From positions 2,294,001 to 2,358,000 of the forward strand of contig NZ_WYDQ01000001.1 in NCBI RefSeq assembly GCF_024105635.1: DNA of 64,000 nt, in the 5' to 3' direction. The first letter of the stretch is position 1, and each line of letters starts with the position of its first letter. Below the pieces are notes generated by a model. The model did not search any database, was not told the DNA's origin, and saw nothing but the letters and a program-made list of their open reading frames with translations. The DNA is from Oceanicola sp. 502str15. Lineage in GTDB: Bacteria; Pseudomonadota; Alphaproteobacteria; Rhodobacterales; Rhodobacteraceae. This document shows positions 1 through 64,000 of the stretch, piece by piece. The position numbers and the translations under genes were made by a program.

Positions 1-832
1 GCACCACGGCCCCGAGGCTCAAGAGCCCCCAGAGCGTGACTTCGCGCTTACGCGGAACCAGTCCGGCATCGAGCAGGGTGCGCGACAGCGCCCGCCCGGC
101 GGTTGCCGAGGTCTGGTTTTCCGGCGCCGCCTCGATGCCCGCCGCGTGCCAGGCATAGAGCCCCACCGCCACGGCCAGCGCGATGACCCCGGCCAGGAGG
201 ATACGCAGCACCGCGCCCCTGTCGCCCCAGCGCCATGCGATGGCCGCGAGGAAGGCGGGCAGGTAGAACACCGCCTTCACCGTCACCAGCAGGCCACCGG
301 CACTCAGCAGCGCAACCGCCACGATCTGCCAGGCCGACATTCGGGTGGTCATCATCAGGGCAAGCGCCCCCATCAGCAGGGCCGCCGCGATCGGGTCGGC
401 CCGGAAGCTGGTGCCATGGGCGAGGGCAAAGCCCGACGTCAGGAAGGCGATGACGGCAACATCGGCCGCCTGGCGTCCGGCGAGCCGACGCGAGATGCGA
501 TGGATCGACAGCACCGTGCCCGCAAAGAGCAGCGTCATCACCAGCCGCGCCGCCACCATCTGCCCCATCTCGTGGCCCGGCACATGGGCCAGCCAGCCGA
601 AGGCATGAACGAAAACGGTCTGCAGCGGCCTGTTGAGCGTTCCGGCAAGGTTCTCGTGGACCTGGCTCAGAAAGAAGAACTCATCCCAGTTGACGTTTCG
701 CGTCCAGGTCAGGGCCACGAGAACCGTGGCCGCAACAAGTATAGCGCTGCGCAACACGCCCGGGGCGGCGAGCCGCGTCAGCAGCCCCTGCTCGCCCCCA
801 AGCTGGCCGGGGTGGACCGCCTCAGGCGGCAT
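1..832 (-). CDS. GT-C type membrane glycosyltransferase (ArnT/PMT-like), 3' end outside window
   Basis: The frame opens with ATG at 832 inside the last codons of the upstream GT2 gene (11-nt overlap) and stays open to the window edge, giving 277 N-terminal residues. A first hydrophobic segment near residues 30-45 is followed by NVNWDEFFF, an acidic loop motif of the kind found after the first membrane helix in GT-C glycosyltransferases that use polyprenyl-phosphate sugars. Further hydrophobic segments follow (ARLVMTLLFAG, IAAALLMGALALMM, LLAGVIALAVAVGLYAW). By family knowledge it would transfer a sugar at the outer face of the inner membrane. Translational coupling to a GT2 enzyme suggests that enzyme makes the lipid-linked donor. 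The acceptor is unknown and the C-terminal domain cannot be seen. Confidence 0.75.
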   Translation of the reverse strand, partial: MPPEAVHPGQLGGEQGLLTRLAAPGVLRSAILVAATVLVALTWTRNVNWDEFFFLSQVHENLAGTLNRPLQTVFVHAFGWLAHVPGHEMGQMVAARLVMTLLFAGTVLSIHRISRRLAGRQAADVAVIAFLTSGFALAHGTSFRADPIAAALLMGALALMMTTRMSAWQIVAVALLSAGGLLVTVKAVFYLPAFLAAIAWRWGDRGAVLRILLAGVIALAVAVGLYAWHAAGIEAAPENQTSATAGRALSRTLLDAGLVPRKREVTLWGLLSLGAVV

Positions 833-1811
833 CGGCCGAAAGGATCTTGGCCCGTTTCACGCTATCGCTGCGCGACTGCGGCATCCGCAGCAGTTCGCGG
901 GCCCGGATATCTTCCAGCAGCGAGCGGTTGGCCGCGATCATGTCGGCCAGAATGCCCACCGCGCTCAGCACGGTCGACATTGCCAGCAGCGCGGCCGCCA
1001 GCACCAGCGATTGCACATGCCCGCCGCCATCGCCCGCCATGTAGAGCACCAGAAAGCGCCCGATGGCGATGAGCGCCGGCAACGCAAAGATTGCCGCAAC
1101 CGAAAAGAAGAACGGGATCGGGGCGTAGATCACGAAGACCCGCAGGATCGTCTTGGCCGAGCGGGTCACATACTCGCGCATGCCGCGGAACAGGCGCGAG
1201 GGCCGAGTGACCTCGTTGACGCCAACCGGCACCGAGGTCATCGGGATGCGCTTGCGCCCGGCCTGGATGATGGTTTCCAGCGTGTAGGTGTAGGTGTTGA
1301 TCACGCAGAGCCGCGCCGCCGCGTCGCGCGCATAGGCACGAAAGCCCGAAGGCGCGTCGGGGATGTCGGTGCCGCTCGCCTGCCGCACCACCCAGCTGCC
1401 GAGCCGCTGAAGCGCCTTCTTCAGCGGCGAGAAGCTCTCGATCTCGGTGATCGGGCGGGCGCCCACGACGATCTGGGCCGTGCGTTCGAGGATCGGGGTG
1501 ATGAGCGCCGGAATGTCATCAGCGCAATACTGGTTGTCGGCGTCGGTGTTCACGATGATGTCGGCGCCCAGCGCGAGCGACTCCTCGATCCCGGCCGAGA
1601 AGGCGCGGGCGAGGCCGACGTTGGAGGGCATCCGCAGGATATGATCCGCGCCCGCTTCGCGTGCCACCTTTACAGTCCGGTCGGTCGAGCCATCGTCGAT
1701 CACCAGCACTTCCACGGCCTCGATCCCGGGGATCTTGCGCGGAATAGCCCGGATCGCCGTGGCAATGGTTTCTTCCTCGTTCAGCGCGGGGATCTGTACG
1801 ATAAGTTTCAT
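822..1811 (-). CDS. Glycosyltransferase family 2, polyprenyl-phosphate sugar transferase-like
   Basis: The protein has 329 residues. The start is ATG at 1811, chosen over one 21 nt upstream because AAGGGCGAG sits at ribosome-binding distance and the GT-A fold begins at once (MKLIVQIPALNEEE). Nucleotide-sugar motifs are IDDGSTD near 39-44 and NTDADNQ near 88-94 (DXD-like, metal binding). The C-terminal third has two hydrophobic segments (about 232-262 and 270-292), as in DPM1/GtrB/ArnC-type enzymes that load sugars onto polyprenyl phosphate at the cytoplasmic membrane face. The stop codon overlaps the start of the downstream GT-C gene, so the two probably work in series. The sugar and acceptor are not determinable here. 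Confidence 0.85.
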   Translation of the reverse strand: MKLIVQIPALNEEETIATAIRAIPRKIPGIEAVEVLVIDDGSTDRTVKVAREAGADHILRMPSNVGLARAFSAGIEESLALGADIIVNTDADNQYCADDIPALITPILERTAQIVVGARPITEIESFSPLKKALQRLGSWVVRQASGTDIPDAPSGFRAYARDAAARLCVINTYTYTLETIIQAGRKRIPMTSVPVGVNEVTRPSRLFRGMREYVTRSAKTILRVFVIYAPIPFFFSVAAIFALPALIAIGRFLVLYMAGDGGGHVQSLVLAAALLAMSTVLSAVGILADMIAANRSLLEDIRARELLRMPQSRSDSVKRAKILSADAA

Positions 1812-1825
1812 CTGGCTCGCCCTTG

Positions 1826-1839
1826 ACTGCATTTGCAGT
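1826..1839. promoter_or_regulatory. Perfect palindrome upstream of the GT2 gene
   Basis: ACTGCA-TT-TGCAGT lies 15-28 nt upstream of the GT2 start codon, in the leader of the glycosyltransferase pair. It could be a regulator site or a small mRNA hairpin; no regulator gene lies next to it. The rest of the 1812-1966 spacer shows nothing recognisable. Confidence 0.3.
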
Positions 1840-1966
1840 GTGTTTTGTCGCTTGATAGGGGCAGAATTGTGACCTCAATCCGATATTGTTCGACATTCGT
1901 AAACGCCGGATGAACGCCGTTTCCGCGCCGCCGCGACAAGCCCCGCAGCCTCCGGCAGTCCGCCCG

Positions 1967-3238
1967 TCAGAGCTTGGTGAGGCAGAGGATCAGGGCGGGG
2001 AAGGCAACCGTGATGCCCAGCGCCACCGTCAGCACGATGTAGAAGGGCACCTGGTAGCGCATCACTTCGCTGACCGAGCATTTCGCGATGGCGGCGGTCA
2101 GGAACAGCAGCAGGCCGACCGGCGGCGTCACGTTGCCGTAGACCAGCGCCATGCAGATGATCACGCCGAAATGCACCGGGTCGAAGCCGTAGCTCACGCC
2201 GAGCGGCGCGAAGACCGGAACGAGGATGATGACCGCAGCCGTCACGTCGACGACGCAGCCGATCACCAGCACGAAGCCGATCACCAGCAGCACCGCGAGG
2301 GTGGGGCTGTCGGTCACGCCCTGCACCCAGCCGACGATGAGCTGGGGCACCTGCTCCAGCGCCAGCACCCAGCCGAAGATCCCGGCCGAGGCGATGATCA
2401 GCCCGATGATCCCGGTGGTGATCGCCGCCTCGCGCATCACCCCGAACAGCTCCGTCAGCCGGACCTCGCGATAGACCAGCACGCCGACGATGGCCGAATA
2501 GACCACGGCCACCGCGCCCGCCTCGGTCGGCGTGAAGACCCCGCCGAGGATGCCGCCGATGATGATGACCGGCGCAAGCAGCGCCGCGCTGGCGTCCCGC
2601 CCTGCGATCAGACGGGCGCGCAGCGGCGAGCGCTCGCCGCCGCCCCAACCGTGACGGCGCGCCATGATTGCATTGACCGCGAAGAGGCCCAGCGTGATGA
2701 GCAGCCCCGGGATGATCCCCGAGAGAAACATCGCCCCCACCGAGACCCCGGCGAGCGAGCCGTAGATGACCATGATGATCGAGGGCGGGATGATCGGGCC
2801 GATGGAGGCGCTCGATGCTTCGAGCGCGGCCGCATAGCCCGCCGGGTAGCCGGCCCGCTTCATCGCCGGGATCAAGATAGAGCCGGTGGCCGAGGCGCTG
2901 GCCGCGCTCGACCCGGTGAGCGAGGAAAAGATCGTGCTGGCCAGAACGTCGACCTGCGCCAGCCCGCCCTTCCAATGCCCCACCATCGTTTGCGCAAAGT
3001 GGATCATCCGGCGCGCCATGCCGCCCCGCTCCATGATCGCGCCGGCGAGGATGAAGAAGGGGATCGCCAGCAGCGAGGTGCTGTCGAGCATGACGAAAAT
3101 GCGCTGCGGCACCACCGCGAGCGGCAGGTTCATGTCGGAACTGAGCAGGGCAATCGCGCCGGAAATTCCCATCGCCGCGGCCACGGGAATGCGCAGGATG
3201 AGCAGGACGGCAAAGGAAATCAGGAGGGGGGCCAGCAT
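1967..3238 (-). CDS. dctM: TRAP transporter large permease (DctM)
   Basis: A 423-residue polytopic membrane protein with the usual DctM length. Typical features are the hydrophobic N-terminus, the segment LTGSSAASASATGSILIPAM (Ser/Ala-rich re-entrant loop region) and IIPPSIIMVIYG. DctM is the ion-coupled translocation subunit that takes substrate from the periplasmic DctP protein. The gene is last in a P-Q-M operon, 1 nt after dctQ. The substrate is probably an acid sugar or similar organic acid, since the operon faces an enolase-superfamily enzyme across a shared control region. No terminator with a T-run follows it. Confidence 0.93.
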   Translation of the reverse strand: MLAPLLISFAVLLILRIPVAAAMGISGAIALLSSDMNLPLAVVPQRIFVMLDSTSLLAIPFFILAGAIMERGGMARRMIHFAQTMVGHWKGGLAQVDVLASTIFSSLTGSSAASASATGSILIPAMKRAGYPAGYAAALEASSASIGPIIPPSIIMVIYGSLAGVSVGAMFLSGIIPGLLITLGLFAVNAIMARRHGWGGGERSPLRARLIAGRDASAALLAPVIIIGGILGGVFTPTEAGAVAVVYSAIVGVLVYREVRLTELFGVMREAAITTGIIGLIIASAGIFGWVLALEQVPQLIVGWVQGVTDSPTLAVLLVIGFVLVIGCVVDVTAAVIILVPVFAPLGVSYGFDPVHFGVIICMALVYGNVTPPVGLLLFLTAAIAKCSVSEVMRYQVPFYIVLTVALGITVAFPALILCLTKL

Positions 3239-3239
3239 C

Positions 3240-3722
3240 TCAGGTGTCCTCGCTCTGCATCGCGTCGATCTCGCGGTTCAGGAGCAGCCGAACGGCATGC
3301 TCGCCCGCAAACAGCGCGGTCAGCAGGCCGAAGATCGGAAGGATGGCCTCGACGTAGGCAATCGGCAGCTGCATCGCCGGGGACAGCGAAGTCCAGTTCA
3401 GCTGCATCAGCTGCCATCCCCCCATCCCCAGCAGCGCCGCGAAGGCGATCAGCCCGATGTCTCCCAAAATCTGGAACGGGCGCTTGAACTGCTGCCCGGC
3501 GATCTCTTCGAGCAGCGTGATGCACATATGCGTGCCCTGCCGCGCCGCAATCGCCGCGGCCAGCGCCACCATCCAGATGAAGCCGTAGCGGCACAGCTCG
3601 TCGATCCAGCCGAGGGAGTTGGAGAAGGCATAGCGCAGCACCACCTGAAGGAAGGTCAGCGCGACGAACACCCCGAAGATGGTCGCCACGATCCAGCCCG
3701 TGACCCGTTCGAGTAGTAGCAT
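3240..3722 (-). CDS. dctQ: TRAP transporter small permease (DctQ)
   Basis: A 160-residue protein with four predicted membrane segments. It contains the family pattern of a first helix followed by LRYAFSNSLGWIDELCRYGFIWM, in which the W-x-(D/E)-E element is conserved in DctQ proteins. It forms the small membrane subunit with the DctM protein encoded 1 nt downstream. ATG at 3722 starts directly at the first hydrophobic region. Its role is structural coupling of the binding protein and permease; specificity cannot be read from this subunit. Confidence 0.9.
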   Translation of the reverse strand: MLLLERVTGWIVATIFGVFVALTFLQVVLRYAFSNSLGWIDELCRYGFIWMVALAAAIAARQGTHMCITLLEEIAGQQFKRPFQILGDIGLIAFAALLGMGGWQLMQLNWTSLSPAMQLPIAYVEAILPIFGLLTALFAGEHAVRLLLNREIDAMQSEDT

Positions 3723-3798
3723 CCCCTGCCCCCTGAGACGATTGATCAGCGGCGCATGTTCGCACCGCTGATCCGGTTTTGATAGCTGTCGAGAGCGC

Positions 3799-4812
3799 TC
3801 AGGCGAGCAGCATGTCGACCAGTGCCTGCCCCTCGTCGCCGAGGTTCTCGACCAGCGGCTGCCATGTCGGAATCACGATCTCGCGGATCTCGGTCACATC
3901 GGGCGTGTTCACCGCGAGGCCGCCGTCCTCAAGGCCCTTCAGGGCCGCCGCGTTGTCGGCCCGCGCCTGCGCACGCTGCGCCTGGAACGCGGCCACGGCG
4001 GCGGCCTGAACCGCCTCCTGATGCTCGCCCGACATGTTGCCGAAAGCCCGGTCACCGATCACCAGGTGCAGCGGGTTGTAGAGGTGGCGGGTCAGCGAAT
4101 AGTAGTTCGAGACTTCGTTGAATTTCTGCTGCGTGACCGCGGCAGGTGTGCCCTCTGCCCCGTCGACAACGCCTGTCTGCATCGAGGTGTAGACGTCGGA
4201 ATAGGGGATCGGCGTGGGGGCAGCGCCAAGTGCCGCCATCGGCAGAAGGTGAAGCTGTGCCTCGGGCACCCGCAGCTTGAGTCCCTCAAAATCTGCCGCC
4301 GTCTCGATTGGCCGCACCGTGTTGAAGACCGAGCGCCAGCCCAGCTCGCCCCAGGCAAGGATGCGCATTCCAGCCTGAGCGGCCAGCGCCTCCGACAGCT
4401 TGGCCGAGAAGGCACCGTCGAGCAGCGAGTCTGCATGGGCCTCGTCACGATAGGAGAAATAGAGCGCCGCCGTCACCATGATCGGCGCGATGTTGGCGGT
4501 GTAGTCGGGGCCGGAGGAGGTCATGTCGACGGAGCCGAGCTTGATGCCCTCGTAGAGATCGCGCAGGTTGCCGAGCTGCCCGGCAGGGAAGACCTTGACC
4601 TCGACCGCGCCGCCGGTGCCTTCGGCCACCCGCGCGGCAAAGTCCTCATAACCCTTGTGGGTCGCGCTGTCGGTCGATTCAATATGCGCCGCCCGCAGGG
4701 TGGTTGCAGCCTGGGCCCTGGCGATTATCGGCGCGCCGATAAGGGCCGCGCCAGCCAGGCCGGATTTCAGCATGGTGCGGCGGGTCAGCCCTGACTTTCC
4801 AGATGTAAACAT
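3799..4812 (-). CDS. dctP: TRAP transporter substrate-binding protein (DctP), Tat-type leader
   Basis: A 337-residue periplasmic binding protein of the TRAP DctP family. The leader has TRRTMLK followed by a hydrophobic stretch and ARAQA, which resembles a twin-arginine (Tat) signal; other DctP proteins in this window have ordinary Sec leaders. The mature part has DctP hallmarks: GQLGNLRDLYEGIKLGSVDM and a central GLKLRVPE segment containing the substrate carboxylate-binding arginine. GGGAGGATCC precedes ATG at 4812. It is the first gene of the P-Q-M operon and is divergent from the enolase-superfamily gene at 4957. Confidence 0.92.
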   Translation of the reverse strand: MFTSGKSGLTRRTMLKSGLAGAALIGAPIIARAQAATTLRAAHIESTDSATHKGYEDFAARVAEGTGGAVEVKVFPAGQLGNLRDLYEGIKLGSVDMTSSGPDYTANIAPIMVTAALYFSYRDEAHADSLLDGAFSAKLSEALAAQAGMRILAWGELGWRSVFNTVRPIETAADFEGLKLRVPEAQLHLLPMAALGAAPTPIPYSDVYTSMQTGVVDGAEGTPAAVTQQKFNEVSNYYSLTRHLYNPLHLVIGDRAFGNMSGEHQEAVQAAAVAAFQAQRAQARADNAAALKGLEDGGLAVNTPDVTEIREIVIPTWQPLVENLGDEGQALVDMLLA

Positions 4813-4862
4813 TTCGGATCCTCCCGTGTTTCCTCGTCCTGCCCGTGTTGGACGCCAGAGAC

Positions 4863-4904
4863 TTGACAGGCAAAATTGCCCGTGTCAACAGATTGGTTGG
4901 ACCA
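4863..4904. promoter_or_regulatory. Divergent control region with FadR-type operator candidate
   Basis: TGGT-TGG-ACCA at 4894-4904 is a perfect palindrome of the TGGTnnnACCA form bound by FadR-subfamily GntR regulators; a gene for such a regulator lies at 6104. Just before it, TTGACAGGCAA (4863-4873) and TTGCC..TGTCAA (4876-4888) form a second inverted repeat. Both lie between the divergent dctP and enolase-superfamily starts, so one site could control uptake and catabolism together. Binding is inferred from the pattern only. Confidence 0.5.
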
Positions 4905-4956
4905 CTGGACCTCTGAGCCAGCATAACAGCAGACACCACAGCAAGGGGCCCCGGCC

Positions 4957-6117
4957 ATGGCGCATCACACCTCCACCCGGATCGCAGCTTTCGAGGTTTC
5001 CGTGTTCCGGGTGCCTCTGCCCGCGCCATGGGTCTCGGCGGCTCATGCCATCACCCATCACGAGCATATCCTCGTCACGCTCACGCTCGAAAACGGGCTC
5101 ACCGGCACCGGCTGGAGTTCAACCATGGGCAATGCCGGCATCGCGATTGCCGCGCTGGCGCAAAGCTATCTCGGGCCGATGCTGATCGGGCGCGACGTGC
5201 ATGAGCACGAGGCGCTCTGGCAGGCGCTCTGGAAGCGCAGCCACCAGCCCGGCCCGGGCGGAATTGCCGCCCTTGCTGTCACCGGCTTCGACCTCGCGCT
5301 CTGGGATCTGCGCGGCAAGCTCGCCGGGCTGCCGGTGCGCAAGCTGATCGGCAGCGCCACCGAAAGCCTCGATGTCTACGCCAGCGCGGTAAACCTGCAC
5401 CTCAGCGAGAGCGCCCTCGTGGAGCAGACGCGCCGGTTCCTTGACGCCGGCAACGGCCTGTTCAAGATCAAGGTCGGCCGCCCCGACCTCGACGAGGACC
5501 TCTCGCGCATCGCCGCCGTGCGCAAGGTGATCGGCAATCGCCCCCTGATGCTGGACGCCAACCAGCGCTTCAAGCCCGGCGAGGCGCTGCGCCGCATCAC
5601 CGCCTACGCCCGCTTCAACCCGGTCTGGATGGAAGAGCCGATGTCGCCCAGCGATGTCGAGGGTCACGCCCGCCTCGCCGCCGTCTCCCCCACCCCGATC
5701 GCGCTCGGCGAAGAGGTCTCCACCCGCTCCAGTTTCTGGCGCTATGTCTCTTCGGGCGCGGTGCATTATCTGCAACCGAACGTGCTGAAGGTCGGCGGCA
5801 TCACCGAGTGGCTCAAGATCGCCCATCTGGGCAATTGCGCCAACCTCACCATCGCCCCGCACGGGGCGCTGGAGGCCTCAATAATTGTTGCTGCAGCCAT
5901 ACCCGGATGTTACCCCGTCGAGAACATTGAAGGAGGGAGCTTCATGGATCAGGGCATCGCCCATATCGCGGCCAAACCGGAAAATGGCCGCGTTATCCTG
6001 TCCGATGCTCCTGGCCTTGGCGTCGAGTTCGATCACGAAGCACTGGCGCCCCATCTCGGCGCGCCCGGCGACGTCGTTCCTCTACCCGACCCGGCCGACT
6101 ACTATGCCCGAAGCTGA
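4957..6117 (+). CDS. Mandelate racemase/muconate lactonizing enzyme family protein (enolase superfamily)
   Basis: A 386-residue protein with an N-terminal capping domain (about 1-120) and a C-terminal barrel. Catalytic signatures are K170-I-K172 (the KxK base), the metal ligands D200 (LDANQ), E226 (MEEP) and E252 (GEE), and H302 in APHG. A KxK lysine plus a late histidine is the arrangement of the mandelate racemase subgroup, which includes acid-sugar dehydratases and racemases. The enzyme abstracts a proton alpha to a carboxylate in a Mg-dependent reaction. Divergence from a TRAP importer and overlap with a GntR gene indicate it acts on the imported acid. The exact substrate is not readable from sequence. 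Confidence 0.9.
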   Translation: MAHHTSTRIAAFEVSVFRVPLPAPWVSAAHAITHHEHILVTLTLENGLTGTGWSSTMGNAGIAIAALAQSYLGPMLIGRDVHEHEALWQALWKRSHQPGPGGIAALAVTGFDLALWDLRGKLAGLPVRKLIGSATESLDVYASAVNLHLSESALVEQTRRFLDAGNGLFKIKVGRPDLDEDLSRIAAVRKVIGNRPLMLDANQRFKPGEALRRITAYARFNPVWMEEPMSPSDVEGHARLAAVSPTPIALGEEVSTRSSFWRYVSSGAVHYLQPNVLKVGGITEWLKIAHLGNCANLTIAPHGALEASIIVAAAIPGCYPVENIEGGSFMDQGIAHIAAKPENGRVILSDAPGLGVEFDHEALAPHLGAPGDVVPLPDPADYYARS

Positions 6118-6838
6118 CCCGGCACAGGCTCCGGTCAACCGGACGATCAAGACGGTTCGGGTCTATCGGCAGGTCGCCGACAGCCTCGAAACCCGCATTG
6201 CCAGCGGCGAGTTCGAGCCCGGCCATAGGCTCACCACAGAGCGTGACCTTGCCCGCGAATACGGCGTCTCGCGCACCTGTGTCCGCGAGGCACTGCTCGC
6301 CCTCGAGATCGCCGGCCTCGTGACGATCAAGGTCGGCTCCGGTGTCTTCGTCCTGCCCCCGCCGGCTCCCGACGAGCTGACCGCCCTGCCCCCCGCCATG
6401 CCGGACCAGAACAGCCCCAGCGACATCCTGCAGGCCCGGCTCGCCCTCGAACCCGAGATCAGCCGCCTTGCAGCCACCACGGCGACCACCGAAGACCTCG
6501 ACGTGATCGACGCCTTCGTGCAGAAGATGCGCGAAGAGCACCGCATGGCCACCGAAACCGAGCACGGCGACCGCGAATTCCACTTTGCAATCGCCCGCGC
6601 CACCCAGAACCCGGTGCTGCTCGAGCTTCTGCAACGGATCTGGGAAGAGATGACCGGCCCCATGTGGCAGGCCCTCCAGCGCCACATCCGCACGCCGCTG
6701 ATGCGGCTGAAATGGATCGAGGACCACGAGGCCATCGTCGCCGCCCTGCGCAGCGGCAGCCCCGAAACCGCCCAATCCGCGATGCGCTCACACATCAGGA
6801 ATGTGATGGAAACCCTCGACGAAGCCAGGTTTCGGTAG
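6104..6838 (+). CDS. GntR family regulator, FadR/FCD subfamily
   Basis: A 244-residue repressor-type protein. The start is ATG at 6104, giving a 14-nt overlap with the preceding enzyme gene; the frame is open upstream, but the earlier sequence is out-of-frame enzyme coding. The N-terminal winged helix (RVYRQVADSLETRIASGEF, TTERDLAREYGVSRTCVREAL) is followed by a helical FCD domain with E-D-x-H-H-like metal/ligand positions (DREFHFAIARATQNP, WIEDHEAIVAALRSG). It is expected to sense the imported acid or its product and to bind the TGGTnnnACCA palindrome at 4894, controlling both divergent units. Confidence 0.9.
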   Translation: MPEADPAQAPVNRTIKTVRVYRQVADSLETRIASGEFEPGHRLTTERDLAREYGVSRTCVREALLALEIAGLVTIKVGSGVFVLPPPAPDELTALPPAMPDQNSPSDILQARLALEPEISRLAATTATTEDLDVIDAFVQKMREEHRMATETEHGDREFHFAIARATQNPVLLELLQRIWEEMTGPMWQALQRHIRTPLMRLKWIEDHEAIVAALRSGSPETAQSAMRSHIRNVMETLDEARFR

Positions 6839-6892
6839 GTCTCAGCCCCCGGGGCGAACGGCCAGAAAATTCCACCGCACGGCCCGCCGGAT

Positions 6893-7813
6893 CTATTGCA
6901 AGCGCCCCATCAACTCGGCCGAAATCTCGGAAAGCACCTCTCCAACCAGCCGCGCCGAATGGGACAGGTGGCGGCGGGCGTCCACGACAATGCTCAGGCT
7001 CTGCGGCCTGATCCCCGCCTCGTGGATCGGCACGAAGCTCAGCTCGCCCGACAAAAGCTCGGCGATCACATCCATCTGCGAGGTGATCGCCATGAGCTTG
7101 CCCTGCTGGAGCACCTGTTTCATCAATTGCTGCGAATTGGTCACCAGCGCCGGTTTGACCGGGTCGAACAGCCAGCCGTAGCGCCTTTCGAGATAGGCCC
7201 GGACCGGCAGGATGTGGCTTTGGGCGACGATCGGGTTTTGCGCGGCATCCTTCAGCGCGACCGAGGTGGCGCCCCAGAGCTTGTGGCCCGGGCCGACGAC
7301 GCATCCGAAGGGCAGCGGGGCGGACCATAGCACGTGGCGGCTTTTATCGGCGGTGAGGTTGAAGGCGATGGCGAGGTCGACCGTGGCCTGATCCAGCTCC
7401 TGCGCGGCCTGCTGCGGGGTGAGAATGTCGATCGAGAGGTTGATGCGCGGATGGTCCTCGGCCAGCCTGCGCACCAGCATCGGCAGCACCGAGTTGGAGA
7501 GGCTGTCCATCGCCGCCAGCCGCACCGTGCCCTGCTGCTTGCCCTGCATTTCCCGCAGCTCGTCGGACAGCCGGTCTTCATCGGCGCGCCAGCGCCGGGC
7601 CAGCAACACCGCGGTTTCGCCCGCCGCGGTGAGCCGCATCCCGCGCGGGTGACGCTCGAACAGGGGCACCTGGCAATCCTGCTCCAGCCCGATGATCTGG
7701 CGGTCGATGGCCGAGGCGGCAATGCCGAGGGAGCGGGAGGCGGCCTGTATCGAGCCGAGCCGGGCGACGGTTTCGAGGTAGTGCAGCGCACGGGGGAAGA
7801 TGTGGAGGGGCAT
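6893..7813 (-). CDS. LysR family transcriptional regulator
   Basis: A 306-residue LysR-type regulator with an N-terminal HTH (ALHYLETVARLGSIQAASRS) containing the linker PRGMRLTAAGE, followed by the type 2 periplasmic-binding-like effector domain. It is divergent from uraD at 7925, with a palindrome at 7830-7848 in the 111-nt spacer, the normal arrangement for a LysR protein activating the adjacent operon and controlling itself. It would be expected to control uraD-tctBAC and the two binding-like genes. The ligand is unknown; a purine breakdown product is possible from context. Confidence 0.9.
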   Translation of the reverse strand: MPLHIFPRALHYLETVARLGSIQAASRSLGIAASAIDRQIIGLEQDCQVPLFERHPRGMRLTAAGETAVLLARRWRADEDRLSDELREMQGKQQGTVRLAAMDSLSNSVLPMLVRRLAEDHPRINLSIDILTPQQAAQELDQATVDLAIAFNLTADKSRHVLWSAPLPFGCVVGPGHKLWGATSVALKDAAQNPIVAQSHILPVRAYLERRYGWLFDPVKPALVTNSQQLMKQVLQQGKLMAITSQMDVIAELLSGELSFVPIHEAGIRPQSLSIVVDARRHLSHSARLVGEVLSEISAELMGRLQ

Positions 7814-7829
7814 GGGCGGGACCGTTGAG

Positions 7830-7848
7830 CATTCTAATTTTCAGAATG
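7830..7848. promoter_or_regulatory. LysR-type box between LysR and uraD
   Basis: CATTCTAATTTTCAGAATG is a perfect inverted repeat (CATTCT/AGAATG, 7-nt spacer) lying 17 nt from the LysR start and 77 nt from the uraD start. It contains the T-N11-A pattern of LysR sites. A 19-mer with 15 identical positions occurs at 25158-25176 beside another LysR gene. Confidence 0.55.
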
Positions 7849-7924
7849 AACTCTGACCGCGATTGAAATAGATGGCAACGCAGGACTCGCGCTAGCTTTC
7901 CCGTGACATCACCGGAAAGCGCCC

Positions 7925-8512
7925 ATGCCACAGCCTGACCACACCTCTATCGACACGCTTAACCGGGCCGCCCCCGAGGAGGCGCGTGCGCTGATGGAGC
8001 GGGTGATCGAGCGCTCGCCATGGCTCGCTGAACGGATCGTGAAGGCCCGCCCCTTTTCCGACACCGCCAGCCTTGCCAAGCACATCGCGGCCACCATCAC
8101 CGGCCTGCCGCGCGAGGAGGCGATCACCCTGCTCTGCGCCCATCCCGAGCTGGCCCCGGCCGAGCCGGAGGCGATGACCAGCGCCTCCCGGCAGGAGCAG
8201 GGCCGCCTCGCGCTGGCCGCGCCTGAGGGCGACATTGCCACCCGGCTCGCCGATCTCAACGCCGCCTATCGCAGCCGCCACGGCTTTCCCTTCGTTATCG
8301 CGCTGCACGGCCATCAGGACATGGCCAGCGTGATTGCCCAATTCGAAAGCAGGATCGCGGAAGAGACCCCTCGGGAGTTGCGCCGGGGGCTGGGGGAAGT
8401 TGTCTCGGTCGCGGCGTCGCGCTTGGTTCGGGTTTTCGGGCCCGCCGACACATCGCCCGAGCCCTATCGGTCGTCGGCGCGCCTCACCCAACCCGGAAAG
8501 GGACTGCAATGA
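7925..8512 (+). CDS. uraD: 2-oxo-4-hydroxy-4-carboxy-5-ureidoimidazoline (OHCU) decarboxylase
   Basis: A 195-residue protein matching the OHCU decarboxylase family: H73 in HPELA and the S-x-x-x-E-Q element ending at E91-Q92 correspond to the catalytic His/Glu pair, and LNAAYRSRHGFPFVIALHG is the conserved C-terminal family segment. The enzyme converts OHCU, from urate oxidation via hydroxyisourate, to S-allantoin in the cytoplasm. The C-terminal 25 residues extend beyond the usual fold. It is the first gene of an operon in which its stop overlaps tctB. No urate oxidase, hydroxyisourate hydrolase or allantoinase lies nearby, so the association with a TTT importer is unusual. Confidence 0.85.
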   Translation: MPQPDHTSIDTLNRAAPEEARALMERVIERSPWLAERIVKARPFSDTASLAKHIAATITGLPREEAITLLCAHPELAPAEPEAMTSASRQEQGRLALAAPEGDIATRLADLNAAYRSRHGFPFVIALHGHQDMASVIAQFESRIAEETPRELRRGLGEVVSVAASRLVRVFGPADTSPEPYRSSARLTQPGKGLQ

Positions 8513-8997
8513 GAGAGCTGCTTCTCCGCCTGCGCCGCTCGGAAGATGCCGCGCATCCGCCCCATGCCTGGCTCGGCGCGCTTGGGGGCGTCGGCCTGCT
8601 CGCGCTCAGTATCGTCTTCATCCTCGGCGGCTTCGATCTTGGCATCGGCTCGCCCCGCCGCCTTGGCACCGGGGCCTTTCCGGTTCTCACCGGCATTGCG
8701 CTGGCGGCGCTTGCCATCGCCATCATCGTGCTGGACCTGCGCGACACCTCGGATGCCGAGCGGCCCGACTGGATTTCGTTTTTCGCCATCGGCGCGGCGC
8801 TGGCCGTCTTTGCGGTGATCTCCGAGCGCCTCGGGCTGGTGCCTGCGGTCTTCATCGCCACCGTGGTGGCCAGCCTGCCCGACCCGAGCCTGAAGTTCAC
8901 CGGCAAGCTGCTGCTCGGGGTCATCATCGCCCTGGGCTGCTGGGGCCTGTTCATCGGGTTGCTCGACCTGCCGTTCCAAGCCTTCAAGGGGGTCTGA
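8509..8997 (+). CDS. tctB: Tripartite tricarboxylate transporter TctB-like small membrane subunit
   Basis: A 162-residue protein with about four hydrophobic segments, including LGALGGVGLLALSIVFILGG near the N-terminus and a long C-terminal pair ending in LLGVIIALGCWGLFIGLLDLPF. The motif SPRRLGTGAFPVLTG after the first helix is typical of TctB (G-x-G-x-FP). ATG overlaps the uraD stop (ATGA), so translation is coupled. It is assigned as the small membrane subunit of the TTT system with the TctA gene 3 nt downstream. Small subunits diverge strongly, so the assignment rests partly on context. Confidence 0.85.
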   Translation: MRELLLRLRRSEDAAHPPHAWLGALGGVGLLALSIVFILGGFDLGIGSPRRLGTGAFPVLTGIALAALAIAIIVLDLRDTSDAERPDWISFFAIGAALAVFAVISERLGLVPAVFIATVVASLPDPSLKFTGKLLLGVIIALGCWGLFIGLLDLPFQAFKGV

Positions 8998-9000
8998 CCT

Positions 9001-10515
9001 ATGGATATCCTTGCCAATTTCGGTGACGGGCTGCTCGTTGCGCTGCAACCGCAGAACCTGCTCTACTGCTTCATCGGGGTGTTCCTCGGCACCTTCATCG
9101 GGGTACTGCCCGGGATCGGGTCGATGGCGGCGATCTCGATGATCCTACCGCTGAGCTTCTATCTGGAGCCAACTTCGGCGCTGGTGATGATCGCGGGCGT
9201 CTACTACGGGGCCGAATATGGCGGCTCGATTGCCTCGATCCTGATGAACATTCCCGGCACGCCTTCCTCGTCGATCACATGTATCGACGGCTACCCGATG
9301 GCGCGCGACGGGCGCGCCGGGATCGCCCTTTTCGCCAGCGCCATCGCCAGCTTTGGAGGCGGGATGATCGGCATGGTGGTGATGGCGGTGCTGGCCCCGG
9401 CACTGGCGTCGCTGGCGCTGAATTTCGGGCCGACCGAGTATTTCGCCGTGATCCTGCTGGGCCTCGTCGCGGCCTCGGCGGTGTCCAACGGCAGCCCCGT
9501 CAAAGGGGTGGCCATGGTGGTGGCCGGGCTGATGCTGGGCACGGTGGGCGTGGACATCACCACCGGCGCCGAGCGTTTCACCATGGGCGTGCCCGAGCTG
9601 CGCGACGGGGTTTCCCTTGTGATCGTCGCCATGGGCCTCTTTGGGGTGGGCGAGCTGATCGTGTCGATCAAGGCCAATGCCACCGGCGCCCATCAGAACA
9701 AGATCGACTACAAGCAGTTCTACCCCAGCCGCGCCGAATGGAAGGCGATGTTTGCCCCGATCCTGCGCGGTGGCGGCATCGGCAGCTTCTTCGGCGCGCT
9801 TCCCGGCACCGGGCAAACCGTTGCCTCCGCCGTGGCCTATGCGGTTGAAAAGAAGGTGTCGCGGAGCGCCGCCCGCTTTGGCAAGGGCGCGATCGAAGGC
9901 GTGGCGGTGCCGGAATCGGCCAACAACTCGGCCACGCAGACGGCCTTTATCCCCACGCTCACCCTCGGCGTGCCCGGCTCTGCCTCGATGGCGCTGGTAA
10001 TCGGCGCGCTGATGATCCACGGCATCACCCCCGGCCCCCGCCTTCTGGTGGAACATGCCGACCTGTTCTGGGGCCTCGTCGCCAGCTTCCTGATCGGCAA
10101 CGTGCTGCTGCTGGTGCTGAACATCCCGATGATCGGCCTCTGGGTGCGGCTGCTGCAAATCCCCTACAAATACATGTATCCGACGATCATCGTGCTGATC
10201 TGCATGGGCGTCTATTCGGTCAACAACAATGTCTTCGATATCTGGCTGACCCTCGTTTTCGGCTGGGCCGGATACCTCATGCGCCTGTTCCGTTTCGAGC
10301 CCGCGCCGCTGCTGATCGGCTTCGTACTCGGCCCGATGATGGAAGAGCAGCTTCGCCGCGCCATGCTGCTCTCGCGCGGCGATCCGACGGTATTCGTCAC
10401 CCGCCCGATCAGCGGCATCCTGATCGCCGTCACCATCGGGCTGCTGGTTTACACCTTTGCTTCCGCGCTGAAGGCGCGGCGGCGCAGCCGGGGCGCGATG
10501 CGCTCTGCCGAATGA
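9001..10515 (+). CDS. tctA: Tripartite tricarboxylate transporter large permease TctA
   Basis: A 504-residue polytopic membrane protein of the TctA family at its usual length. Family signatures are GVLPGIGSMAAISMILP near residues 37-55, the NIPGTPSSSITCIDGYPMA loop, and GGGIGSFFGALPGTGQTVASAVAY in the middle, the second glycine-rich repeat. It is the secondary, ion-driven permease fed by a periplasmic TctC protein. The gene order B-A-C differs from the common C-B-A order. Substrate is not inferable; TctA relatives move citrate, tartrate, terephthalate and other acids. Confidence 0.93.
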   Translation: MDILANFGDGLLVALQPQNLLYCFIGVFLGTFIGVLPGIGSMAAISMILPLSFYLEPTSALVMIAGVYYGAEYGGSIASILMNIPGTPSSSITCIDGYPMARDGRAGIALFASAIASFGGGMIGMVVMAVLAPALASLALNFGPTEYFAVILLGLVAASAVSNGSPVKGVAMVVAGLMLGTVGVDITTGAERFTMGVPELRDGVSLVIVAMGLFGVGELIVSIKANATGAHQNKIDYKQFYPSRAEWKAMFAPILRGGGIGSFFGALPGTGQTVASAVAYAVEKKVSRSAARFGKGAIEGVAVPESANNSATQTAFIPTLTLGVPGSASMALVIGALMIHGITPGPRLLVEHADLFWGLVASFLIGNVLLLVLNIPMIGLWVRLLQIPYKYMYPTIIVLICMGVYSVNNNVFDIWLTLVFGWAGYLMRLFRFEPAPLLIGFVLGPMMEEQLRRAMLLSRGDPTVFVTRPISGILIAVTIGLLVYTFASALKARRRSRGAMRSAE

Positions 10516-10553
10516 TCTTTCCAACCCCTTCCCAGCTTCCACAGAAAGGCCGA

Positions 10554-11522
10554 ATGCCCATGAAAACCTCCGCCCTCCTTATGCTCACCGCCGCCACCAT
10601 CCTCGGCTCTGCGGCCTGCGCCGAGCCCGGAAAATGGTCCGACGAGCCGGTGCGCATCGTTGTCACCTTCCCGCCCGGCGGCACCAGCGATCTGGTTGCC
10701 CGCATCCTCGCGCAGTATCTCGAAAGCGAATACGGACAGAAGGCCGTGGTCGACAATCGCCCCGGCGCGGGCGGCACCGTGGCCGCCGATTACGTGGCCC
10801 AGCAGCCCGCCGATGGCACCACGCTGATCCTGGCCAACAACGCCCCCTTCACCATCGCGCCGACCCAGTTTGATAGCCTGCCCTACGATCCAGTTGACGG
10901 GTTCACCCATATTGCCAACCTCGGCGCCTCCACCCCCGGCCTCTTCGTGCAGCCCGCGCTGGAGATCACCGATCTCGACGGCTTCATCGCCATGGCCAAG
11001 GGTGATGGCATCACCTACGGCTCCTCGGGCGTGGGCTCGATCACCCATATCCTCGGGCAGGCGGTGGATACCGCGCTGGAGATCGAAACCATCCATGTGC
11101 CCTATCAGGGCAGCGCGCCCGCCATTCAGGACTTCCGCGCCGGGGTGCTCGAAGCCTTCTACGACTCGATGGCGCAGAACTCTTCGATGATCGAAGACGG
11201 CGAAGTGGTGGCGCTTGCCGTTGCCTCGCCTGAGCGGTCCAAGCGCTTTCCCGAGATCCCGACCTTTCGCGAACTCGGCTATGACGTGGTGATCGAGAAC
11301 TGGACCGGACTTTCCGGCCCGGCGGGCATGGACCCGGAGATGGTGCAGACCATCCACGACTCGGTGGAGGAAATCATGGCGATCCCCGCCGTCATCGAGC
11401 AGATGGACCAGTGGGGCATTGCCCATACCGAGATGACCACCGAGGAGTTCAACGGCTTCGTGGCCAAAACCATCGAGGTCTGGCGCCCGCTGATCGAGGC
11501 CGCCAAGGTGAACGGGGGCTGA
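10554..11522 (+). CDS. tctC: TctC/Bug-family tripartite transporter substrate-binding protein
   Basis: About 322 residues. ATG at 10554 (GAAAGG 4 nt upstream) is chosen; ATG at 10560 is an equally good alternative and gives the same leader. A Sec signal peptide (KTSALLMLTAATILGSAACA) has a possible lipobox-like cysteine just before the processing region. Bug-family hallmarks follow: RIVVTFPPGGTSDLVARILA near the N-terminus, VVDNRPGAGGTVAADYVA, and the VPYQGSAPAIQDF loop. It delivers ligand to TctAB. Bug proteins bind organic acids or other polar compounds through backbone and water contacts, so specificity cannot be assigned. Confidence 0.93.
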   Translation: MPMKTSALLMLTAATILGSAACAEPGKWSDEPVRIVVTFPPGGTSDLVARILAQYLESEYGQKAVVDNRPGAGGTVAADYVAQQPADGTTLILANNAPFTIAPTQFDSLPYDPVDGFTHIANLGASTPGLFVQPALEITDLDGFIAMAKGDGITYGSSGVGSITHILGQAVDTALEIETIHVPYQGSAPAIQDFRAGVLEAFYDSMAQNSSMIEDGEVVALAVASPERSKRFPEIPTFRELGYDVVIENWTGLSGPAGMDPEMVQTIHDSVEEIMAIPAVIEQMDQWGIAHTEMTTEEFNGFVAKTIEVWRPLIEAAKVNGG

Positions 11523-11523
11523 G

Positions 11524-12537
11524 ATGACGACGCTCGCCGCAGCCGATGTGACCGCACGGGGAGGGCTTTTGCCCGTGCGCTTCATCCTCAACACCTTCTA
11601 TTCCGGCCCGCAGGCCTGGTTCTTTCTGGCCGATGACAACGGCTATTTCCGCGAGGAAGGGCTGGAGGTGACCTTTACCGAGGGCAGCTCGCTGGCCCGC
11701 GCCGTTACCACCATGACCAGCGGCGATTATGACGTTGGTTATGGCGACCTCAACGAGCTGGTGCGGATGCAGGCCGAGGGGCGCGCGGATACGCCGGTGG
11801 CCGTCATGGCGATTCACAACCGCCCGCCCTATACCATTGCGGTCGATGCAGGCGGGCGGATCAAGAGCGCCGCCGACCTGCCAGGCGCCCGGCTCGTCTC
11901 GCACCCGCAGGATGCCGCATGGCTGCTGTTTCCCGAGTTCTGCCGCGCCACCGGGATCGACCCGGAGAGCGTTGAGATCACCATCTCGGAAGACCCCCAC
12001 AAGGTGATGGTGCCGCAGATGCTTGCCGGCGAGTGGGACGGCATTTTCGGTTTCGTCAACACCGTTGCCGCGCAGGCCATCGAGGCGGGGGTGGACCCGG
12101 CTGTGTCGCTGCATCACCTCGCGTGGCACAGCGAGGCCCCGGCCTTCTACGGCGGGGCGATGATGGTGACGCGGGCGTTCCGCGAGGCGCATCCCGAGGC
12201 CGTCGCCGGGCTTTGCCGGGCGGTCAATCGCGGGCTGGCCGATACCGTGGCCGATATCGACGGTGCCATCGAGGCCGTCGCCCGCCGCAACCCCGGCATC
12301 GACCGCGCCGCCAACCGCGCCCGGCTGATCGGCACGCTGGCGCTGGAGATGGGCGACGCGGCGGCGACCCTTGGCCTTGGCGATGTCGAAGACGCCCGCC
12401 TGAGGGAAATCGCCCGCCTCATTGCGCAGGCCAAGGGCTACGCCCACCAGCCCGCGCCGGAGGAGGTGTTTGACCGCAGCTTCCTCGTGCCCGCCGCCGA
12501 GCGCGCCCGGATGCCCGCCGCCACGCCGGGGGCATGA
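11524..12537 (+). CDS. NMT1/SsuA-like solute-binding protein without signal peptide
   Basis: A 337-residue type 2 binding-protein fold of the NMT1/THI5/SsuA group: PVRFILNTFYSGPQAWFFLADDNGYFREEGLEV at the start (strand, then the A-x-x-x-GYF-x-EEGL element), then SAADLPGARLVSH and a hinge region. There is no hydrophobic leader before the fold, so it is predicted to be cytoplasmic, unlike ABC binding proteins of this family. THI5-type Cys motifs are absent. It follows tctC by 1 nt and overlaps the next gene. Possible roles are an intracellular ligand sensor or carrier, or an enzyme; no ABC permease or ATPase for it is encoded nearby. Confidence 0.7.
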   Translation: MTTLAAADVTARGGLLPVRFILNTFYSGPQAWFFLADDNGYFREEGLEVTFTEGSSLARAVTTMTSGDYDVGYGDLNELVRMQAEGRADTPVAVMAIHNRPPYTIAVDAGGRIKSAADLPGARLVSHPQDAAWLLFPEFCRATGIDPESVEITISEDPHKVMVPQMLAGEWDGIFGFVNTVAAQAIEAGVDPAVSLHHLAWHSEAPAFYGGAMMVTRAFREAHPEAVAGLCRAVNRGLADTVADIDGAIEAVARRNPGIDRAANRARLIGTLALEMGDAAATLGLGDVEDARLREIARLIAQAKGYAHQPAPEEVFDRSFLVPAAERARMPAATPGA

Positions 12538-13439
12538 TGAAGCTCTGCGTTTTCTTCGTTGGAGAGTTGCAGGACGCGGGCTTCAACGCCTGCGCCCTGC
12601 AAGGGGCCGAGCGGGTCGCGGCGCTGCCCGAGATGCAGGTGGAGATCCTCGGCGGCGTGCCCTTCGAGCCGCAGGCCATGGCCAACGCCCTCACCGGGGC
12701 CGCCGCCCGCAATGACGCGGTGATCTTCATCGGCGGGCAGGGCAACAAGGTGGTGCGCGAGGTTGCCGCCGCCCACCCCGCCAAGGCGTTCGCCGTGGTG
12801 CAGGGCGAGGTCACGGGCGCCAATCTTGCCAGCTACGAGGTGTTGCAAGAGCATTCCGCCTTTCTTGCCGGCTGCCTTGCCGGTCGGATGACCCGCAGCG
12901 GCACGGTGGCTCATCTCTCGGGCCACCGCGTCAGCCCCGGCCTCAAGGGACGCGCCGCCTTCTGCGCCGGGGTGCGCCACATCGCGCCGGAGACCCGCGT
13001 GCTCACCGGCTTTTGCGGTACGCAGGACGACAGCACCGTCACCCGCGCCTGGGCCGAGGCCCAGATCGCCGCCGGGGCCGACATCACCTTCACCATGCTG
13101 AACGCCGCCCGTCAGGGCGCGATAGAAGCCTGCCGCGCCAAGGGCACCCGCCAGATCGGCAACGTGCTCGACTGGTGCGCCTCGGACCCGCAGGTCTTCC
13201 TCGGCTCCGCCATCGCCCGCATCGACCTCGCCGTCGAACGCGCCGCGGCCGATATCCTCTCCGCCCAGCTTCCCGAGCATGTGCAGACCCTCGGCCTGAC
13301 GCAAAGCGCCGTTGCCCTCAGCATGGACCCGGGCTTGCCGTCCGATATCACCGAAGACATCGCACAGATCGCCAGTGCGGTCGCCACCAAGGCCCTTCCT
13401 GTGCCCACGACCTACGACGGCCCCGAATTCAGCCCCTGA
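12534..13439 (+). CDS. BMP/PnrA-like purine-nucleoside-binding-fold protein without signal peptide
   Basis: A 301-residue protein resembling the Bmp/PnrA/Med family: VVQGEVTGANLASYEVLQEHSAFLAGCLAGRMTRSGTVAHLSGH matches the family segment (E-x-x-x-LAG-x-AA), followed by the FCAGVRHIAPETRVL element. Family members are usually lipoproteins binding nucleosides for an ABC importer; this one starts MMKLCVFFVGELQDAG, with no leader and no lipobox. ATG overlaps the stop of the previous leaderless binding-like gene, so the two are co-translated. A link to purine compounds would fit uraD at the head of the operon, but that is inference. A hairpin follows the stop. Confidence 0.65.
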   Translation: MMKLCVFFVGELQDAGFNACALQGAERVAALPEMQVEILGGVPFEPQAMANALTGAAARNDAVIFIGGQGNKVVREVAAAHPAKAFAVVQGEVTGANLASYEVLQEHSAFLAGCLAGRMTRSGTVAHLSGHRVSPGLKGRAAFCAGVRHIAPETRVLTGFCGTQDDSTVTRAWAEAQIAAGADITFTMLNAARQGAIEACRAKGTRQIGNVLDWCASDPQVFLGSAIARIDLAVERAAADILSAQLPEHVQTLGLTQSAVALSMDPGLPSDITEDIAQIASAVATKALPVPTTYDGPEFSP

Positions 13440-13443
13440 CACG

Positions 13444-13471
13444 GGCGCCGCCCTGCGTCAGCCTCGGCGCC
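13444..13471. terminator. Hairpin between convergent genes
   Basis: GGCGCCG (13444-13450) and CGGCGCC (13465-13471) form a perfect 7-bp GC stem with a 14-nt loop, 5 nt after the BMP-like stop and 13 nt before the rhaI stop on the other strand. It has no T-run, so a role in ending transcription is only plausible. Confidence 0.35.
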
Positions 13472-13483
13472 ACAGGCCGAACC

Positions 13484-14722
13484 TCAGCGACCGGCAACCG
13501 AGGCCTGGTAGGCGTCGAGCCTGTCGATCAGCGCCGTTCCCGCCGGCACCTCGGCCCGTGCGCAGAACTCGGCCCAGACCGCCCCGAAGGGCAGATCCTT
13601 GAACTCCTCCGTCAGCATGAAGCGGGTGGAGAAATCGAGGCTCTCCTCCGCCTTCCGAAGCCGCTCCAGCGGCAGCAGCAGGGCGCGCAGCAGAGCCTTC
13701 TGCATGTTGCGTGTGCCGATCGCCCAGGCCGCAGTGCGGCTGATCGTGGCGTCAAAGAAATCCAGCCCGATGTGGGTGCGCCCCAGCATCTCGCCGCTCA
13801 CCAGCTCGTTGGCCATCGCCTGAATGTCGTCGTTCAGCAGGATCACATGGTCGCTGTCCCAGCGCATCGGGCGGCTGACATGAAGGAGGATCTCGTCGAG
13901 CGACAGGGCGCAGGCCGACAGCTTGTCGGCGATGTTCTCGGTCGGGTGGAAATGGCCCATGTCGAGGCAGAGCAGCGTGCCCTTGCGGATCGCATAGCCC
14001 ATGTAGAACTCGTGGCTGCCCACCGTGCAGGACTCGACGCCAATGCCGAAAAGCTTGCTTTCGACCGCGTCCAGCAGCAGCGCCCTGTCGTGCGCCGGCG
14101 CCAGCATCTCGTCCAGCGCAGCCTGCAGACGCTTCCGCGCCGCCATGCGGTCGACGGGCACATCCTTGTAGCCGTCCGGCACCCAGATGTTGTTGATGCA
14201 GGCACTCCCCAGCTCTTCGCCCATCCTCGCGGCGATCTCGCGCGTGCGTTTCCCGTGCTCGATCCAGAAGTCGCGGATCGCCTTGACGGGATGCGAAAGG
14301 GTCAGATTGTCGTCAGCCTTTTCGTGCGCAAAGAAGGTCGGGTTGAAATCCAGCCCGATGCCCTGCGCCTTGGCCCAATCGACCCAAGGCGCAAAGTGTG
14401 CGTACTCGATCTCGTCGCGGTCGGGCGTTTCGTCGGTGTCGAGATACATGGCGTGCAGATTCAGCCGGTGCGAGCCGGGGATCATCGAATAGGCAAACTC
14501 CAGATCCGCGCGCAGCTCATCGGGGTTGCGGGCGCGGCCCGGATAGTTGCCGGTGGCCTGAATGCCGCCGCCGGAGGTGCCGGTGCGCTTTTCAAACCCC
14601 ACCACGTCATCGCCCTGCCAGCAATGCATCGAGATCGGAATAGTCTTGAGCCGCTCGAGCGCGGCCTCGGTGTCGATGCCCCAATCGGCAAACTGCGCCT
14701 TGGCGCTGTCATAGGTGCTCAT
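13484..14722 (-). CDS. rhaI: L-rhamnose isomerase
   Basis: A 412-residue enzyme converting L-rhamnose to L-rhamnulose in the cytoplasm. The ATG at 14722 has GGGAGGAAAGAC ahead of it; upstream in-frame sequence belongs to the rhaD reading region and is rejected. Family signatures are SMHCWQGDDVVGFE near residue 31, HAMYLDTDETPDRDEIEYAHF, and the metal-ligand region LCLDMGHFHPTENIADK and SRPMRWDSDHV. It is the second gene of the rhaD-rhaI operon and lies 23 nt after rhaD. Gene order matches the rhizobial rhamnose locus, where the isomerase is called rhaI. Confidence 0.95.
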   Translation of the reverse strand: MSTYDSAKAQFADWGIDTEAALERLKTIPISMHCWQGDDVVGFEKRTGTSGGGIQATGNYPGRARNPDELRADLEFAYSMIPGSHRLNLHAMYLDTDETPDRDEIEYAHFAPWVDWAKAQGIGLDFNPTFFAHEKADDNLTLSHPVKAIRDFWIEHGKRTREIAARMGEELGSACINNIWVPDGYKDVPVDRMAARKRLQAALDEMLAPAHDRALLLDAVESKLFGIGVESCTVGSHEFYMGYAIRKGTLLCLDMGHFHPTENIADKLSACALSLDEILLHVSRPMRWDSDHVILLNDDIQAMANELVSGEMLGRTHIGLDFFDATISRTAAWAIGTRNMQKALLRALLLPLERLRKAEESLDFSTRFMLTEEFKDLPFGAVWAEFCARAEVPAGTALIDRLDAYQASVAGR

Positions 14723-14745
14723 TGTCTTTCCTCCCAAACCCGCGC

Positions 14746-16848
14746 TCAGCGGGTGAACGCCTGAACGTTGCCCGCATCCACATTGAGGATGTTTCCGGTC
14801 GATTTGGCCGAGAGGTCCGAAGCCAGGAAAAAGGCGGCCTCGGCAATGTCCTCGGGCAGAACCGAGCGTTTCAGCAGCGAGCGCTGGCGATACATCTCCT
14901 CCAGCCCCTCCTTGTCGGTGCCATAGGTGCCGGCGCGCTGCTCCAGCCAGTCGCCCTCCCAGATCTTCGAGCCGCGCAGCACCGCGTCGGGATTGACCAC
15001 GTTGACACGGATACCGGCCTCCGCCCCCTCCAGCGCAAGACAGCGAGCGAGGTGAATCTCTGCCGCTTTCGCGGTGCAATAGGCCGCGGCATTGGGGCTG
15101 GCGGCGAGGCCGTTCTTGGAAGCGACGAAGACAATCGCGCCGCCCATGTCCTGCACCCGCATCACCTTGAAGGCCGCACGGCTGACGAGGAAATAGCCGG
15201 TGGAGAGAATGTCCATGTTCTTGTTCCAGAGCGCCAGCGAGGTCTCCTCGATGGGCGCCGAAGAGGCGATCCCGGCGTTGGAGACCAGAATGTCGATGCC
15301 GCCGAACTCCACCGCAACCTCGTCGTAGGCGCGCGCCACGGCTGTTTCGTCGGTGACGTTCATGTTGACGGTGCGCACCACGTCGCGCCCGTATCGCTGG
15401 CTGAGGTTGCCCAGGGTCGAGGCCAGCGCCTCGTCATTGATGTCGGCCAGCATGACGCAGGCCCCTTCGCGCAGGTAGCGTTCTGCCGTCGCCGCGCCGA
15501 TGCCCCCGGCTCCGCCAGTGACCAGGGCCACCCGCCCCGCCATCGATTTTGGCTTGGGCATCCGCTGCAACTTGGCCTCTTCGAGCAGCCAGTACTCGAT
15601 GTCGAAGGCCTCCTGCTCGGGCAGGCCGACGTATTCGGACACTGAGGACGCACCGCGCATCACGTTGATCGCGTTGACGTAGAATTCCCCGGAAATCCGC
15701 GCCGTCGCCTTGTCCTTGGCGAATGTGATCATGCCGACGCCCGGCACGAGATAGACCACCGCGTTGGGATCACGCAGCGCCGGGCTGTCGTCGTGTTTGC
15801 AGCGCTCGTAATAGGCTTTGTAGTCCTCGCGGTAGGCCTCGATCTGCGCCGGCAGGCCCTGCAGAACCTCGTCGAGATTGCCTTTCGCGGGGTCGAAGTT
15901 CACCACCAGAGGGCGGATCTTGGTGCGCAGGAAATGGTCGGGGCAGGAGGTGCCAAGCGCAGCCAGCGGCTCCATGTTCTGCGCGTTGACGAATTCGAGC
16001 ACGGCGTCGCTGTCGTTGAAATGGCCGACCATGTGCTGGTTACCGGAAACGAAGCCGCGAATGGCGGGCATCAGCCGGGCAACGGTGGCGCGGCGCTCGG
16101 CTTCGGGCAGGCTCTGATGCTTGGCACCGCCGAATGCCGCGACGCCCTCGGTTTTCGCGGCCAGCCACTGGGTAGCCGTGTTGATCACCTCGATGGTCTT
16201 GTCATAGCAGGCCTTCGCGGTGTCACCCCATGTGAAGAGCCCGTGGCTTTCGAGCACGACGCCATCGGCCTCCGGGTTTTCCGCGCAGAACTTGCCAAGC
16301 CAAAGCCCCAGCTCGTAGCCCGGCTTCTTCCACGGCAGCCAGCCGATCCTGTCGCCGAAGATCTCCTGCGTCAGCTCCTTCGAGTTTCTCGAGGCCGCAA
16401 TGGCGATGATCGCATCGGCGTGCACGTGGTCGACATGCCTGCGCGGCACGTAGGCGTGCAGCGGCGTATCGATCGAGGCGGCGCGGGGGTTCAGCCGGAA
16501 GGTGCAATGCGGCAGGTAGCCGACCATCTCGTCTTCGAACTCCACACCGCGATAGAGCCCCTTCAGCGCCTCCAGCTTCTCCATGTAGAGCGTGGCGAAA
16601 CCGTCCATCTCAATCGAGCCGATATCCCCGCCCGAGCCCTTGACCCAAAGAACCTCGACCTCCCCGCCGGTGAGCGGGTCCGTCTCTATCACCTTGGCCG
16701 AGGTATTGCCGCCGCCATAGTTCGTCACGCGCTTGTCGGCCCCCAGAATGTTGGAGCGATAGAGCAACAACTCCGATTCGCTCTTTCCGGCGGCCTCGCT
16801 CTCGTCCCAACGGTTCTCAAGAAGCTGAGATTCAACGGTTTTCAGCAT
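14746..16848 (-). CDS. rhaD: Bifunctional rhamnulose-1-phosphate aldolase / lactaldehyde dehydrogenase
   Basis: A 700-residue fusion. The N-terminal part (to about 420) is a class II aldolase with the zinc-ligand pair in HVDHVHADA and ESHGLFTWGD; the C-terminal part (from about 435) is a short-chain dehydrogenase with TGGAGGIGAATA, NAGIASSAP and the Y-x-x-x-K pair in YCTAKAAE. By family knowledge the aldolase splits L-rhamnulose 1-phosphate to DHAP and L-lactaldehyde, and the SDR domain oxidises the lactaldehyde. ATG at 16848 follows AAAGGGAGGATGCC; an earlier in-frame ATG at 16926 would lie inside the operator array. It is the first gene of rhaDI and divergent from rhaR. Confidence 0.95.
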   Translation of the reverse strand: MLKTVESQLLENRWDESEAAGKSESELLLYRSNILGADKRVTNYGGGNTSAKVIETDPLTGGEVEVLWVKGSGGDIGSIEMDGFATLYMEKLEALKGLYRGVEFEDEMVGYLPHCTFRLNPRAASIDTPLHAYVPRRHVDHVHADAIIAIAASRNSKELTQEIFGDRIGWLPWKKPGYELGLWLGKFCAENPEADGVVLESHGLFTWGDTAKACYDKTIEVINTATQWLAAKTEGVAAFGGAKHQSLPEAERRATVARLMPAIRGFVSGNQHMVGHFNDSDAVLEFVNAQNMEPLAALGTSCPDHFLRTKIRPLVVNFDPAKGNLDEVLQGLPAQIEAYREDYKAYYERCKHDDSPALRDPNAVVYLVPGVGMITFAKDKATARISGEFYVNAINVMRGASSVSEYVGLPEQEAFDIEYWLLEEAKLQRMPKPKSMAGRVALVTGGAGGIGAATAERYLREGACVMLADINDEALASTLGNLSQRYGRDVVRTVNMNVTDETAVARAYDEVAVEFGGIDILVSNAGIASSAPIEETSLALWNKNMDILSTGYFLVSRAAFKVMRVQDMGGAIVFVASKNGLAASPNAAAYCTAKAAEIHLARCLALEGAEAGIRVNVVNPDAVLRGSKIWEGDWLEQRAGTYGTDKEGLEEMYRQRSLLKRSVLPEDIAEAAFFLASDLSAKSTGNILNVDAGNVQAFTR

Positions 16849-16920
16849 GGCATCCTCCCTTTGGGCGCCCCGCGCCCTGCATAACGGCTTGGGGCGGAGA
16901 CTGCGGCTTTGGCCCCCTTC

Positions 16921-16993
16921 TGTCAATCAACTTCAATCATTATCAATCATTCTGCACCGCAGTATGAGTGAAATTGATTGTTTATGATTGACA
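16921..16993. promoter_or_regulatory. Symmetric rhamnose operator array, three half-sites on each side
   Basis: TCAATCA occurs at 16923, 16933 and 16943, exactly 10 bp apart. Its complement TGATTGA occurs at the mirrored positions 16985 (exact), 16975 (TGATTGT) and 16965 (TGAGTGA), also 10 bp apart, around a centre at 16957. The outermost copies extend to a perfect 9-bp inverted repeat, TGTCAATCA/TGATTGACA. The array fills the spacer between divergent rhaD and rhaR, whose product is a DeoR-type regulator, so it is the obvious binding region for RhaR. It is clearly AT-richer than its surroundings and must also contain the two promoters. Confidence 0.75.
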
Positions 16994-17037
16994 GAAGCCA
17001 TCGATTCGCTGATGGTTGCGAGCCAAGGGAGGACGTC

Positions 17038-17844
17038 ATGCACGAAACAGAACGCCACAGGATCATTCTTTCCGCTGTCCAGGATCGCCCGATGGTGACG
17101 GTGGCAGACCTGTGCAATCTGACCGAAGCGTCCGAAGCCACGATCCGCCGCGATGTCGCCGCGCTGCACATGCAGAAAAAGCTGCGCCGGGTGCGGGGCG
17201 GGGCCGAGGCGATCAGCCCGCCGCAGTTCGTCGGCCTCGCAGGGCGGCCGTTTTCCGTCAACCAGACCATGCAGGGCGGGCAAAAGCAGGCCATCGCCCG
17301 CGCCGCGGCCGACCTCTGCGACGATGGCGACTCGATCATCATCAACGGCGGCACGACGACCTTCCAGATGGTGCATCCGCTGGCCTCGCGCCGCTGCCAG
17401 ATCTTCACCAACAGCTTTCCCATCGCCGAGCACCTGCTGAAGCACTCCAAGAACACCATCATGCTCTCCGGCGGGGCGATCTATCGCGAGCAGAACATCA
17501 TCCTCAGCCCATTCGACAATGACGTGACCCGCAACTTCTACGCGCGCCGCATGTTCATGGGCGCCCAGGGGCTGGGCCCCATCGGGCTGATGGAGGCCGA
17601 CCCGCTGCTGATCCAGGCCGAACAGAAGCTGATCGGTCAGGCCGACGAGCTGGTGGTTCTGGTCGACAGCACGAAGTTCGAGAACCGCTCCAGCCTGGTG
17701 CTCTGCCCGCTGGCCCGAATCGACACGGTGATCACCGACGAGGGCATCACCGACAAGGCCGCCGCCATGCTGGAGGCAGCCGACGTAAAGCTGATCGTCG
17801 CGCAATCGGGCGCGGCGCAGAACGCGGAAGAAGCGGCCTCATAG
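17038..17844 (+). CDS. rhaR: DeoR family rhamnose regulator
   Basis: A 268-residue DeoR/GlpR-type regulator. ATG at 17038 is preceded by AAGGGAGGACGTC; the open frame extends 60 nt upstream but would run into the operator array. The N-terminal winged helix (HRIILSAVQDRPMVTVADLCNLTEASEATIRRDVAAL) carries the DeoR recognition element T-x-R-R-D, and the C-terminal sugar-phosphate-binding domain has GTTTFQMV, the SNSFPI-like TNSFPIAEHL and VLVDSTKFE. In the rhizobial homologue, RhaR represses both divergent transcripts. It heads the rhaRSTPQMK transcript, so it is probably autoregulated. Confidence 0.93.
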   Translation: MHETERHRIILSAVQDRPMVTVADLCNLTEASEATIRRDVAALHMQKKLRRVRGGAEAISPPQFVGLAGRPFSVNQTMQGGQKQAIARAAADLCDDGDSIIINGGTTTFQMVHPLASRRCQIFTNSFPIAEHLLKHSKNTIMLSGGAIYREQNIILSPFDNDVTRNFYARRMFMGAQGLGPIGLMEADPLLIQAEQKLIGQADELVVLVDSTKFENRSSLVLCPLARIDTVITDEGITDKAAAMLEAADVKLIVAQSGAAQNAEEAAS

Positions 17845-17883
17845 ACCGGCCTCACATTTCGTTTTTCAAGGGAGGAAACCTAA

Positions 17884-18885
17884 ATGAAACGACGTCATTT
17901 CACCAAACTTGCCATGGGCCTTACCCTCGGCGCATCGCTCATGGGCACCTCGGCCATGGCGCAGGACAACATGCGCATCGCGCTTGTGGTCAAGGCCCTG
18001 GGCATCGGCTTTTTCGAGGCCGCTCACAAGGGTGCCGAGGAGGCTGCCGCCGAGCTGGGCAATGTGGAGATCATCTACACCGGCCCGACCGATACCACCG
18101 CCGAAGGCCAAATCGAGGTCATCAACTCGCTGATCGCCCAGGGTGTCGACGCGATTGCCGTGTCCTCCAATGACACCGACGCGCTGGTGCCAACCCTGAA
18201 GAAAGCGATGCAGCGCGGAATCACCGTGATCTCGTGGGATTCCGGCGTGGCCGAAGAAGGCCGCCAGATGCACCTCAACCCCTCGTCCAACGCGCTGATC
18301 GGCAACATGATCATCAAGCTGGCAGCCGATCAGCTGCCCGACGGCGGCCAGGTTGCCCTGCTGTCGGCCACCACCACCTCGACCAACCAGAACATCTGGA
18401 TCGAGGAGATGACCAAGGTGATGGGCGACTATCCCGGCATCGAAGTGGTCTCGACCGTCTATGGCGACGATCTGGCCGACAAGTCCTATCGCGAAGCTCA
18501 GGGCCTCATGCAGTCCTATCCCGATCTCGACGCCATCATCGCGCCGACTTCGGTGGGCATCGTGGCCGCCGCGCAGGCGGTCGAGGATGCGGGCAAGATC
18601 GGGCAGGTCAACGTGACCGGCCTCGGCCTGCCGTCCGAAATGGCCGGTGCCATCGAAAGCGGTGCCTCCAAGAGCTTCGCCATCTGGAACCCGATCGACC
18701 TCGGCTATTCGGCAGCGATGATCGCCCATGCCCTGGCCTCCGAAGAGGCAACAGCAGAGCCCGGCGCCGAAATCTCCATCGGGCGCATGGGCACCATCAC
18801 GCTGGACGAGACGAACTCCGCCGCCATGGCAGATCCCTTCGTCTACGACAGCTCGAACATCGACGAGTTCAAGTCGATCTTCTGA
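17884..18885 (+). CDS. rhaS: Rhamnose ABC transporter substrate-binding protein
   Basis: A 333-residue periplasmic binding protein of the ribose/autoinducer-2 type (type 1 fold). The leader MKRRHFTKLAMGLTLG has a twin-arginine pattern (RRHFTK) and ends AMA-Q. Fold markers are GIGFFEAAHKGAEEAAAEL, the hinge segment GVDAIAVSSNDTDALVPTLKKA, and SWDSGVAEEGR. GGGAGGAAACCTAA precedes the ATG. It lies 39 nt after rhaR and is separated from rhaT by a hairpin that may leave the binding protein in excess. It captures rhamnose for RhaTPQ. Confidence 0.95.
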   Translation: MKRRHFTKLAMGLTLGASLMGTSAMAQDNMRIALVVKALGIGFFEAAHKGAEEAAAELGNVEIIYTGPTDTTAEGQIEVINSLIAQGVDAIAVSSNDTDALVPTLKKAMQRGITVISWDSGVAEEGRQMHLNPSSNALIGNMIIKLAADQLPDGGQVALLSATTTSTNQNIWIEEMTKVMGDYPGIEVVSTVYGDDLADKSYREAQGLMQSYPDLDAIIAPTSVGIVAAAQAVEDAGKIGQVNVTGLGLPSEMAGAIESGASKSFAIWNPIDLGYSAAMIAHALASEEATAEPGAEISIGRMGTITLDETNSAAMADPFVYDSSNIDEFKSIF

Positions 18886-18911
18886 TCCCGCCGCGCTTCG
18901 GCGCGCCGATG

Positions 18912-18937
18912 GGCCGGGGGGCACTGTCCTCCCGGCC
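18912..18937 (+). other. Stem-loop between rhaS and rhaT
   Basis: GGCCGGG (18912-18918) pairs perfectly with CCCGGCC (18931-18937), and two further inner G-C pairs bracket a CACTGT loop. There is no T-run, so it is unlikely to be a full terminator. Its place just after a binding-protein gene fits mRNA stabilisation or partial termination favouring rhaS over the membrane components. A weaker CGCGC-TTCG-GCGCG hairpin lies immediately before it. Confidence 0.5.
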
Positions 18938-18976
18938 ACCCACCAGACTTTCCTGAAACCGTAGAGGGCTGATCAC

Positions 18977-20503
18977 ATGCTGATGCAGACTGAAGCCGAG
19001 TCTCCCGCCCCGGCGGCGGCGCAGCCGGCCATGGCCCTCGACGGCATCACCAAGACATTTCCGGGCGTCAAGGCGCTGGATGGCGTTTCGCTCCGGCTCT
19101 ACCCAGGCCAGGTGACGGCGCTGATCGGCGAAAACGGCGCCGGCAAATCCACCGTGGTCAAGACCCTGACCGGCATCTACCAACCCGACGACGGCCAGAT
19201 CCTCGTCGATGGCGTGCCCACCCGATTTGCGACGGCGCAGGACGCCGCGAAGGCCGGGATCACCGCGATCCACCAAGAAACCGTGCTGTTCGATGAGCTC
19301 TCGGTTGCCGAGAACATCTTTCTGGGGCACGCGCCGCGCGGGCGCTTCGGCCTCATCGACTGGGCCACCATGGAAGCCCGCGCCACCGAGATCCTGCGCG
19401 GCATCGGCGCCGAGATCGACCCCGCCCACAAGCTGCGCGACCTCGGGATCGCCAACAAGCACCTCGTCGCCATCGCCCGCGCGCTCTCGGTCGATGCCCG
19501 TGTCGTCATCATGGACGAACCGACCGCCGCGCTCTCGCACAAGGAGATCGAGGAGCTGTACGAGCTGGTCGAGAAGCTGAAGGCGCAGGGCAAGGCAATC
19601 CTCTTCATCAGCCACAAGTTCGACGAGATCTTCCGCATCGCCGACCGCTACACCGTGTTCCGCGACGGTCAGTTCATCGGTGACGGGCTGATCTCGGAGA
19701 TCGACGAGGCGGCGCTGGTGAAGATGATGGTGGGCCGCGACGTGAGCCAGGTCTTCCCCGACCGGCGGAGCGCCCCGGGCGCGGAGGTGCTTCAGGTGGT
19801 GGGCTACTGCCACCCGACCGAGTTCGACGACATCGGCTTTTCGCTGAAACGCGGCGAAATTCTTGGCTTTTACGGGCTGGTGGGTGCCGGGCGCTCGGAG
19901 TTCATGCAGGCGCTCTTCGGCATCACCCGCCCCTCGAAGGGCGTGACGAAGGTTGAAGGGCGCCTCACCGTGATCCGCTCGCCCGCCGAGGCCATCGCGC
20001 AGGGCATCGTCTACGTGCCCGAAGACCGCGGCAAGCAGGGCGCGATCACCGCCTTGCCGATCTTCCAGAACGTCACCCTGCCCTCGATCGGGCGCACCTC
20101 GCGCCGCGGGTTCCTGCAACTTGCCGAAGAGTTTAAGCTGGCCCGCGAATACACCGACCGGCTCGACCTGCGCGCCGCTTCGCTCGATACCGATGTCGGC
20201 AACCTCTCGGGCGGCAACCAGCAGAAGGTGGTGATCGCCAAGTGGCTGGCCACGCAGCCCAAGGTCATCATTCTCGACGAGCCGACCAAGGGCATCGACA
20301 TCGGCTCCAAGGCCGCGGTGCACGAATTCATGGCCGAGCTGGCTGCCGAAGGGCTGGCCGTCATCATGGTCAGCTCCGAGATACCCGAGATCCTCGGAAT
20401 GTCCGACCGCGTCCTCGTGATGCGCGAAGGCCGGATGGTGGCGGAGCTGGCCGGCGATGACCTGACCCCCGAAACGCTTGTCCGCCACGCGGCGGGGATT
20501 TGA
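18977..20503 (+). CDS. rhaT: Rhamnose ABC transporter ATP-binding protein (two ABC domains)
   Basis: A 508-residue sugar-type ABC ATPase with tandem nucleotide-binding domains like RbsA. Domain 1 has Walker A GENGAGKST, Walker B VVIMDEPTAAL and H-loop FISHKF. Domain 2 has the degenerate loop GLVGAGRSE, signature LSGGNQQKV and Walker B VIILDEPTKGID. Domain 1 lacks a canonical LSGGQ signature, reading LGIANKHLVAIARAL instead, as commonly seen in this group. It energises rhamnose uptake through RhaP and RhaQ. Its stop lies 7 nt before rhaP. Confidence 0.95.
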   Translation: MLMQTEAESPAPAAAQPAMALDGITKTFPGVKALDGVSLRLYPGQVTALIGENGAGKSTVVKTLTGIYQPDDGQILVDGVPTRFATAQDAAKAGITAIHQETVLFDELSVAENIFLGHAPRGRFGLIDWATMEARATEILRGIGAEIDPAHKLRDLGIANKHLVAIARALSVDARVVIMDEPTAALSHKEIEELYELVEKLKAQGKAILFISHKFDEIFRIADRYTVFRDGQFIGDGLISEIDEAALVKMMVGRDVSQVFPDRRSAPGAEVLQVVGYCHPTEFDDIGFSLKRGEILGFYGLVGAGRSEFMQALFGITRPSKGVTKVEGRLTVIRSPAEAIAQGIVYVPEDRGKQGAITALPIFQNVTLPSIGRTSRRGFLQLAEEFKLAREYTDRLDLRAASLDTDVGNLSGGNQQKVVIAKWLATQPKVIILDEPTKGIDIGSKAAVHEFMAELAAEGLAVIMVSSEIPEILGMSDRVLVMREGRMVAELAGDDLTPETLVRHAAGI

Positions 20504-20510
20504 GGACGCA

Positions 20511-21494
20511 ATGCTGCAACGATTGATCACCTCCCGCGAGGTGCTGCTGCTCGGGGCCATCGCAGTGCTGCTGGCGCTGATCGCCACCCGGTTTCCGGCC
20601 TTTGTTGCGCCGTCCAATCTGGCCGATGTGTTCAACGACACCTCGCCCCTGATCCTGCTGGCCATCGGCCAGATGATCGTGATCCTGACCAAGTGCATCG
20701 ACCTCTCCGTCGCCGCCAACCTCGCGCTGACCGGCATGGTGGTCTCCATGCTCAACCTCGCCTTTCCCGGTGTGCCGGTGGCGGTGATCCTGCTGGTCGC
20801 GGTGGTGCTCGGCGCCCTGATGGGCGCGTTCAACGGCATTCTTGTGTGGAAGCTCGACATTCCGCCCATCGTGGTGACGCTCGGGACGATGACCATCTAT
20901 CGCGGCATCATCTTCCTGATTTCCGACGGAAAATGGGTGAACAGCCACGAGATGAGCGCCGCCTTCAAGGCCTTTCCGCGCTTCGAATTCCTCGGCCTGC
21001 CGATGCTGAGCTGGACCGCCATCCTTGTCGTTCTCGTCTTCACCATCGTCATGTCGCGCACCACGCTGGGCCGGGCGGCCTATGCGGTGGGCGGCAACCC
21101 CCATGCGGCGACCTATACCGGCATCGACGTGGGGCGCACGCAGTTCTGGGCCTTCACCATTTCGGGCGCGCTCGCCGGGTTGACGGGATACCTCTGGGTT
21201 TCGCGCTACGCGGTGGCCTATGTCGACATCGCCGGCGGCTTCGAGCTCGACGTGGTCGCCGCCTGCGTCATCGGCGGCATCTCCATCGCCGGTGGCATCG
21301 GATCGGTCGGCGGGGCGCTGCTGGGCGCGCTGTTTCTCGGCGTCATCAAGAACGCCCTGCCGGTGATCAACGTCTCTCCCTTCTGGCAACTCGCCATCTC
21401 GGGTGGTGCGATCATCATCGCGGTCGCCGTCAACGCGCGGGCCTCGCGCACCAAGGGCAGGATCATCCTCAAATCAGCGGAGCACGCGGCGTGA
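20511..21494 (+). CDS. rhaP: Rhamnose ABC transporter permease
   Basis: A 327-residue RbsC-type permease with 8-10 hydrophobic segments. It carries the family ATPase-contact region ([27 protein letters not shown], the EAA-like loop) and [21 protein letters not shown] near the third helix. ATG at 20511 follows TGAGGACGCA; the in-frame ATG further upstream lies within rhaT and is rejected. The last codons overlap the GTG start of rhaQ by 4 nt. RhaP and RhaQ form the membrane heterodimer for rhamnose. Confidence 0.94.
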
Positions 21495-22477
21495 CCGATA
21501 CGACCCGTTTCATTCCCGACCGGCTGCAATCACCGTTCCAGAAGCGCCTGAAAAGCTGGGAATCCCTGCTGCTGCTCGTGGCCATCGCAATCTTCTTTGC
21601 CAACAGCATGGCCTCGCCCTATTTCCTCGACGCCTGGAACCTCTCGGACGCCACCTTCAACTTCACCGAGAAGGCGATGATCGCCTTTGCCATGGCGCTG
21701 CTGATCATCTCCGGCGAGATCGACCTGTCGGTGGCTGCAATCATCGCGCTGGCCTCCACCGCGATGGGTGCGGCGGTGCAGATGGGAGCGGGAACGCCGG
21801 TACTGATCCTCGTCGGCCTCGGCACCGGCCTGCTCTGCGGCGCCTTCAACGGGGTGCTGGTCACGCGGCTCGGCCTGCCCTCCATCGTCGTGACCATCGG
21901 CACCATGAGCCTGTTTCGCGGCATCTCCTACATCGTGCTGGGCGATCAGGCCTTCACCGGCTACCCGTCCGATTTCGCCTTCTTCGGGCAGGGCTACGTC
22001 TTCTGGGTCATCACCTTCGAGCTGGTGCTCTTCGCCATCATCGCGGCGATCTACGGCGTGATCCTGCACACGACCAACTTCGGCCGCGCCGTCTACGCCA
22101 TCGGAAACAACCCCACCGGGGCGCTGTTTTCCGGCATCCGGGTGGCGCGGGTGAAGTTCATCCTCTTCCTGCTCACCGGGCTGATGTCGGGCGTCGCGGC
22201 CATCTGCCTGACCTCGCGCCTCGGCTCGACCCGCCCCTCCATCGCCACCGGCTGGGAGCTGGAAGTCGTCACCATGGTCGTGCTCGGCGGCGTCAACATC
22301 CTCGGCGGCTCGGGCACCATCCCGGGGGTGGTCATCGCCGCCTTCGTGATGGGGCTGGTGACCTTCGGGCTCGGGCTGCTCAACGTACCGGGCATCGTCA
22401 TGTCCATCGTCATCGGCGCGCTCCTGATCGGGGTCATCGCCCTGCCCCGCCTCTGGAAAATGTGGCAGGCCCGCTGA
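21491..22477 (+). CDS. rhaQ: Rhamnose ABC transporter permease, second subunit
   Basis: A 328-residue RbsC-type permease paralogous to RhaP. The start is GTG at 21491, overlapping the rhaP stop (GTGA); the frame is open far upstream, but that sequence is rhaP in another frame. Family landmarks are [44 protein letters not shown] and the cytoplasmic loop [23 protein letters not shown]. Its stop shares bases with the rhaM start (TGATG). It forms the second half of the rhamnose channel. Confidence 0.94.
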
Positions 22478-22791
22478 TGGAAAAATACGCCTTCAAGATG
22501 CGGCTCAATCCGGGCTGCGAAGAGGAATACCGCAAGCGCCATGACGCGATCTGGCCCGAACTGGTGGCGCTGCTGAAAGAGGCCGGCGTGTCCGACTACT
22601 CCATCCACCTCGACCGCGAGACCGGCCTGCTCTTCGGCGTGCTCTGGCGCCGCGACGACCACGGGATGGCCGCCCTGCCCGAGCACCCGGTGATGCAGAA
22701 ATGGTGGGCCCACATGGCCGACATCATGGAGACCCGGCCCGACAACGAGCCGGTGGCGCTTGCGCTGGAAGCCGTCTTTCACATGCCATGA
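22477..22791 (+). CDS. rhaM: L-rhamnose mutarotase
   Basis: A 104-residue protein, exactly the size of the RhaM/RhaU family. It interconverts alpha and beta anomers of L-rhamnose in the cytoplasm, feeding the isomerase. Signatures are [24 protein letters not shown] at the N-terminus (with the catalytic His in KRHDAIWPE), [18 protein letters not shown] and the [12 protein letters not shown] segment with its tryptophan pair. ATG overlaps the rhaQ stop by 1 nt, and its own stop overlaps the kinase start by 4 nt. In rhizobia the same gene is named rhaU. Confidence 0.95.
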
Positions 22792-24155
22792 GCCACGTCG
22801 CCGTCATCGACATCGGCAAGACCAATGCCAAGCTCGCGCTGGTCGATCTGTCGGACCTCACCGAGCTCACCGTCATCACCCGCCCCAACACCGTCCTCCC
22901 CGGCCCGCCCTATCCGCAGTTCGACGTGGAGGGACACTGGGCCTTTCTGCTCGAGGGGCTGGCCCGATTTCACGCCGAGCATGGCGTCGATGCAATCTCG
23001 ATCACCACCCACGGCGCCTGCGCGGCCCTCCTCGACGCCGCGGGCAATCTCGCCGCGCCGATCCTCGACTACGAGTTCAACGGCCCCGACGATATGGCGG
23101 CCGAATATGATGCCCTCCGCCCACCCTTCGACGAGACCGGCTCCCCCAAGCTCGCTGGGGGGCTGAATGTCGGCGCACAGCTCTTCTGGCAATTTGCGCG
23201 TGACCCAGACCTGAAGGCCCGCACCAGCACCATCGTCACCTACCCCCAGTACTGGGCCCACCGCCTGACCGGCATCGCTGCCACCGATGTGACCTCGCTC
23301 GGCTGCCACACCGACCTGTGGAACCCGCACAAGGGGCAGTTCTCCTCTCTGGTCGACCGGCTCGGTATTGCCGCCAAAATCGCTCCGGCCCGCCGCTCCG
23401 CAGAGGTGCTGGGCACCATCCTGCCGGACATCGCCGCACGCACCGGGCTTGCCCCCGAAACGCCCGTGACCTGCGGCATCCATGACAGCAACGCCTCCCT
23501 GCTCCCCCATATCCTAGCGCAGGAACCGCCCTTCTCCGTGGTTTCCAGCGGCACATGGACCGTCGCGATGTCGGTCGGCGGCCAATCCCTGCCGCTCGAC
23601 CCCGGCAAGGACGTGCTGATCAACGTCAGCGCCCATGGCACAGCCGTTCCCTCCGCCCGCTTCATGGGCGGGCGCGAGCACGATCTGGCCACCGGCGGCC
23701 CCTACCCCGAGGCAACCGATGCCGCGATTTCCGCGGTGCTCGACGCAGGCATCATGCTCCTGCCCGCCGTCGTCCCCGAAACCGGCCCCTATCGCGGCTG
23801 CACCGCCCGCTGGATCGGCCCCGAACCCGTCGTCGGCAGCGCCGAACGCGGCGTTGCGGTGTCCTTCTACCTCGCGCTGGTAACCCGCCACTGCCTCGAC
23901 CTGATCGGCCATCGCGGCACCATCATCCTCGAGGGCCCCTTCGCCAAGAGCCGCCCCTACGTGAGGATGCTCTCCGCCGCCACAGGCTGCCCCGTTCGCC
24001 CCACGATCAGCGCCACCGGCACCAGCACGGGCGCAGCCCTGCTGGTCAAACGCCCCGCCGATCGTCCGAGCGCGGTACACAAGCCGCCTGCACCGGACCC
24101 GGCAGACGACAGGCTGACGGCCTATGCGAAACGCTGGTCCGAAGCCTGCCCCTGA
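22788..24155 (+). CDS. rhaK: FGGY-family kinase, rhamnulokinase
   Basis: A 455-residue sugar kinase phosphorylating L-rhamnulose (or, as proposed for rhizobia, acting on rhamnose) in the cytoplasm. It has the phosphate-1 motif [15 protein letters not shown] at residues 5-19, the catalytic Asp in [12 protein letters not shown] and the adenosine-region motif [16 protein letters not shown] at 22788 overlaps the rhaM stop (ATGA). It is the last gene of the transport-kinase transcript, as in rhizobia, where RhaK is also needed for transporter activity. The C-terminal tail is rich in Pro/Asp and probably unstructured. Confidence 0.9.
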
Positions 24156-24224
24156 ACCACCCCAGCGCTCCGGGAGCAGTGCGAAACGTTCCACCACGCC
24201 ACAGCCGCGCGGCCCAGCCGCAGT

Positions 24225-25160
24225 TCAGCCCCGCTCCACCATCTGCGCATCCCATACCCCCGAGGCCACCGCCTGTCGCACGTGCGACAGCAGGGTCTCC
24301 CGAATAGCCTCCGACGCATAGGTCGAGGGGCGAGAGGCAAGACGGCAGATGTGCAGCGTGCGCGAAAGTTCCGGACTCACGATCGGACGGGCCGTGACCG
24401 TTCCCCTGTCGAGCTGGTCCTGCATGAAGAGCCGGGTGCCGATGACGCAGCCAAGGCCCGCCTCCAGCGAGCCCGCGATGGCCTGCACCGAGTTCATCTG
24501 AAGCACCGCGCGGGCCTCGATCTTCTTCAGCAGCGCCGTGTCATCCATGATGGCGCGGGCCGAGATCCCCTGACGCAACAGGATGATCGGCAGCTCCAGA
24601 AGCTCGCTGAAGGTGATCGGCTCGCGGGTTTCGCCGATGATCTCGGGCCGCCCGATGCAGACCATGCGCTCTTCCAGCACCGGCTCGGCATTGAAGATCG
24701 CATCCTCCGGCGGATTGTAGATCAGCGCCATGTCGATGTCGGAGGCCAGAAGATGCGGCAGGGCCGCCCCCGAGAGGCTCTCGGTCAGGGCCAGCTGCAC
24801 CGCCGGAAAATCGCGCACGACCTGCGAGATGAAGGGCACACCCACAGCCTTCACCGCCGAGAAGGACATGCCGACCGAGACCGGCCCCGACACCTTGTCG
24901 GCCTTGTCCGCCATATCGGCCTCCGCCGAAGTCATGGCCTTCAGGATGAGCCGGGCATGGTCATAAAGCCGCCGTCCCGCCGCCGTCGGCTCCATGCCGC
25001 GCGGTTTGCGCTCGAACAGGGCCTGCCCGAACCGCCCTTCCAGCTGTGCAAGGTGATGGCTCAGGGCAGAGGCCGCCACGTTGAGATGCGTGGAGGCGCG
25101 CGACAGCGAGCCGTGTTCGCAGATCGCCGCGAAGTATTGAAGCTGGCGCGTGTCGAGCAT
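24225..25160 (-). CDS. LysR family transcriptional regulator
   Basis: A 311-residue LysR-type protein with HTH LQYFAAICEHGSLSRASTHLNVAASALSHHLAQLE followed by ALFERKPRGMEPTAAG, and a standard effector domain (SVGMSFSAVKAVGVPF, VCIGRPE). It converges on rhaK and is divergent from the CoA-transferase operon, which it probably regulates. Its ATG lies inside the inverted repeat 25158-25176, suggesting autorepression. The PRGM-x-x-TAAG linker resembles that of the LysR gene at 6893. Confidence 0.9.
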   Translation of the reverse strand: MLDTRQLQYFAAICEHGSLSRASTHLNVAASALSHHLAQLEGRFGQALFERKPRGMEPTAAGRRLYDHARLILKAMTSAEADMADKADKVSGPVSVGMSFSAVKAVGVPFISQVVRDFPAVQLALTESLSGAALPHLLASDIDMALIYNPPEDAIFNAEPVLEERMVCIGRPEIIGETREPITFSELLELPIILLRQGISARAIMDDTALLKKIEARAVLQMNSVQAIAGSLEAGLGCVIGTRLFMQDQLDRGTVTARPIVSPELSRTLHICRLASRPSTYASEAIRETLLSHVRQAVASGVWDAQMVERG

Positions 25161-25176
25161 TCTGGTTTCCAGAAAG
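25158..25176. promoter_or_regulatory. LysR-type box overlapping the LysR start codon
   Basis: CATTCTGGTTTCCAGAAAG contains TTCTGG-TTT-CCAGAA, a perfect inverted repeat. Its first three bases are the complement of the LysR ATG. A TATAAT hexamer at 25192-25197 lies between it and the CoA-transferase gene at 25245, the likely promoter element. The site resembles the one at 7830-7848. Confidence 0.5.
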
Positions 25177-25244
25177 ATAAGGTCGAAACATTATAATATT
25201 CCGTGAGGTGCCGCTTGGCTATCCTCCGAGTCGGGAGGACCACC

Positions 25245-26429
25245 ATGACTGAAGACCTCAGGCCGCTGGCCGGGCTGCGCGTTGTCGAGATGACCCATAT
25301 GATCATGGGCCCATCCTGCGGCATGTTCCTTGGCCTGCTGGGGGCCGAGGTCATCAAGGTCGAACCCCCCGAGGGCGACAAGACCCGCGCCCTCACCGGC
25401 ATGGGCCGGGGCTTCTACCCCACGTTCAACCGCGGCAAGAAGAGCATCACGCTCGATCTGAAGTCCGAGGCCGGCAAGGCCGCGCTGCACCGGCTGCTGG
25501 ACGGCGCGGATATTTTTGTGGAGAACTTCCGCGACCAGTCGCTTGCCAAAATGGGCTTTGCGCCCGAGGTGCTGCGCGCCCGCTACCCCGAGCTGATCGT
25601 CTCCTCGCTCAAGGGCTTCCTGAAAGGCCCCTACGAGAACCGCACCGCGATGGACGAGGTCGTGCAGATGATGACCGGCATGGCCTATATGACCGGCCCG
25701 ACGGGGCGCCCGCTGCGCATCGGCTCCTCTGCCAATGACATCATGGGCGGCCTCTTCGGCGCCTTCGCGGTGCTCGCCGCCCTGCTCCAGCGCGGCAAGG
25801 ACGGCAAGGGCCGCACCCTGCGCACCGGCCTCTTCGAGAACTGCCTGTTCCTCGTCGCCCAGCACATGGTGCAGTTCGACATCGAGGGCCGCGAGGCCCC
25901 GCCGATGCCCGAGCGCGAATTTTCATGGCCGGTCTACGACATCTTCGAAACCGCCGACTCCCGCCAGATCTTCATCGGCGCGGTGACCGAAGGCCAATGG
26001 GTGACGCTCTGCAACATCCTCGGGCTGGAAACCCTGCGCGACGATCCCCGCCTGCAAAAGCGGATGGACCAGATCGAAGCTCGCGACTGGACCATCCCGA
26101 TCGTGGCCGAGGCCGTCCGCGCCCGCGCGTTCGACGAGTTGCTGACAGCCTTCGAGCCCGCCGGCATCCCCTTCTCGCCCATCCATCGCCCCGCCGAAAT
26201 GTATGACGACCCGCATGTCACCCGCCCCGGCGGCCTCTTCACCTCCCGCCTGCCCGAAGGCGAAACCTACCGCGCCCCAATCATGCCCTTCGAGATCGAC
26301 GGCAAGCCGCTGCACGGCGACACGCTGGATATCGCCGCAATCGGTGACGACACCCACGCCGTGCTGGCGGCGGCAGGCCTGAGCGACGAGGAGATCGCAG
26401 AGGCCAGCGGCATGGGAGCAACGGCATGA
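25245..26429 (+). CDS. CaiB/BaiF family (class III) CoA-transferase
   Basis: A 394-residue protein. ATG at 25245 is preceded by CGGGAGGACCACC. Family III CoA-transferase signatures are GLRVVEMTHMIMGPSCGMFLGLLGAEVIKVE at the N-terminus, FNRGKKSITLDLKSEAGK, and the segment with the catalytic aspartate (SSANDIMGGLFGAFAVLAALLQR). It moves CoA between acyl groups; the next gene encodes an HMG-CoA-lyase-type enzyme overlapping by 4 nt, so it probably activates a 3-hydroxy-3-methyl diacid (HMG or citramalate) for cleavage. The donor would likely be succinyl-CoA or acetyl-CoA. The acid is inferred from context. Confidence 0.92.
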   Translation: MTEDLRPLAGLRVVEMTHMIMGPSCGMFLGLLGAEVIKVEPPEGDKTRALTGMGRGFYPTFNRGKKSITLDLKSEAGKAALHRLLDGADIFVENFRDQSLAKMGFAPEVLRARYPELIVSSLKGFLKGPYENRTAMDEVVQMMTGMAYMTGPTGRPLRIGSSANDIMGGLFGAFAVLAALLQRGKDGKGRTLRTGLFENCLFLVAQHMVQFDIEGREAPPMPEREFSWPVYDIFETADSRQIFIGAVTEGQWVTLCNILGLETLRDDPRLQKRMDQIEARDWTIPIVAEAVRARAFDELLTAFEPAGIPFSPIHRPAEMYDDPHVTRPGGLFTSRLPEGETYRAPIMPFEIDGKPLHGDTLDIAAIGDDTHAVLAAAGLSDEEIAEASGMGATA

Positions 26430-27370
26430 GCCTCGAAGCCATCTACCCCGCCGACTGGGTGACGCTCCGCGAGGTCGGCCTGCGCGACGGGCTGCAACTC
26501 GCCAAGGCGTTCCCCTCGCCCGAGGCCAAGCACGCCTGGCTGAAGGCCGAGGCCGCAGCGGGCGTGCGCCATTACGAGGTCGGCTCCTTCCTGCCCGCCG
26601 CCCGCTTTCCGCAATTCGCCGATATCGCGCAGATGATCGCCGCCAGCGAAGCGCTTAACCTGCATTCCGCCGGCCTCACGCTGAATGAGCGCGGCGCCGA
26701 GGCGGCACTGGCCACGGCGATCCGCGAGATGGTCTGCGTGGTCTCCGCCACCGAAGAGCACAGCGAGGCCAACATGCGACGCCCCCGCGCCGCCGCCGTC
26801 GAACTGGTGGGCAAGGTCGCCGCTCTGCGCAACGCTCAGGCACCGGAAAAGCTGGTGAACGCCGGCATCGCCATGGCCTTCGGCTGCTCGCTTTCGGGCG
26901 ATGTGGACCCCGCGCAGGTGCTCCGCCTCGCCGAGAGCTGCCTTGAGGCCGGAGCCGATATCGTCGGCCTCGCCGATACCGTGGGCTATGCCGGGCCGAA
27001 GGCCGTTGGCGCCCTCTGCGCGCAGATGGAAAAGCTCTGCGGCAACCGCCCCTTCATCATCCACCTGCACGACACCCGCGGCATGGGCGTGGCCAACGCC
27101 GCCGCCGCGCTGGACAACGGCGCACGGGTGGTGGACGCTTCGCTCGGCGGGCTCGGGGGCTGCCCCTTCGCGCCCGGCGCAACCGGCAATGTCGTGTTCG
27201 AAGACGTGGTCTTCCTGGCCGAATCCATGGGCTTTCCCACGGGTATCGACCTCGAAGCCCTCAAGGCCGCCCGGGCCATAGCGGAGGAGGCGATGCCGGG
27301 CGAGGAATTTCACGGCGCCCTGCACCGCGCAGGACCGCCGCAGAATGCAACATGGCAGGCAAGGGCCTGA
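26426..27370 (+). CDS. HMG-CoA lyase family protein (HMG-CoA or citramalyl-CoA lyase)
   Basis: A 314-residue HMGL-like TIM barrel. Catalytic features are R20-D21 in LREVGLRDGLQ, the metal ligands H213 and H215 in IIHLHDTRGMG, and the active-site Cys246 in GGLGGCPFAPGATGN, a complete set for HMG-CoA lyase. By family knowledge it splits HMG-CoA to acetyl-CoA plus acetoacetate, or citramalyl-CoA to acetyl-CoA plus pyruvate. The start overlaps the CoA-transferase stop (ATGA), and a TRAP operon follows 25 nt later, giving an import-activate-cleave set. Confidence 0.92.
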   Translation: MSLEAIYPADWVTLREVGLRDGLQLAKAFPSPEAKHAWLKAEAAAGVRHYEVGSFLPAARFPQFADIAQMIAASEALNLHSAGLTLNERGAEAALATAIREMVCVVSATEEHSEANMRRPRAAAVELVGKVAALRNAQAPEKLVNAGIAMAFGCSLSGDVDPAQVLRLAESCLEAGADIVGLADTVGYAGPKAVGALCAQMEKLCGNRPFIIHLHDTRGMGVANAAAALDNGARVVDASLGGLGGCPFAPGATGNVVFEDVVFLAESMGFPTGIDLEALKAARAIAEEAMPGEEFHGALHRAGPPQNATWQARA

Positions 27371-27395
27371 CCAGACTTTTGGGAGGAGACACATC

Positions 27396-28376
27396 ATGAA
27401 AACCATCGCAACCGCCGCCCTCGGCGCGGCCCTTCTGGCGGGCCCGGCCGCTCAGGCCGCCACCGAAATGCGCTGCAGCCACCAGCTGCCCCCGGCGCAC
27501 CACATCGCAAAGGTCGTCGACCGCTGGGCCGAAGAGGTCGAAACCCTCTCCAATGGCGAGATCGACGTTCAGGTCTTCGGGGCCGACAGCCTCGTCGGCG
27601 CGAATGACAACATCGTCGCCACCGCCAAGGGCGATATCGAATGCGCCTTCTCGCTGAACTTCCAGTGGGGCAAGACCCTGCCGATGATGAACGTCACCGT
27701 GGCGCCCTTCGCCTTCGGGGATATCGAGATCTGGGAAAAGTGGCCCGAGTCCGAGGCCGCCGCCTATCTCGAGGAAAAGCTGCTGGAGAAGGGCGTGAAG
27801 AACGTCGTCTGGATGTTCCAGACCAACAGCTCGGTCTTCACCACCAACGGCGAGCCGCTGGTCACGCCCGAAGATTTCGCCGGCCTCAAGTTCCGCGGCC
27901 TCACCCCGCCGTTCGATGCCAGCCTCGCCGCGCTGGGCGCCACCCCCACCGCCATGCCCGGCTCCGAGGTCTATCAGGCGCTGGCGACGGGCGTGATCGA
28001 CGGCGCCGTGACCGACGTTGCCGCCGCCGTGTCGCGCAAGTACTACGAAGTGCAGGACGCCTTCACCGTGGTGCCGGTGCTCTCGGCTTACCTGCACGGC
28101 TACCTGAATCCCGAGTTCTACGACGGGCTTTCCGACGCCTCAAAGGCCGCCCTCGCCGAAGCAGGCGCGAAAGCCTCCGCATGGGCGATCGAAGCCTCCG
28201 TCGAAGCCGGTGCGGCCGGGCCGGACCAGCTGAAGGAGAAGGGCGTGACCGTTCACATCGCCACCCAGGAGGAGATCGACGCGCTGGAAGCGGTGATGCG
28301 CCCGGCCTTCGACAAGGCCTTTGGCGAGGGTGATGCCGACAGCGCCAAGCTGATCGAACTCCTCGGCAAGATGTGA
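27396..28376 (+). CDS. dctP: TRAP transporter substrate-binding protein (DctP)
   Basis: A 326-residue DctP-family protein. ATG at 27396 follows GGGAGGAGACACATC; an upstream ATG would fuse unrelated residues to the leader. Signal peptide: MKTIATAALGAALLAGPAAQA. The mature protein starts with CSHQLPPAHHIAKVVDRWAEEVE and contains GLKFRGLTPPFDASLAALGA, where the conserved arginine contacts the substrate carboxylate, and VYQALATGVIDGAVTDV. It lies in the same transcript as the CoA-transferase and lyase, pointing to a diacid such as 3-hydroxy-3-methylglutarate or citramalate. Confidence 0.94.
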   Translation: MKTIATAALGAALLAGPAAQAATEMRCSHQLPPAHHIAKVVDRWAEEVETLSNGEIDVQVFGADSLVGANDNIVATAKGDIECAFSLNFQWGKTLPMMNVTVAPFAFGDIEIWEKWPESEAAAYLEEKLLEKGVKNVVWMFQTNSSVFTTNGEPLVTPEDFAGLKFRGLTPPFDASLAALGATPTAMPGSEVYQALATGVIDGAVTDVAAAVSRKYYEVQDAFTVVPVLSAYLHGYLNPEFYDGLSDASKAALAEAGAKASAWAIEASVEAGAAGPDQLKEKGVTVHIATQEEIDALEAVMRPAFDKAFGEGDADSAKLIELLGKM

Positions 28377-28388
28377 CCTGACCGGCCC

Positions 28389-28922
28389 ATGCACGAGCAG
28401 AACAAGGAGGGGGCGCAGACCGCCGCCTCCCGCCTTCCCCTCTTTCCCGACCGGATCGTCACCGGCCTCGTCCGCCTCTGCGGCGCGCTGTCGACGCTGC
28501 TGATCCTGTGGATCTTCGGCCAGATCTGCGTCGCCGTGGTGCGCCGCTACGTCTTCGACGCGCCCCTCCAGTGGAACGACCAGATGTCCGGGTACCTGCT
28601 GGTCGCCGTGGTGATGCTGGGCGCGGCAGAGGCCCTGCGGCGCGGGGACCACATCGGGATTGACCTGCTCACCAACCGCCTCAGCGGCGCGCGTGCCCGG
28701 GCACAGGCCGCTCTGGCACATCTCGCGGTCATGGTCTTCGCCGCCGTGGTCGGGATCTCGATCTGGGACAGCATCGAATTTGCCCGCCGCTTCGGCTCCT
28801 ATTCCATCGGCTACATCGAAATCCAGACATGGATCCCCCAGCTCCCCGTGGTGCTCGGCGCGGGCCTTCTGTTTCTCACCGCCGCGCTCAGGCTCTGGCG
28901 CACCCTGAGGCCGCTGCCATGA
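28389..28922 (+). CDS. dctQ: TRAP transporter small permease (DctQ)
   Basis: A 177-residue protein with four hydrophobic segments after an N-terminal cytoplasmic tail of about 25 residues. It has VRRYVFDAPLQWNDQMSGYLLVAVVMLGAAEALRRGDHIGID, the conserved DctQ stretch with W-N-D and the R-x-GDH-I element. It lies 12 nt after dctP and overlaps dctM by 4 nt, and partners with that permease. Substrate choice is set by the binding protein. Confidence 0.9.
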   Translation: MHEQNKEGAQTAASRLPLFPDRIVTGLVRLCGALSTLLILWIFGQICVAVVRRYVFDAPLQWNDQMSGYLLVAVVMLGAAEALRRGDHIGIDLLTNRLSGARARAQAALAHLAVMVFAAVVGISIWDSIEFARRFGSYSIGYIEIQTWIPQLPVVLGAGLLFLTAALRLWRTLRPLP

Positions 28923-30205
28923 CCCTCGCCTTCGTCTTCCTCGGGCTGATCCTGCTGCTGCTCGCGGGCATACCCATCTTCGCCGCCCTCGGGCTCACCG
29001 CCACCGCGATCCTCGTGCTGGTCGAGGGCGATATCGACGGGCTAGGCGATGCGGTCTTCGCGCATCTCAACAAGCCGGTGCTGGCGACCATCCCGCTCTT
29101 CGTCTTCATGGCGCAGGTGATGATCCGCGCCAAGGTGATCGACGATCTCTACAGTTTCGCCCACACCCTTATCGGCCATATCAAGGGCGGCCTCGGCGTG
29201 GCCACCGTCATGGCCTGCACCATCTTCGCCGCCATCTCGGGCTCCTCGGTCGCCACCGCGCTCTCCATCGGCTCCAGCGCGATCCCACAGATGAAGCGCT
29301 ACGGATACGCCGAGCGCGACGCGCTGGGTGTAGTCGCGGCGGGTGGCACGCTGGGCATCCTCATCCCGCCCTCCGGCCCGATGATCCTCTACGCCATCGT
29401 CTCCGAGGCCTCCATCGGCGGGCTCTTCCTCGCGGGCATCATCCCCGGCCTGCTGCTGGCGCTGATGTTCTCGGGCTGGTGCATGGTGCAGGCGCGCGGC
29501 CGCAGCGGCATCGACGCGCCCGACTGGGCGGGCTGGAAGAAGGCAACCGCCGCGCTGCGCCGCTCGATCTGGGCGCTTCTGGCCCCGCCGGTGGTGATGG
29601 GCGGCATCTACTTCGGCGTCTTCACCGCCTCCGAGGCCGCCGCCGCAGGCTCGCTCTACGCGCTGCTGGTGGCGGTGCTGGTCTACCGCAACTTCGGCCT
29701 CACAGACCTCTGGCACTGCGCCTATGCCACGATGCGCACCTCGATGATGGTCTTCATGATCATCGCGGGCGCGGCCATGTTCGCCCATGCCATCACCCTC
29801 GTCCGGCTGCCCGTCGGCGTGACCGAGCAGGTCACCGCATTGGGCCTCGGCCCGATCGGCTTCATCCTCGTGGTCATGGCGCTGATCTTCGTCCTCGGCA
29901 TGTTCCTCGAGAGCATCGCCATCATCCTCATCACCACCCCAATCCTGCTGCCCACCATGATCGCCCTCCAGATCGACCCGATCTGGTATGGCGTGCTTCT
30001 GATGATCAACCTCGAGCTGGCGATGATCACTCCGCCCGTGGGGATGAACCTCTTCGTCATCAAGGGCATCACCAATGCCCCCCTCGGCACCATCGTGCGC
30101 GGCGCGTCGCCCTTTGTGGCGCTGATGATCGGCGGCCTCGTTCTGCTGATCGCCTTCCCCGCCCTCGCCACATGGCTCCCCACCGCCGCCGGCTTCGGCC
30201 GCTAA
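28919..30205 (+). CDS. dctM: TRAP transporter large permease (DctM)
   Basis: A 428-residue polytopic permease. ATG at 28919 overlaps the dctQ stop (ATGA). DctM landmarks: FAAISGSSVATALSIGSSAIPQMKRYGY, LGILIPPSGPMILYAIVSEASIGGLFLAGIIPGL and LAMITPPVGMNLFVIKGI near the end. It is the last gene of the CoA-transferase/lyase/TRAP transcript. Its TAA stop forms part of the hairpin arm shared with the convergent Mo-reductase gene. Confidence 0.94.
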   Translation: MTLAFVFLGLILLLLAGIPIFAALGLTATAILVLVEGDIDGLGDAVFAHLNKPVLATIPLFVFMAQVMIRAKVIDDLYSFAHTLIGHIKGGLGVATVMACTIFAAISGSSVATALSIGSSAIPQMKRYGYAERDALGVVAAGGTLGILIPPSGPMILYAIVSEASIGGLFLAGIIPGLLLALMFSGWCMVQARGRSGIDAPDWAGWKKATAALRRSIWALLAPPVVMGGIYFGVFTASEAAAAGSLYALLVAVLVYRNFGLTDLWHCAYATMRTSMMVFMIIAGAAMFAHAITLVRLPVGVTEQVTALGLGPIGFILVVMALIFVLGMFLESIAIILITTPILLPTMIALQIDPIWYGVLLMINLELAMITPPVGMNLFVIKGITNAPLGTIVRGASPFVALMIGGLVLLIAFPALATWLPTAAGFGR

Positions 30206-30269
30206 CTGGCCGGCCCGAAAGGCCGCGCAGGAAATCCTGCACGCTCACAGCAGGCCCGAAAGCCAGTTA
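30203..30269. terminator. Nested inverted repeats between convergent operons
   Basis: TAACTGGC (30203-30210) and GCCAGTTA (30262-30269) are a perfect outer pair; each contains the TAA stop of one of the converging genes. Inside are GGCC-CGAAA-GGCC (30212-30224) and GCAGG-AAAT-CCTGC (30227-30240). No T-run is present, but the symmetry fits a bidirectional end-of-transcript structure. Confidence 0.5.
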
Positions 30270-32498
30270 CGGCCCAAGCGCCCGAAGGGCAACGCGGGTG
30301 CCGCCCGCGCTTGCGCCTTGCGACAGCTCCGAGGAGCCGAGGTCGCGGGTCAGGGCGTTCGGGTTGCCGCCAAGGTCCAGCAGGCTGCCGTCGGCCTGGG
30401 GCTCGGGACGATACCAGCCACCGGTCGGCAGAACGATGTGGCCGGGCGCAACGCGGGGATCGGCCTCGAGGGCAACCCTGACGGCGCCGCGGTCATTGTG
30501 GATCACGGCCAGCGCCCCGTCTTCCAGCCCGGCGGCGGCAATGTCGGCCGGGTGGGCGCGGGCGACCTCGCAGCCCTGCCTGCGGGCCTCGCTTGCAGCG
30601 GGCGCGCCATCGAGCTGGCTGTGCAGGCGGGCTTCGGGCTGGGGCGACAGGAGGCGCAGCGGGTAGGCTTCCGGCTCGCCCGCATCGCTTGGGGCGGGCG
30701 CGCTCAATGCGGCCTGCAAGCGGCTGTCGTGTCGCTGCAAAAGCGGCGGCAGAAGCTCAATCAGGCCGCTGGGCGTGGACAGCGGGGCTTCGGACGGGGC
30801 GGCAACAAACCGCGCCAGCGGCTGCACCACCTCGTCGGGCGGCGGGGCGGCGAGCCTGGCATATCCGGTCTCGGCGAGCCCCTGCCAATCTGGCAGCTCC
30901 GGATGCGCCGCACGGTAGCCGGCATAGAGCTTCTCCATCCACGCACGCTCCGAGAGCCCCCCGGTGAAAGCCGCGTCGAGGCCAAGGTGACCGGCGATGC
31001 GCGTCAGCACGGCGTGGTCGGTTTCGATCCCCTCCGGGGGCGGCATGACCTGCCGGGAGTAGACCAGCCAATCGTCACGGGAGGCCGCGGCAATGTCTTC
31101 GCGCTCGAACGGCAGGGCCGAGGGAAACACCAGATCGGCATGCTGGGCGGTGGCCGTCCAGACGCTCTCCTGCACGATGACGGTCTCGGGGCGCTGCCAT
31201 GCGCGGGCCAGCCGGTTGAGGTCCTGATGGTGATGAAAGGGATTGCCCCCGGCCCACCAGATGAGCCGGATATCGGGCAGCTCGAGCGGGCCACCGTTGT
31301 AGGTGATTGTATCACCGGGGCGTTCCAGCATCTCGGTGATCCGCGCAACCGGGATGAACTCGGCAACCGGGTTCTCGCCCTGCGAAAAGGCCGGCCCGCG
31401 CATCCGGCGGATCGGATTGCCGACCGAAGAAACCGCCGACAGCCCGCAGGCAAGGCCACAACCCGGGCGCCCGATCTGGCCGGACAGCGTGGCGAGAACG
31501 AGCGCGGCCCAATAGGGCTGCTCCCCTACAATTGCGCGCTGCAGCGACCAGGAGAGGTTGATCAGCGCCGGTCCGGCGGTGAGCTTGCGGGCAATCTCGA
31601 CGATGCGCCCGGCGGCGATGCCTGTCAGCGCGGCGGCCCAGTCCGGTGTCTTGGGGATGCCATCGGCGCTGCCGAGGATCAGGGCGCGGATCTCGTCATA
31701 GCCGCTCCCGATGCGGCGCACCGCGGCCTCGTCGACCCGGCCCTCCACCAGCAGAACATGGGCCATTGCCAGCATGGCGCAGGCGTCGGTTCCGGCGTTG
31801 ATGGGCTGGTGCTCTCCGATGGGAGCGTCGCGCCCATCGGGCGAGAGGGTCAGCATCTCGCCCCTCGCCTCTGCGAAACCTTCGATCCATCCGCGCGTGC
31901 GATGGGCGCCGGTGCCGCCGGCCTCGACCTGTGCGTTTGCAAGGCGCATCCCGCCGAAACTCAACAGGAAGGGCTTCACCTGCGCGATCCGGTCCCAACT
32001 CGGGTTGAAGCCGCCGGGGTCGGCATATTCCGCGCCAACGAGATGCGGGAGCAGAACCTTGGCGGTTCCGTAGCTGTAGGTGTTTCGTGCCGAAACGAAG
32101 CCGCCGGCAAGATTGAGGAAACGCTTCAGCTGGCTCTGCGGATGATGAAAGCGCCCGGCCGAGCCCCAGCCGTAGGACCCCCCGAAGATCGCCCGGTTGC
32201 CATGGGTCTTGCGCACCCGGTCCAGCTCCCTGGCCGCAAGCGCGCAAGCCTCCTCCATGTCGAGCGGAACGAAGGCGTCCCGGTCGCCCCGCGGGGCGCT
32301 GCCCGCAGCCCCGTGCCGGCCCTCGAGCCAGCTCCTGCGGGCCATCGGCTGCCGGATGCGGGTGGGATGGTCGGCGAGCGCCAGAAACCCCGCACCAAGC
32401 GGCGAGGGATCGGGGTCGTGGCGGAAGGGCAAGAGCCGGGGCCCCGCAGGCTCGCGGGCGATCTCGTAGGTTCCGAAATGGCTGGCGAACAGGTCCAA
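30267..32498 (-). CDS. Molybdopterin S/N-oxide reductase, biotin sulfoxide reductase (BisC)-like
   Basis: About 743 residues, cytoplasmic (no Tat leader), matching BisC/TorZ-type members of the DMSO reductase family. S113 in GSYGWGSAGRFHHPQSQ occupies the position of the molybdenum-ligating serine. Other family parts are GGNPFHHHQDLNRL, QESVWTATAQHADLVFPSALPFER, and a C-terminal MGD-binding domain (LHSQLDGAP, HPADIAAAGL, VLPTGGWYRP). The N-terminal FeS cluster motif is absent, as expected. TTG at 32498 is chosen because GGAGAG sits 5 nt upstream and the fold starts there; GTG at 32531 lies within the preceding hairpin. It would reduce a sulfoxide or N-oxide made or imported by the upstream operon genes. 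Confidence 0.85.
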   Translation of the reverse strand: MDLFASHFGTYEIAREPAGPRLLPFRHDPDPSPLGAGFLALADHPTRIRQPMARRSWLEGRHGAAGSAPRGDRDAFVPLDMEEACALAARELDRVRKTHGNRAIFGGSYGWGSAGRFHHPQSQLKRFLNLAGGFVSARNTYSYGTAKVLLPHLVGAEYADPGGFNPSWDRIAQVKPFLLSFGGMRLANAQVEAGGTGAHRTRGWIEGFAEARGEMLTLSPDGRDAPIGEHQPINAGTDACAMLAMAHVLLVEGRVDEAAVRRIGSGYDEIRALILGSADGIPKTPDWAAALTGIAAGRIVEIARKLTAGPALINLSWSLQRAIVGEQPYWAALVLATLSGQIGRPGCGLACGLSAVSSVGNPIRRMRGPAFSQGENPVAEFIPVARITEMLERPGDTITYNGGPLELPDIRLIWWAGGNPFHHHQDLNRLARAWQRPETVIVQESVWTATAQHADLVFPSALPFEREDIAAASRDDWLVYSRQVMPPPEGIETDHAVLTRIAGHLGLDAAFTGGLSERAWMEKLYAGYRAAHPELPDWQGLAETGYARLAAPPPDEVVQPLARFVAAPSEAPLSTPSGLIELLPPLLQRHDSRLQAALSAPAPSDAGEPEAYPLRLLSPQPEARLHSQLDGAPAASEARRQGCEVARAHPADIAAAGLEDGALAVIHNDRGAVRVALEADPRVAPGHIVLPTGGWYRPEPQADGSLLDLGGNPNALTRDLGSSELSQGASAGGTRVALRALGP

Positions 32499-32517
32499 GG
32501 GGTCTCTCCGAAAGGGG

Positions 32518-32546
32518 GAGGCAGGCGGCACCGGGCCGCCTGCCTC
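32518..32546 (-). terminator. Perfect 12-bp hairpin between binding protein and Mo-reductase genes
   Basis: GAGGCAGGCGGC (32518-32529) and GCCGCCTGCCTC (32535-32546) pair perfectly around a 5-nt loop, 25 nt after the binding-protein stop. No T-run follows on the minus strand, only CCCCCTTT. It probably reduces read-through into the reductase gene or protects the 3' end of the binding-protein mRNA. Confidence 0.55.
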
Positions 32547-32570
32547 TCGGGTGTGGTCAGGGACGCGCGG

Positions 32571-34064
32571 TCACTCTGCCGGGGACATGTCGAAGGCGCG
32601 CAGCCAGTCGTCGCCGCGCCCCTGGTAGGTCACCTTGGTCGAAACGCCGTAGGTCGCAGGCTGGGCGTAAAGGAAGACCACGGGGGCCTCTTCGCACATG
32701 ATCTCGGTGGCCTTCTTGTAGGCGGCCTCCCGCTCGGCCTCGTCGGTGGTGGCGATGCCGGCGACGAGTTGCGCGTCGAAGGCCTCGTCGTTCCAGTAGG
32801 AATACTGGTTGCCGGGCTTGAACAGGGTCAGCAGACCGTCGGCGTCAATCGTCGCCCAGGCCTGACCGAGCAGCGAGAAGCGGCCGAGGTCATGCGCCTT
32901 GCGGTACTTGTCGAGATAGGCGCCGAACTCCATCGCCTGGATCTCGGTCTGAACACCCACATCGCCAAACATCTGCGCCACCGCCTGGGTCACTTCCTCG
33001 CCCTGCAGGTAGGTGGCGGAGGGCAGTTCGAACTCGATCGGCTGGCTCAGGTCGACGCCGGATTCCGCCAGCAATTCCTTCGCCTTCTCCGGGTCGTAGG
33101 GGTAAGCCTCCAGCTCCGGGTTGTAGCCGAAGTAATCCGGCGTCATCACCTGACAGTTCGACACCGTGGCCCGCCCGTCGAACAGGGCATCCGCGATCAG
33201 CTCCTTGTCGACGGCGTAGTTCAGCGCCTGCCGGAAGAGCTTGTTGTCGAGCGGGGCCTTCTCGGTGTTGAACTTGATGAAGACCGAGCGGGTGCTGTCG
33301 ACGGCGCCGGCGGTGGCCACGGGGCTTTCGTCGATGCGCGACAGCTCGGAGGCGGGCACCTTGTTGATCAGGTCGACCTCACCGGCCATCAGCGCCGCGA
33401 TCCGGCTGGCGGTCTCGGGGATCACGCGAAAGGTCACGCTGTCGAACTGGGCCGGCGCGTCGCCCCAGTAATCGGCGTTGGGCACCATGGTGATGTGATC
33501 GCCAGGCACGTTCTCGGTGATGGTGTACCTGAAGCCCGACATGGTCTCGGTCACCGGGTCGTGCTCAGAGGCCCACTCTGGCGGCAGCAGCATGAACATC
33601 GAGAGCTGCGCCGGAAGGGCGGGATAGGGCGAGGAGGTCTTGATCTCGAACTCGGTGGGCGAGATCACGTTGACGCCTTCGATCTGGCTGAACCACGACG
33701 AAATCCGCATCGGGTTGTCGGCATCGGTCACGCGGGCGATGTTCCACGCCACGGTGTCCGAATCCAGCGGCTCGCCGTTGGCGAATTTCGCGCCTTCGGT
33801 GAGGGTGAACTTCCAGGTCAGATCATCGACCGCTTCCCAGGATGTGGCCAGCGAGGGGACCAGCTCATAGCTGGGCTCGCGCAGGATCAGCGTGGGGTAG
33901 ATGTGGCTCAGCACCGAGAGGTCGAGGCCCACGGAGGCAGATCCGTGCGGGTCCAGCGTGTTGACCGCGGAGGTCTGCGCGATGGTGATGTCAGCGGCGA
34001 GCGCCGGGCCGGCGAGAGCGGCGGCAAGGGCGGTCGAGGCGAGTAGGCGAGGCAAGTTGGTCAT
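32571..34064 (-). CDS. ABC transporter substrate-binding protein, peptide/opine/nickel family (SBP_bac_5)
   Basis: About 497 residues. ATG at 34064 has AGGGAACGCC upstream; another ATG 15 nt earlier is possible. Sec leader: MTNLPRLLASTALAAALAGPALA. The mature protein has family 5 hallmarks: NTLDPHGSASVGLDLSVLSHIY, LATSWEAVDDLTWKFTLTEGAKFANGEPL, and KLFRQALNYAVDKELIADAL. These proteins bind oligopeptides, opines, glutathione or other large polar ligands for DppBCDF-type importers. It lies after the two ATPases in the operon and before the Mo reductase, so it probably defines the substrate of the system. Confidence 0.92.
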   Translation of the reverse strand: MTNLPRLLASTALAAALAGPALAADITIAQTSAVNTLDPHGSASVGLDLSVLSHIYPTLILREPSYELVPSLATSWEAVDDLTWKFTLTEGAKFANGEPLDSDTVAWNIARVTDADNPMRISSWFSQIEGVNVISPTEFEIKTSSPYPALPAQLSMFMLLPPEWASEHDPVTETMSGFRYTITENVPGDHITMVPNADYWGDAPAQFDSVTFRVIPETASRIAALMAGEVDLINKVPASELSRIDESPVATAGAVDSTRSVFIKFNTEKAPLDNKLFRQALNYAVDKELIADALFDGRATVSNCQVMTPDYFGYNPELEAYPYDPEKAKELLAESGVDLSQPIEFELPSATYLQGEEVTQAVAQMFGDVGVQTEIQAMEFGAYLDKYRKAHDLGRFSLLGQAWATIDADGLLTLFKPGNQYSYWNDEAFDAQLVAGIATTDEAEREAAYKKATEIMCEEAPVVFLYAQPATYGVSTKVTYQGRGDDWLRAFDMSPAE

Positions 34065-34107
34065 GGCGTTCCCTGTCATTGAGTGAGTGATGTTGAGCGG
34101 ACCTGTC

Positions 34108-35019
34108 TCATTGGATCTGCTGATCGAGGACGAAGTGACCGGGCGAAATCTCGATCATTTCGGCTTCACGTGGCGGAATGTTGGCCGACACGTCGAAGGG
34201 CGGGCGCTCGGGCCGCCTGCGATCCGGGTCGGGCACCGGGATCGCGGCCAGAAGCGAGCGGGTATAGGGGTGGCGCGGATCGGAGAAGATCTGCTCTGTC
34301 GGGGCCAGCTCCACGATGCGCCCCCGCAGCATCACGGCGACTCGCTGGCAGAGGTAGCGCACCATGCTCAGGTCATGCGCGATGAACAGGTAGGCCAGGC
34401 CCATCTGGTCCTGCAAATCCTGAAACAGGTTCACGATCTGGGCCTGGATCGACACGTCCAGCGCCGTGATCGGCTCGTCGGCCACAATGAAGGCCGGGCG
34501 CAGGGCAATCGCCCGCGCGATGTTGATCCGCTGCCGCTGCCCGCCGGAAAACTCGTGCGGGTAGCGGGTCATGAAGGCCGGGTCGAGTCCGACGACCCTG
34601 AACAGCTCGGCAACGCGGTCGGTCAGGGCGGAGCCATGCTCCACCCCATGCACCACAAGCGGCTCGGCCACGAAGCGCCCCACCTTCATGCGCGGGTTCA
34701 GCGCCGAATAGGGGTCCTGAAAGATCATCTGCATCTCGCGGCGATAGGGTTTCAGCGCCGCCGCGTTGAGGCTGGTCAACTCGTTGCCCCGAAACCGGAC
34801 CGAGCCGGAATCCGCGGCCTCAAGGTGCAGAACCGCGCGGCCGATGGTCGACTTGCCCGAGCCGCTCTCGCCCACGAGGCCGAGGGTTTCGCCATTGGCG
34901 ATCTCGAAGCTGACGTCGTTGATCGCATGGATCACCGGCTTGGGCGCCCCCAGCAGGCGCTTGCCGCCGCCGAAGCTGCGGCGCAGGTTCTCGACTTCCA
35001 GAAGCGGGGTCTCGCTCAT
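34108..35019 (-). CDS. Oligopeptide-type ABC transporter ATP-binding protein (DppF/OppF-like)
   Basis: A 303-residue ATPase with Walker A GESGSGKST, Q-loop IFQDPYSALNPRM, signature FSGGQRQRI, Walker B AFIVADEPITALD and H-loop IAHDLSM. The C-terminal extension HPYTRSLLAAIPVPDPDRRR is typical of the Opp/Dpp group. ATG at 35019 overlaps the stop of the preceding ATPase gene by 4 nt. It pairs with that ATPase to energise import through the two permeases encoded upstream in the operon. Confidence 0.94.
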   Translation of the reverse strand: MSETPLLEVENLRRSFGGGKRLLGAPKPVIHAINDVSFEIANGETLGLVGESGSGKSTIGRAVLHLEAADSGSVRFRGNELTSLNAAALKPYRREMQMIFQDPYSALNPRMKVGRFVAEPLVVHGVEHGSALTDRVAELFRVVGLDPAFMTRYPHEFSGGQRQRINIARAIALRPAFIVADEPITALDVSIQAQIVNLFQDLQDQMGLAYLFIAHDLSMVRYLCQRVAVMLRGRIVELAPTEQIFSDPRHPYTRSLLAAIPVPDPDRRRPERPPFDVSANIPPREAEMIEISPGHFVLDQQIQ

Positions 35020-36026
35020 TGCGGTGCCTCCTCGGTGGTGGCGAGCAGCGCCGGCAGGTCATACCAGGCCGCAACCATGTGGCCGGGAACGTCCCCCACC
35101 TCCCGCAGCGGCGGCACCTCGCGCCGGCACCGGTCGGTGGCAAAGGGGTTGCGCGGCGCAAACGGGTCGCCAGCGGGCAGATTGGCCATGTTGGGCGGGC
35201 TGCCGGGAATCTGGTAGAGACGGCGCTGGGTGCGCGCGCCCTCGGTCGGCAGAGACTTGAGCAGGCCCCAGGTATAGGCCGAGCGCGGATCGTGAAACAC
35301 CGGGCGAACCGGGCCGCGCTCCATGATGCGCCCACCATACATCACCTGCACCGTATCGGCCAATTCGGCCACCACGCCCATGTCATGCGTCACCCAGACG
35401 ACGGTGGTGCCAAACTCTCCCTTGAGCTTGCGCACAAGGTCGAGGATCTGGGCCTGCACCGTCACATCGAGCGCGGTGGTGGCCTCGTCCGCGATCAGCA
35501 GGCGCGGATTGCAGGCCATGCCGATGGCGATCAGCACCCGCTGGCGCATCCCGCCCGAAAACTCATGCGGATATTGCGACAGCCGTGCCTCCGGATGGGG
35601 GATGCCGACGATGTCGAGCAGCTCGATCATCCGGGCCTTGAGCTTGCTGCCCGTCAGGTCGGTATGGCGCACCAGCACCTCGCGCAACTGGCGTCCCACG
35701 GTGAGCACGGGGTTGAGAGATGACATCGGGTCCTGAAAGACCATGCCGATCTGACCGCCGCGAATTTCCCGCAGCTCCCTGTCGGAAAGGGTCATCAGAT
35801 TGCGCCCGTCAAACCACGCCTCCCCCGAGACGATCCGCGCAGGCGGCGAAGGCAGCAGGCCGAGAAGCGCGAGGATGTGGACGGACTTGCCCGAGCCGGA
35901 CTCCCCGACGATGCCAAGGGTCTCGCCCGCCTCGACGCTGTAGCTCAGGCCGTTGACCGCCTGCACGACGCCGCCGGGGGTATCGAACTCGACCGTGAGA
36001 TTGCGGATGTCCAGAAGGGGTGCCAC
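35016..36026 (-). CDS. Oligopeptide-type ABC transporter ATP-binding protein (DppD/OppD-like)
   Basis: About 336 residues. GTG at 36026 is chosen, with TCGAGG 6-8 nt upstream and beginning 1 nt after the M24 stop; another GTG at 36050 would add eight residues and overlap that gene. Motifs: Walker A GESGSGKSV, Q-loop VFQDPMSSLNP, signature FSGGMRQRV, Walker B RLLIADEATTALD and H-loop WVTHDMG. The C-terminal Opp/Dpp domain contains a cysteine-poor NPFATDRCRREVPPL segment. It is partner of the OppF-like ATPase. Confidence 0.93.
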   Translation of the reverse strand: MAPLLDIRNLTVEFDTPGGVVQAVNGLSYSVEAGETLGIVGESGSGKSVHILALLGLLPSPPARIVSGEAWFDGRNLMTLSDRELREIRGGQIGMVFQDPMSSLNPVLTVGRQLREVLVRHTDLTGSKLKARMIELLDIVGIPHPEARLSQYPHEFSGGMRQRVLIAIGMACNPRLLIADEATTALDVTVQAQILDLVRKLKGEFGTTVVWVTHDMGVVAELADTVQVMYGGRIMERGPVRPVFHDPRSAYTWGLLKSLPTEGARTQRRLYQIPGSPPNMANLPAGDPFAPRNPFATDRCRREVPPLREVGDVPGHMVAAWYDLPALLATTEEAPQ

Positions 36027-36027
36027 G

Positions 36028-37221
36028 TCAGACCTCGATGTAGCCGCCACGCGACCTTGTCAGAAATTCATGGCCGGTTTCGGTGATGAGGATGGTGTCG
36101 GAAATCTGGGTCGAGACATCCTGATCAGGGATGCGCAGATTAGGCTCCAGCGTGAAGAGCATGCCGGGCTCGAGGATCACGTCGGTCTTGCCGTCGAGCG
36201 AGAAATGCTCGTGGGCGCCGATGCCGATGGTGTGGCCGATCCGGCCCGGGATGTTGGCGTCATACCCCGCCTCGATCAGCCCGCGTCTGGTGATGTTGTA
36301 GAGCTCTGCCAAGGGCGTGCCGGGGGTCATCACCGGGGTGATCTCTTCGCGGATCTTCAGGATCGTATCGAGCGCCCGGCGGCGTTTGTCCGGCGCGGGG
36401 CCGATGGCGACGGTGCGCTCGTTCTCGGCGTGGATGCCGTTGGCGATCGACCAGATGAAGATCGCGCAGAACTCGCCCTGTTGCGGCGTGCGGGTGATCG
36501 AGTTGTCGCAGTTGCGAAACATCCGCGGGCCGGAGAGCACCCAGGTCGACAACCCGTTGACCATGCCGCCCTCCAGCCCGCCGAAATCGGCCACCTCGAC
36601 CGTATCGGGCAGCTTGTGGGTCCAATGCGCGTTCATCGCGGCCTGCGAGGCGGTGTGGGCCTCGCGCTCGGTTCCGCCCGCAGCCAGCGCCGCAATGGCG
36701 GCTTCCATCCCGAGGTCGGCCATTTCGGCGGCGATGCGGGCGTTGGCAATCTCGTCGGGGTCCTTGATCAGGCGGCAGCGGTCAATCAGCGCCGAGCTGT
36801 CGACCAGCTCGGCCTCGGGCATCAGCCCCTCGACGGTCTTCCAGCGCGCGACGGGGGTGCTGTCGGCCTCAAGGCCGATGCGGGCACCTTCGAGTCCCTT
36901 CTCGGCAAGGATCGCGGACAGCGCATCCTGCCAGTTCGGCCCCATCGTCTTGGTCGTGGACCAGACGCCATAGGCGCGCAGGTCACTCACGAAGCCCTCG
37001 TCGCGCCCATGTGCATCGCGCAGCGCGTGGACAAGCAGCGTCGGCGCGCCCTCGGCGGGCAGGATGGCGATGACCGGGTGTGAGTAGAGGATCGGGTTGA
37101 ACCCCGACATGTAGAAAGTGTGCTCGGGCTTGAAGCTGACCAGCACGTCGATGCCCTGAGCCGCCATGGCGGCCTTCAGGCGGGCGATGCGGGGGCGGGG
37201 AGTGTCGGAAGAGAGGCTCAT
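36028..37221 (-). CDS. M24-family creatinase/aminopeptidase P-like protein lacking metal ligands
   Basis: A 397-residue protein with the two-domain layout of prolidase/creatinase: an N-terminal domain (1-155) and a pita-bread C-terminal domain. The five metal ligands of M24 peptidases are not all present. The two aspartates correspond to F255 and E266 (IFIWSIANGIHAENERT), and the last glutamate to S374 (TQISDTIL); H330 and E359 remain. Creatinase, a metal-free hydrolase, shows the same kind of loss, so a non-peptidase C-N hydrolase acting on an amidino, amide or related compound is plausible. It is encoded inside a peptide-type ABC importer operon; ATG overlaps the permease stop by 4 nt. Confidence 0.8.
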   Translation of the reverse strand: MSLSSDTPRPRIARLKAAMAAQGIDVLVSFKPEHTFYMSGFNPILYSHPVIAILPAEGAPTLLVHALRDAHGRDEGFVSDLRAYGVWSTTKTMGPNWQDALSAILAEKGLEGARIGLEADSTPVARWKTVEGLMPEAELVDSSALIDRCRLIKDPDEIANARIAAEMADLGMEAAIAALAAGGTEREAHTASQAAMNAHWTHKLPDTVEVADFGGLEGGMVNGLSTWVLSGPRMFRNCDNSITRTPQQGEFCAIFIWSIANGIHAENERTVAIGPAPDKRRRALDTILKIREEITPVMTPGTPLAELYNITRRGLIEAGYDANIPGRIGHTIGIGAHEHFSLDGKTDVILEPGMLFTLEPNLRIPDQDVSTQISDTILITETGHEFLTRSRGGYIEV

Positions 37222-38075
37222 TTGGCGCTCCGTGTCTTGGGATCAAAGTAGTCGCGCAGCCAGTCCCCGAAGAGGTTGACGGACAGCACGGTCAGAACGA
37301 TGGCGAGGCCGGGGAAGGTCACCGCCCACCAGGCCGAGGAGAGATAGACGCGGCCATCCGCCAGCATCCGCCCCCAGGAAGGGGTCGGGGGCTGCACGCC
37401 GAGGCCGAGGAAGGAGAGCGCCGAGTCCATGATGATGACCCGCGCCAGCTCGAGCGTGCCCACCACGAGGGCCGGCGTCAGCACGTTGGGCAGGATGTGC
37501 AGAAACATGATCCGCCGCGTCGAGGCGCCGATGGCACGGGCGGATTGCACGAACTCGCGTTCCCGCAGGCTCAGAACCTGCGCCCGGATGATCCGGGCGT
37601 AGCGGATCCACGAGGTCAGCGCGAGCACGAGAACCACGTTGCGCAGCGACGGCCCGAGCGCGGCCACGACCAGCAGGGCCAGCAGCATCAGCGGCACGGC
37701 AAGCTGGATGTCGACGAGGCGCATCAGCAGCCGGTCAACGATGCCGCCCTTGTAGCCCGCCACGATGCCCAGCACCGTGCCGACGATGCCGCCAAGGAGC
37801 ACGGCGGTGGAGGCCACCAGAAGGGTGATGCGCGAGCCGTGGATCAGGCGCGATAGAATATCGCGGCCAACCTCATCGGTGCCCAGCGGATGGGCCCCGG
37901 GCGAAAACAGCCCCTCCCAGGTCGGCCCCGCAAGGCGCGCCCTGAGGTCGCCGCGGGTCGGGTCGGGCAGGTCGAGAACCGGGGCCAGCAGCGCGACGAG
38001 AATGATGCCGACGATCAGCACCGCGCCGACAAGACCGGCCTTGGAGCGGGTGAGTTCCTTGAAGAAGTGTTTCAT
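37218..38075 (-). CDS. Oligopeptide-type ABC transporter permease (DppC/OppC-like)
   Basis: A 285-residue permease with an N-terminal OppC-type helix (SKAGLVGAVLIVGIILVALLAP) and five further segments. GAHPLGTDEVGRDILSRLIHGSRITL is the hallmark DppC stretch, and LREREFVQSARAIGASTRRIMFLHILPN is the EAA loop contacting the ATPase. It is encoded 11 nt after the DppB-like gene and overlaps the M24 start. It is one half of the channel. Confidence 0.95.
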   Translation of the reverse strand: MKHFFKELTRSKAGLVGAVLIVGIILVALLAPVLDLPDPTRGDLRARLAGPTWEGLFSPGAHPLGTDEVGRDILSRLIHGSRITLLVASTAVLLGGIVGTVLGIVAGYKGGIVDRLLMRLVDIQLAVPLMLLALLVVAALGPSLRNVVLVLALTSWIRYARIIRAQVLSLREREFVQSARAIGASTRRIMFLHILPNVLTPALVVGTLELARVIIMDSALSFLGLGVQPPTPSWGRMLADGRVYLSSAWWAVTFPGLAIVLTVLSVNLFGDWLRDYFDPKTRSAK

Positions 38076-38086
38076 ATCGCGGCTCT

Positions 38087-39007
38087 TCAGCGGGCCGTGC
38101 GGATACGGGGATCAAGCACCCCGTACAGCAGGTCGACGAGGAAATTGATCAGCACGAAGATCGCGGCAATCAGGGTGATGCCGGCCTGGATCACCGGAAA
38201 GTCCTTGGCCTGGATCGCCTGGATGATCAGGCGTCCGATGCCGGGCCAGGCAAAGACCGTCTCCGTCACCACCGAGCCGCCGAGCAGCTCGCCGGTGAGG
38301 ATCGCGGTCATGGTCACGACCGGGATCAGCGCGTTGCGGGCGACATGCCAGAAGAAGACGGTGGAGCGCAGCAGCCCCTTGGCCCTGGCGGTGCGAATGT
38401 AGTCTTCCTGAAGGATCTCCAGCATCGAGGAGCGCAACAGCCGCGCGATCGAGGCCGAGACGAAAACGGCAAGCGTGAAGGCGGGCAGGATCAGGTGCCA
38501 GATCGTGCCATAGCCGCCGGTGGGCAGCCACCCGAGGTTCACCGAGAAGAACAGGATCAGCATGATGCCGAGCCAGAACACCGGGGTGGCCTGCCCCAGC
38601 AGCGCCACCGCCATGACCAGAAGCTCCACCGCCCGCCCTCGCTTGAGAGCCGCGACCGAGCCCGCAACGGCGCCGATCAGCAGGCCGATCACCATGGCGG
38701 TCATCGCCAACAGCGCCGTGGCCGGCAGCCGCTCGAGCACCACCTGCATCGCCTCGCGGCCGTGCTGGAACGAAATCCCGAAATCGCCCTGAACCGCGTT
38801 GAACAGGAACTTTCCGTATTGCACGAGGATCGGCTGGTTGAGCCCGAGCTGGGTGCGCAGCGCCTCGATGTCCTCGGGGCTCGCCCCGATCGGAAGCAGC
38901 AGCGCCGCCGGATCGCCCAGCACCCGGGTGACGAAGAACACGATGGTCACAACGCCCCAGACCGCCAGAAGCGATTCACCGAGACGGCGGAGGATAAAGC
39001 CGATCAT
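38087..39007 (-). CDS. Oligopeptide-type ABC transporter permease (DppB/OppB-like)
   Basis: A 306-residue permease with an N-terminal signal-anchor helix (RRLGESLLAVWGVVTIVFFVTRVLGDPAALL), the following G-x-N-P-like region LGLNQPILVQYGKFL and the EAA loop EDYIRTARAKGLLRSTVFFWHVARNALIPV, all typical of DppB. ATG at 39007 overlaps the stop of the hydrolase gene (ATGA). It forms the import channel with the DppC-like subunit. Confidence 0.95.
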   Translation of the reverse strand: MIGFILRRLGESLLAVWGVVTIVFFVTRVLGDPAALLLPIGASPEDIEALRTQLGLNQPILVQYGKFLFNAVQGDFGISFQHGREAMQVVLERLPATALLAMTAMVIGLLIGAVAGSVAALKRGRAVELLVMAVALLGQATPVFWLGIMLILFFSVNLGWLPTGGYGTIWHLILPAFTLAVFVSASIARLLRSSMLEILQEDYIRTARAKGLLRSTVFFWHVARNALIPVVTMTAILTGELLGGSVVTETVFAWPGIGRLIIQAIQAKDFPVIQAGITLIAAIFVLINFLVDLLYGVLDPRIRTAR

Positions 39008-39867
39008 GCCGGAGATCCGTTCAGAAAGTCGCGGATCCGCGCGAGCACTTCGGGGTTCTTCTCATGGTGGCAGGAATGGTTCGCGCCCGGCACCAGCCAG
39101 CCCGTCGCGTTGGGGCACAGCTCGGCGATGAGCTTTGTCTGGCTCGGCGGGCAGATCCAGTCGTGCTCGCCGCAAAAGGCCAGCGTCGGCACCGTCATGC
39201 GCGTGAGCGCCTCGCGCAGGTCATGCTCCTTTTCGCGGAACATCTCGTTATGGGTCTCGGCATGGAGGTGCATGGTGCGGGTGCGCTCCAGTGCCGCGTT
39301 CGGGTCGAAGACCTCGAAATAGAGCGGTTGCAGGGCAAACCAGATCAGGCGGAACTCGGTGTCGTCGGTGATCGTCGTCGAGAACAGCTTGTCGATCATT
39401 TCCGGCGAGGCGGATGGCACCTTGTCGATGCGGGCCTTGAAGGTCTCGATCGCCTCGGCCTCGTGATGGTGGCTCGGCGCGGTGCCGCGCAGGATGAGGT
39501 GGCTTAGGTGCCGCTGGTAATGCACCGCATAGGTGAGCGCGATCATGCCGCCAAAGCTGCCGCCCTGCAGGATGATCCTGCCCTCCTCGCCGCAGAAGTG
39601 CCGGCGGAAGGCTTCCACGTCGTCAGCGTATTGGCGAAAGTTCATCGGATAGGCGATCTCGCTCAACCCGCAGCCGCGCTGGTCGAAGGCGATGACCCTG
39701 TAGCGGTCGGCCAGGGCGGCATAGGCCCCCCATTCACCGATGTGATCCCCGGCACCGCGCCCGCCATGCAGGAGGATGATGGTCTCGGGGTTCTGCTCGC
39801 CGTCGATCCGGTAGCGAAAGCGGCAGCCGTTGAGGGTGATGTAGTCTTCGCGTCCGGTCAGGCTCAT
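39004..39867 (-). CDS. Alpha/beta hydrolase, proline iminopeptidase-like
   Basis: A 287-residue serine hydrolase. The ATG at 39867 overlaps the monooxygenase stop by 4 nt. Catalytic triad candidates are S104 in QGGSFGGM, D236 in CGEHDWICP and H264 in PGANHSCHHE; the oxyanion loop is LLHGGRGAGDH and the strand after it AFDQRGCGLSE, as in proline iminopeptidases and related amidases. No leader is seen, so it acts in the cytoplasm on the imported compound, hydrolysing an amide or ester bond. Substrate unknown. Confidence 0.88.
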   Translation of the reverse strand: MSLTGREDYITLNGCRFRYRIDGEQNPETIILLHGGRGAGDHIGEWGAYAALADRYRVIAFDQRGCGLSEIAYPMNFRQYADDVEAFRRHFCGEEGRIILQGGSFGGMIALTYAVHYQRHLSHLILRGTAPSHHHEAEAIETFKARIDKVPSASPEMIDKLFSTTITDDTEFRLIWFALQPLYFEVFDPNAALERTRTMHLHAETHNEMFREKEHDLREALTRMTVPTLAFCGEHDWICPPSQTKLIAELCPNATGWLVPGANHSCHHEKNPEVLARIRDFLNGSPA

Positions 39868-41327
39868 TTGGCCACCTCCAGAAGGCTCGGGGTCGCGTCG
39901 ACCCATTCGTCGCCCTGCAATTCCGGGGTGTCGTAGGCCTGCAACCCGGCAAAATGCGTTTCGACATCGGCGGCAAACAGCTCGGCAACGATGCCGCGCA
40001 TCAGCCGGTCTGCACCGGCAGAGATGGCCGGGATATCGCCCGACAGCTTGCCGTGGCTCAGCATGGCGGCATCGTTGAAGCAGTGGATCCGGGCCAGCAT
40101 CGGGCAGGTGCCGGGCTGCTTTTCGAGGAACTCGTAGGCCTCCCCGAGGTAGGGTGCATCGGTCATGAAGGGCTTTGCCGACCCCATGGCGGGCTCGTAG
40201 ATGCCGTCCTTCCACGTACGGATATATCCCGAGAAACTGGCAAACTCGTCGCGCCCGGTGAAATCGTTGCGAAACCCGGTCGCCGCAATCACGTAGTCGG
40301 CTTCGAAGGTGGTGAACGGGGTCTTCACCAGCAACTGGCCTCCGGCCTCGATCACATCCTCTACCGGGCAGCCGAGGAAGATGCGCGCATTGTCGTGGCG
40401 GGTCACGCGGAGGGTCGAGGTGCGCGGCGGCGGCACCTGCTCGTCGTTGACGTAATCGTTGAAGCGGTATTTCCACGCGTCCGGCAGGTAGCGCATCCCG
40501 TGAACCACGCCCTGGCTGCCAATGCCGGTCATCTTGTTGATGCGCGGCATTTCCTTGCGGCGGATCAGCATGTCGACCTGCGCCGCCCCCGCCTCCAGCG
40601 CGGCGGCGGCATTGTCCATCGCCGAGGCGCCTGCTCCGATGACGATGACCCGCTTTGCCTCGAGGGCGTCGAAGTCGATGTCATCTGCGCTATGCGCCCA
40701 GAACCGGCCGTCGATCCCGGTCAGAAAATCCGGGGTCGCCCCACCGCCAAGGCCCGAGCGGCCCGTCGCCAGCACCAGATGGCGGCAGACCTCCACGCGC
40801 GTCCCGGTGCCGTCCTGCAAACGCACCGCAATCAGCCCCTCCCCCGCATCTTCCACCAGGGTGACGCGGGTTTCATTCACGACCGGCAGGGCAAGCACGG
40901 CGCGATACCAGCGCAGGTAGTCCATCCACATGCCCTTGGGGATCTTGTCCATCTCATCGAAGGCGGCCTCGCCCCATTGCGCCTCGAACCAGGCCCGAAA
41001 GGTCAGGGCCGGCAGCCCGAGGCAGGGGCCGGAGAGGGTCTTGGGCGAGCGCAGGGTCTTCATCTGGGCAAAGGTTTCCCATGGGCCCTCGAAACCCTCC
41101 GGCGCGGCGTCATAGAGCACGATGTTCTCGACGCCCGAGAGCTTCAGCCGCGCCGCGCCCGCCAGCCCGCACATGCCTGCGCCCACGAAGATCACGTCGC
41201 GCACCCGCTGGCCATCGTGACTGCGGGCAGGCACCCAGGGTTTCGACGGCAGTTCCAGCAGGCTCAGATCCTTGGCAAGGCGGCCTTCGAGGGCTTCGAG
41301 CCCGGCGGTGCGATCGGTCATGTTCAT
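39864..41327 (-). CDS. Flavin-containing monooxygenase-like NAD(P)H oxidoreductase
   Basis: A 487-residue two-dinucleotide-binding flavoprotein. The FAD motif GAGMCGLAGAARLKLSG starts at residue 49, the NAD(P)H motif VIVIGAGASAMDNAAAALEAGA lies near 220-240, and the ATG motif is IAATGFRNDF. This layout fits class B N/S-oxygenases and related FMO-like enzymes. It overlaps the hydrolase by 4 nt and begins 2 nt after the LysR stop. By family it would oxygenate a soft nucleophilic N or S atom, or a carbonyl (Baeyer-Villiger). Coexistence with a sulfoxide-type reductase in one operon is notable. Confidence 0.87.
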   Translation of the reverse strand: MNMTDRTAGLEALEGRLAKDLSLLELPSKPWVPARSHDGQRVRDVIFVGAGMCGLAGAARLKLSGVENIVLYDAAPEGFEGPWETFAQMKTLRSPKTLSGPCLGLPALTFRAWFEAQWGEAAFDEMDKIPKGMWMDYLRWYRAVLALPVVNETRVTLVEDAGEGLIAVRLQDGTGTRVEVCRHLVLATGRSGLGGGATPDFLTGIDGRFWAHSADDIDFDALEAKRVIVIGAGASAMDNAAAALEAGAAQVDMLIRRKEMPRINKMTGIGSQGVVHGMRYLPDAWKYRFNDYVNDEQVPPPRTSTLRVTRHDNARIFLGCPVEDVIEAGGQLLVKTPFTTFEADYVIAATGFRNDFTGRDEFASFSGYIRTWKDGIYEPAMGSAKPFMTDAPYLGEAYEFLEKQPGTCPMLARIHCFNDAAMLSHGKLSGDIPAISAGADRLMRGIVAELFAADVETHFAGLQAYDTPELQGDEWVDATPSLLEVAK

Positions 41328-41329
41328 TC

Positions 41330-42265
41330 TCAGGTCTCGGATAGGGAGGTGCCGTCGATGCGGCGGATGTGCGGGATGAGGGCCTCTAGGGTGTCTTCGC
41401 AGAGGTCGAAGAAGGTCTGCGTGCTGCGCGTCGCGTCCGCGCCCTCCGCCGCGAAGAAGCCGAAGGTAAAGTCGATGGGTTCGACCAGCGGGCGCAGAAC
41501 CACGCCCTCGGGCGTGGCGCCGTAGGCGGTGATCGGCTCGACGATGGCAATCGAGTCGGCCAGTCGCGCAAGCTGCAGGGCAGCGACGGAGGAGTTGGCC
41601 CTGATGGTCCGTTCCGGCGTCATCCCGGCGGTGTCCAATGCCTGCCGGATCCGCCCCTGAAGGCGGGTCTGGTCGAGCATGGTCACGACTGTCTGCTTCC
41701 CGAGATCGGCCAGTGACACGGCTTCGCCCTCCGGGAACTCCGCCGCCCGTGCCTCGGCCAAGGCCACGACAAGCGGCGCGGAATAGAGCCTCTCGGCCTT
41801 CACGCCGGGCACGTCCAGCGGCAGCGAGGCAAGACCGATCCGCGCATTCCCGCTGCGCAGGTCCTGACCCACAGCATTGGGCGCGGCCTGCATCAGGCGG
41901 ATCTCGCGGGGCCGGTCGGCGGCGGGCCAGCGTGCGATGGCCTGCGGCACCAGCCCAGTGCCCAGCGCGTAGGTCGCTGAGATGGTCAGCGGCTGCTCGG
42001 TCTGGCTGGCGCGGGCGCGCGTGCGGGCCGGGAGGTCATCGAGCATGGCCAGCATGCGCCGCGCCTCCTCCTCGAAGGCGACCCCCTCCGCGGTCAGCGA
42101 TATCCGGCGCCCGACCCGCTCGAAGAGGTCAAAGCCCAGCCGCGTATCGAGATCCTGCAAGCAGCGCGTCACCGAAGACTGGGAGCGCCCGAGCAGTTCC
42201 GCGGCCAATGTGACCGACCCGGTTTCTGCCACTTTGAGGAAGGTGATGAAGTCTTTCCTGTTCAT
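41330..42265 (-). CDS. LysR family regulator leading the ABC/monooxygenase operon
   Basis: A 311-residue LysR-type regulator: HTH FITFLKVAETGSVTLAAELLGRSQSSVTRCLQDLD, LFERVGRRISLTAEG linker, and a standard effector domain. Unlike the other LysR genes here it is not divergent from its targets; it is the first gene of the operon, 2 nt before the monooxygenase, so expression of regulator and pathway would be linked. A T-N11-A-type palindrome lies just upstream at 42271-42289. Confidence 0.9.
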   Translation of the reverse strand: MNRKDFITFLKVAETGSVTLAAELLGRSQSSVTRCLQDLDTRLGFDLFERVGRRISLTAEGVAFEEEARRMLAMLDDLPARTRARASQTEQPLTISATYALGTGLVPQAIARWPAADRPREIRLMQAAPNAVGQDLRSGNARIGLASLPLDVPGVKAERLYSAPLVVALAEARAAEFPEGEAVSLADLGKQTVVTMLDQTRLQGRIRQALDTAGMTPERTIRANSSVAALQLARLADSIAIVEPITAYGATPEGVVLRPLVEPIDFTFGFFAAEGADATRSTQTFFDLCEDTLEALIPHIRRIDGTSLSET

Positions 42266-42270
42266 GAGTC

Positions 42271-42289
42271 GATCAAAATTGAATTGATC
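42271..42289. promoter_or_regulatory. LysR-type box upstream of the operon-leading LysR
   Basis: GATCAA (42271-42276) and TTGATC (42284-42289) form a perfect inverted repeat with a 7-nt AT-rich spacer, 6 nt before the LysR start codon. It is the only symmetric element in an AT-rich leader and the natural autoregulatory site. Confidence 0.5.
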
Positions 42290-42403
42290 CGCCCAATCAA
42301 TGCAAATTTAGCATGAATAGCCCCTGAACGGCCCGATCCGCGACTTTGCGCCGCCGATGCCTGCTTTTTGTGCATCAATGGGAGCTCATCATGCCAAAAA
42401 TGC

Positions 42404-42427
42404 AAAAAAGGCCCGCCGAAGCGAGCC
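42404..42427 (-). terminator. Intrinsic terminator after the cysteine desulfhydrase operon
   Basis: On the minus strand GGCTCGC-TTCG-GCGGGCC is followed by TTTTTT (42409-42404): a 7-bp stem with one G-T pair, a stable UUCG tetraloop and a U-run. It lies 27 nt after the stop of the PLP enzyme gene and separates it from the LysR-led operon downstream. Confidence 0.88.
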
Positions 42428-42453
42428 TTGATGATTCGTAGGGTTGGGGCGCG

Positions 42454-43578
42454 TCAGCCCGTTGGCAGGCTCAGCTCTCCCCCGTCCAGAAAGCGCTCCA
42501 ACGCATCCTTCCAGGGGGTCAGCTCGAAGCCCTGCGCCTTCAGCCAGTCCGGGTTGTAGTAGGTCTCGGTATAGCGCGAGCCGCTGTCGCAAACGATCGA
42601 GACCAGCGAGCCCTTGCGCCCCTGCTTCAGCATTTCCGAGGCAATCCAGCACAGGCCAAAGAAGTTGGTGCCCGTCGAGCCGCCGACCCGGCGGAAGATC
42701 CGGTCGGAGAGAACCTGCATCGCCGCAATCGAGGCCACGTCGGGGATGCGGATCATGTGGTCGATCACTTCCGGCAAGAACGAGGGCTCCACCCGCGGCC
42801 GCCCGATACCCTCGATCCGCGAGCCGCGCGGACACGTGGTGGTGCGGTCGCCCGAGTTGTAGCAATCGTAGAAGGCCGAGTGCTCCACATCGACGACGCA
42901 AAGCCGCGTGGCGAGGTTGCGATACCGGATGTAGCGGCCGATCGTGGCCGAGGTGCCGCCGGTGCCCGCGCTCATGATGACCCATTCCGGCACCGGATGC
43001 GTCTCCTGCTCCATCTGGGCAAAGATGCTCTCGGCAATGTTGTTGTTGCCCCGCCAGTCCGTCGCCCGCTCGGCAAAGGTGAACTGGTCGAGATAGTGCC
43101 CGCCGCTCTGCTCCGCGACCGATTGCGCCTCGGCATAGACCGCCGCCGCGCTCTCGACAAAGTGGCACCTGCCGCCGAACCGCTCGATCTCAGAGATCTT
43201 CTGGGGCGAGGTGCTGCGCGGCATCACGGCAATGAAGGGCAGTCCGAGGAGCTTGGCAAAATAGGCTTCCGAAACGGCGGTCGACCCGGAGGAGGCCTCC
43301 ACCAGCGTCGTACCCTGGCGAATGTGCCCGTTGCAGATGCCATAGAGCACCAGCGAGCGGGCCAGACGGTGCTTCAGGCTGCCGGTCGGATGGGTGCTTT
43401 CGTCCTTCAGGTAGATCGAGATGCCATCCAGCCCCGAGAACACGGGCTTGATCAGGTGGGTGTCTGCCGAGCGGTGCGCATCGCCCTGCAACAGCGCGAG
43501 CGCACGGCGGGCCCAGTCCCGTTCGAGGCATTCGGGCAGCGGCAGCAGGGCGCGGCAATCGGCGGAGCGCACCTCCAT
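42454..43578 (-). CDS. PLP-dependent cysteine synthase-family enzyme, Cds1-like cysteine desulfhydrase
   Basis: A 374-residue fold type II PLP enzyme. K69 in [15 protein letters not shown] is the Schiff-base lysine; [16 protein letters not shown] is the substrate loop, and [19 protein letters not shown] the phosphate-binding loop. Length and the long middle segment match the Cds1/L-cysteine desulfhydrase group rather than CysK, so it probably degrades cysteine or a related thiol amino acid to sulfide, pyruvate and ammonia. RidA, which clears the reactive aminoacrylate released by such enzymes, is encoded 1 nt upstream, supporting this. It ends at a strong terminator. Confidence 0.85.
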
Positions 43579-43579
43579 C

Positions 43580-43954
43580 TCAGCAGCCGATCACGGCTTC
43601 GACCTCGACCATCGCGCCCTTGGGCAGCGCCGAGACCTCGTAGCAGGCCCGCGCCGGGAAGGGTGCGGCAAAGGCCTCGGCATAAACCGCGTTCACGGCC
43701 TCGAAGCCCGACAGATCGGTGAGCAGGATGGTGGTCTTGACGGTGCGCGACATGTCGGTGCCCGCGGCCTGCGCGATGGCGGCGATATTGGAAAGGCACT
43801 GGCGCATCTGGCCGGCGGCATCCTCGGCGGCAAAGGCACCGGTCGCCGGGTCGATCGGCAGCTGGCCGGAGACGAAGAGCAGATCGCCGGTTTGCATGGC
43901 CTGGCTGTAGGGGCCGATGGCTCCGGGGGCGTTCGGGGTGTCGATGGGGGTCAT
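43580..43954 (-). CDS. ridA: RidA family reactive-intermediate deaminase
   Basis: A 124-residue protein with the YjgF/YER057c/UK114 fold. It contains [28 protein letters not shown] and the catalytic Arg in [26 protein letters not shown] at 43954 starts the conserved domain; the upstream frame overlaps the AhpD-like gene. It hydrolyses 2-aminoacrylate and other enamines/imines to keto acids. Its position 1 nt before the desulfhydrase-like gene fits that role directly. Confidence 0.93.
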
Positions 43955-43965
43955 GTAAGGGTCTT

Positions 43966-44529
43966 TCAGCTGGAGTGACCGAGCGGATGCATGAGCCGAT
44001 TGGCCCATCCGAAGATTGCGATGGAGTGTATCAGATCCTGGATCTCCGCATCATCCATCCCGGCTTCGCGCAGAGCGGCAATGTGGCCCCGGTCCGCTAC
44101 GGGCGGGGTCGCCGTAAGCGCCTCGGCGAAGTCGAAGATCGCGGCCTCCCTCGGGCCAAGGGCATCGCGCCGCCCGGCGTAGAGCGCAGAGGTCACGCCG
44201 GGGTCGGTCAGCTTGGCATGCTGGCGGGCGTGGACATTGGCGCAGTATTGGCAGCCGTTGATCAGCGACGCCGCAAGGGCGCCCAGCTCGCGGTCCGCCC
44301 GGGGCAGCCCGCCCTCGGCATACATGATCGCATTGAACAGCTCGGTGCGGGCAACGTAGCTGTCGGGGTCATGCACGAGGGTGCGGACATAGGCCGAAAC
44401 CTTCTTGGCCGAGGGCGTCACCTTCATGGCCTCAAGTTGCCTCGGCGTGGCATCGGCCATCTCGACCGGCGGCAGATGCGGCGTCCAGGTGAGTGGCTTC
44501 AGGGTGATCTGCGGGATGGAAGTGCTCAT
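43966..44529 (-). CDS. AhpD-fold peroxidase-related protein (carboxymuconolactone decarboxylase family)
   Basis: A 187-residue helical protein with the AhpD redox site C93-x-x-C96 and H100 in NGCQYCANVHARQH, preceded by the acid-base region ELGALAASLI. AhpD-like proteins use the CxxC pair for peroxide or disulfide reduction. ATG overlaps the stop of the next upstream AhpD-fold gene by 4 nt. Clustering with a second CMD-fold gene, RidA and a sulfide-releasing enzyme suggests a role in thiol/peroxide protection; that part is inference. Confidence 0.88.
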   Translation of the reverse strand: MSTSIPQITLKPLTWTPHLPPVEMADATPRQLEAMKVTPSAKKVSAYVRTLVHDPDSYVARTELFNAIMYAEGGLPRADRELGALAASLINGCQYCANVHARQHAKLTDPGVTSALYAGRRDALGPREAAIFDFAEALTATPPVADRGHIAALREAGMDDAEIQDLIHSIAIFGWANRLMHPLGHSS

Positions 44530-45005
44530 GCGTCCGGCTCCGCCAGCAGCGAGAGCCCGTGGACAACGCGGATCTGATAGCAGACCTGCGCCAGCAGTTC
44601 CGAAAGGGCGATGATCTGCGGCACCGAGAAGCCCGCATCCTGCAACTTCTGCAACTCTTCCCGCGAGGCCTTCGCCGGGATCGTGGCAATCATGTCGGCA
44701 TATTGCGCGAGGGTCGCCATGGCCGGATCGTCCGGCTCCCGGCCTTCCGCGAGGGCGGCGAGCGCCGGGTCTTGCGGGCGCGGGTAGCTCTCCACCATCC
44801 GCGCGTTACCGCTGCTGGCCGCGACCCGCCGGGCAACCGCCCCCCGCAGCTCGGGGGAAAGTCCGAGATCTTCCGCAGGCTCCAGGACCGCAGCACGGCT
44901 CGCCTCGCTGCCGGTCACAAACTCCGGGCGGCGCGCCCGAAGCTCCTTGAGGGCCCGGCTGCGAGAGCCGCCCAGGGCCATGTCGATGGCGTCCGATGTG
45001 GTCAT
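44526..45005 (-). CDS. CMD-domain protein paired with the AhpD-like protein
   Basis: A 159-residue protein of the carboxymuconolactone decarboxylase/AhpD superfamily. ATG at 45005 follows GGAAAGATCAAGA. It has the segment ELQKLQDAGFSVPQIIALSELLAQVCYQIRVVHGLSLL, where the CxxC of its partner is reduced to a single Cys. Such degenerate CMD proteins are often encoded directly before a CxxC-containing one, as here, and may form hetero-oligomers. It is the first gene of the four-gene operon and divergent from LysR at 45110. Confidence 0.8.
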   Translation of the reverse strand: MTTSDAIDMALGGSRSRALKELRARRPEFVTGSEASRAAVLEPAEDLGLSPELRGAVARRVAASSGNARMVESYPRPQDPALAALAEGREPDDPAMATLAQYADMIATIPAKASREELQKLQDAGFSVPQIIALSELLAQVCYQIRVVHGLSLLAEPDA

Positions 45006-45055
45006 TCTTGATCTTTCCGCATGGCCCGCGATGGGTGGGGGTGCTAACAATCCTC

Positions 45056-45090
45056 AAAATGCATAGTAGCGCATTTAGTATGCGCATTTT
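45056..45090. promoter_or_regulatory. Repeat-rich divergent control region (AAATGCGC motifs)
   Basis: AAAATGCATA (45056-45065) faces TATGCGCATTTT (45079-45090), and GCGCATTTA (45069-45077) repeats the same core between them, giving three copies of an AAATGCGC-like word in alternating orientation. It lies between the divergent CMD and LysR genes and is the likely LysR operator. Confidence 0.45.
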
Positions 45091-45109
45091 AGATCACTCG
45101 AGGCAAAGC

Positions 45110-46024
45110 ATGTCAAACCGAAATAATGAAGCCTTCGACATTCAGGATCTGCGGGTCTTTGCCTCCGTCGTGGCAAACGGCTCGATGACCGGCGCGGCGA
45201 AACAGCTGCAAATCGGCCAGCCCGCCGTCACACGCACCATCAAGGATCTCGAGGCCGCCGTCGGGTTCTCCCTCTTCGAGCGCAACGGCCCCCGGATCTC
45301 TCCCACCGCGAAGGGTCTCAGCTTCTTCGAGGATGCCCAGCAGGTGCTGGCCTCTTTCCAGCAGGTCTCGACCCGCGCCGCCGCCCTGCGCGAGGAGCGG
45401 CTACAATCGCTCACGCTGGTCGCAACCCCGGCCATGGCGGCAGGGCTCATGCCAGCCCTGCTGCACGGGCTGGGCGAGATGCTGCCGCCAAATATCGGCC
45501 TGCCGACGATGGATGCCGAGCATCTCGCCCATGCTCTGCACGTCGGGGCAGCGGATTTCGGCATCTGCTCCAAGCCCCTCGCCCATGCCGATCTGGAGTG
45601 CCTACGCACCGCGACCTCATCGCTCGTCGCCATCCTGCCCCCCGGGCTCGACGATACCTCGCTGGATCTCGCGCGCCTCAACCACACGCGGCTCCTGACC
45701 GTCGGCAACAGCTACCGGATCAAACACGCGATTTCGGCGGCGCTGGCCGATCAGGGCATCGAGCCGCAGGCCGAACTCACCACCAACAGCTCCCTCAACG
45801 CCATCGTCGCCGCCCGCGCCGGGCTCGGCATAGCCATCGTCGATCCGGTGTCGGCTTATGGTGTCGGGGTCTCGGGCGCCAAGGTCGTGCCGCTGGAAAC
45901 CGAGATCCGCTACGAGTGGGGCCTGTTCCGCCGCAGCGGCGGGCTGGGATCAGAGCTGGAAACCCGGCTTTGCGAAAGCTTCTGTGACGCATCGAAGAGC
46001 CTCGGCGCCTCCTGCGACGCCTGA
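45110..46024 (+). CDS. LysR family transcriptional regulator
   Basis: A 304-residue LysR-type protein. ATG at 45110 has GAGGCAAAGC in front; earlier in-frame ATGs lie inside the operator-like region. HTH: LRVFASVVANGSMTGAAKQLQIGQPAVTRTIKDLEAAVG, then SLFERNGPRISPTAKG. The effector domain ends with TEIRYEWGLFRRSGG. It is divergent from the CMD/AhpD/RidA/desulfhydrase operon and is its probable regulator. It converges with the third TRAP operon, with only 17 nt between the stops. Confidence 0.9.
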   Translation: MSNRNNEAFDIQDLRVFASVVANGSMTGAAKQLQIGQPAVTRTIKDLEAAVGFSLFERNGPRISPTAKGLSFFEDAQQVLASFQQVSTRAAALREERLQSLTLVATPAMAAGLMPALLHGLGEMLPPNIGLPTMDAEHLAHALHVGAADFGICSKPLAHADLECLRTATSSLVAILPPGLDDTSLDLARLNHTRLLTVGNSYRIKHAISAALADQGIEPQAELTTNSSLNAIVAARAGLGIAIVDPVSAYGVGVSGAKVVPLETEIRYEWGLFRRSGGLGSELETRLCESFCDASKSLGASCDA

Positions 46025-46041
46025 GGCGCGCGCCCCGGCCC

Positions 46042-46536
46042 CTACACCCCTTCGCTCTGCTCCGGCCTTGGCCGCAAGCGACCACCGAAACAGTTCAGCA
46101 CCGCCTGCAGCCCCATCGGGACGAAGCAGAAGACGGGGGCAACCTTGAAGGCGGTGTCGGGGATCTCGAACACCGGGGTTTTCAGGCCAAGGAACTGCCA
46201 GACATTCCAGAGCTGGATCATCACGTAGATGCAGAGCGCCACCACCGAAACATCAGTGATCCGCTCGCAGACCCAGCGGGCACGGGGCCCGAGGATATCG
46301 ACAAGGGCCGTCACCACGATATGGCGGCGCGTCCGGTAGAGGACGAAGGCCATGAGAAAGACGATCCAGGTGATGACCAGCCGGGTCAGTTCGGCGGAGC
46401 CGAGAATGCCCCGCCCCAGAACATAGCGCAGCACCACTTCGGCGAGGATGCCGAGCACCAGCGCGAGCAGGAGGGCCTGCGAGATGCGCAGGTAGCCCTT
46501 GCTGACGTGGCCGAGGAAAGTATCGAGATGGGTCAT
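46042..46536 (-). CDS. dctQ: TRAP transporter small permease (DctQ)
   Basis: A 164-residue four-helix protein with the DctQ pattern AEVVLRYVLGRGILGSAELTRLVITWIVFLMAFVLYRTRRHIVV. Here the gene is last in the order M-P-Q rather than the usual P-Q-M. ATG at 46536 begins 28 nt after the dctP stop. It would form the membrane complex with the DctM protein encoded two genes upstream. Confidence 0.88.
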   Translation of the reverse strand: MTHLDTFLGHVSKGYLRISQALLLALVLGILAEVVLRYVLGRGILGSAELTRLVITWIVFLMAFVLYRTRRHIVVTALVDILGPRARWVCERITDVSVVALCIYVMIQLWNVWQFLGLKTPVFEIPDTAFKVAPVFCFVPMGLQAVLNCFGGRLRPRPEQSEGV

Positions 46537-46563
46537 GCGTTTTGTCCGGGGCGGGGGTTGGAG

Positions 46564-47541
46564 TTACTCGATCTCGCGGATCGCGTCATAGAGGCCTTCG
46601 CCCCACAGGCCTTCGGCCTCCTGCTCATGCGCGGCGGCGGTGAGCTTGTCGGCAAAGGCGGCGCGGTCGACCTCGATGATCGTCGCGCCATCGGCTTCGA
46701 GCTGCTCGGCGATGGTGGTCGCAGCTTCCTCGATCACCTCCTTCGAATAGTCTGCGGCCACGGCGGCGGCGTCGAGCAGGATCTGCTGCTGGCCCTCGTC
46801 GAGCTGGTTCCAGCGCATCCCGTTCATCGCCACGGTGATCGAGTCATAGACGTGGTTGGTGCGGGTCACATAGGGCGCCGCGAGGTGGAACTTCTGGCTC
46901 AGGACCGAGTCATAAGGGCTTTCCATCGCGTCGGTCATGCCGGTCTTCAGCGCCTGAAAGCTGTCGGCCCAGGGCACCTGCGTCGGGTTGGTGCCGAGCG
47001 TGGCCCAGGTCTTGATGTAGGAGGGGATGCCCGGCACCCGGAACTTGAGGCCGGTCAGGTCTTCGGGCGTGTTCACCGGCTTGGTCGAGACCACCACGCG
47101 CGGCAGCTTGGCCCAGTCGTCGCCGATCATCTTGATACCGGCATTCTCCATCAGCTTGTCTTCCATGGCGCTGGCCATGTCGCTGTCGAGGAAGGCCTGA
47201 AAGTGGTCGCCGTCGCGGAAGGTGAAGCCCCAGGAGACAACGTTGAAATCCTTCTCGAAGTTGCCGTAGTTCGACAGGCTCTCGACCACCATGTCGAGCA
47301 CGCCGGCACGCATCTGCTGAATGGCCTTCTCGCCCGAGCCGAGCTGGCCGCCCGGAAAGACCTGGATCTCGATGTCGCCGCCGGATTTCTCGGCAACTTC
47401 CTCGGCGAATTTCGTGGCCGTCAGGCAGGTGGCCGAGGTCTCGGCCGAGGGGCATGCCAGCCGGTAGGTGGCGGCCTCAGCCGCGCCTGCGAGGGTTGCG
47501 GCCGCCAGCGCCAGCGGCGCGATTGCGTGGGTGATGTTCAT
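46564..47541 (-). CDS. dctP: TRAP transporter substrate-binding protein (DctP)
   Basis: A 325-residue protein. ATG at 47541 follows GGGAGGACAACC; leader MNITHAIAPLALAAATLAGAAEA. DctP features: SGGDIEIQVFPGGQLGSGEKAIQQMRAG, GLKFRVPGIPSYIKTWATLGTNPTQVPW (carboxylate-binding Arg) and ALKTGMTDAMESPYDSVLSQKF. Mature Cys residues near 30 and 39 (LACPSAETSATCL) could form a disulfide, unusual among the DctP proteins here. It is encoded between its two permease genes. Confidence 0.92.
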   Translation of the reverse strand: MNITHAIAPLALAAATLAGAAEAATYRLACPSAETSATCLTATKFAEEVAEKSGGDIEIQVFPGGQLGSGEKAIQQMRAGVLDMVVESLSNYGNFEKDFNVVSWGFTFRDGDHFQAFLDSDMASAMEDKLMENAGIKMIGDDWAKLPRVVVSTKPVNTPEDLTGLKFRVPGIPSYIKTWATLGTNPTQVPWADSFQALKTGMTDAMESPYDSVLSQKFHLAAPYVTRTNHVYDSITVAMNGMRWNQLDEGQQQILLDAAAVAADYSKEVIEEAATTIAEQLEADGATIIEVDRAAFADKLTAAAHEQEAEGLWGEGLYDAIREIE

Positions 47542-47573
47542 GGTTGTCCTCCCTTGATGAATTGGATCTTGGT

Positions 47574-48854
47574 TCAGCGTCCGGGCAGCAAAAGCTCGCC
47601 CGGGTAGGTCACGAATGCCGGCACGTAGGTGATGATCAGCAGCACCAGCAGGATCGGAATGAGAAACGGCAGGATCGCGCGGGCCGTGTCGATGAAGCGG
47701 ATCTCGGCGATCTCGGTCACGATGTAGAGGCACCAGCCCAGCGGCGGGGTGATGAGCCCCACGGTGAGGTTGAGCACGATCACCACGCCCAGGTGCACCG
47801 GGTCCACCCCCAGCGCCACGCCCATGCCCACCAGCGTCGGCGTGAAGATGACGAGGATCGACGTGAGGCTCATGATGGTGCCGAGCAGCAGCAGGATGAT
47901 GTTCATCGCGAAGAGAAAGGCGATCTGTCCGTAGCCGGAGCGGTCGAAGAACTCGGCCATCGCGTCGGGCAGTTGTTCGGTCGTCACCAGCCACCCGAAA
48001 AGCGAGGACATGCCGAGGATGAACATGATCTGCGTGGTGGTGACGAGCGCCTCCTCAAGCATCTTGCCCATGTTGCGCCACTTCATGTCGCCGTAGGCCA
48101 TCGAGACAACGCAGGCATAGGCCACGGCGATCACGCCCGCCTCGGTGGGGGTGACGATGCCGAAGACGAGGCCCGCGAGGATCACGAAGGGGGTGGCCAG
48201 CGGCGGCGCATTGCGGATGAAGCTGCCACCGATCTCGCAGAGCGTGGCGCGCGGCGCGGGCTCCACCCCCTCGCGCTTGGCGGCGAAGTAGACATAGACC
48301 ATCATGAACAGCCCGAGCAGCAGCCCCGGCACCAGCCCGCCGATGAAGAGCGCCGGGATCGAGACCTCGGTCATCGAGCCGTAGAGCACCATCAGGATCG
48401 AGGGCGGGATGATCGGGCCGATGCAGCTCGAGGCGGCGGTGACGGCGGCGCTGAAGGGGGCGGAATATCCGGCCTTGGTCATCGCCTTGATCTCGATCCG
48501 TCCCAGCCCGGCCGTGTCGGCCACGGCGGAGCCGGAGATGCCGGCAAAGAACAGGCTGGAGAGAATGTTCACATGGGCGAGGCCCCCGCGGATATGGCCC
48601 ACCAGCAGCCCGGCAAAGCGGAAGATGCGCTCGGTCACCCCGCCGACGTTCATGATCTCGCCCGCCAGCACGAAGAAGGGAATGGCCAGCAGGGTCACGC
48701 CGCCGAGGCTTTCGACCATCGAGAAGATGAAGATCGAGGGCATGACATCGCCCAGCAGGATGTAGACCATCGAGGCGATCCCCATGGCCAGCGCCACCGG
48801 GGCGCCCATGGCCATGAAGAAGGCAAAGGTGATGAGGAGCGCGGCAAAGGCCAT
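47574..48854 (-). CDS. dctM: TRAP transporter large permease (DctM)
   Basis: A 426-residue permease. ATG at 48854 is chosen, 1 nt after the FAD-oxidoreductase stop; the longer open frame upstream lies inside that gene. Landmarks: FFAGISGSAVADTAGLGRIEIKAMTKAGYS, SSCIGPIIPPSILMVLYGSMTEVSIPALFIGG and GLITPPLGWCLYIV. Close coupling to an FAD oxidoreductase gene suggests that enzyme acts on the imported compound. Confidence 0.93.
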   Translation of the reverse strand: MAFAALLITFAFFMAMGAPVALAMGIASMVYILLGDVMPSIFIFSMVESLGGVTLLAIPFFVLAGEIMNVGGVTERIFRFAGLLVGHIRGGLAHVNILSSLFFAGISGSAVADTAGLGRIEIKAMTKAGYSAPFSAAVTAASSCIGPIIPPSILMVLYGSMTEVSIPALFIGGLVPGLLLGLFMMVYVYFAAKREGVEPAPRATLCEIGGSFIRNAPPLATPFVILAGLVFGIVTPTEAGVIAVAYACVVSMAYGDMKWRNMGKMLEEALVTTTQIMFILGMSSLFGWLVTTEQLPDAMAEFFDRSGYGQIAFLFAMNIILLLLGTIMSLTSILVIFTPTLVGMGVALGVDPVHLGVVIVLNLTVGLITPPLGWCLYIVTEIAEIRFIDTARAILPFLIPILLVLLIITYVPAFVTYPGELLLPGR

Positions 48855-48855
48855 G

Positions 48856-50163
48856 TCAGTCTCCGAGGTAGGCGTTTTCGGCCCGAAGCCGGGTTTGAAG
48901 CGCAGCCGGATCGACCCGCCGGACCTCGCCCTGCGCCTCGGCGGCGGCAAGGGCGGCCCCGGTGCCCGCGGCATGGCCCATAGCCATGGCGGTCGGCATC
49001 ACACGCAACGCGGCAAAGGCCTCGTGGCTGGCCGAAATTCCGCGCCCGGCCACCAGCACGTTGCGCAGGCCCTCGGGCAGAAGCGACCGCCACGGGATGC
49101 AGTAATGGTGATCCTCGGGGAACTCGATGAAGGTGATCTCCTTGCCCTCCGGCTTGTGCACGTCGATCGGGTAGGCCCCGGCGGCGACGGTGTCGGCAAA
49201 GCGTTCGCCACGGGTGATATCGTCGCGTGTCACCACGTAGTCACCCTGCACGCGGCGCGTATCGCGGATGCCGAGCTGGGGGGCAATGGCAGAGAGCCGG
49301 GCGGCGGAGCAGCCGGGCATGTGAGCGGTGAGAAAGCGCGAGATTTCCAGCGCCTGCCGCCGCCCTTCGATCTCGCCCGCGCTGACCGAAAACGGATCGT
49401 CGGGGTCCACCGACACGCGGGAAATGTTGAACCAGGCAGCATTGGCGCCCGGCACGCGGGAATAATGCAGCGCAGCGCGGGGGAGCGCGCCGGTTTCCAG
49501 CCCCCGGGTCACAACGCGGTCGCGGTCGTCCCGTGTCATCGCTTCCAGCGTGTCGAGGTCCACCGGCGCCATCTCGAACATCATGGTGCCCGGTTGCAGC
49601 GCCTCGCCCTCTTTCAGGCCGAGAAACTGTCCGCCCGCCGCGGTGACAAGGCTCATGTCGCCCGAGGCGTCGATGTAGCACGGGGCGCGCAGGGTCAGCG
49701 GGGTGCCGGCCGCCCAGACGCGCAGCTCGCTCACATGCCCGTTGTCGCAGGTGGCGCCCATGTTGATCGACTTGAACAGGATGCGCACGCCCGCTTCGAT
49801 CAGCATCTGTTCGAGCGAGACCTTGAGCACCTGCGCGTCGTATTCGATGCGGTTCATCACGTGGCCGGTCGACATGACGAAGGTGCCGAGCGGGCCGCAG
49901 CCCCCGTCCGCGCGCAGCCGCTCCACGATCTCCTCGGCCATGCCACGGATCACCGTGCGCCCGGAGCGGGTCTGCCAGCCCACGAACTGGCCAACCATGC
50001 CCGCCGTCGCCGCGCCGCCAAGAAAGGCGTTCTGCTCGACCAGCAGCACCCGCGCCCCGTTGCGGGCCGCCGCAAGCGCCGCGGTGCAACCCGCCATGCC
50101 ACCCCCCACGACAATGACGTCGCATTCGGTTGCAAGGCGCGAGATGGCGCTGGTGTCGGGCAT
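48856..50163 (-). CDS. FAD-dependent oxidoreductase leading a TRAP operon
   Basis: A 435-residue flavoprotein with the dinucleotide motif VIVVGGGMAGCTAALAAARNGARVLLVE at residues 16-44, followed by FLGGAATAGMVGQFVGWQT, which matches the FAD-dependent oxidoreductases of the succinate-dehydrogenase-like fold. A second conserved area is NVLVAGRGISASHEAFAALRVMPTAMAMGHAAGT near the end, closing the FAD site. There is no signal peptide. It is the first gene of the operon and divergent from LysR at 50274. The substrate is unknown, presumably a compound brought in by the TRAP system. Confidence 0.88.
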   Translation of the reverse strand: MPDTSAISRLATECDVIVVGGGMAGCTAALAAARNGARVLLVEQNAFLGGAATAGMVGQFVGWQTRSGRTVIRGMAEEIVERLRADGGCGPLGTFVMSTGHVMNRIEYDAQVLKVSLEQMLIEAGVRILFKSINMGATCDNGHVSELRVWAAGTPLTLRAPCYIDASGDMSLVTAAGGQFLGLKEGEALQPGTMMFEMAPVDLDTLEAMTRDDRDRVVTRGLETGALPRAALHYSRVPGANAAWFNISRVSVDPDDPFSVSAGEIEGRRQALEISRFLTAHMPGCSAARLSAIAPQLGIRDTRRVQGDYVVTRDDITRGERFADTVAAGAYPIDVHKPEGKEITFIEFPEDHHYCIPWRSLLPEGLRNVLVAGRGISASHEAFAALRVMPTAMAMGHAAGTGAALAAAEAQGEVRRVDPAALQTRLRAENAYLGD

Positions 50164-50246
50164 TCGGTGACCTCCTCCCGGTCTTCTGGTGGAACCGACC
50201 CTAGTTGAAGCCGGGAAGAGAGGCGATTAACATCTGGTCCGACACG

Positions 50247-50263
50247 TTTAACAAATCGTTAAA
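50247..50263. promoter_or_regulatory. Inverted repeat before LysR
   Basis: TTTAAC (50247-50252) and GTTAAA (50258-50263) are a perfect inverted repeat with a 5-nt spacer (AAATC), immediately upstream of the AAAGGGGG ribosome-binding site of LysR and inside the divergent spacer. It is a candidate autoregulatory site; the wider AT-rich stretch probably also carries the promoters. Confidence 0.45.
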
Positions 50264-50273
50264 GGGGGCGGCG

Positions 50274-51155
50274 ATGATTTCGATCCGGCAGGTGGAGGTG
50301 ATCCGGGCGGTGATGGTGGCCCGCTCGATCAGCGGGGCGGCGCAGCTGCTCAACGTCTCGCCCGCCGCCGTCAGCCGGATGCTGCGCCATACCGAAAGCC
50401 AGATCGGCTTTCCGCTGTTCTCCCGCACGCCCAACGGCTTCGTGCCGATGCCGGAGGCCCATGCCGTGCTTGACGACCTCGAGCAGGTGCACAGCAGCCT
50501 CGCCCGCATCGAGGCCCGGCTCGCAGGCCCGGCCCGCGAAGATGCCGCCCTGCGCATCGGCACCTCCCCGGGCCTCGGCCTCAGCGTGGTGCCCGGCGCC
50601 CTGTCGGCACTTCGCGCCCGCCAGCCCCAGCTGCGCTTCGAACTCGGGGTGATGCACGTGAACGAGGTGCTGCCCCTGCTCGAGTTCCGCCGCTACGATT
50701 TTGCCCTGACGATCTACGAGATCGAAGACCCCCGCCTCGACATCCGCCAGATCGCGCAGGCCCCGCTGGTCTGCCTGATGTCGAAGGATCATCCGCTGGC
50801 CGGGCGCGCGCAGGTGACGCTGGAAGAGATCGCCGCCCACCCGATGATCGGCTACGACCCGCAAGCCTTCCAGCAGCGGCTGATCGACGGGATGTTCCGC
50901 AGCCGGAGCCTTACACCGGATTACCACGTGCGCTGCCGCCTGATGAACACCGCCTGCGTGCTTGTGCAGGAAAACCTCGGCATCACCCTGCTCGACCGCT
51001 TCACCGTGCAGGGCCGCCTCCCCGAGGGCACCTGCGTCGCGGCGATCGACATCGACTACAGCTTTCCTCTCAACGTGATCAGCATGCGCGACGCCCCCCT
51101 GTCCCGCGAGGGAGAGGGGTTTCTGGCCGAGGTGGAGCGGCTCGTGTCGGCATAG
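50274..51155 (+). CDS. LysR family transcriptional regulator
   Basis: A 293-residue LysR-type regulator. ATG at 50274 is preceded by AAAGGGGGCGGCG; earlier in-frame ATG would place the operator-like repeat in the coding region. HTH: RQVEVIRAVMVARSISGAAQLLNVSPAAVSRMLRHTESQIG, then PLFSRTPNGFVPMPEA. This wording resembles the NocR/OccR-like group of LysR proteins. It is divergent from the FAD oxidoreductase-TRAP operon, its probable target. Confidence 0.9.
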   Translation: MISIRQVEVIRAVMVARSISGAAQLLNVSPAAVSRMLRHTESQIGFPLFSRTPNGFVPMPEAHAVLDDLEQVHSSLARIEARLAGPAREDAALRIGTSPGLGLSVVPGALSALRARQPQLRFELGVMHVNEVLPLLEFRRYDFALTIYEIEDPRLDIRQIAQAPLVCLMSKDHPLAGRAQVTLEEIAAHPMIGYDPQAFQQRLIDGMFRSRSLTPDYHVRCRLMNTACVLVQENLGITLLDRFTVQGRLPEGTCVAAIDIDYSFPLNVISMRDAPLSREGEGFLAEVERLVSA

Positions 51156-51251
51156 GCGCAACCGCTGTCAGGCACCGCGCGCCCTCCCCCCCCTCAAGAT
51201 CGACGTAGAACGTAAAGGCCCCTCGCCTGCCCCTTCGCCACGGCTCGAGCC

Positions 51252-52315
<1,064 letters not shown>

Positions 52316-52327
52316 TGAAACCCACCA

Positions 52328-54460
52328 TCACAGGGTGCAGGACACGCAGCCCTCCACCTCTGTCCCCTCCAACGCGGCCTGACGAAGACGGATGTAGTAG
52401 ATCGTCTTGATCCCCTTCTTCCAGGCGTAGATCTGGGCGCGGTTGATGTCGCGCGTGCTGGCATCGGCAGGAAAGAACAGCGTGAGCGACAGCCCCTGAT
52501 CCACATGCTCCGTGGCCGCCGCGTAGGTGTCGATGATCGCCTCGGGGCCGATCTCATAGGCGTCGCGGTAGAACTCGAGGTTCTCGCCGGTCATGTAGGG
52601 CGCGGGGTAGTAGACCCGGCCGATCTTGCCTTCCTTGCGGATCTCCACCTTGGCGGTGATCGGGTGGATCGAGGAGGTGGCGTAGTTGATGTAGCTGATC
52701 GACCCGGTCGGCGGCACCGCCTGAAGGTTGCGGTTGTAGAGCCCGTGTTCAATCACGTCGGCCTTCAGCGCGGCCCAGTCCTTCTTGGTGGGCAGGGCAA
52801 TGCCGAACGTCTCGAACAGCGCCTGCACCTGCGGGAGTTCGGGGTGCCAGTCCTTCGCGGTGTACTTCTCGAAGAAGCTGCCGTCGGCATAGGCTGACGC
52901 CTCGAACCCCTTGAACCGCCTGCCCTTCTCCCGTGCCAGCGCGCAGGAGGCGGTGAGCGCGTGGTAAAGCACGGCGGCAAAGTAGACGCTGGTGAACTCC
53001 ACGCCCTCGGGCGATCCGTAGTGAATGCGTTCGCGGGCCAGGAAGCCGTGCAGGTTCATCTGCCCCAGCCCGATCGCGTGGCCCTCGTCATTGCCCTTGC
53101 GGATCGAGGGCACCGAGTCGATGGCCGACATCTCGCTGACCGCGTTCAGCGCCCGGATCGCAGTGCCGACCGAAGCGTCAAGGTCGCCGCCGTCCATCGC
53201 GCGGGCGATGTTCATGCTGCCGAGGTTGCACGAAATATCCGTGCCCATCTGCGCATAGCTGAGGTCGTCGTTGAAGGCCGAAGGCTCGTTGACCTGCAGG
53301 ATCTCCGAACAGAGGTTCGACATGGCAATACGGCCCGCAATCGGGTTGGCGCGGTTCACCGTGTCCTCGAACATGATGTAGGGATAGCCGCTCTCGAACT
53401 GGATCTCCGCCAGCGTCTGGAAGAAGGCGCGCGCGTTGATCTTCTTCTTCCGGATCTTCGGATTGTCGACCATCTCTTCATATTTCTCGGTGACAGAAAT
53501 CTCCGAGAAGGCGCAGCCATAGACCCGCTCCACGTCATGGGGCGAAAACAGGTACATATCCTCGTTCTTCTTCGCCAGCTCGAAGGTCACATCGGGGATC
53601 ACCACGCCAAGGCTCAGCGTCTTGATCCGGATCTTCTCGTCGGCGTTCTCGCGCTTGGTGTCGAGAAAGCGCAAAATATCAGGGTGGTGCGCGTTCAGAT
53701 ACACCGCCCCCGCCCCCTGCCGCGCGCCGAGCTGGTTGGCGTAGCTGAAAGAGTCCTCCAGCAGCTTCATCACCGGGATCACCCCGGAAGACTGGTTCTC
53801 GATCCCCTTGATCGGCGCACCATGCTCGCGGATGTTGGTCAGCATCAGCGCCACGCCGCCACCGCGCTTGGAGAGTTGCAGCGCCGAGTTGATGCCGCGC
53901 CCGATGCTTTCCATGTTGTCCTCCAGCCGCAGCAGGAAGCATGAAACGAACTCGCCCCGCGCCTTCTTTCCGGCGTTGAGGAAGGTCGGCGTCGCAGGCT
54001 GAAAACGGCCCGAAAGGATCTCGTCCATCAGCCGCATCGCCAGCCCCTCGTCGCCCCGGGCCAGCGCAAGGGCGTTCATCACCACGCGGTCCTCGTAGCG
54101 CTCGAGATAGCGCTGCCCGTCGCGGGTTTTGAGCGTGTAGGAGGTGTAATACTTGAAGGCGCCCAGGAAGGTCGGAAACCGGAACTTGCGGGCAAAGGCG
54201 GCCTCCCAGATCGCGTGCTGGAAGGCTTTTGAGTACTGCGCCAGCACCTCCGCCTCGTAGTAGCCCTCTTCCACGAGGTAGCTCAGCTTCTCGTCGAGCG
54301 AATGAAAGAACACCGTGTTCTGGTTCACGTGCTGAAGGAAGTACTGCCGCGCCGCCATCCGGTCGGCCTCGAACTGGATGTTTCCCTCCCCGTCGTAGAG
54401 GTTCAGCATCGCGTTCAGTGCGTGGTAGTCGAGATCGGCGGTCAGGCTTGCATCAAGCAT
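52328..54460 (-). CDS. nrdE: Class Ib ribonucleoside-diphosphate reductase alpha subunit
   Basis: A 710-residue catalytic subunit. ATG at 54460 starts the conserved [14 protein letters not shown] region; the longer frame upstream is nrdI in another frame. Features: [22 protein letters not shown] with one redox Cys, [18 protein letters not shown] with the catalytic NLCSE Cys, [17 protein letters not shown], and a C-terminal CVSC pair (C705, C708) for NrdH reduction. It reduces ribonucleoside diphosphates. It overlaps nrdI by 19 nt. An N-terminal ATP cone is absent, as expected for NrdE. Confidence 0.97.
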
Positions 54461-54858
54461 GGTGTGTCCCAGAGTTTTTCGAGCCCGGCGCGGATGCGGG
54501 CGATATCGGTTTCGGTGCCTGCAAGTTCGAACCGGTAGAGCACCGGCACCTTGCACTTGGTGGCAATCACATCCCCGGCCATGGCGAAGGTTCGCCCGAA
54601 GCTGCGGTTGCCCCCGGCGATGACCCCGCGCAGCAGCGCGCGGTTGGCGGCGAGGTTCAGAAAGGCGATGACGGGCTTGGCCACCGCGCCCCGGCCCGCG
54701 CCATCGGCATAGGTCGGGCAGATCAGCACGAAGGGTTCGGTGGCGCAGGGCGGCGTGGCGGCTGCGCTCACCGGAAGGCGGGTGGCGGGGAGGCCGAGCT
54801 TGCCGACGAGGCGGGCGGTGTTGCCCGACCCGCTGGAAAAGTAGAACAGCCCCCCCAT
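54442..54858 (-). CDS. nrdI: NrdI flavodoxin-like activator of class Ib ribonucleotide reductase
   Basis: A 138-residue flavodoxin-like protein. The FMN phosphate loop is [13 protein letters not shown] at residues 6-17, and [18 protein letters not shown] and [21 protein letters not shown] form the isoalloxazine site. NrdI supplies oxidant for the Mn2-tyrosyl cofactor of NrdF. ATG at 54858 is chosen over a TTG 21 nt upstream because it begins directly at the strand before the FMN loop. It lies 4 nt after the nrdH stop and overlaps the nrdE start. Confidence 0.93.
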
Positions 54859-54862
54859 CGGC

Positions 54863-55084
54863 TCAGGAGAGCCGGCCAATCATGTCGGGGCGGAACCCGG
54901 CCCAGTGATCCTCGCCGGCCACCACCACCGGCGCCTGCCGGTAGCCCAGCCCCTGGACCATCTGCATGGCGTCCGCGTCCTCGGTCAGGTCGACGAGGTC
55001 GAAGGGCAGCCCGCGGGCCTCGAGCGCGCGGGTGGTGGCCGTGCACTGCACGCAGGCGGGTTTGGAATAGACGGTGATGGTCAT
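54863..55084 (-). CDS. nrdH: Glutaredoxin-like electron donor NrdH
   Basis: A 73-residue thioredoxin-fold protein with redox site C11-V-Q-C14 in KPACVQCTAT and the cis-Pro element QAPVVVAGED, ending WAGFRPDMIGRL as in NrdH proteins. It reduces the C-terminal CVSC of NrdE. ATG at 55084 follows AAAAGGGACAAAAACC; the open frame upstream is riboswitch leader. It is the first gene of nrdHIEF, about 110 nt downstream of the cobalamin riboswitch. Confidence 0.95.
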   Translation of the reverse strand: MTITVYSKPACVQCTATTRALEARGLPFDLVDLTEDADAMQMVQGLGYRQAPVVVAGEDHWAGFRPDMIGRLS

Positions 55085-55197
55085 GGTTTTTGTCCCTTTT
55101 GGTCTTGCCTGTTGAGCGGCGAAAGGGACACGAGGAAAGGGCACACCGGGCCCGTCCACGCGCCCCGGCCCTCCGCCGCGGTCATCGTTCAGTTGCC

Positions 55198-55370
55198 TTG
55201 GCAGGTCTCCTGACTTCGCGGCTCGGATGTCGTCGGTTCACCTTCCCGGCGCACGCGCACCAGTGGATCGAACCATGACTTGCCACTTACAGTTGCGGGG
55301 GCAGTGCCGGATCTTCACCGGCTTCCCTCTTAGCCCTCGAGTTTCCTCGGGGGAACCAAAGCATCACCAT
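55198..55370 (-). promoter_or_regulatory. Cobalamin (AdoCbl) riboswitch upstream of nrdHIEF
   Basis: Read on the minus strand, the leader contains the consensus elements in order: GGTGATGCTTTGGTTCC at the 5' end, AAGAGGGAAGCCGGTG, the CCGGCACTGCCCCCGCAACTG core (55307-55287), and the 3' B12 box GTCAGGAGACCTGCCAA (55214-55198). The exact outer limits are approximate. It precedes a B12-independent class Ib reductase, so cobalamin would be expected to switch this operon off when a B12-dependent class II enzyme can work. No such enzyme gene is in the window. Confidence 0.95.
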
Positions 55371-55563
55371 ATTGTGCGAGCGAGCCGGGGAGTGTCAACA
55401 TATAGCGCCCACCCGGGAGTCGATTTCTGTGGATAGTTTCGAGGCGCCTCGCGGAACGGGCGCGCTGCGGTGTAGCCCACAGCCGCAGGCCCGTTGATTT
55501 GCAGGGCCGCCCCTTCACCCCCCGGCGAGCGCAGTCAGCCGAGAGCCCAAACCTCGCAGAGCC
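55371..55563. other. Non-coding spacer between the riboswitch and the GntR gene
   Basis: This 193-nt stretch must contain the nrdH promoter on the minus strand. The only AT-rich part is around 55361-55440 (ATATTGTGCG, TGTCAACATATAGCG), where ACTCCC...TGTCAACATATA could hold promoter elements. From 55441 to 55563 I see no gene, hairpin with T-run or repeat. Confidence 0.4.
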
Positions 55564-56238
55564 TCAAACGCTGTCCTTCACCCGCTCCCAGGTGTTCATG
55601 AGATGCTGGGCCATGGTCTCGCCAAGAGTGGCCCCATCGCGGCGCGACAGGGCCTCCGCCATCTTCTCGTGCTCATCCACGGCGGCGGCCCAATACTCCG
55701 GCTTGCGGTTGCCCATGAAGCGGATGCGCTTGAGCCGCGCCTGAATGTTGCGCTGCATTTCCTGAAGGGTCTCATTGCCCGACAGTTCGGAGAGCAGCGA
55801 GTGGAAGTCCTGGTTGAGCTTGTAGTAGGCGAGCCGCTCGCGCTTTTCGTAAAGCTCCAGCATCTCCCTATGCAGCGACAGCAGCGCCGCCACCTCTTCT
55901 TCGCTGGCGCGCTCGCAGGTGAGCTGCCCCGCGAGCTTTTCGAGATGGGCAAGCACCTCGAGCATCGAGAAGACGTCCTTCGAGGTCAGCTTGCGCACCA
56001 CCGCGCCGCGTGACGGGCGGATGATCACCAGACCCTCCGCCGCCAGCGTGCGCAACGCCTCCCGGAACGGCGTGCGCGACACTTCGAGCTGCTCGATCAG
56101 CCGCGTCTCGTCGATCCGGCTGCCCGGCTCCAGATAGCCTTCGATGATCAGGTCGCGGATACGGTTTGCCACCTGGTCGTGAAGGGTCTGCTTTCGGATC
56201 GCGACAGGGCCGCCCGTCGTGACACCAAGATTGTCCAT
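55564..56238 (-). CDS. GntR family regulator, FCD subfamily
   Basis: A 224-residue regulator. ATG at 56238 follows CGGGAGCCTAGGC. N-terminal winged helix: QVANRIRDLIIEGYLEPGSRIDETRLIEQLEVSRTPFREALRTLAAEGLV; the helical FCD domain has the metal/ligand residues in NQDFHSLLSELSGN and DEHEKMAEALSRRD. It is divergent from the PdxA-like gene at 56337, with a palindrome at 56308-56322 between them, and should control the PdxA/TRAP/dehydrogenase operon in response to the imported acid. Confidence 0.92.
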   Translation of the reverse strand: MDNLGVTTGGPVAIRKQTLHDQVANRIRDLIIEGYLEPGSRIDETRLIEQLEVSRTPFREALRTLAAEGLVIIRPSRGAVVRKLTSKDVFSMLEVLAHLEKLAGQLTCERASEEEVAALLSLHREMLELYEKRERLAYYKLNQDFHSLLSELSGNETLQEMQRNIQARLKRIRFMGNRKPEYWAAAVDEHEKMAEALSRRDGATLGETMAQHLMNTWERVKDSV

Positions 56239-56307
56239 GCCTAGGCTCCCGGATTCGTCTTCTCGGCAACTATAAGACCTCTTGCCTTGCGCTGCGAGGT
56301 CGCGCAA

Positions 56308-56322
56308 TGTATTTCGTATACA
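56308..56322. promoter_or_regulatory. GntR operator candidate
   Basis: TGTAT-TTCGT-ATACA is a perfect inverted repeat centred at 56315, 15 nt before the PdxA-like ribosome-binding site and 70 nt from the GntR start. Its size and GTATAC-like core fit FCD-type GntR operators. Binding is inferred. Confidence 0.6.
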
Positions 56323-56336
56323 AAATGAGGAAATAC

Positions 56337-57419
56337 ATGATTCACGAACAGCGAGTTGCCTTTGCGATAGGGGATGCCGGGGGAATCAGCCCCGAGCTGA
56401 GCGCCCGTGTGATTGCGGATGCCCAAGCCAATCGCGGCGACATGATCGTCGTCGGAGATGCCCGCGTGCTCGCCATGGGGGCGCAGCATGCAGGCGTCGA
56501 AATCGACCTGCCCACGCTCACCCCGGAAGAGGCGGGGCAAGGGCTGCCCGAGGGGTCTGTGCTGGTGGACATGGCCAACTGCGACCCCGACACGCTGACG
56601 CTGGGCGAATCCTGCCGCGAAACCGGCGCCGCCTCGCTGGAAAACTTCGCGGCGGCGCTTCGCCTCGCCAACGCCGGCATCGCAGGCTCGGCCTTCTTCA
56701 CGCCGTTCAACAAACACGGCATGCGTCTGGCGCGGCCCGATTACGTCGACGAGATCGGCTTCATCAACGCCACCATCAACGCCACCCGCAGTGGGCGCGA
56801 GTTCAATGTGCTCGACGAGGTCTGGAACGCGCGGGTCACATCGCACATCCCATTGCGCGAGGTCGCCGATACCCTCACCACCGACCGGATCTACGAGTCG
56901 CTCTGCCTGACCATCGAAACCATGGAGAATGCCGGTTTCGAGCGGCCCCGCATCGGCGTGGCCGCGCTCAACCCCCACGCGGGCGACGGGCGCAATTTCG
57001 GCACCGAAGACGAAGATGTGCTGCTTCCGGCGGTCCAGAAGGCGCAGGCGCGGCAGATGGCCGTCACCGGGCCGATTCCTTCCGATACGGTCTTCGTGCG
57101 CGCGCTCAAGGGCGAGTTCGACGCGGTCATGACCATGTTCCACGACCAGGGCCAGATCGCCATGAAGCTGATCGGCTTCGACCGTGGCGTGACGCTGATC
57201 GCGGGCTACCCGTTTCCCATCGTCACCCCGGCCCATGGCACCGCCTATGATATCGCGGGCCAGGGCAAGGCCGACACCGGCGCAACCTTCAACGCCGTCG
57301 CGCTGGGCCGCAAGCTGGCCGCCCGCGCCGAGCGCAAATCCACACCGGCGGCGCTCTCGCCCGCCGATCTCACGGCCCTGTTCCGCGGCCCGGTCAAAGA
57401 GGACGCGACACAAAGCTGA
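56337..57419 (+). CDS. PdxA-like 4-phospho-threonate/erythronate dehydrogenase family protein
   Basis: A 360-residue NAD-dependent dehydrogenase-decarboxylase of the PdxA fold. ATG at 56337 has GAGGA 7 nt upstream; earlier in-frame ATGs would run through the operator. Divalent metal ligands are conserved: H170 (TSHIPL), H214 (NPHAGDGRN) and H269 (FHDQGQIAMK). The usual PdxA start GDPAGIGPE is altered to GDAGGISPE, which, with the TRAP context, favours the PdxA2 branch acting on 4-phospho-D-threonate or D-erythronate over pyridoxine biosynthesis. The DUF1537 kinase that normally supplies the phosphate ester is not present nearby. Confidence 0.88.
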   Translation: MIHEQRVAFAIGDAGGISPELSARVIADAQANRGDMIVVGDARVLAMGAQHAGVEIDLPTLTPEEAGQGLPEGSVLVDMANCDPDTLTLGESCRETGAASLENFAAALRLANAGIAGSAFFTPFNKHGMRLARPDYVDEIGFINATINATRSGREFNVLDEVWNARVTSHIPLREVADTLTTDRIYESLCLTIETMENAGFERPRIGVAALNPHAGDGRNFGTEDEDVLLPAVQKAQARQMAVTGPIPSDTVFVRALKGEFDAVMTMFHDQGQIAMKLIGFDRGVTLIAGYPFPIVTPAHGTAYDIAGQGKADTGATFNAVALGRKLAARAERKSTPAALSPADLTALFRGPVKEDATQS

Positions 57420-57478
57420 CGACAGGCCCCGTGCCTGACCGGCGGCCCCGCCGCCACCAACCAAAGGGAGGAAGACCA

Positions 57479-58462
57479 TTGAAACTCAAGAGCGCACTCT
57501 TCGGCGCCGCAACGCTCGCCATGATGGCGGGCACGGCCATCGCACAGGAAGAGATCATCTTCGGCATCAGCGCCGCCACCGGCTCGCTTCAGCAGCAAAG
57601 CGCAAGCGAATTTGCCCGCCGCGCCAACGAAAAGCTGGGGGATACGGCTGTCGTGAAGGTCTTTGACAGCTCGCAGCTGGGCAAAGACAAGGACATGCTC
57701 CAGAAGATCAAGCTGGGCACCATGCACCTCACGCTGCCCTCCTCGATCATGCCCGAGATCGCCGCCGAATACGCGATCTTCGATCTGCCATTCCTCGTGG
57801 CCGACCGTGACCATCTCGCCCGCATCGACGAGACCTTCTTCAAGGACGTTCTGGTGCCCGCCGCCGAGGCGCAGGGCTACCGCCCGCTCGCCGTGTGGGA
57901 AAACGGTTTCCGCCAGATCACCAACAACGAGCGCCCCATCAACACCCCCGCCGACCTCGAAGGGCTGAAGATCCGTACGCCCAACTCGTCCTGGCGTGTG
58001 GCGATGTTCAGCGAATACGGCGCCAACCCCACGCCGATGTCGTTCTCCGAGGTCTTCGTGGCCTTGCAGACCGGCGTGATCGACGGGCAGGAAAACCCGC
58101 TGACCAACATCGCCGGCGGCAAGCTGAACGAGGTGCAGAAGTACCTGTCGATGTCGGGCCACGTCTATTCGCCCGCCTACCCCACCGTGGGTGTGGCGGC
58201 CTTCGAAAAGCTCGATCCCGAGATCCAGCAGGTGCTGGCCGAAACCGCGCAGGAAGTTGCCCTCTGGGCGCGCGAACAGGGCGCCGAGCAGGACGGCAAG
58301 CTGCTTGAGGAGCTGGAAGCCGGCGGCATGGAGGTCAACACGGCCGATCGCGCCGCCTTCGTCGAAGCCTCCGCGCCGCTCTACGAGAAGTTCGCCGCAG
58401 AGGTCGAGGGCGGCCAGGCGATGATCGACCAGGTGCTCTCGCTGGCTGACGGCGACTCCTGA
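57479..58462 (+). CDS. dctP: TRAP transporter substrate-binding protein (DctP), TTG start
   Basis: About 327 residues. The start is taken as TTG at 57479 because GGGAGGAAGACCA stands just upstream and translation from there gives a perfect Sec leader, MKLKSALFGAATLAMMAGTA-IAQ, with no extra charged residues; an upstream GTG would add a proline/arginine-rich tail before it. DctP features: LKIRTPNSSWRVAMFSEYGANPTPMSFSEV (carboxylate Arg) and FVALQTGVIDGQENPL. It lies 59 nt after the PdxA-like gene. Confidence 0.9.
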   Translation: MKLKSALFGAATLAMMAGTAIAQEEIIFGISAATGSLQQQSASEFARRANEKLGDTAVVKVFDSSQLGKDKDMLQKIKLGTMHLTLPSSIMPEIAAEYAIFDLPFLVADRDHLARIDETFFKDVLVPAAEAQGYRPLAVWENGFRQITNNERPINTPADLEGLKIRTPNSSWRVAMFSEYGANPTPMSFSEVFVALQTGVIDGQENPLTNIAGGKLNEVQKYLSMSGHVYSPAYPTVGVAAFEKLDPEIQQVLAETAQEVALWAREQGAEQDGKLLEELEAGGMEVNTADRAAFVEASAPLYEKFAAEVEGGQAMIDQVLSLADGDS

Positions 58463-58544
58463 TCCGGCGCGAAAGCCACGGGGCGCATTGCAGAGGTGAT
58501 GCGCCCCTCTTCCATTCCACCCTCTTCCCGAACGGGACCGTGCA

Positions 58545-59111
58545 ATGCTCGACCGCGTCATCCATTGGCTCGACATCCTCCTGCAAATTTTCACCGTCAC
58601 CCTGATCGTCATCCTCGCCGTGATCGTCCTTCTGGCGGTCGGCTTCCGCTACTCGGGCAACTCGCTGATCTGGTATGACGAGGTCGCGGTTCTGCTGCTG
58701 GCCTGGATCACCTTCAGCGGCGCGGCCCTCGCAGTGCTGCGCGACGCGCACCTCGGGTTCACCGGGCTGATGTACGGCCTGCCGCCGACCGGGCGCCTCC
58801 TGCTCTTCTGGCTGGTCGAGGCGATCTTCTTCGCCATCTTCGCCATCGTGCTCTGGGCCGGATGGACCATCCTCGGCATCTTCGGCAACGAAACCATGAC
58901 CACCCTGCGCTTCGTTCCGCGAAGCGTGGTGCAGGGCATCCTGCCGGTCAGCGCCGCCTTCATCCTTCTGGCCCGCGCCCTGACCCTGCCCAAGCGAAAG
59001 GCAGAGGTCGAAGCGGGCATTGATCCCGAAACCCGCGAAATCCAGCACGAGATTGCCCGCGCCGAGGCCGAACTGGCCCGCACCGGTGCCGCCACGGAGA
59101 CCGAGAAATGA
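58545..59111 (+). CDS. dctQ: TRAP transporter small permease (DctQ)
   Basis: A 188-residue protein with four hydrophobic segments in the first 150 residues and DctQ motif GFRYSGNSLIWYDEVAVLLLAWITFSGAALAVLRDAHLGF. The last 40 residues (RKAEVEAGIDPETREIQHEIARAEAELAR) form a charged helix, probably coiled coil, longer than in most DctQ proteins. It overlaps dctM by 4 nt. Partner of the fourth TRAP system. Confidence 0.9.
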   Translation: MLDRVIHWLDILLQIFTVTLIVILAVIVLLAVGFRYSGNSLIWYDEVAVLLLAWITFSGAALAVLRDAHLGFTGLMYGLPPTGRLLLFWLVEAIFFAIFAIVLWAGWTILGIFGNETMTTLRFVPRSVVQGILPVSAAFILLARALTLPKRKAEVEAGIDPETREIQHEIARAEAELARTGAATETEK

Positions 59112-60394
59112 CCGAAGCCCTGATCCTTCTGTCGATGTTCCTGATGATCGGCTTCGGCGTGCCCATCGCCGTCGCCATCCTTGGCAGCGCGCTCGTCGGG
59201 GTGTTCATCCTCAACGGCCACCTCGGCTTCCTGAACGCCGCGCTCTCGCTCTACGACGGCGCCACCAGCTTTCCGCTCATCGCCATCCCGCTCTTCATTC
59301 TCGCAGGCGCGCTGATGAACACCGGCGGCATCTCGACCCGACTCATCGCCTTCGTCTCTGCCCTGATCGGCTTCGTGCGCGGCGGGCTGGCCATGGTCAA
59401 CGTCGGCGTGTCGCTGTTCTTCGCCGAAATCTCCGGCTCCGCGGTGGCCGATGTGGCCGCCACCGGCTCGGTGCTGATCCCGGCGATGAAGAAAAAGGGC
59501 TATACCCCGCGCTTCGCCGCCGCGCTCACCTCCTCCACCGCCTCGCTCGCCATCATCATCCCGCCCTCGATCCCGATGATCCTCTACGGCGCGCTCTCCG
59601 ATACCTCCATCGTCAAGCTCTTCGTCGCCGGCATCGTGCCCGGCCTTCTCGGCGCGGCGCTGCTGATGGCCCTCAGCTACTACTTCGCCGTGCGCTACGA
59701 CCTGCCGCGCGAAGAGGGCTTCAGCCTCTGCCGTCTCTGGCAGGCCACCAAAGAGGCGATCTGGGCGCTGATCCTGCCGGTCATCATCCTTGGCGGCATC
59801 TTCGGCGGCATCGTCACCGCCACCGAGGGCGCCGGGCTCGCCGTGCTGGCGGCCCTGCTGATCGGCGGCTTCATCTACCGCGAACTGAACGCCGAAAAGC
59901 TCTACCACGCGCTGGTCGATGGCGTGAACCAGACCGCGGTGGTGATGCTTCTGGTTGCTTCCTCCGCGGTGCTCGGCCTCTACCTGACCGAAACCGAGCT
60001 GCCTCAGCGTCTCGCGCAGGGCATCACCCAGATCACCACCAACCCGCTCGCGGTGCTGATGATCATCAACGTCTTCCTGCTCTTCGTGGGCATGGTGCTG
60101 CACGGCGCGGCGGCGATCATCCTGACGGTGCCGATCTTCATGCCGCTGGTGCATCAGCTCGGCATCGACCCGATCCAGTTCGGCATCCTGCTGACGCTGA
60201 ACATCGCGCTGGGCCAGCAAACCCCGCCGGTCGCCAGCGTGCTCGTCACCGCCTGCTCCATCGCCAAGACCGACGTGTGGAGCACCACCCGCACCAACCT
60301 GCCCTTCATCGGCGTGCTGGTTCTGGTATTGCTTCTGGTCACCTACGTGCCCGCCGTCTCGCTCTCACTCGTGGATGTATTCTATGGCCCATGA
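59108..60394 (+). CDS. dctM: TRAP transporter large permease (DctM)
   Basis: A 428-residue permease overlapping dctQ (ATGA). It contains FFAEISGSAVADVAATGSVLIPAMKKKGY, SLAIIIPPSIPMILYGALSDTSIVKLFVAGIVPGL and LGQQTPPVASVLVTACSIAK, all DctM landmarks. Its last codons overlap the start of the dehydrogenase gene by 11 nt. It belongs to the GntR-PdxA-TRAP-dehydrogenase unit. Confidence 0.94.
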   Translation: MTEALILLSMFLMIGFGVPIAVAILGSALVGVFILNGHLGFLNAALSLYDGATSFPLIAIPLFILAGALMNTGGISTRLIAFVSALIGFVRGGLAMVNVGVSLFFAEISGSAVADVAATGSVLIPAMKKKGYTPRFAAALTSSTASLAIIIPPSIPMILYGALSDTSIVKLFVAGIVPGLLGAALLMALSYYFAVRYDLPREEGFSLCRLWQATKEAIWALILPVIILGGIFGGIVTATEGAGLAVLAALLIGGFIYRELNAEKLYHALVDGVNQTAVVMLLVASSAVLGLYLTETELPQRLAQGITQITTNPLAVLMIINVFLLFVGMVLHGAAAIILTVPIFMPLVHQLGIDPIQFGILLTLNIALGQQTPPVASVLVTACSIAKTDVWSTTRTNLPFIGVLVLVLLLVTYVPAVSLSLVDVFYGP

Positions 60395-61271
60395 CCCAAC
60401 GACCTCTGCAAAGCCCTCCGTCGGCGTGATCGGCGCCGGCATGATGGGCGGCGGCATGGCCGCCAGCCTGCTGCGCGCCGGGCACCGCGTCACGGTCCTG
60501 CCCCACCGCAACCGCAGCATCATCGACCGGCTGATCGCCGCTGGCGCCGAAGAAAGCGCCTCCGCCGCCGAGCTTGCCGGGTCGGTCGACGTGGTGCTCA
60601 CCTGCCTGCCCGACGGCCCGGCCGTCGAGGCCCGCGCCGCCGAGATCCTGCCCGCCCTGTCACCCGGCGCCCTCTGGATCGACACCACCACATCAGATCC
60701 TGAGGTCACCCGGCGCGTCGCCGCCCAACTGGCCGAACGGGGCGCAACCCTCGCCGACGCCCCCGTCACCGGCAGCCCCGCGCAGGCCGAGGCGGGCGAT
60801 CTGGCCTCGGTGGTGGGGTGTGATGAAGACGCGTTCGAGCGGGTCGAGGCCGTGGTCTCGGTCTACTCCCGCGTGGTGCGCCGCTTCGGCAATACCGGCA
60901 CCGGCCATACCGCCAAGCTGATGAACAACCTCGTTACCCAGGGCACCATGGCCCTGCTCACCGAGGCCTACGGCGCCGCCCACAGGCTCGGTGTCGACTG
61001 GCAGGCGCTCTACGACGTCATGTGCGTCGGCGCCGCCCGTTCCGGCACGCTCGAAAAAGCCGTGGGCCCGGCCCTCTCGGGCAATTTCGACGGCGCGCGC
61101 TTCACCATCCGCAACGCGGAAAAAGACCTCCGCTACGCCACCGCCACCCTCGGCCCCCAAGCCGAACTGGCCCGCGCCGCCCACGCGGTCCTGCTCCGCC
61201 AGGTCGAAGCGGGCCGAGGAGACCAATTCGTCAGCCGGATGCTACAACCCGCCGAGAAGGACGGGCGCTGA
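60384..61271 (+). CDS. NAD(P)-dependent beta-hydroxyacid dehydrogenase (3-hydroxyisobutyrate dehydrogenase family)
   Basis: A 295-residue enzyme. ATG at 60384 lies inside the dctM 3' end; the codon three positions earlier is less likely. Rossmann motif VGVIGAGMMGGGMAASLLRAGH near residue 14; the conserved DAPVTGSPAQAEAGDLASVVGG-like substrate-binding segment; and KLMNNLVTQGTMALLTEAYG with the catalytic Lys of this family (G-x-x-x-KxxNN). Members oxidise 3-hydroxyisobutyrate, tartronate semialdehyde, L-threonate and similar acids. Here an acid-sugar (threonate-like) substrate is the best guess given the PdxA-like enzyme and TRAP importer. Confidence 0.9.
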   Translation: MAHDPTTSAKPSVGVIGAGMMGGGMAASLLRAGHRVTVLPHRNRSIIDRLIAAGAEESASAAELAGSVDVVLTCLPDGPAVEARAAEILPALSPGALWIDTTTSDPEVTRRVAAQLAERGATLADAPVTGSPAQAEAGDLASVVGCDEDAFERVEAVVSVYSRVVRRFGNTGTGHTAKLMNNLVTQGTMALLTEAYGAAHRLGVDWQALYDVMCVGAARSGTLEKAVGPALSGNFDGARFTIRNAEKDLRYATATLGPQAELARAAHAVLLRQVEAGRGDQFVSRMLQPAEKDGR

Positions 61272-61584
61272 GGCGGGTTTCAGACTCTTCCGGCCTCCGG
61301 GCAACGCGGCCGACCGACCGGCAATCCGGCGCCGCCTGCGCCTGAACGATCCAAGACGATGGCGAAGCGCCGGATTTCCTGTGGCATCAGCCAGGTGTGG
61401 CGCGGATCGGCCTGCTGCTCCGCTTCCTTTAAGTCCCGCCATCCGCTTCGACACATCCTGCATTCCGGCAGTGCAAATCGTCTGGGGGTTGAATGCCCGG
61501 CGAAAGACTTTCATTGTCTTCCCATTGCTCAAACGTGTTTCGCGGCAATTACGGCTGCATCAGTTATATCGGGGCTGTTCAGGT
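61272..61584. other. Non-coding spacer before vgrG
   Basis: This 313-nt region has short open frames without ribosome-binding sites or protein-like composition. No strong terminator or palindrome is evident. From about 61470 to 61580 it becomes less GC-rich (TTTCATTGTC, CAATTACGG, AGTTATATCGG), a plausible place for the vgrG promoter. Confidence 0.5.
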
Positions 61585-63633
61585 ATGGACGGAGTTTATA
61601 CCCAGGATGGTAACCTGGGGCGGGTGGAGACGGGTCTGGGTAAGGACCATCTCCTTCTGGTGCGGTTCTCCGGCACCGATAAGGTCAACGATCTGTTTGA
61701 ATATCGCCTCCGCGTGCTGGCGCGGAACGGCCTGGATTACGACGCGCTGCTCGGCACCCATGCCACTGTTTTCCTTCACACAATCTCTCACGGCGAAGCG
61801 CCCTTCGATGGCGTCGTCACCGAGGTCGAATGGATGAAGGGCGCGGTGGGCGGCGATGAATACGAGCTGGTGCTGCGGCCCTGGTTCTGGCTCGCCGGCA
61901 AGCGGCGGCAGCAACGGATCTTCCACGACAAATCAGTGGATGAAATTCTTGAGCAGGTGCTTTCGCAATGGTCCGGGCTGGGCGATGCCACCCACCGGCT
62001 GGCTTTGACCAATTCCTACCCAAAGCTCGAATATACCGTTCAATATCGCGAGTCCGATCTCGCCTTTGCCTGCCGGTTGATGGAGCGTTTCGGGATCAGC
62101 TTCCATTTCGAGCAGGCCGGCGGAAACCATTGCCTCGTGCTGACCGACGGGCATGAGGCGATGGGCGAGTTGCCCGGCCGCACGCGAGAGTTCAGGCCGG
62201 TCGAGGAATTCTACCGCAAGGATGAGGAGCACTTCTGGGAGTGGCGCCGGGCGCGCGGGATTACCACGGGCAAGGTCAAGCTGACCGATTACAACTTCAA
62301 GACGCCCACCTCCAACATGCTCACCGAGCAGGCGGGCGATGCCGCCCATGCCCATGGCGAGATCGAAAGCTACGACTACCCGGGGGTCTACCCCGATGCC
62401 GGGGAGGGCGCGGATGTGGCCGCGCTGCGGGTCACTCAGGAGAGGGCGGGCGATCATCGCACACGGGCGGCCGGCGATGTGATCAGCCTGAAGGCGGGGA
62501 TGCGCTGCGCGGTAGAGGGCGAGTTTGCCGCGTTCACCGCGGGCGAAGAGCATCTCTGCCTTGAGGCCCACCATGAGTTCACCGCCGAGGCCTATCGTTC
62601 CAGCGATACGGCAGGCGGCGACAGCGAGGGAGAACGCGCCTATGAAGGCCGCTACCTCTTCATCCCCGTCTCCGCCCCCTTCGCCCCCGCCCGCAAAACG
62701 CCCCAGCCGGTGGTGCAGGGCCCGCAGACCGCCCGGGTGGTCGGCGAGGGCGAAATCGACTGCGACGAATACGGCCGCATCCTCGTGCGCTTCCACTGGG
62801 ATCTCGAAGATGCCTATTCCATGCGCTGCCGGGTCTCGCAAAACTGGGCCGGCAAGGGCTGGGGCGGAATGGTCATCCCCCGCATCGGCATGGAAGTGGT
62901 GGTCGAGTTTCTCGAGGGCGACCCCGACAAGCCGCTGGTCACCGGCTGCGTCTACAATGGCAAGAACGACGTGCCCTACGAGCTGCCTGCCAACAAGACC
63001 CGCAGCACCTTCAAGACCGATACCCATCAGGGCGACGGCTTCAACGAACTGCGCTTCGAGGATCAGAAGGGGTCAGAAGAAATCTTCCTTCATGCCGAGC
63101 GGGACCGAAACGAGAAGACCCGCAACAACCACACCGAGCGGATCGACAACAACTGGGTCCAGTCGGTGGGGCACAACAAGGCGAGCGAGGTGAACAACAA
63201 CCGCATCGAAGTGGTCGGCGGCGATGCAGAACTGCGCGTCGGCCCGGGCCAGCGAAACGCGGTCGCGCCGGATGTGCCCGCCAGCAACATTGCCGGCATC
63301 TCCGGGCTGGGAGACTCCTTCGGCGCAAATGGCGGCGGCCCTAAGGGGAGCGGCTCCTATTACGTAAGCATCGAGCAGGACAAGAGCCAGATCATCGGCC
63401 GCGACGCCAGCGATCTGGTGCGCAACAACAAGGCGGTCGAGGTCCGGGGCGACATGCGGACAGTGGTTGACGGAACCGTGCTGATCGACGCCGGCAAGAA
63501 GCTGACCCTCAACTGTGGCGCGGTCAGCATCGTGATGGAGTCAAACGGTAGCCTGACCATCAACGGCAAGAAGGCCACCGTAACCATGGACAGGCTGATT
63601 GCCCTGCTTGCGGACATGGTGAAAATCAATTGA
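61585..63633 (+). CDS. vgrG: Type VI secretion system tip protein VgrG
   Basis: A 682-residue VgrG. ATG at 61585 opens the conserved domain; the frame continues far upstream, but through the dehydrogenase gene in another frame. Residues 1-300 form the gp27-like part (FRVLARNG-type DLFEYRLRVLARNGLDYDALLG, FHFEQAGGNHCLVLTD). The gp5 OB-fold is at about 390-470 (YGRILVRFHWDLED, VSQNWAGKGWGGMVIPRIGMEVVVEFLEGDPDKPLVTG). It is followed by repeats of the spike beta-helix (ERIDNNWVQSVGHNKASEVNNNRIEVVGG), a Gly/Ser-rich linker around 570-590 and a terminal DUF2345-like stretch. It forms the puncturing tip. No other T6SS gene is in view. Confidence 0.92.
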   Translation: MDGVYTQDGNLGRVETGLGKDHLLLVRFSGTDKVNDLFEYRLRVLARNGLDYDALLGTHATVFLHTISHGEAPFDGVVTEVEWMKGAVGGDEYELVLRPWFWLAGKRRQQRIFHDKSVDEILEQVLSQWSGLGDATHRLALTNSYPKLEYTVQYRESDLAFACRLMERFGISFHFEQAGGNHCLVLTDGHEAMGELPGRTREFRPVEEFYRKDEEHFWEWRRARGITTGKVKLTDYNFKTPTSNMLTEQAGDAAHAHGEIESYDYPGVYPDAGEGADVAALRVTQERAGDHRTRAAGDVISLKAGMRCAVEGEFAAFTAGEEHLCLEAHHEFTAEAYRSSDTAGGDSEGERAYEGRYLFIPVSAPFAPARKTPQPVVQGPQTARVVGEGEIDCDEYGRILVRFHWDLEDAYSMRCRVSQNWAGKGWGGMVIPRIGMEVVVEFLEGDPDKPLVTGCVYNGKNDVPYELPANKTRSTFKTDTHQGDGFNELRFEDQKGSEEIFLHAERDRNEKTRNNHTERIDNNWVQSVGHNKASEVNNNRIEVVGGDAELRVGPGQRNAVAPDVPASNIAGISGLGDSFGANGGGPKGSGSYYVSIEQDKSQIIGRDASDLVRNNKAVEVRGDMRTVVDGTVLIDAGKKLTLNCGAVSIVMESNGSLTINGKKATVTMDRLIALLADMVKIN

Positions 63634-64000
63634 CCCGCAGGATCGCAGTCATTGCGGGCGCCGCTGCCCTTCTTGTCCTCGTTCTGCTTTTTGGAGGTTT
63701 CTTTTCTATGTCGGACGGCGCGAAGGCCCTCAAGGAGATGGAAGCCAACCCCCACTTCAACACGGATGTGCTCGAGCCGCTGCGCGCGCAGGGCGCGCCG
63801 CGCGCCTTCCGCGAGATCGTCGCGCAGGTTGCCAACGGCGACGTGCCCGACGCGGCGCAGCTCGAAGAGCTGGGGGGCGGACTGGAGCGCGCCTATGGCG
63901 TGCGCCCGCAACCCACCGGCGGCGGCACGGGCTACCAGCGGCAGATGAACCTTCTGGAGCACGCGCTTCAGGCCGGAAACCTGCCGGCGGTGCGCGCCAT
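63630..64000 (+). CDS. Membrane-anchored protein downstream of vgrG, 3' end outside window
   Basis: The TTG at 63630 overlaps the vgrG stop (TTGA) and gives at least 123 residues. A basic start (TRRIAV) precedes one hydrophobic helix (AGAAALLVLVLLFGGFF), so the protein is anchored in the inner membrane or secreted; the rest is soluble and rich in Glu, Ala, Pro and Gly. The last visible residues (QMNLLEHALQAGNLPAVRA) resemble the beginning of ankyrin-type repeats. Translational coupling to vgrG suggests a T6SS cargo or immunity role. Function cannot be given from this fragment; an internal ATG at 63708 would lose the helix. Confidence 0.65.
   Translation, partial: MTRRIAVIAGAAALLVLVLLFGGFFSMSDGAKALKEMEANPHFNTDVLEPLRAQGAPRAFREIVAQVANGDVPDAAQLEELGGGLERAYGVRPQPTGGGTGYQRQMNLLEHALQAGNLPAVRA

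Follow-up and report, generated by a model that had tools for sequence, protein, structure and literature searches.

Gene content and organization of the locus

The analyzed window was a 64,000-nucleotide stretch of the Oceanicola sp. 502str15 genome, and all coordinates refer to this window. As described in the initial annotation, an ORF check revealed ten ORFs on the minus strand between positions 30267 and 42265, comprising a leading LysR-type regulator gene and nine co-oriented genes, the protein families of which were assigned by using NCBIfam and Pfam:

41330-42265, minus strand: LysR1, regulator (PF00126, PF03466)
39864-41327, minus strand: FMO, flavoprotein monooxygenase of class B (FAD and NAD(P) motifs present)
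39004-39867, minus strand: ABH, proline-iminopeptidase-like alpha/beta hydrolase (PF00561, 102.4 bits; nucleophile motif GGSFGG)
38087-39007, minus strand: DppB-type permease (PF00528, PF19300)
37218-38075, minus strand: DppC-type permease (PF00528, PF12911)
36028-37221, minus strand: M24, metal-less creatinase/ectoine-hydrolase-like protein
35016-36050, minus strand: DppD-type ATPase (PF00005, PF08352; Walker A and signature motifs)
34108-35019, minus strand: DppF-type ATPase (PF00005, PF08352; Walker A and signature motifs)
32571-34079, minus strand: SBP, family 5 periplasmic binding protein (PF00496, 253.7 bits)
30267-32531, minus strand: MoRed, BisC-type Mo-bisMGD S/N-oxide reductase (TIGR00509, 586.8 bits, under the curated 1017.55)

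Most of these genes overlap, with overlaps of 4, 4, 4, 23, and 4 bases at five of the nine junctions and gaps of 2, 11, 28, and 39 bases at the remaining four. ABH scored 93.1 bits against TIGR01250, under the cutoff, and a signal-like stretch was recognized by eye at the SBP N terminus. The next cluster (the trunk) holds the cysteine desulfhydrase-like enzyme and RidA reported in the initial annotation and is followed by a second regulator gene:

42454-43578, minus strand: Cds1-like L-cysteine desulfhydrase (NF052478, 569.6 bits; cutoff, 600)
43580-43954, minus strand: RidA imine deaminase (TIGR00004, 155.1 bits, over the cutoff)
43966-44529, minus strand: AhpD1, peroxidase-related protein (TIGR01926, 167.8 bits, over the cutoff; CxxCxxxH motif)
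44526-45005, minus strand: CMD, degenerate CMD/AhpD-like protein (TIGR04029, 66.5 bits, a partial match under the cutoff of 100.75)
44996-46024, plus strand: LysR2, divergent from the trunk genes (PF00126, PF03466)

The Cds1-like protein covers positions 1 to 352 of the 354 in NF052478, its score being narrowly under the cutoff, while the CMD motif reads CYQIRVVH, with the second Cys lost. AhpD1 and CMD, two AhpD/CMD-type proteins, had been absent from the earlier account of this cluster. The true start of LysR2 likely lies near 45110, as judged by eye, and the gene keeps the same position in near relatives (e.g., L039 to L047). The TRAP genes beside LysR2 were considered as part of the system and not supported, the large permease being 39% identical to that of Palleronia.

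Two candidate noncoding elements lie between the operon and the trunk:

42281-42303, no strand: candidate LysR1 operator, palindrome GAATTGAT-N7-ATCAATGC, upstream of LysR1
42408-42429, minus strand: terminator-like hairpin 3' of the Cds1 gene

The candidate palindrome is conserved upstream of LysR1 in relatives, and its core (ATTGAT-N7-ATYAAT) was found at a single site in the 4.44-Mb genome, compared with 0 for the reversed control pattern. A looser pattern (≤3 mismatches) matched twice in the window, at a single site read on both strands, a count reached by 14 of 100 shuffles. Terminator-like sites showed no excess in the region (7 observed versus 7.8 in shuffles; standard deviation, 2.8).

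Conservation of the operon and exchange of its modules

To describe the occurrence of the operon, 91 FMO loci were compared, consisting of the best 80 of 195 stretches from one scan and 11 hand-picked plasmid regions; plasmid regions without FMO (L123 and L132) and all loci of <5,000 bases were left out. These loci are close relatives, with genera such as Mesorhizobium and Pantoea repeated, and many stretches stop ∼10 kb from FMO or at a contig end, absences being therefore within the stretch. Six of eight further stretches were examined, and none was added to the 91. Genome-wide checks covered 12 genomes chosen by hand for M24 and the reductase and 12 for Cds1.

Results revealed that ten genera share this gene set, with identities of the proteins down to ∼50% and changes in gene order, showing that the arrangement is more than chance. 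LysR1 and the nine genes form a real unit, which is rarely found yet evolutionarily conserved and probably imports and breaks down a nitrogen-containing, perhaps also sulfur-containing, compound. The dedicated import-and-catabolism unit with two hydrolases proposed earlier had been made dependent on the gene set being conserved together elsewhere, and the neighborhoods support it in this respect. A chance or hitch-hiking neighborhood without a single pathway might be invoked, considering that each of the three parts (FMO, trunk, and Dpp/M24/MoRed block) can also be found on its own, but it is very improbable given the joint recurrence of these blocks in reordered form, the overlapping genes, and two fusions predicted in metagenome-derived sequences, one of AhpD1 with FMO (P0026) and the other of RidA with M24 (P0227).

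Importers of five types (Dpp, polar amino acid ABC, TTT, TRAP, and polyamine-type ABC) are exchanged between relatives, as are the hydrolases (M24, HyuAB, and M19/M81). For instance, caprolactamase-like HyuAB occupies the place of M24 in both L077 and L117, as it probably also does in L065 and L096, and M24 and HyuAB occur together in none of the 91 FMO loci. M24 was absent at an E value of 1e-60 from all four HyuAB genomes, and for L065 and L096, the stretches of which end inside the Dpp genes, its absence rests on this genome search. Two of these genomes carry reductases (≤43%) away from the locus, and the other two have none at an E value of 1e-100. A strict exclusion of M24 and HyuAB, true in FMO loci, was rejected with Sinorhizobium medicae L123, in which M24 lies beside HyuAB-like genes; neither Dpp nor the reductase is in view there, and the reductase is absent from that plasmid. 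In Labrenzia L043, two different FMO branches (TRAP with an M19 dipeptidase, and Dpp with M24 and MoRed) surround a single CMD-AhpD1-RidA-Cds1 set.

The metal-less M24 protein and its linkage to the Mo reductase

Prolidase-type M24 metallopeptidases bind metal through five residues (D, D, H, E, and E). In alignments, three of the five are replaced in M24 (F255, E266, and S374 for D, D, and E), while H330 and E359 are kept; thus, the protein falls outside the M24 metallopeptidases (prolidases), and its earlier description as metal-less was well founded. Its fold is of the creatinase/DoeA type, being nearest to creatinase and the ectoine hydrolase DoeA (21 to 24% identity over the structural alignment), although its scores against curated DoeA profiles (96.5 bits versus 575 for NF038259, and 55 versus 613) place it outside that family. 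Creatinase and DoeA, which hydrolyze C-N bonds, likewise combine the M24 fold with the loss of the metal ligands typical of prolidase and differ in having other operon partners. A 2-aminothiazoline-4-carboxylate or thiazolidine-type substrate, conceived because M24 enzymes open cyclic amidines, was dismissed as an idea without evidence.

Residues 16 to 743 of MoRed align with DMSO reductase, and the GGSYGW motif, the Ser of which is the Mo ligand, is kept, indicating an enzyme of the DMSO/TMAO/BisC reductase type that lies outside the BisC subfamily at the curated TIGR00509 score. It is probably cytosolic, with no signal peptide visible by eye. It shares with the BisC biotin sulfoxide/methionine sulfoxide reductases the single-subunit MGD enzyme type and the Ser motif and differs in that the MoRed relatives seen here (≥50%) are tied to M24.

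BisC enzymes reduce methionine sulfoxide, and scavenging of oxidized peptides or methionine sulfoxide, with Dpp importing peptides, M24 and ABH acting as peptidases, and the BisC-type enzyme repairing methionine sulfoxide, would suit DppBCDF, the prolidase-like fold, and the proline-iminopeptidase-like ABH. Such scavenging is unlikely, however, considering that M24 is without the prolidase metal ligands, that neither a monooxygenase nor a cysteine lyase would be needed, and that FMO (≥65% identity) is found in one of seven genomes of the genus, unlike general peptide use.

MoRed, SBP, and DppBCDF are present in every FMO locus with M24 (15 of 15, among the 91), and such a Mo reductase was not found in the stretches examined of 76 of the 91 loci. 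Moreover, L136 carries M24, DppBCDF, ABH, SBP, and MoRed, with no FMO at an E value of 1e-40 across the whole genome. On plasmids, six of the 30 MoRed records listed (of 211) reach at least 50%, and these coincide with six of nine M24 records, namely, those with M24 of at least 60%. The constant partner of the Mo reductase is M24, not FMO. Hence, the initial proposal of an oxygenase/reductase pair handling an N- or S-oxide is not supported by the 76 loci and L136, and one redox cycle of FMO and the Mo reductase was rejected as a general rule. An opine-dehydrogenase-like protein replacing the Mo reductase was also dropped, because L136 carries both, the former (57%) being encoded between M24 and DppB.

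FMO, cysteine degradation, and the proposed function

FMO is linked to the AhpD/CMD proteins, AhpD1 and/or CMD being present in 86 of the 91 loci. Some of the relatives also have FMO loci linked to enzymes that degrade cysteine. Cds1 is present in 7 of the 12 chosen genomes, and in all seven the best copy lies ∼12 kb or less from FMO, according to the coordinates. A cysteine-desulfurase-like gene occurs near FMO in 6 of the 91 loci, five of them with the sulfur dioxygenase Blh, and this arrangement was also seen beyond the 91 loci, in L140 and L143. The Cds1-like protein of the window is predicted from its sequence to be a Cds1-type cysteine desulfhydrase, and the genes beside the operon look built to consume released cysteine; formation of H2S and pyruvate from cysteine has been demonstrated for Rv3684 (PMC8389258). 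The cysteine exit is not universal among relatives: no Cds1 relative was found at an E value of 1e-70 in five of the 12 genomes (two Pseudooceanicola, Stappia, Falsirhodobacter, and Neorhizobium), and Cds1 or a desulfurase-like gene lies within the stretch examined in only 13 of the 91 FMO loci, including 3 of the 15 with M24 (L043, L044, and L118; the Frigidibacter Cds1 lies just outside its stretch). Thus, the sulfur amino acid end product envisaged in the initial annotation is suggested by the Cds1 and RidA neighbors, whereas it does not hold generally.

We tentatively favor, at somewhat less than an even chance, a modular catabolic system for a nitrogen- and sulfur-containing conjugate that releases cysteine, for which we infer all the reactions, their order, and the substrate. 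LysR1, acting at the upstream candidate palindrome, would turn on the operon, and SBP with DppBCDF would bring in the conjugate. The metal-less M24 may cleave a C-N bond of the amidine or amide type and ABH an ester, acyl, or peptide bond. The substrate or the product of M24 may occur as an S-oxide (or N-oxide), which the BisC-type enzyme would reduce. FMO would then use NADPH and O2 to oxidize the S- or N-substituent, which would leave, and AhpD1/CMD would reduce the remaining sulfenate or peroxide. Finally, Cds1 would convert cysteine to H2S and 2-aminoacrylate, the latter being deaminated by RidA. Points against this reading include the small number of FMO loci with a cysteine-degrading gene, the terminator-like hairpin that separates the operon from the trunk, and the S. 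medicae M24, which has HyuAB-like neighbors instead of Dpp and the reductase.

The FMO structure model is nearest to amine N-hydroxylases (putrescine/ornithine N-hydroxylases), leaving room for a nitrogen reading, although a fold of the PvdA/SidA class is no more than a possibility for FMO, and FMO matches PF13434; a single-sequence search for solved relatives gave none at 1e-5, and a profile gave weak partial matches. Accordingly, it is a serious possibility, if clearly short of probable, that the system breaks down an N-substituted amine devoid of sulfur, which would be a guanidino compound, an opine, or a cyclic amidine or lactam. M24 would then be creatinase- or ectoine-hydrolase-like, FMO would N-hydroxylate the amine so that the C-N bond breaks, the Mo enzyme would reduce an N-oxide or N-hydroxyl form, and the PLP enzyme would use another beta-substituted alanine. 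Besides the FMO match and model, the nearest folds of M24, the HyuAB in its place, and the five genomes without Cds1 agree with this alternative, as does an opine-dehydrogenase-family gene in 26 of the 91 FMO loci; its presence beside M24 in the FMO-less L136 lowered the likelihood of the cysteine-conjugate reading and raised that of the nitrogen one. Against it, genes for Cds1, the desulfurase-like enzyme, Blh, and TauE-type proteins are repeatedly found next to FMO in several genera, and the Cds1 copy is local in all seven genomes having one.

Extended to the relatives, release of cysteine from a conjugate would amount to a new and widespread modular breakdown, which we regard as possible but doubtful. 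FMO, AhpD1, and CMD would be its core, feeding a cysteine-degrading enzyme at some of the loci; exchangeable importers and C-N hydrolases would define the conjugate; the opine-dehydrogenase-like protein would be a helper or FMO stand-in; and M24, together with the Mo reductase, would open an oxidized cyclic or N-acylated cysteine derivative by a new two-enzyme route. If true, this would give a function to families whose only annotations are "NAD(P)/FAD-dependent oxidoreductase," "CMD domain protein," and "peroxidase-related enzyme," explain their joint travel in marine and plant-associated bacteria, and suggest that the metal-less M24 and the BisC-type reductase act together in turning over organosulfur compounds or amines, which can be tested.

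Comparison with known systems

Consistent with the initial annotation, this gene set was not found as a described pathway in the literature, mostly non-subscription papers. The CmoO/CmoJ monooxygenases are of the luciferase-like flavin class, of which no match was detected among the operon and trunk proteins, placing the locus outside the CmoO/CmoJ pathway. In the Bacillus subtilis system (PMC10863075), S-alkylcysteine salvage via a sulfoxide and sulfenic acid is established chemistry, and if the favored cysteine-conjugate reading is right, N-acyl handling, flavin oxidation of a substituted cysteine, sulfenic acid reduction, and cysteine release would be common to both systems. CmoJ is a YxeK/DszA homologue, whereas a class B FMO is encoded here, accompanied in its operon by the Dpp importer, the metal-less M24, and the Mo reductase and in the adjacent trunk by the AhpD/CMD proteins.

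The TIGR04027-TIGR04030 loci (Allorhizobium S4, L132) similarly combine a monooxygenase with CMD, AhpD, and a Dpp-type importer, while the curated scores of TIGR04028 (97.5 of 468.5), TIGR04029 (66.5 of 100.75), and TIGR04030 (144.4 of 233.15, for AhpD1) were not reached here. Their monooxygenase is luciferase-like rather than an FMO, neither M24 nor a Mo reductase is present in the stretch examined, and we know of no function assigned to these loci. GsiA and GsiB, at 335.1 of the curated 1077 and 139.9 of 594 bits, respectively, were among the better matches of the importer, which is of the same transporter type as the glutathione importer GsiABCD.

Gene content, conservation, and rarity

The ten genes that the initial annotation had described as an uptake and catabolic set (30267..42265) were all confirmed in place by matches to the families named. 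Upstream of this operon, which runs from the regulator gene LysR1 to a BisC-type molybdenum reductase (MoRed), the same strand carries genes for a Cds1-like cysteine desulfhydrase, RidA, and two AhpD/CMD-type proteins (together the trunk, CMD-AhpD1-RidA-Cds1), beyond which lies a second, divergent LysR gene (LysR2). AhpD1 retains the CxxCxxxH motif, and the second cysteine is missing from CMD. A terminator-like hairpin was located 3' of the Cds1 gene, in a region no richer in such sites than shuffled sequences, and trunk and operon may be two transcripts.

Conservation was assessed in 91 loci of >5,000 bases containing the class B flavoprotein monooxygenase (FMO), comprising 80 loci from an FMO-alignment scan of genome contigs (the best 80 of 195) and 11 plasmid regions. 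The metal-less creatinase/ectoine hydrolase-like protein (M24) was encoded in 15 of these, every one of which also carried MoRed, the family 5 binding protein (SBP), and the peptide-type importer DppBCDF, while MoRed of at least 45% identity without M24 was found in none of the 91. These 15 loci, belonging to Pseudooceanicola, Stappia, Labrenzia, Pacificibacter, Frigidibacter, Falsirhodobacter, Neorhizobium, Rhizobium, Bosea, and Microvirga, varied in gene order; their M24 was 54 to 83% identical to the window's in the best piece, and the alpha/beta hydrolase (ABH) lay inside the stretch in 10. A further genome of the same class (L136) encoded M24 (51%), DppBCDF, ABH, SBP, and MoRed (43%), with an opine dehydrogenase-like gene (57%; 10764-11831) between M24 and DppB, the position of FMO in other loci; FMO itself was not found in this whole genome at E 1e-40. 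Among plasmids, nine records matched M24 at E 1e-60, and the six with M24 of at least 60% were the six with MoRed of at least 50% (among the best 30 of 211 MoRed matches); the other three were one Neorhizobium record with broken set genes and two from Sinorhizobium medicae. In one of the latter (L123), M24 of this type lay near a DUF3830 gene (10789-13179) and ∼9 kb from HyuAB-like genes (1-3297), and the stretch showed neither the molybdenum reductase of the set nor its Dpp or other importer genes.

The system is rare. FMO of at least 65% identity occurred in one of seven genomes of the genus, with a relative of 50% in a second, and in 3 of the 295 genomes sampled from the family. For M24, the class sample yielded 2 of 385 genomes (E 1e-90) and the phylum sample 2 of 398 (E 1e-85), the own genome being included in each count. 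The gene set is real and conserved and, as far as searched, undescribed; no paper found in the literature search described it. Of the pathways described so far, the closest is that by which CmoO and CmoJ salvage S-alkylcysteine via a sulfoxide and a sulfenic acid (PMC10863075); the present system is not a member but could achieve something comparable with a different set of enzymes. Among systems with no function assigned, the nearest is the TIGR04028-30 type of locus, to which a luciferase-like monooxygenase belongs and under whose cut-offs the window proteins score.

Module exchange and predicted partners

Importers varied among the 91 FMO loci, being Dpp in 19, polar amino acid ABC in 50, TTT in 10, TRAP in 3, and polyamine-type ABC in 2, with none within the stretch in 8; AhpD1 and/or CMD accompanied FMO in 86. 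Four loci (L065, L077, L096, and L117) retained Dpp genes and ABH (SBP visible in three) and carried HyuA/HyuB-like genes and an opine dehydrogenase-family gene; M24 of this type was not found in their genomes at E 1e-60, and reductases there were at most 43% identical and away from the locus, or absent. In Palleronia and Salipiger, an M19 dipeptidase gene adjoins an FMO of 47 to 48% identity, joined in Palleronia by an M81 gene, and in Labrenzia (L043) one trunk is flanked by two FMO branches. Predicted fusions from metagenome sources linked AhpD1 with FMO (P0026) and RidA with M24 (P0227), possibly through assembly or prediction error. Considering co-occurrence, swaps, and predicted fusions, FMO and AhpD1 probably act together, as do M24 and MoRed, and RidA is probably part of the same chemistry.

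Predicted chemistry and a possible link to sulfur

Of the five prolidase ligands, three are missing from M24. Its model (pLDDT 89) was nearest to creatinase and DoeA, by a small margin over prolidases. Creatinase and DoeA cleave amidine-type C-N bonds. MoRed retains the DMSO reductase motif. Our preferred but tentative reading is breakdown of an N/S-conjugate yielding cysteine. Cds1 relatives (E 1e-70) were found in 7 of 12 genomes chosen by the author and not in the other 5, and in all 7 the best copy lay within ∼12 kb of FMO by coordinates; in the own genome, the sole further NF052478 match at E 1e-10 scored 74 bits. A cysteine desulfurase-like gene was present in 6 of the 91 FMO loci, 5 of them with a Blh-type sulfur dioxygenase, and the nearest solved relatives of one such protein were cysteine desulfurases. 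Altogether, 13 of the 91 had a Cds1 or a cysteine desulfurase-like gene within the stretch. Rv3684 (Cds1) is reported to convert cysteine to H2S and pyruvate (PMC8389258). These local genes and this activity point to cysteine as a product in part of the relatives, the window included, not in all; Pseudooceanicola may have another exit or another product.

The main alternative, a sulfur-free N-substituted amine as substrate, is less probable than not yet still appreciable, because the FMO model (pLDDT 77) appears nearest to amine N-hydroxylases and opine/nopaline dehydrogenase-family genes lie near FMO in 26 of the 91 loci (e.g., L121 15881-16957 and L128 1-614). As a guess, both readings would be reconciled by a compound that combines the two features, for example an N-carboxyalkyl cysteine.

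Regulation and neighboring genes

The LysR1 start is preceded, at a distance of 15 bases, by a palindrome that is kept in relatives. Its core, ATTGAT-N7-ATYAAT, occurs at a single place in the whole 4.44-Mb genome, where the reversed control pattern had no matches; this would fit LysR1 serving the operon alone through a candidate operator. Among 152 loci examined, the exact core was present in nine, duplicates of a single place included: that of the window itself (L009 and L144), Pacificibacter (L010, L044, and L138), Pseudooceanicola (L039-L041), and Stappia (L042); it was not found in Labrenzia or Thioclava. In the window alone, a looser pattern was not striking, its count being reached by 14 of 100 shuffles.

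Genes flanking the system in the window

25203-30205, TRAP genes on plus strand: CoA-transferase III, HMGL-like lyase, and TRAP-type transporter genes, running towards the operon's end (TRAP partly by eye)
46042-48974, minus strand: TRAP transporter behind LysR2
48856-50163: FAD-dependent oxidoreductase (PF12831, 357.4 bits)
50205-51155: LysR gene beside the FAD-dependent oxidoreductase
51252-54556: ribonucleotide reductase small and large subunit genes, a few kb from the accessory region

The genes at 25203-30205 are likely a separate carboxylate pathway. The large permease at 46042-48974 shares 39% identity with its counterpart in the Palleronia TRAP transporter that joins this system. Elsewhere, FMO relatives in L139 (58%) and L140 (56%) lie in stretches with HyuA/HyuB-like genes; L139 has taurine-like ABC importer genes, by eye, and in L140 a cysteine desulfurase-like gene and the FMO gene share a 4-base overlap.
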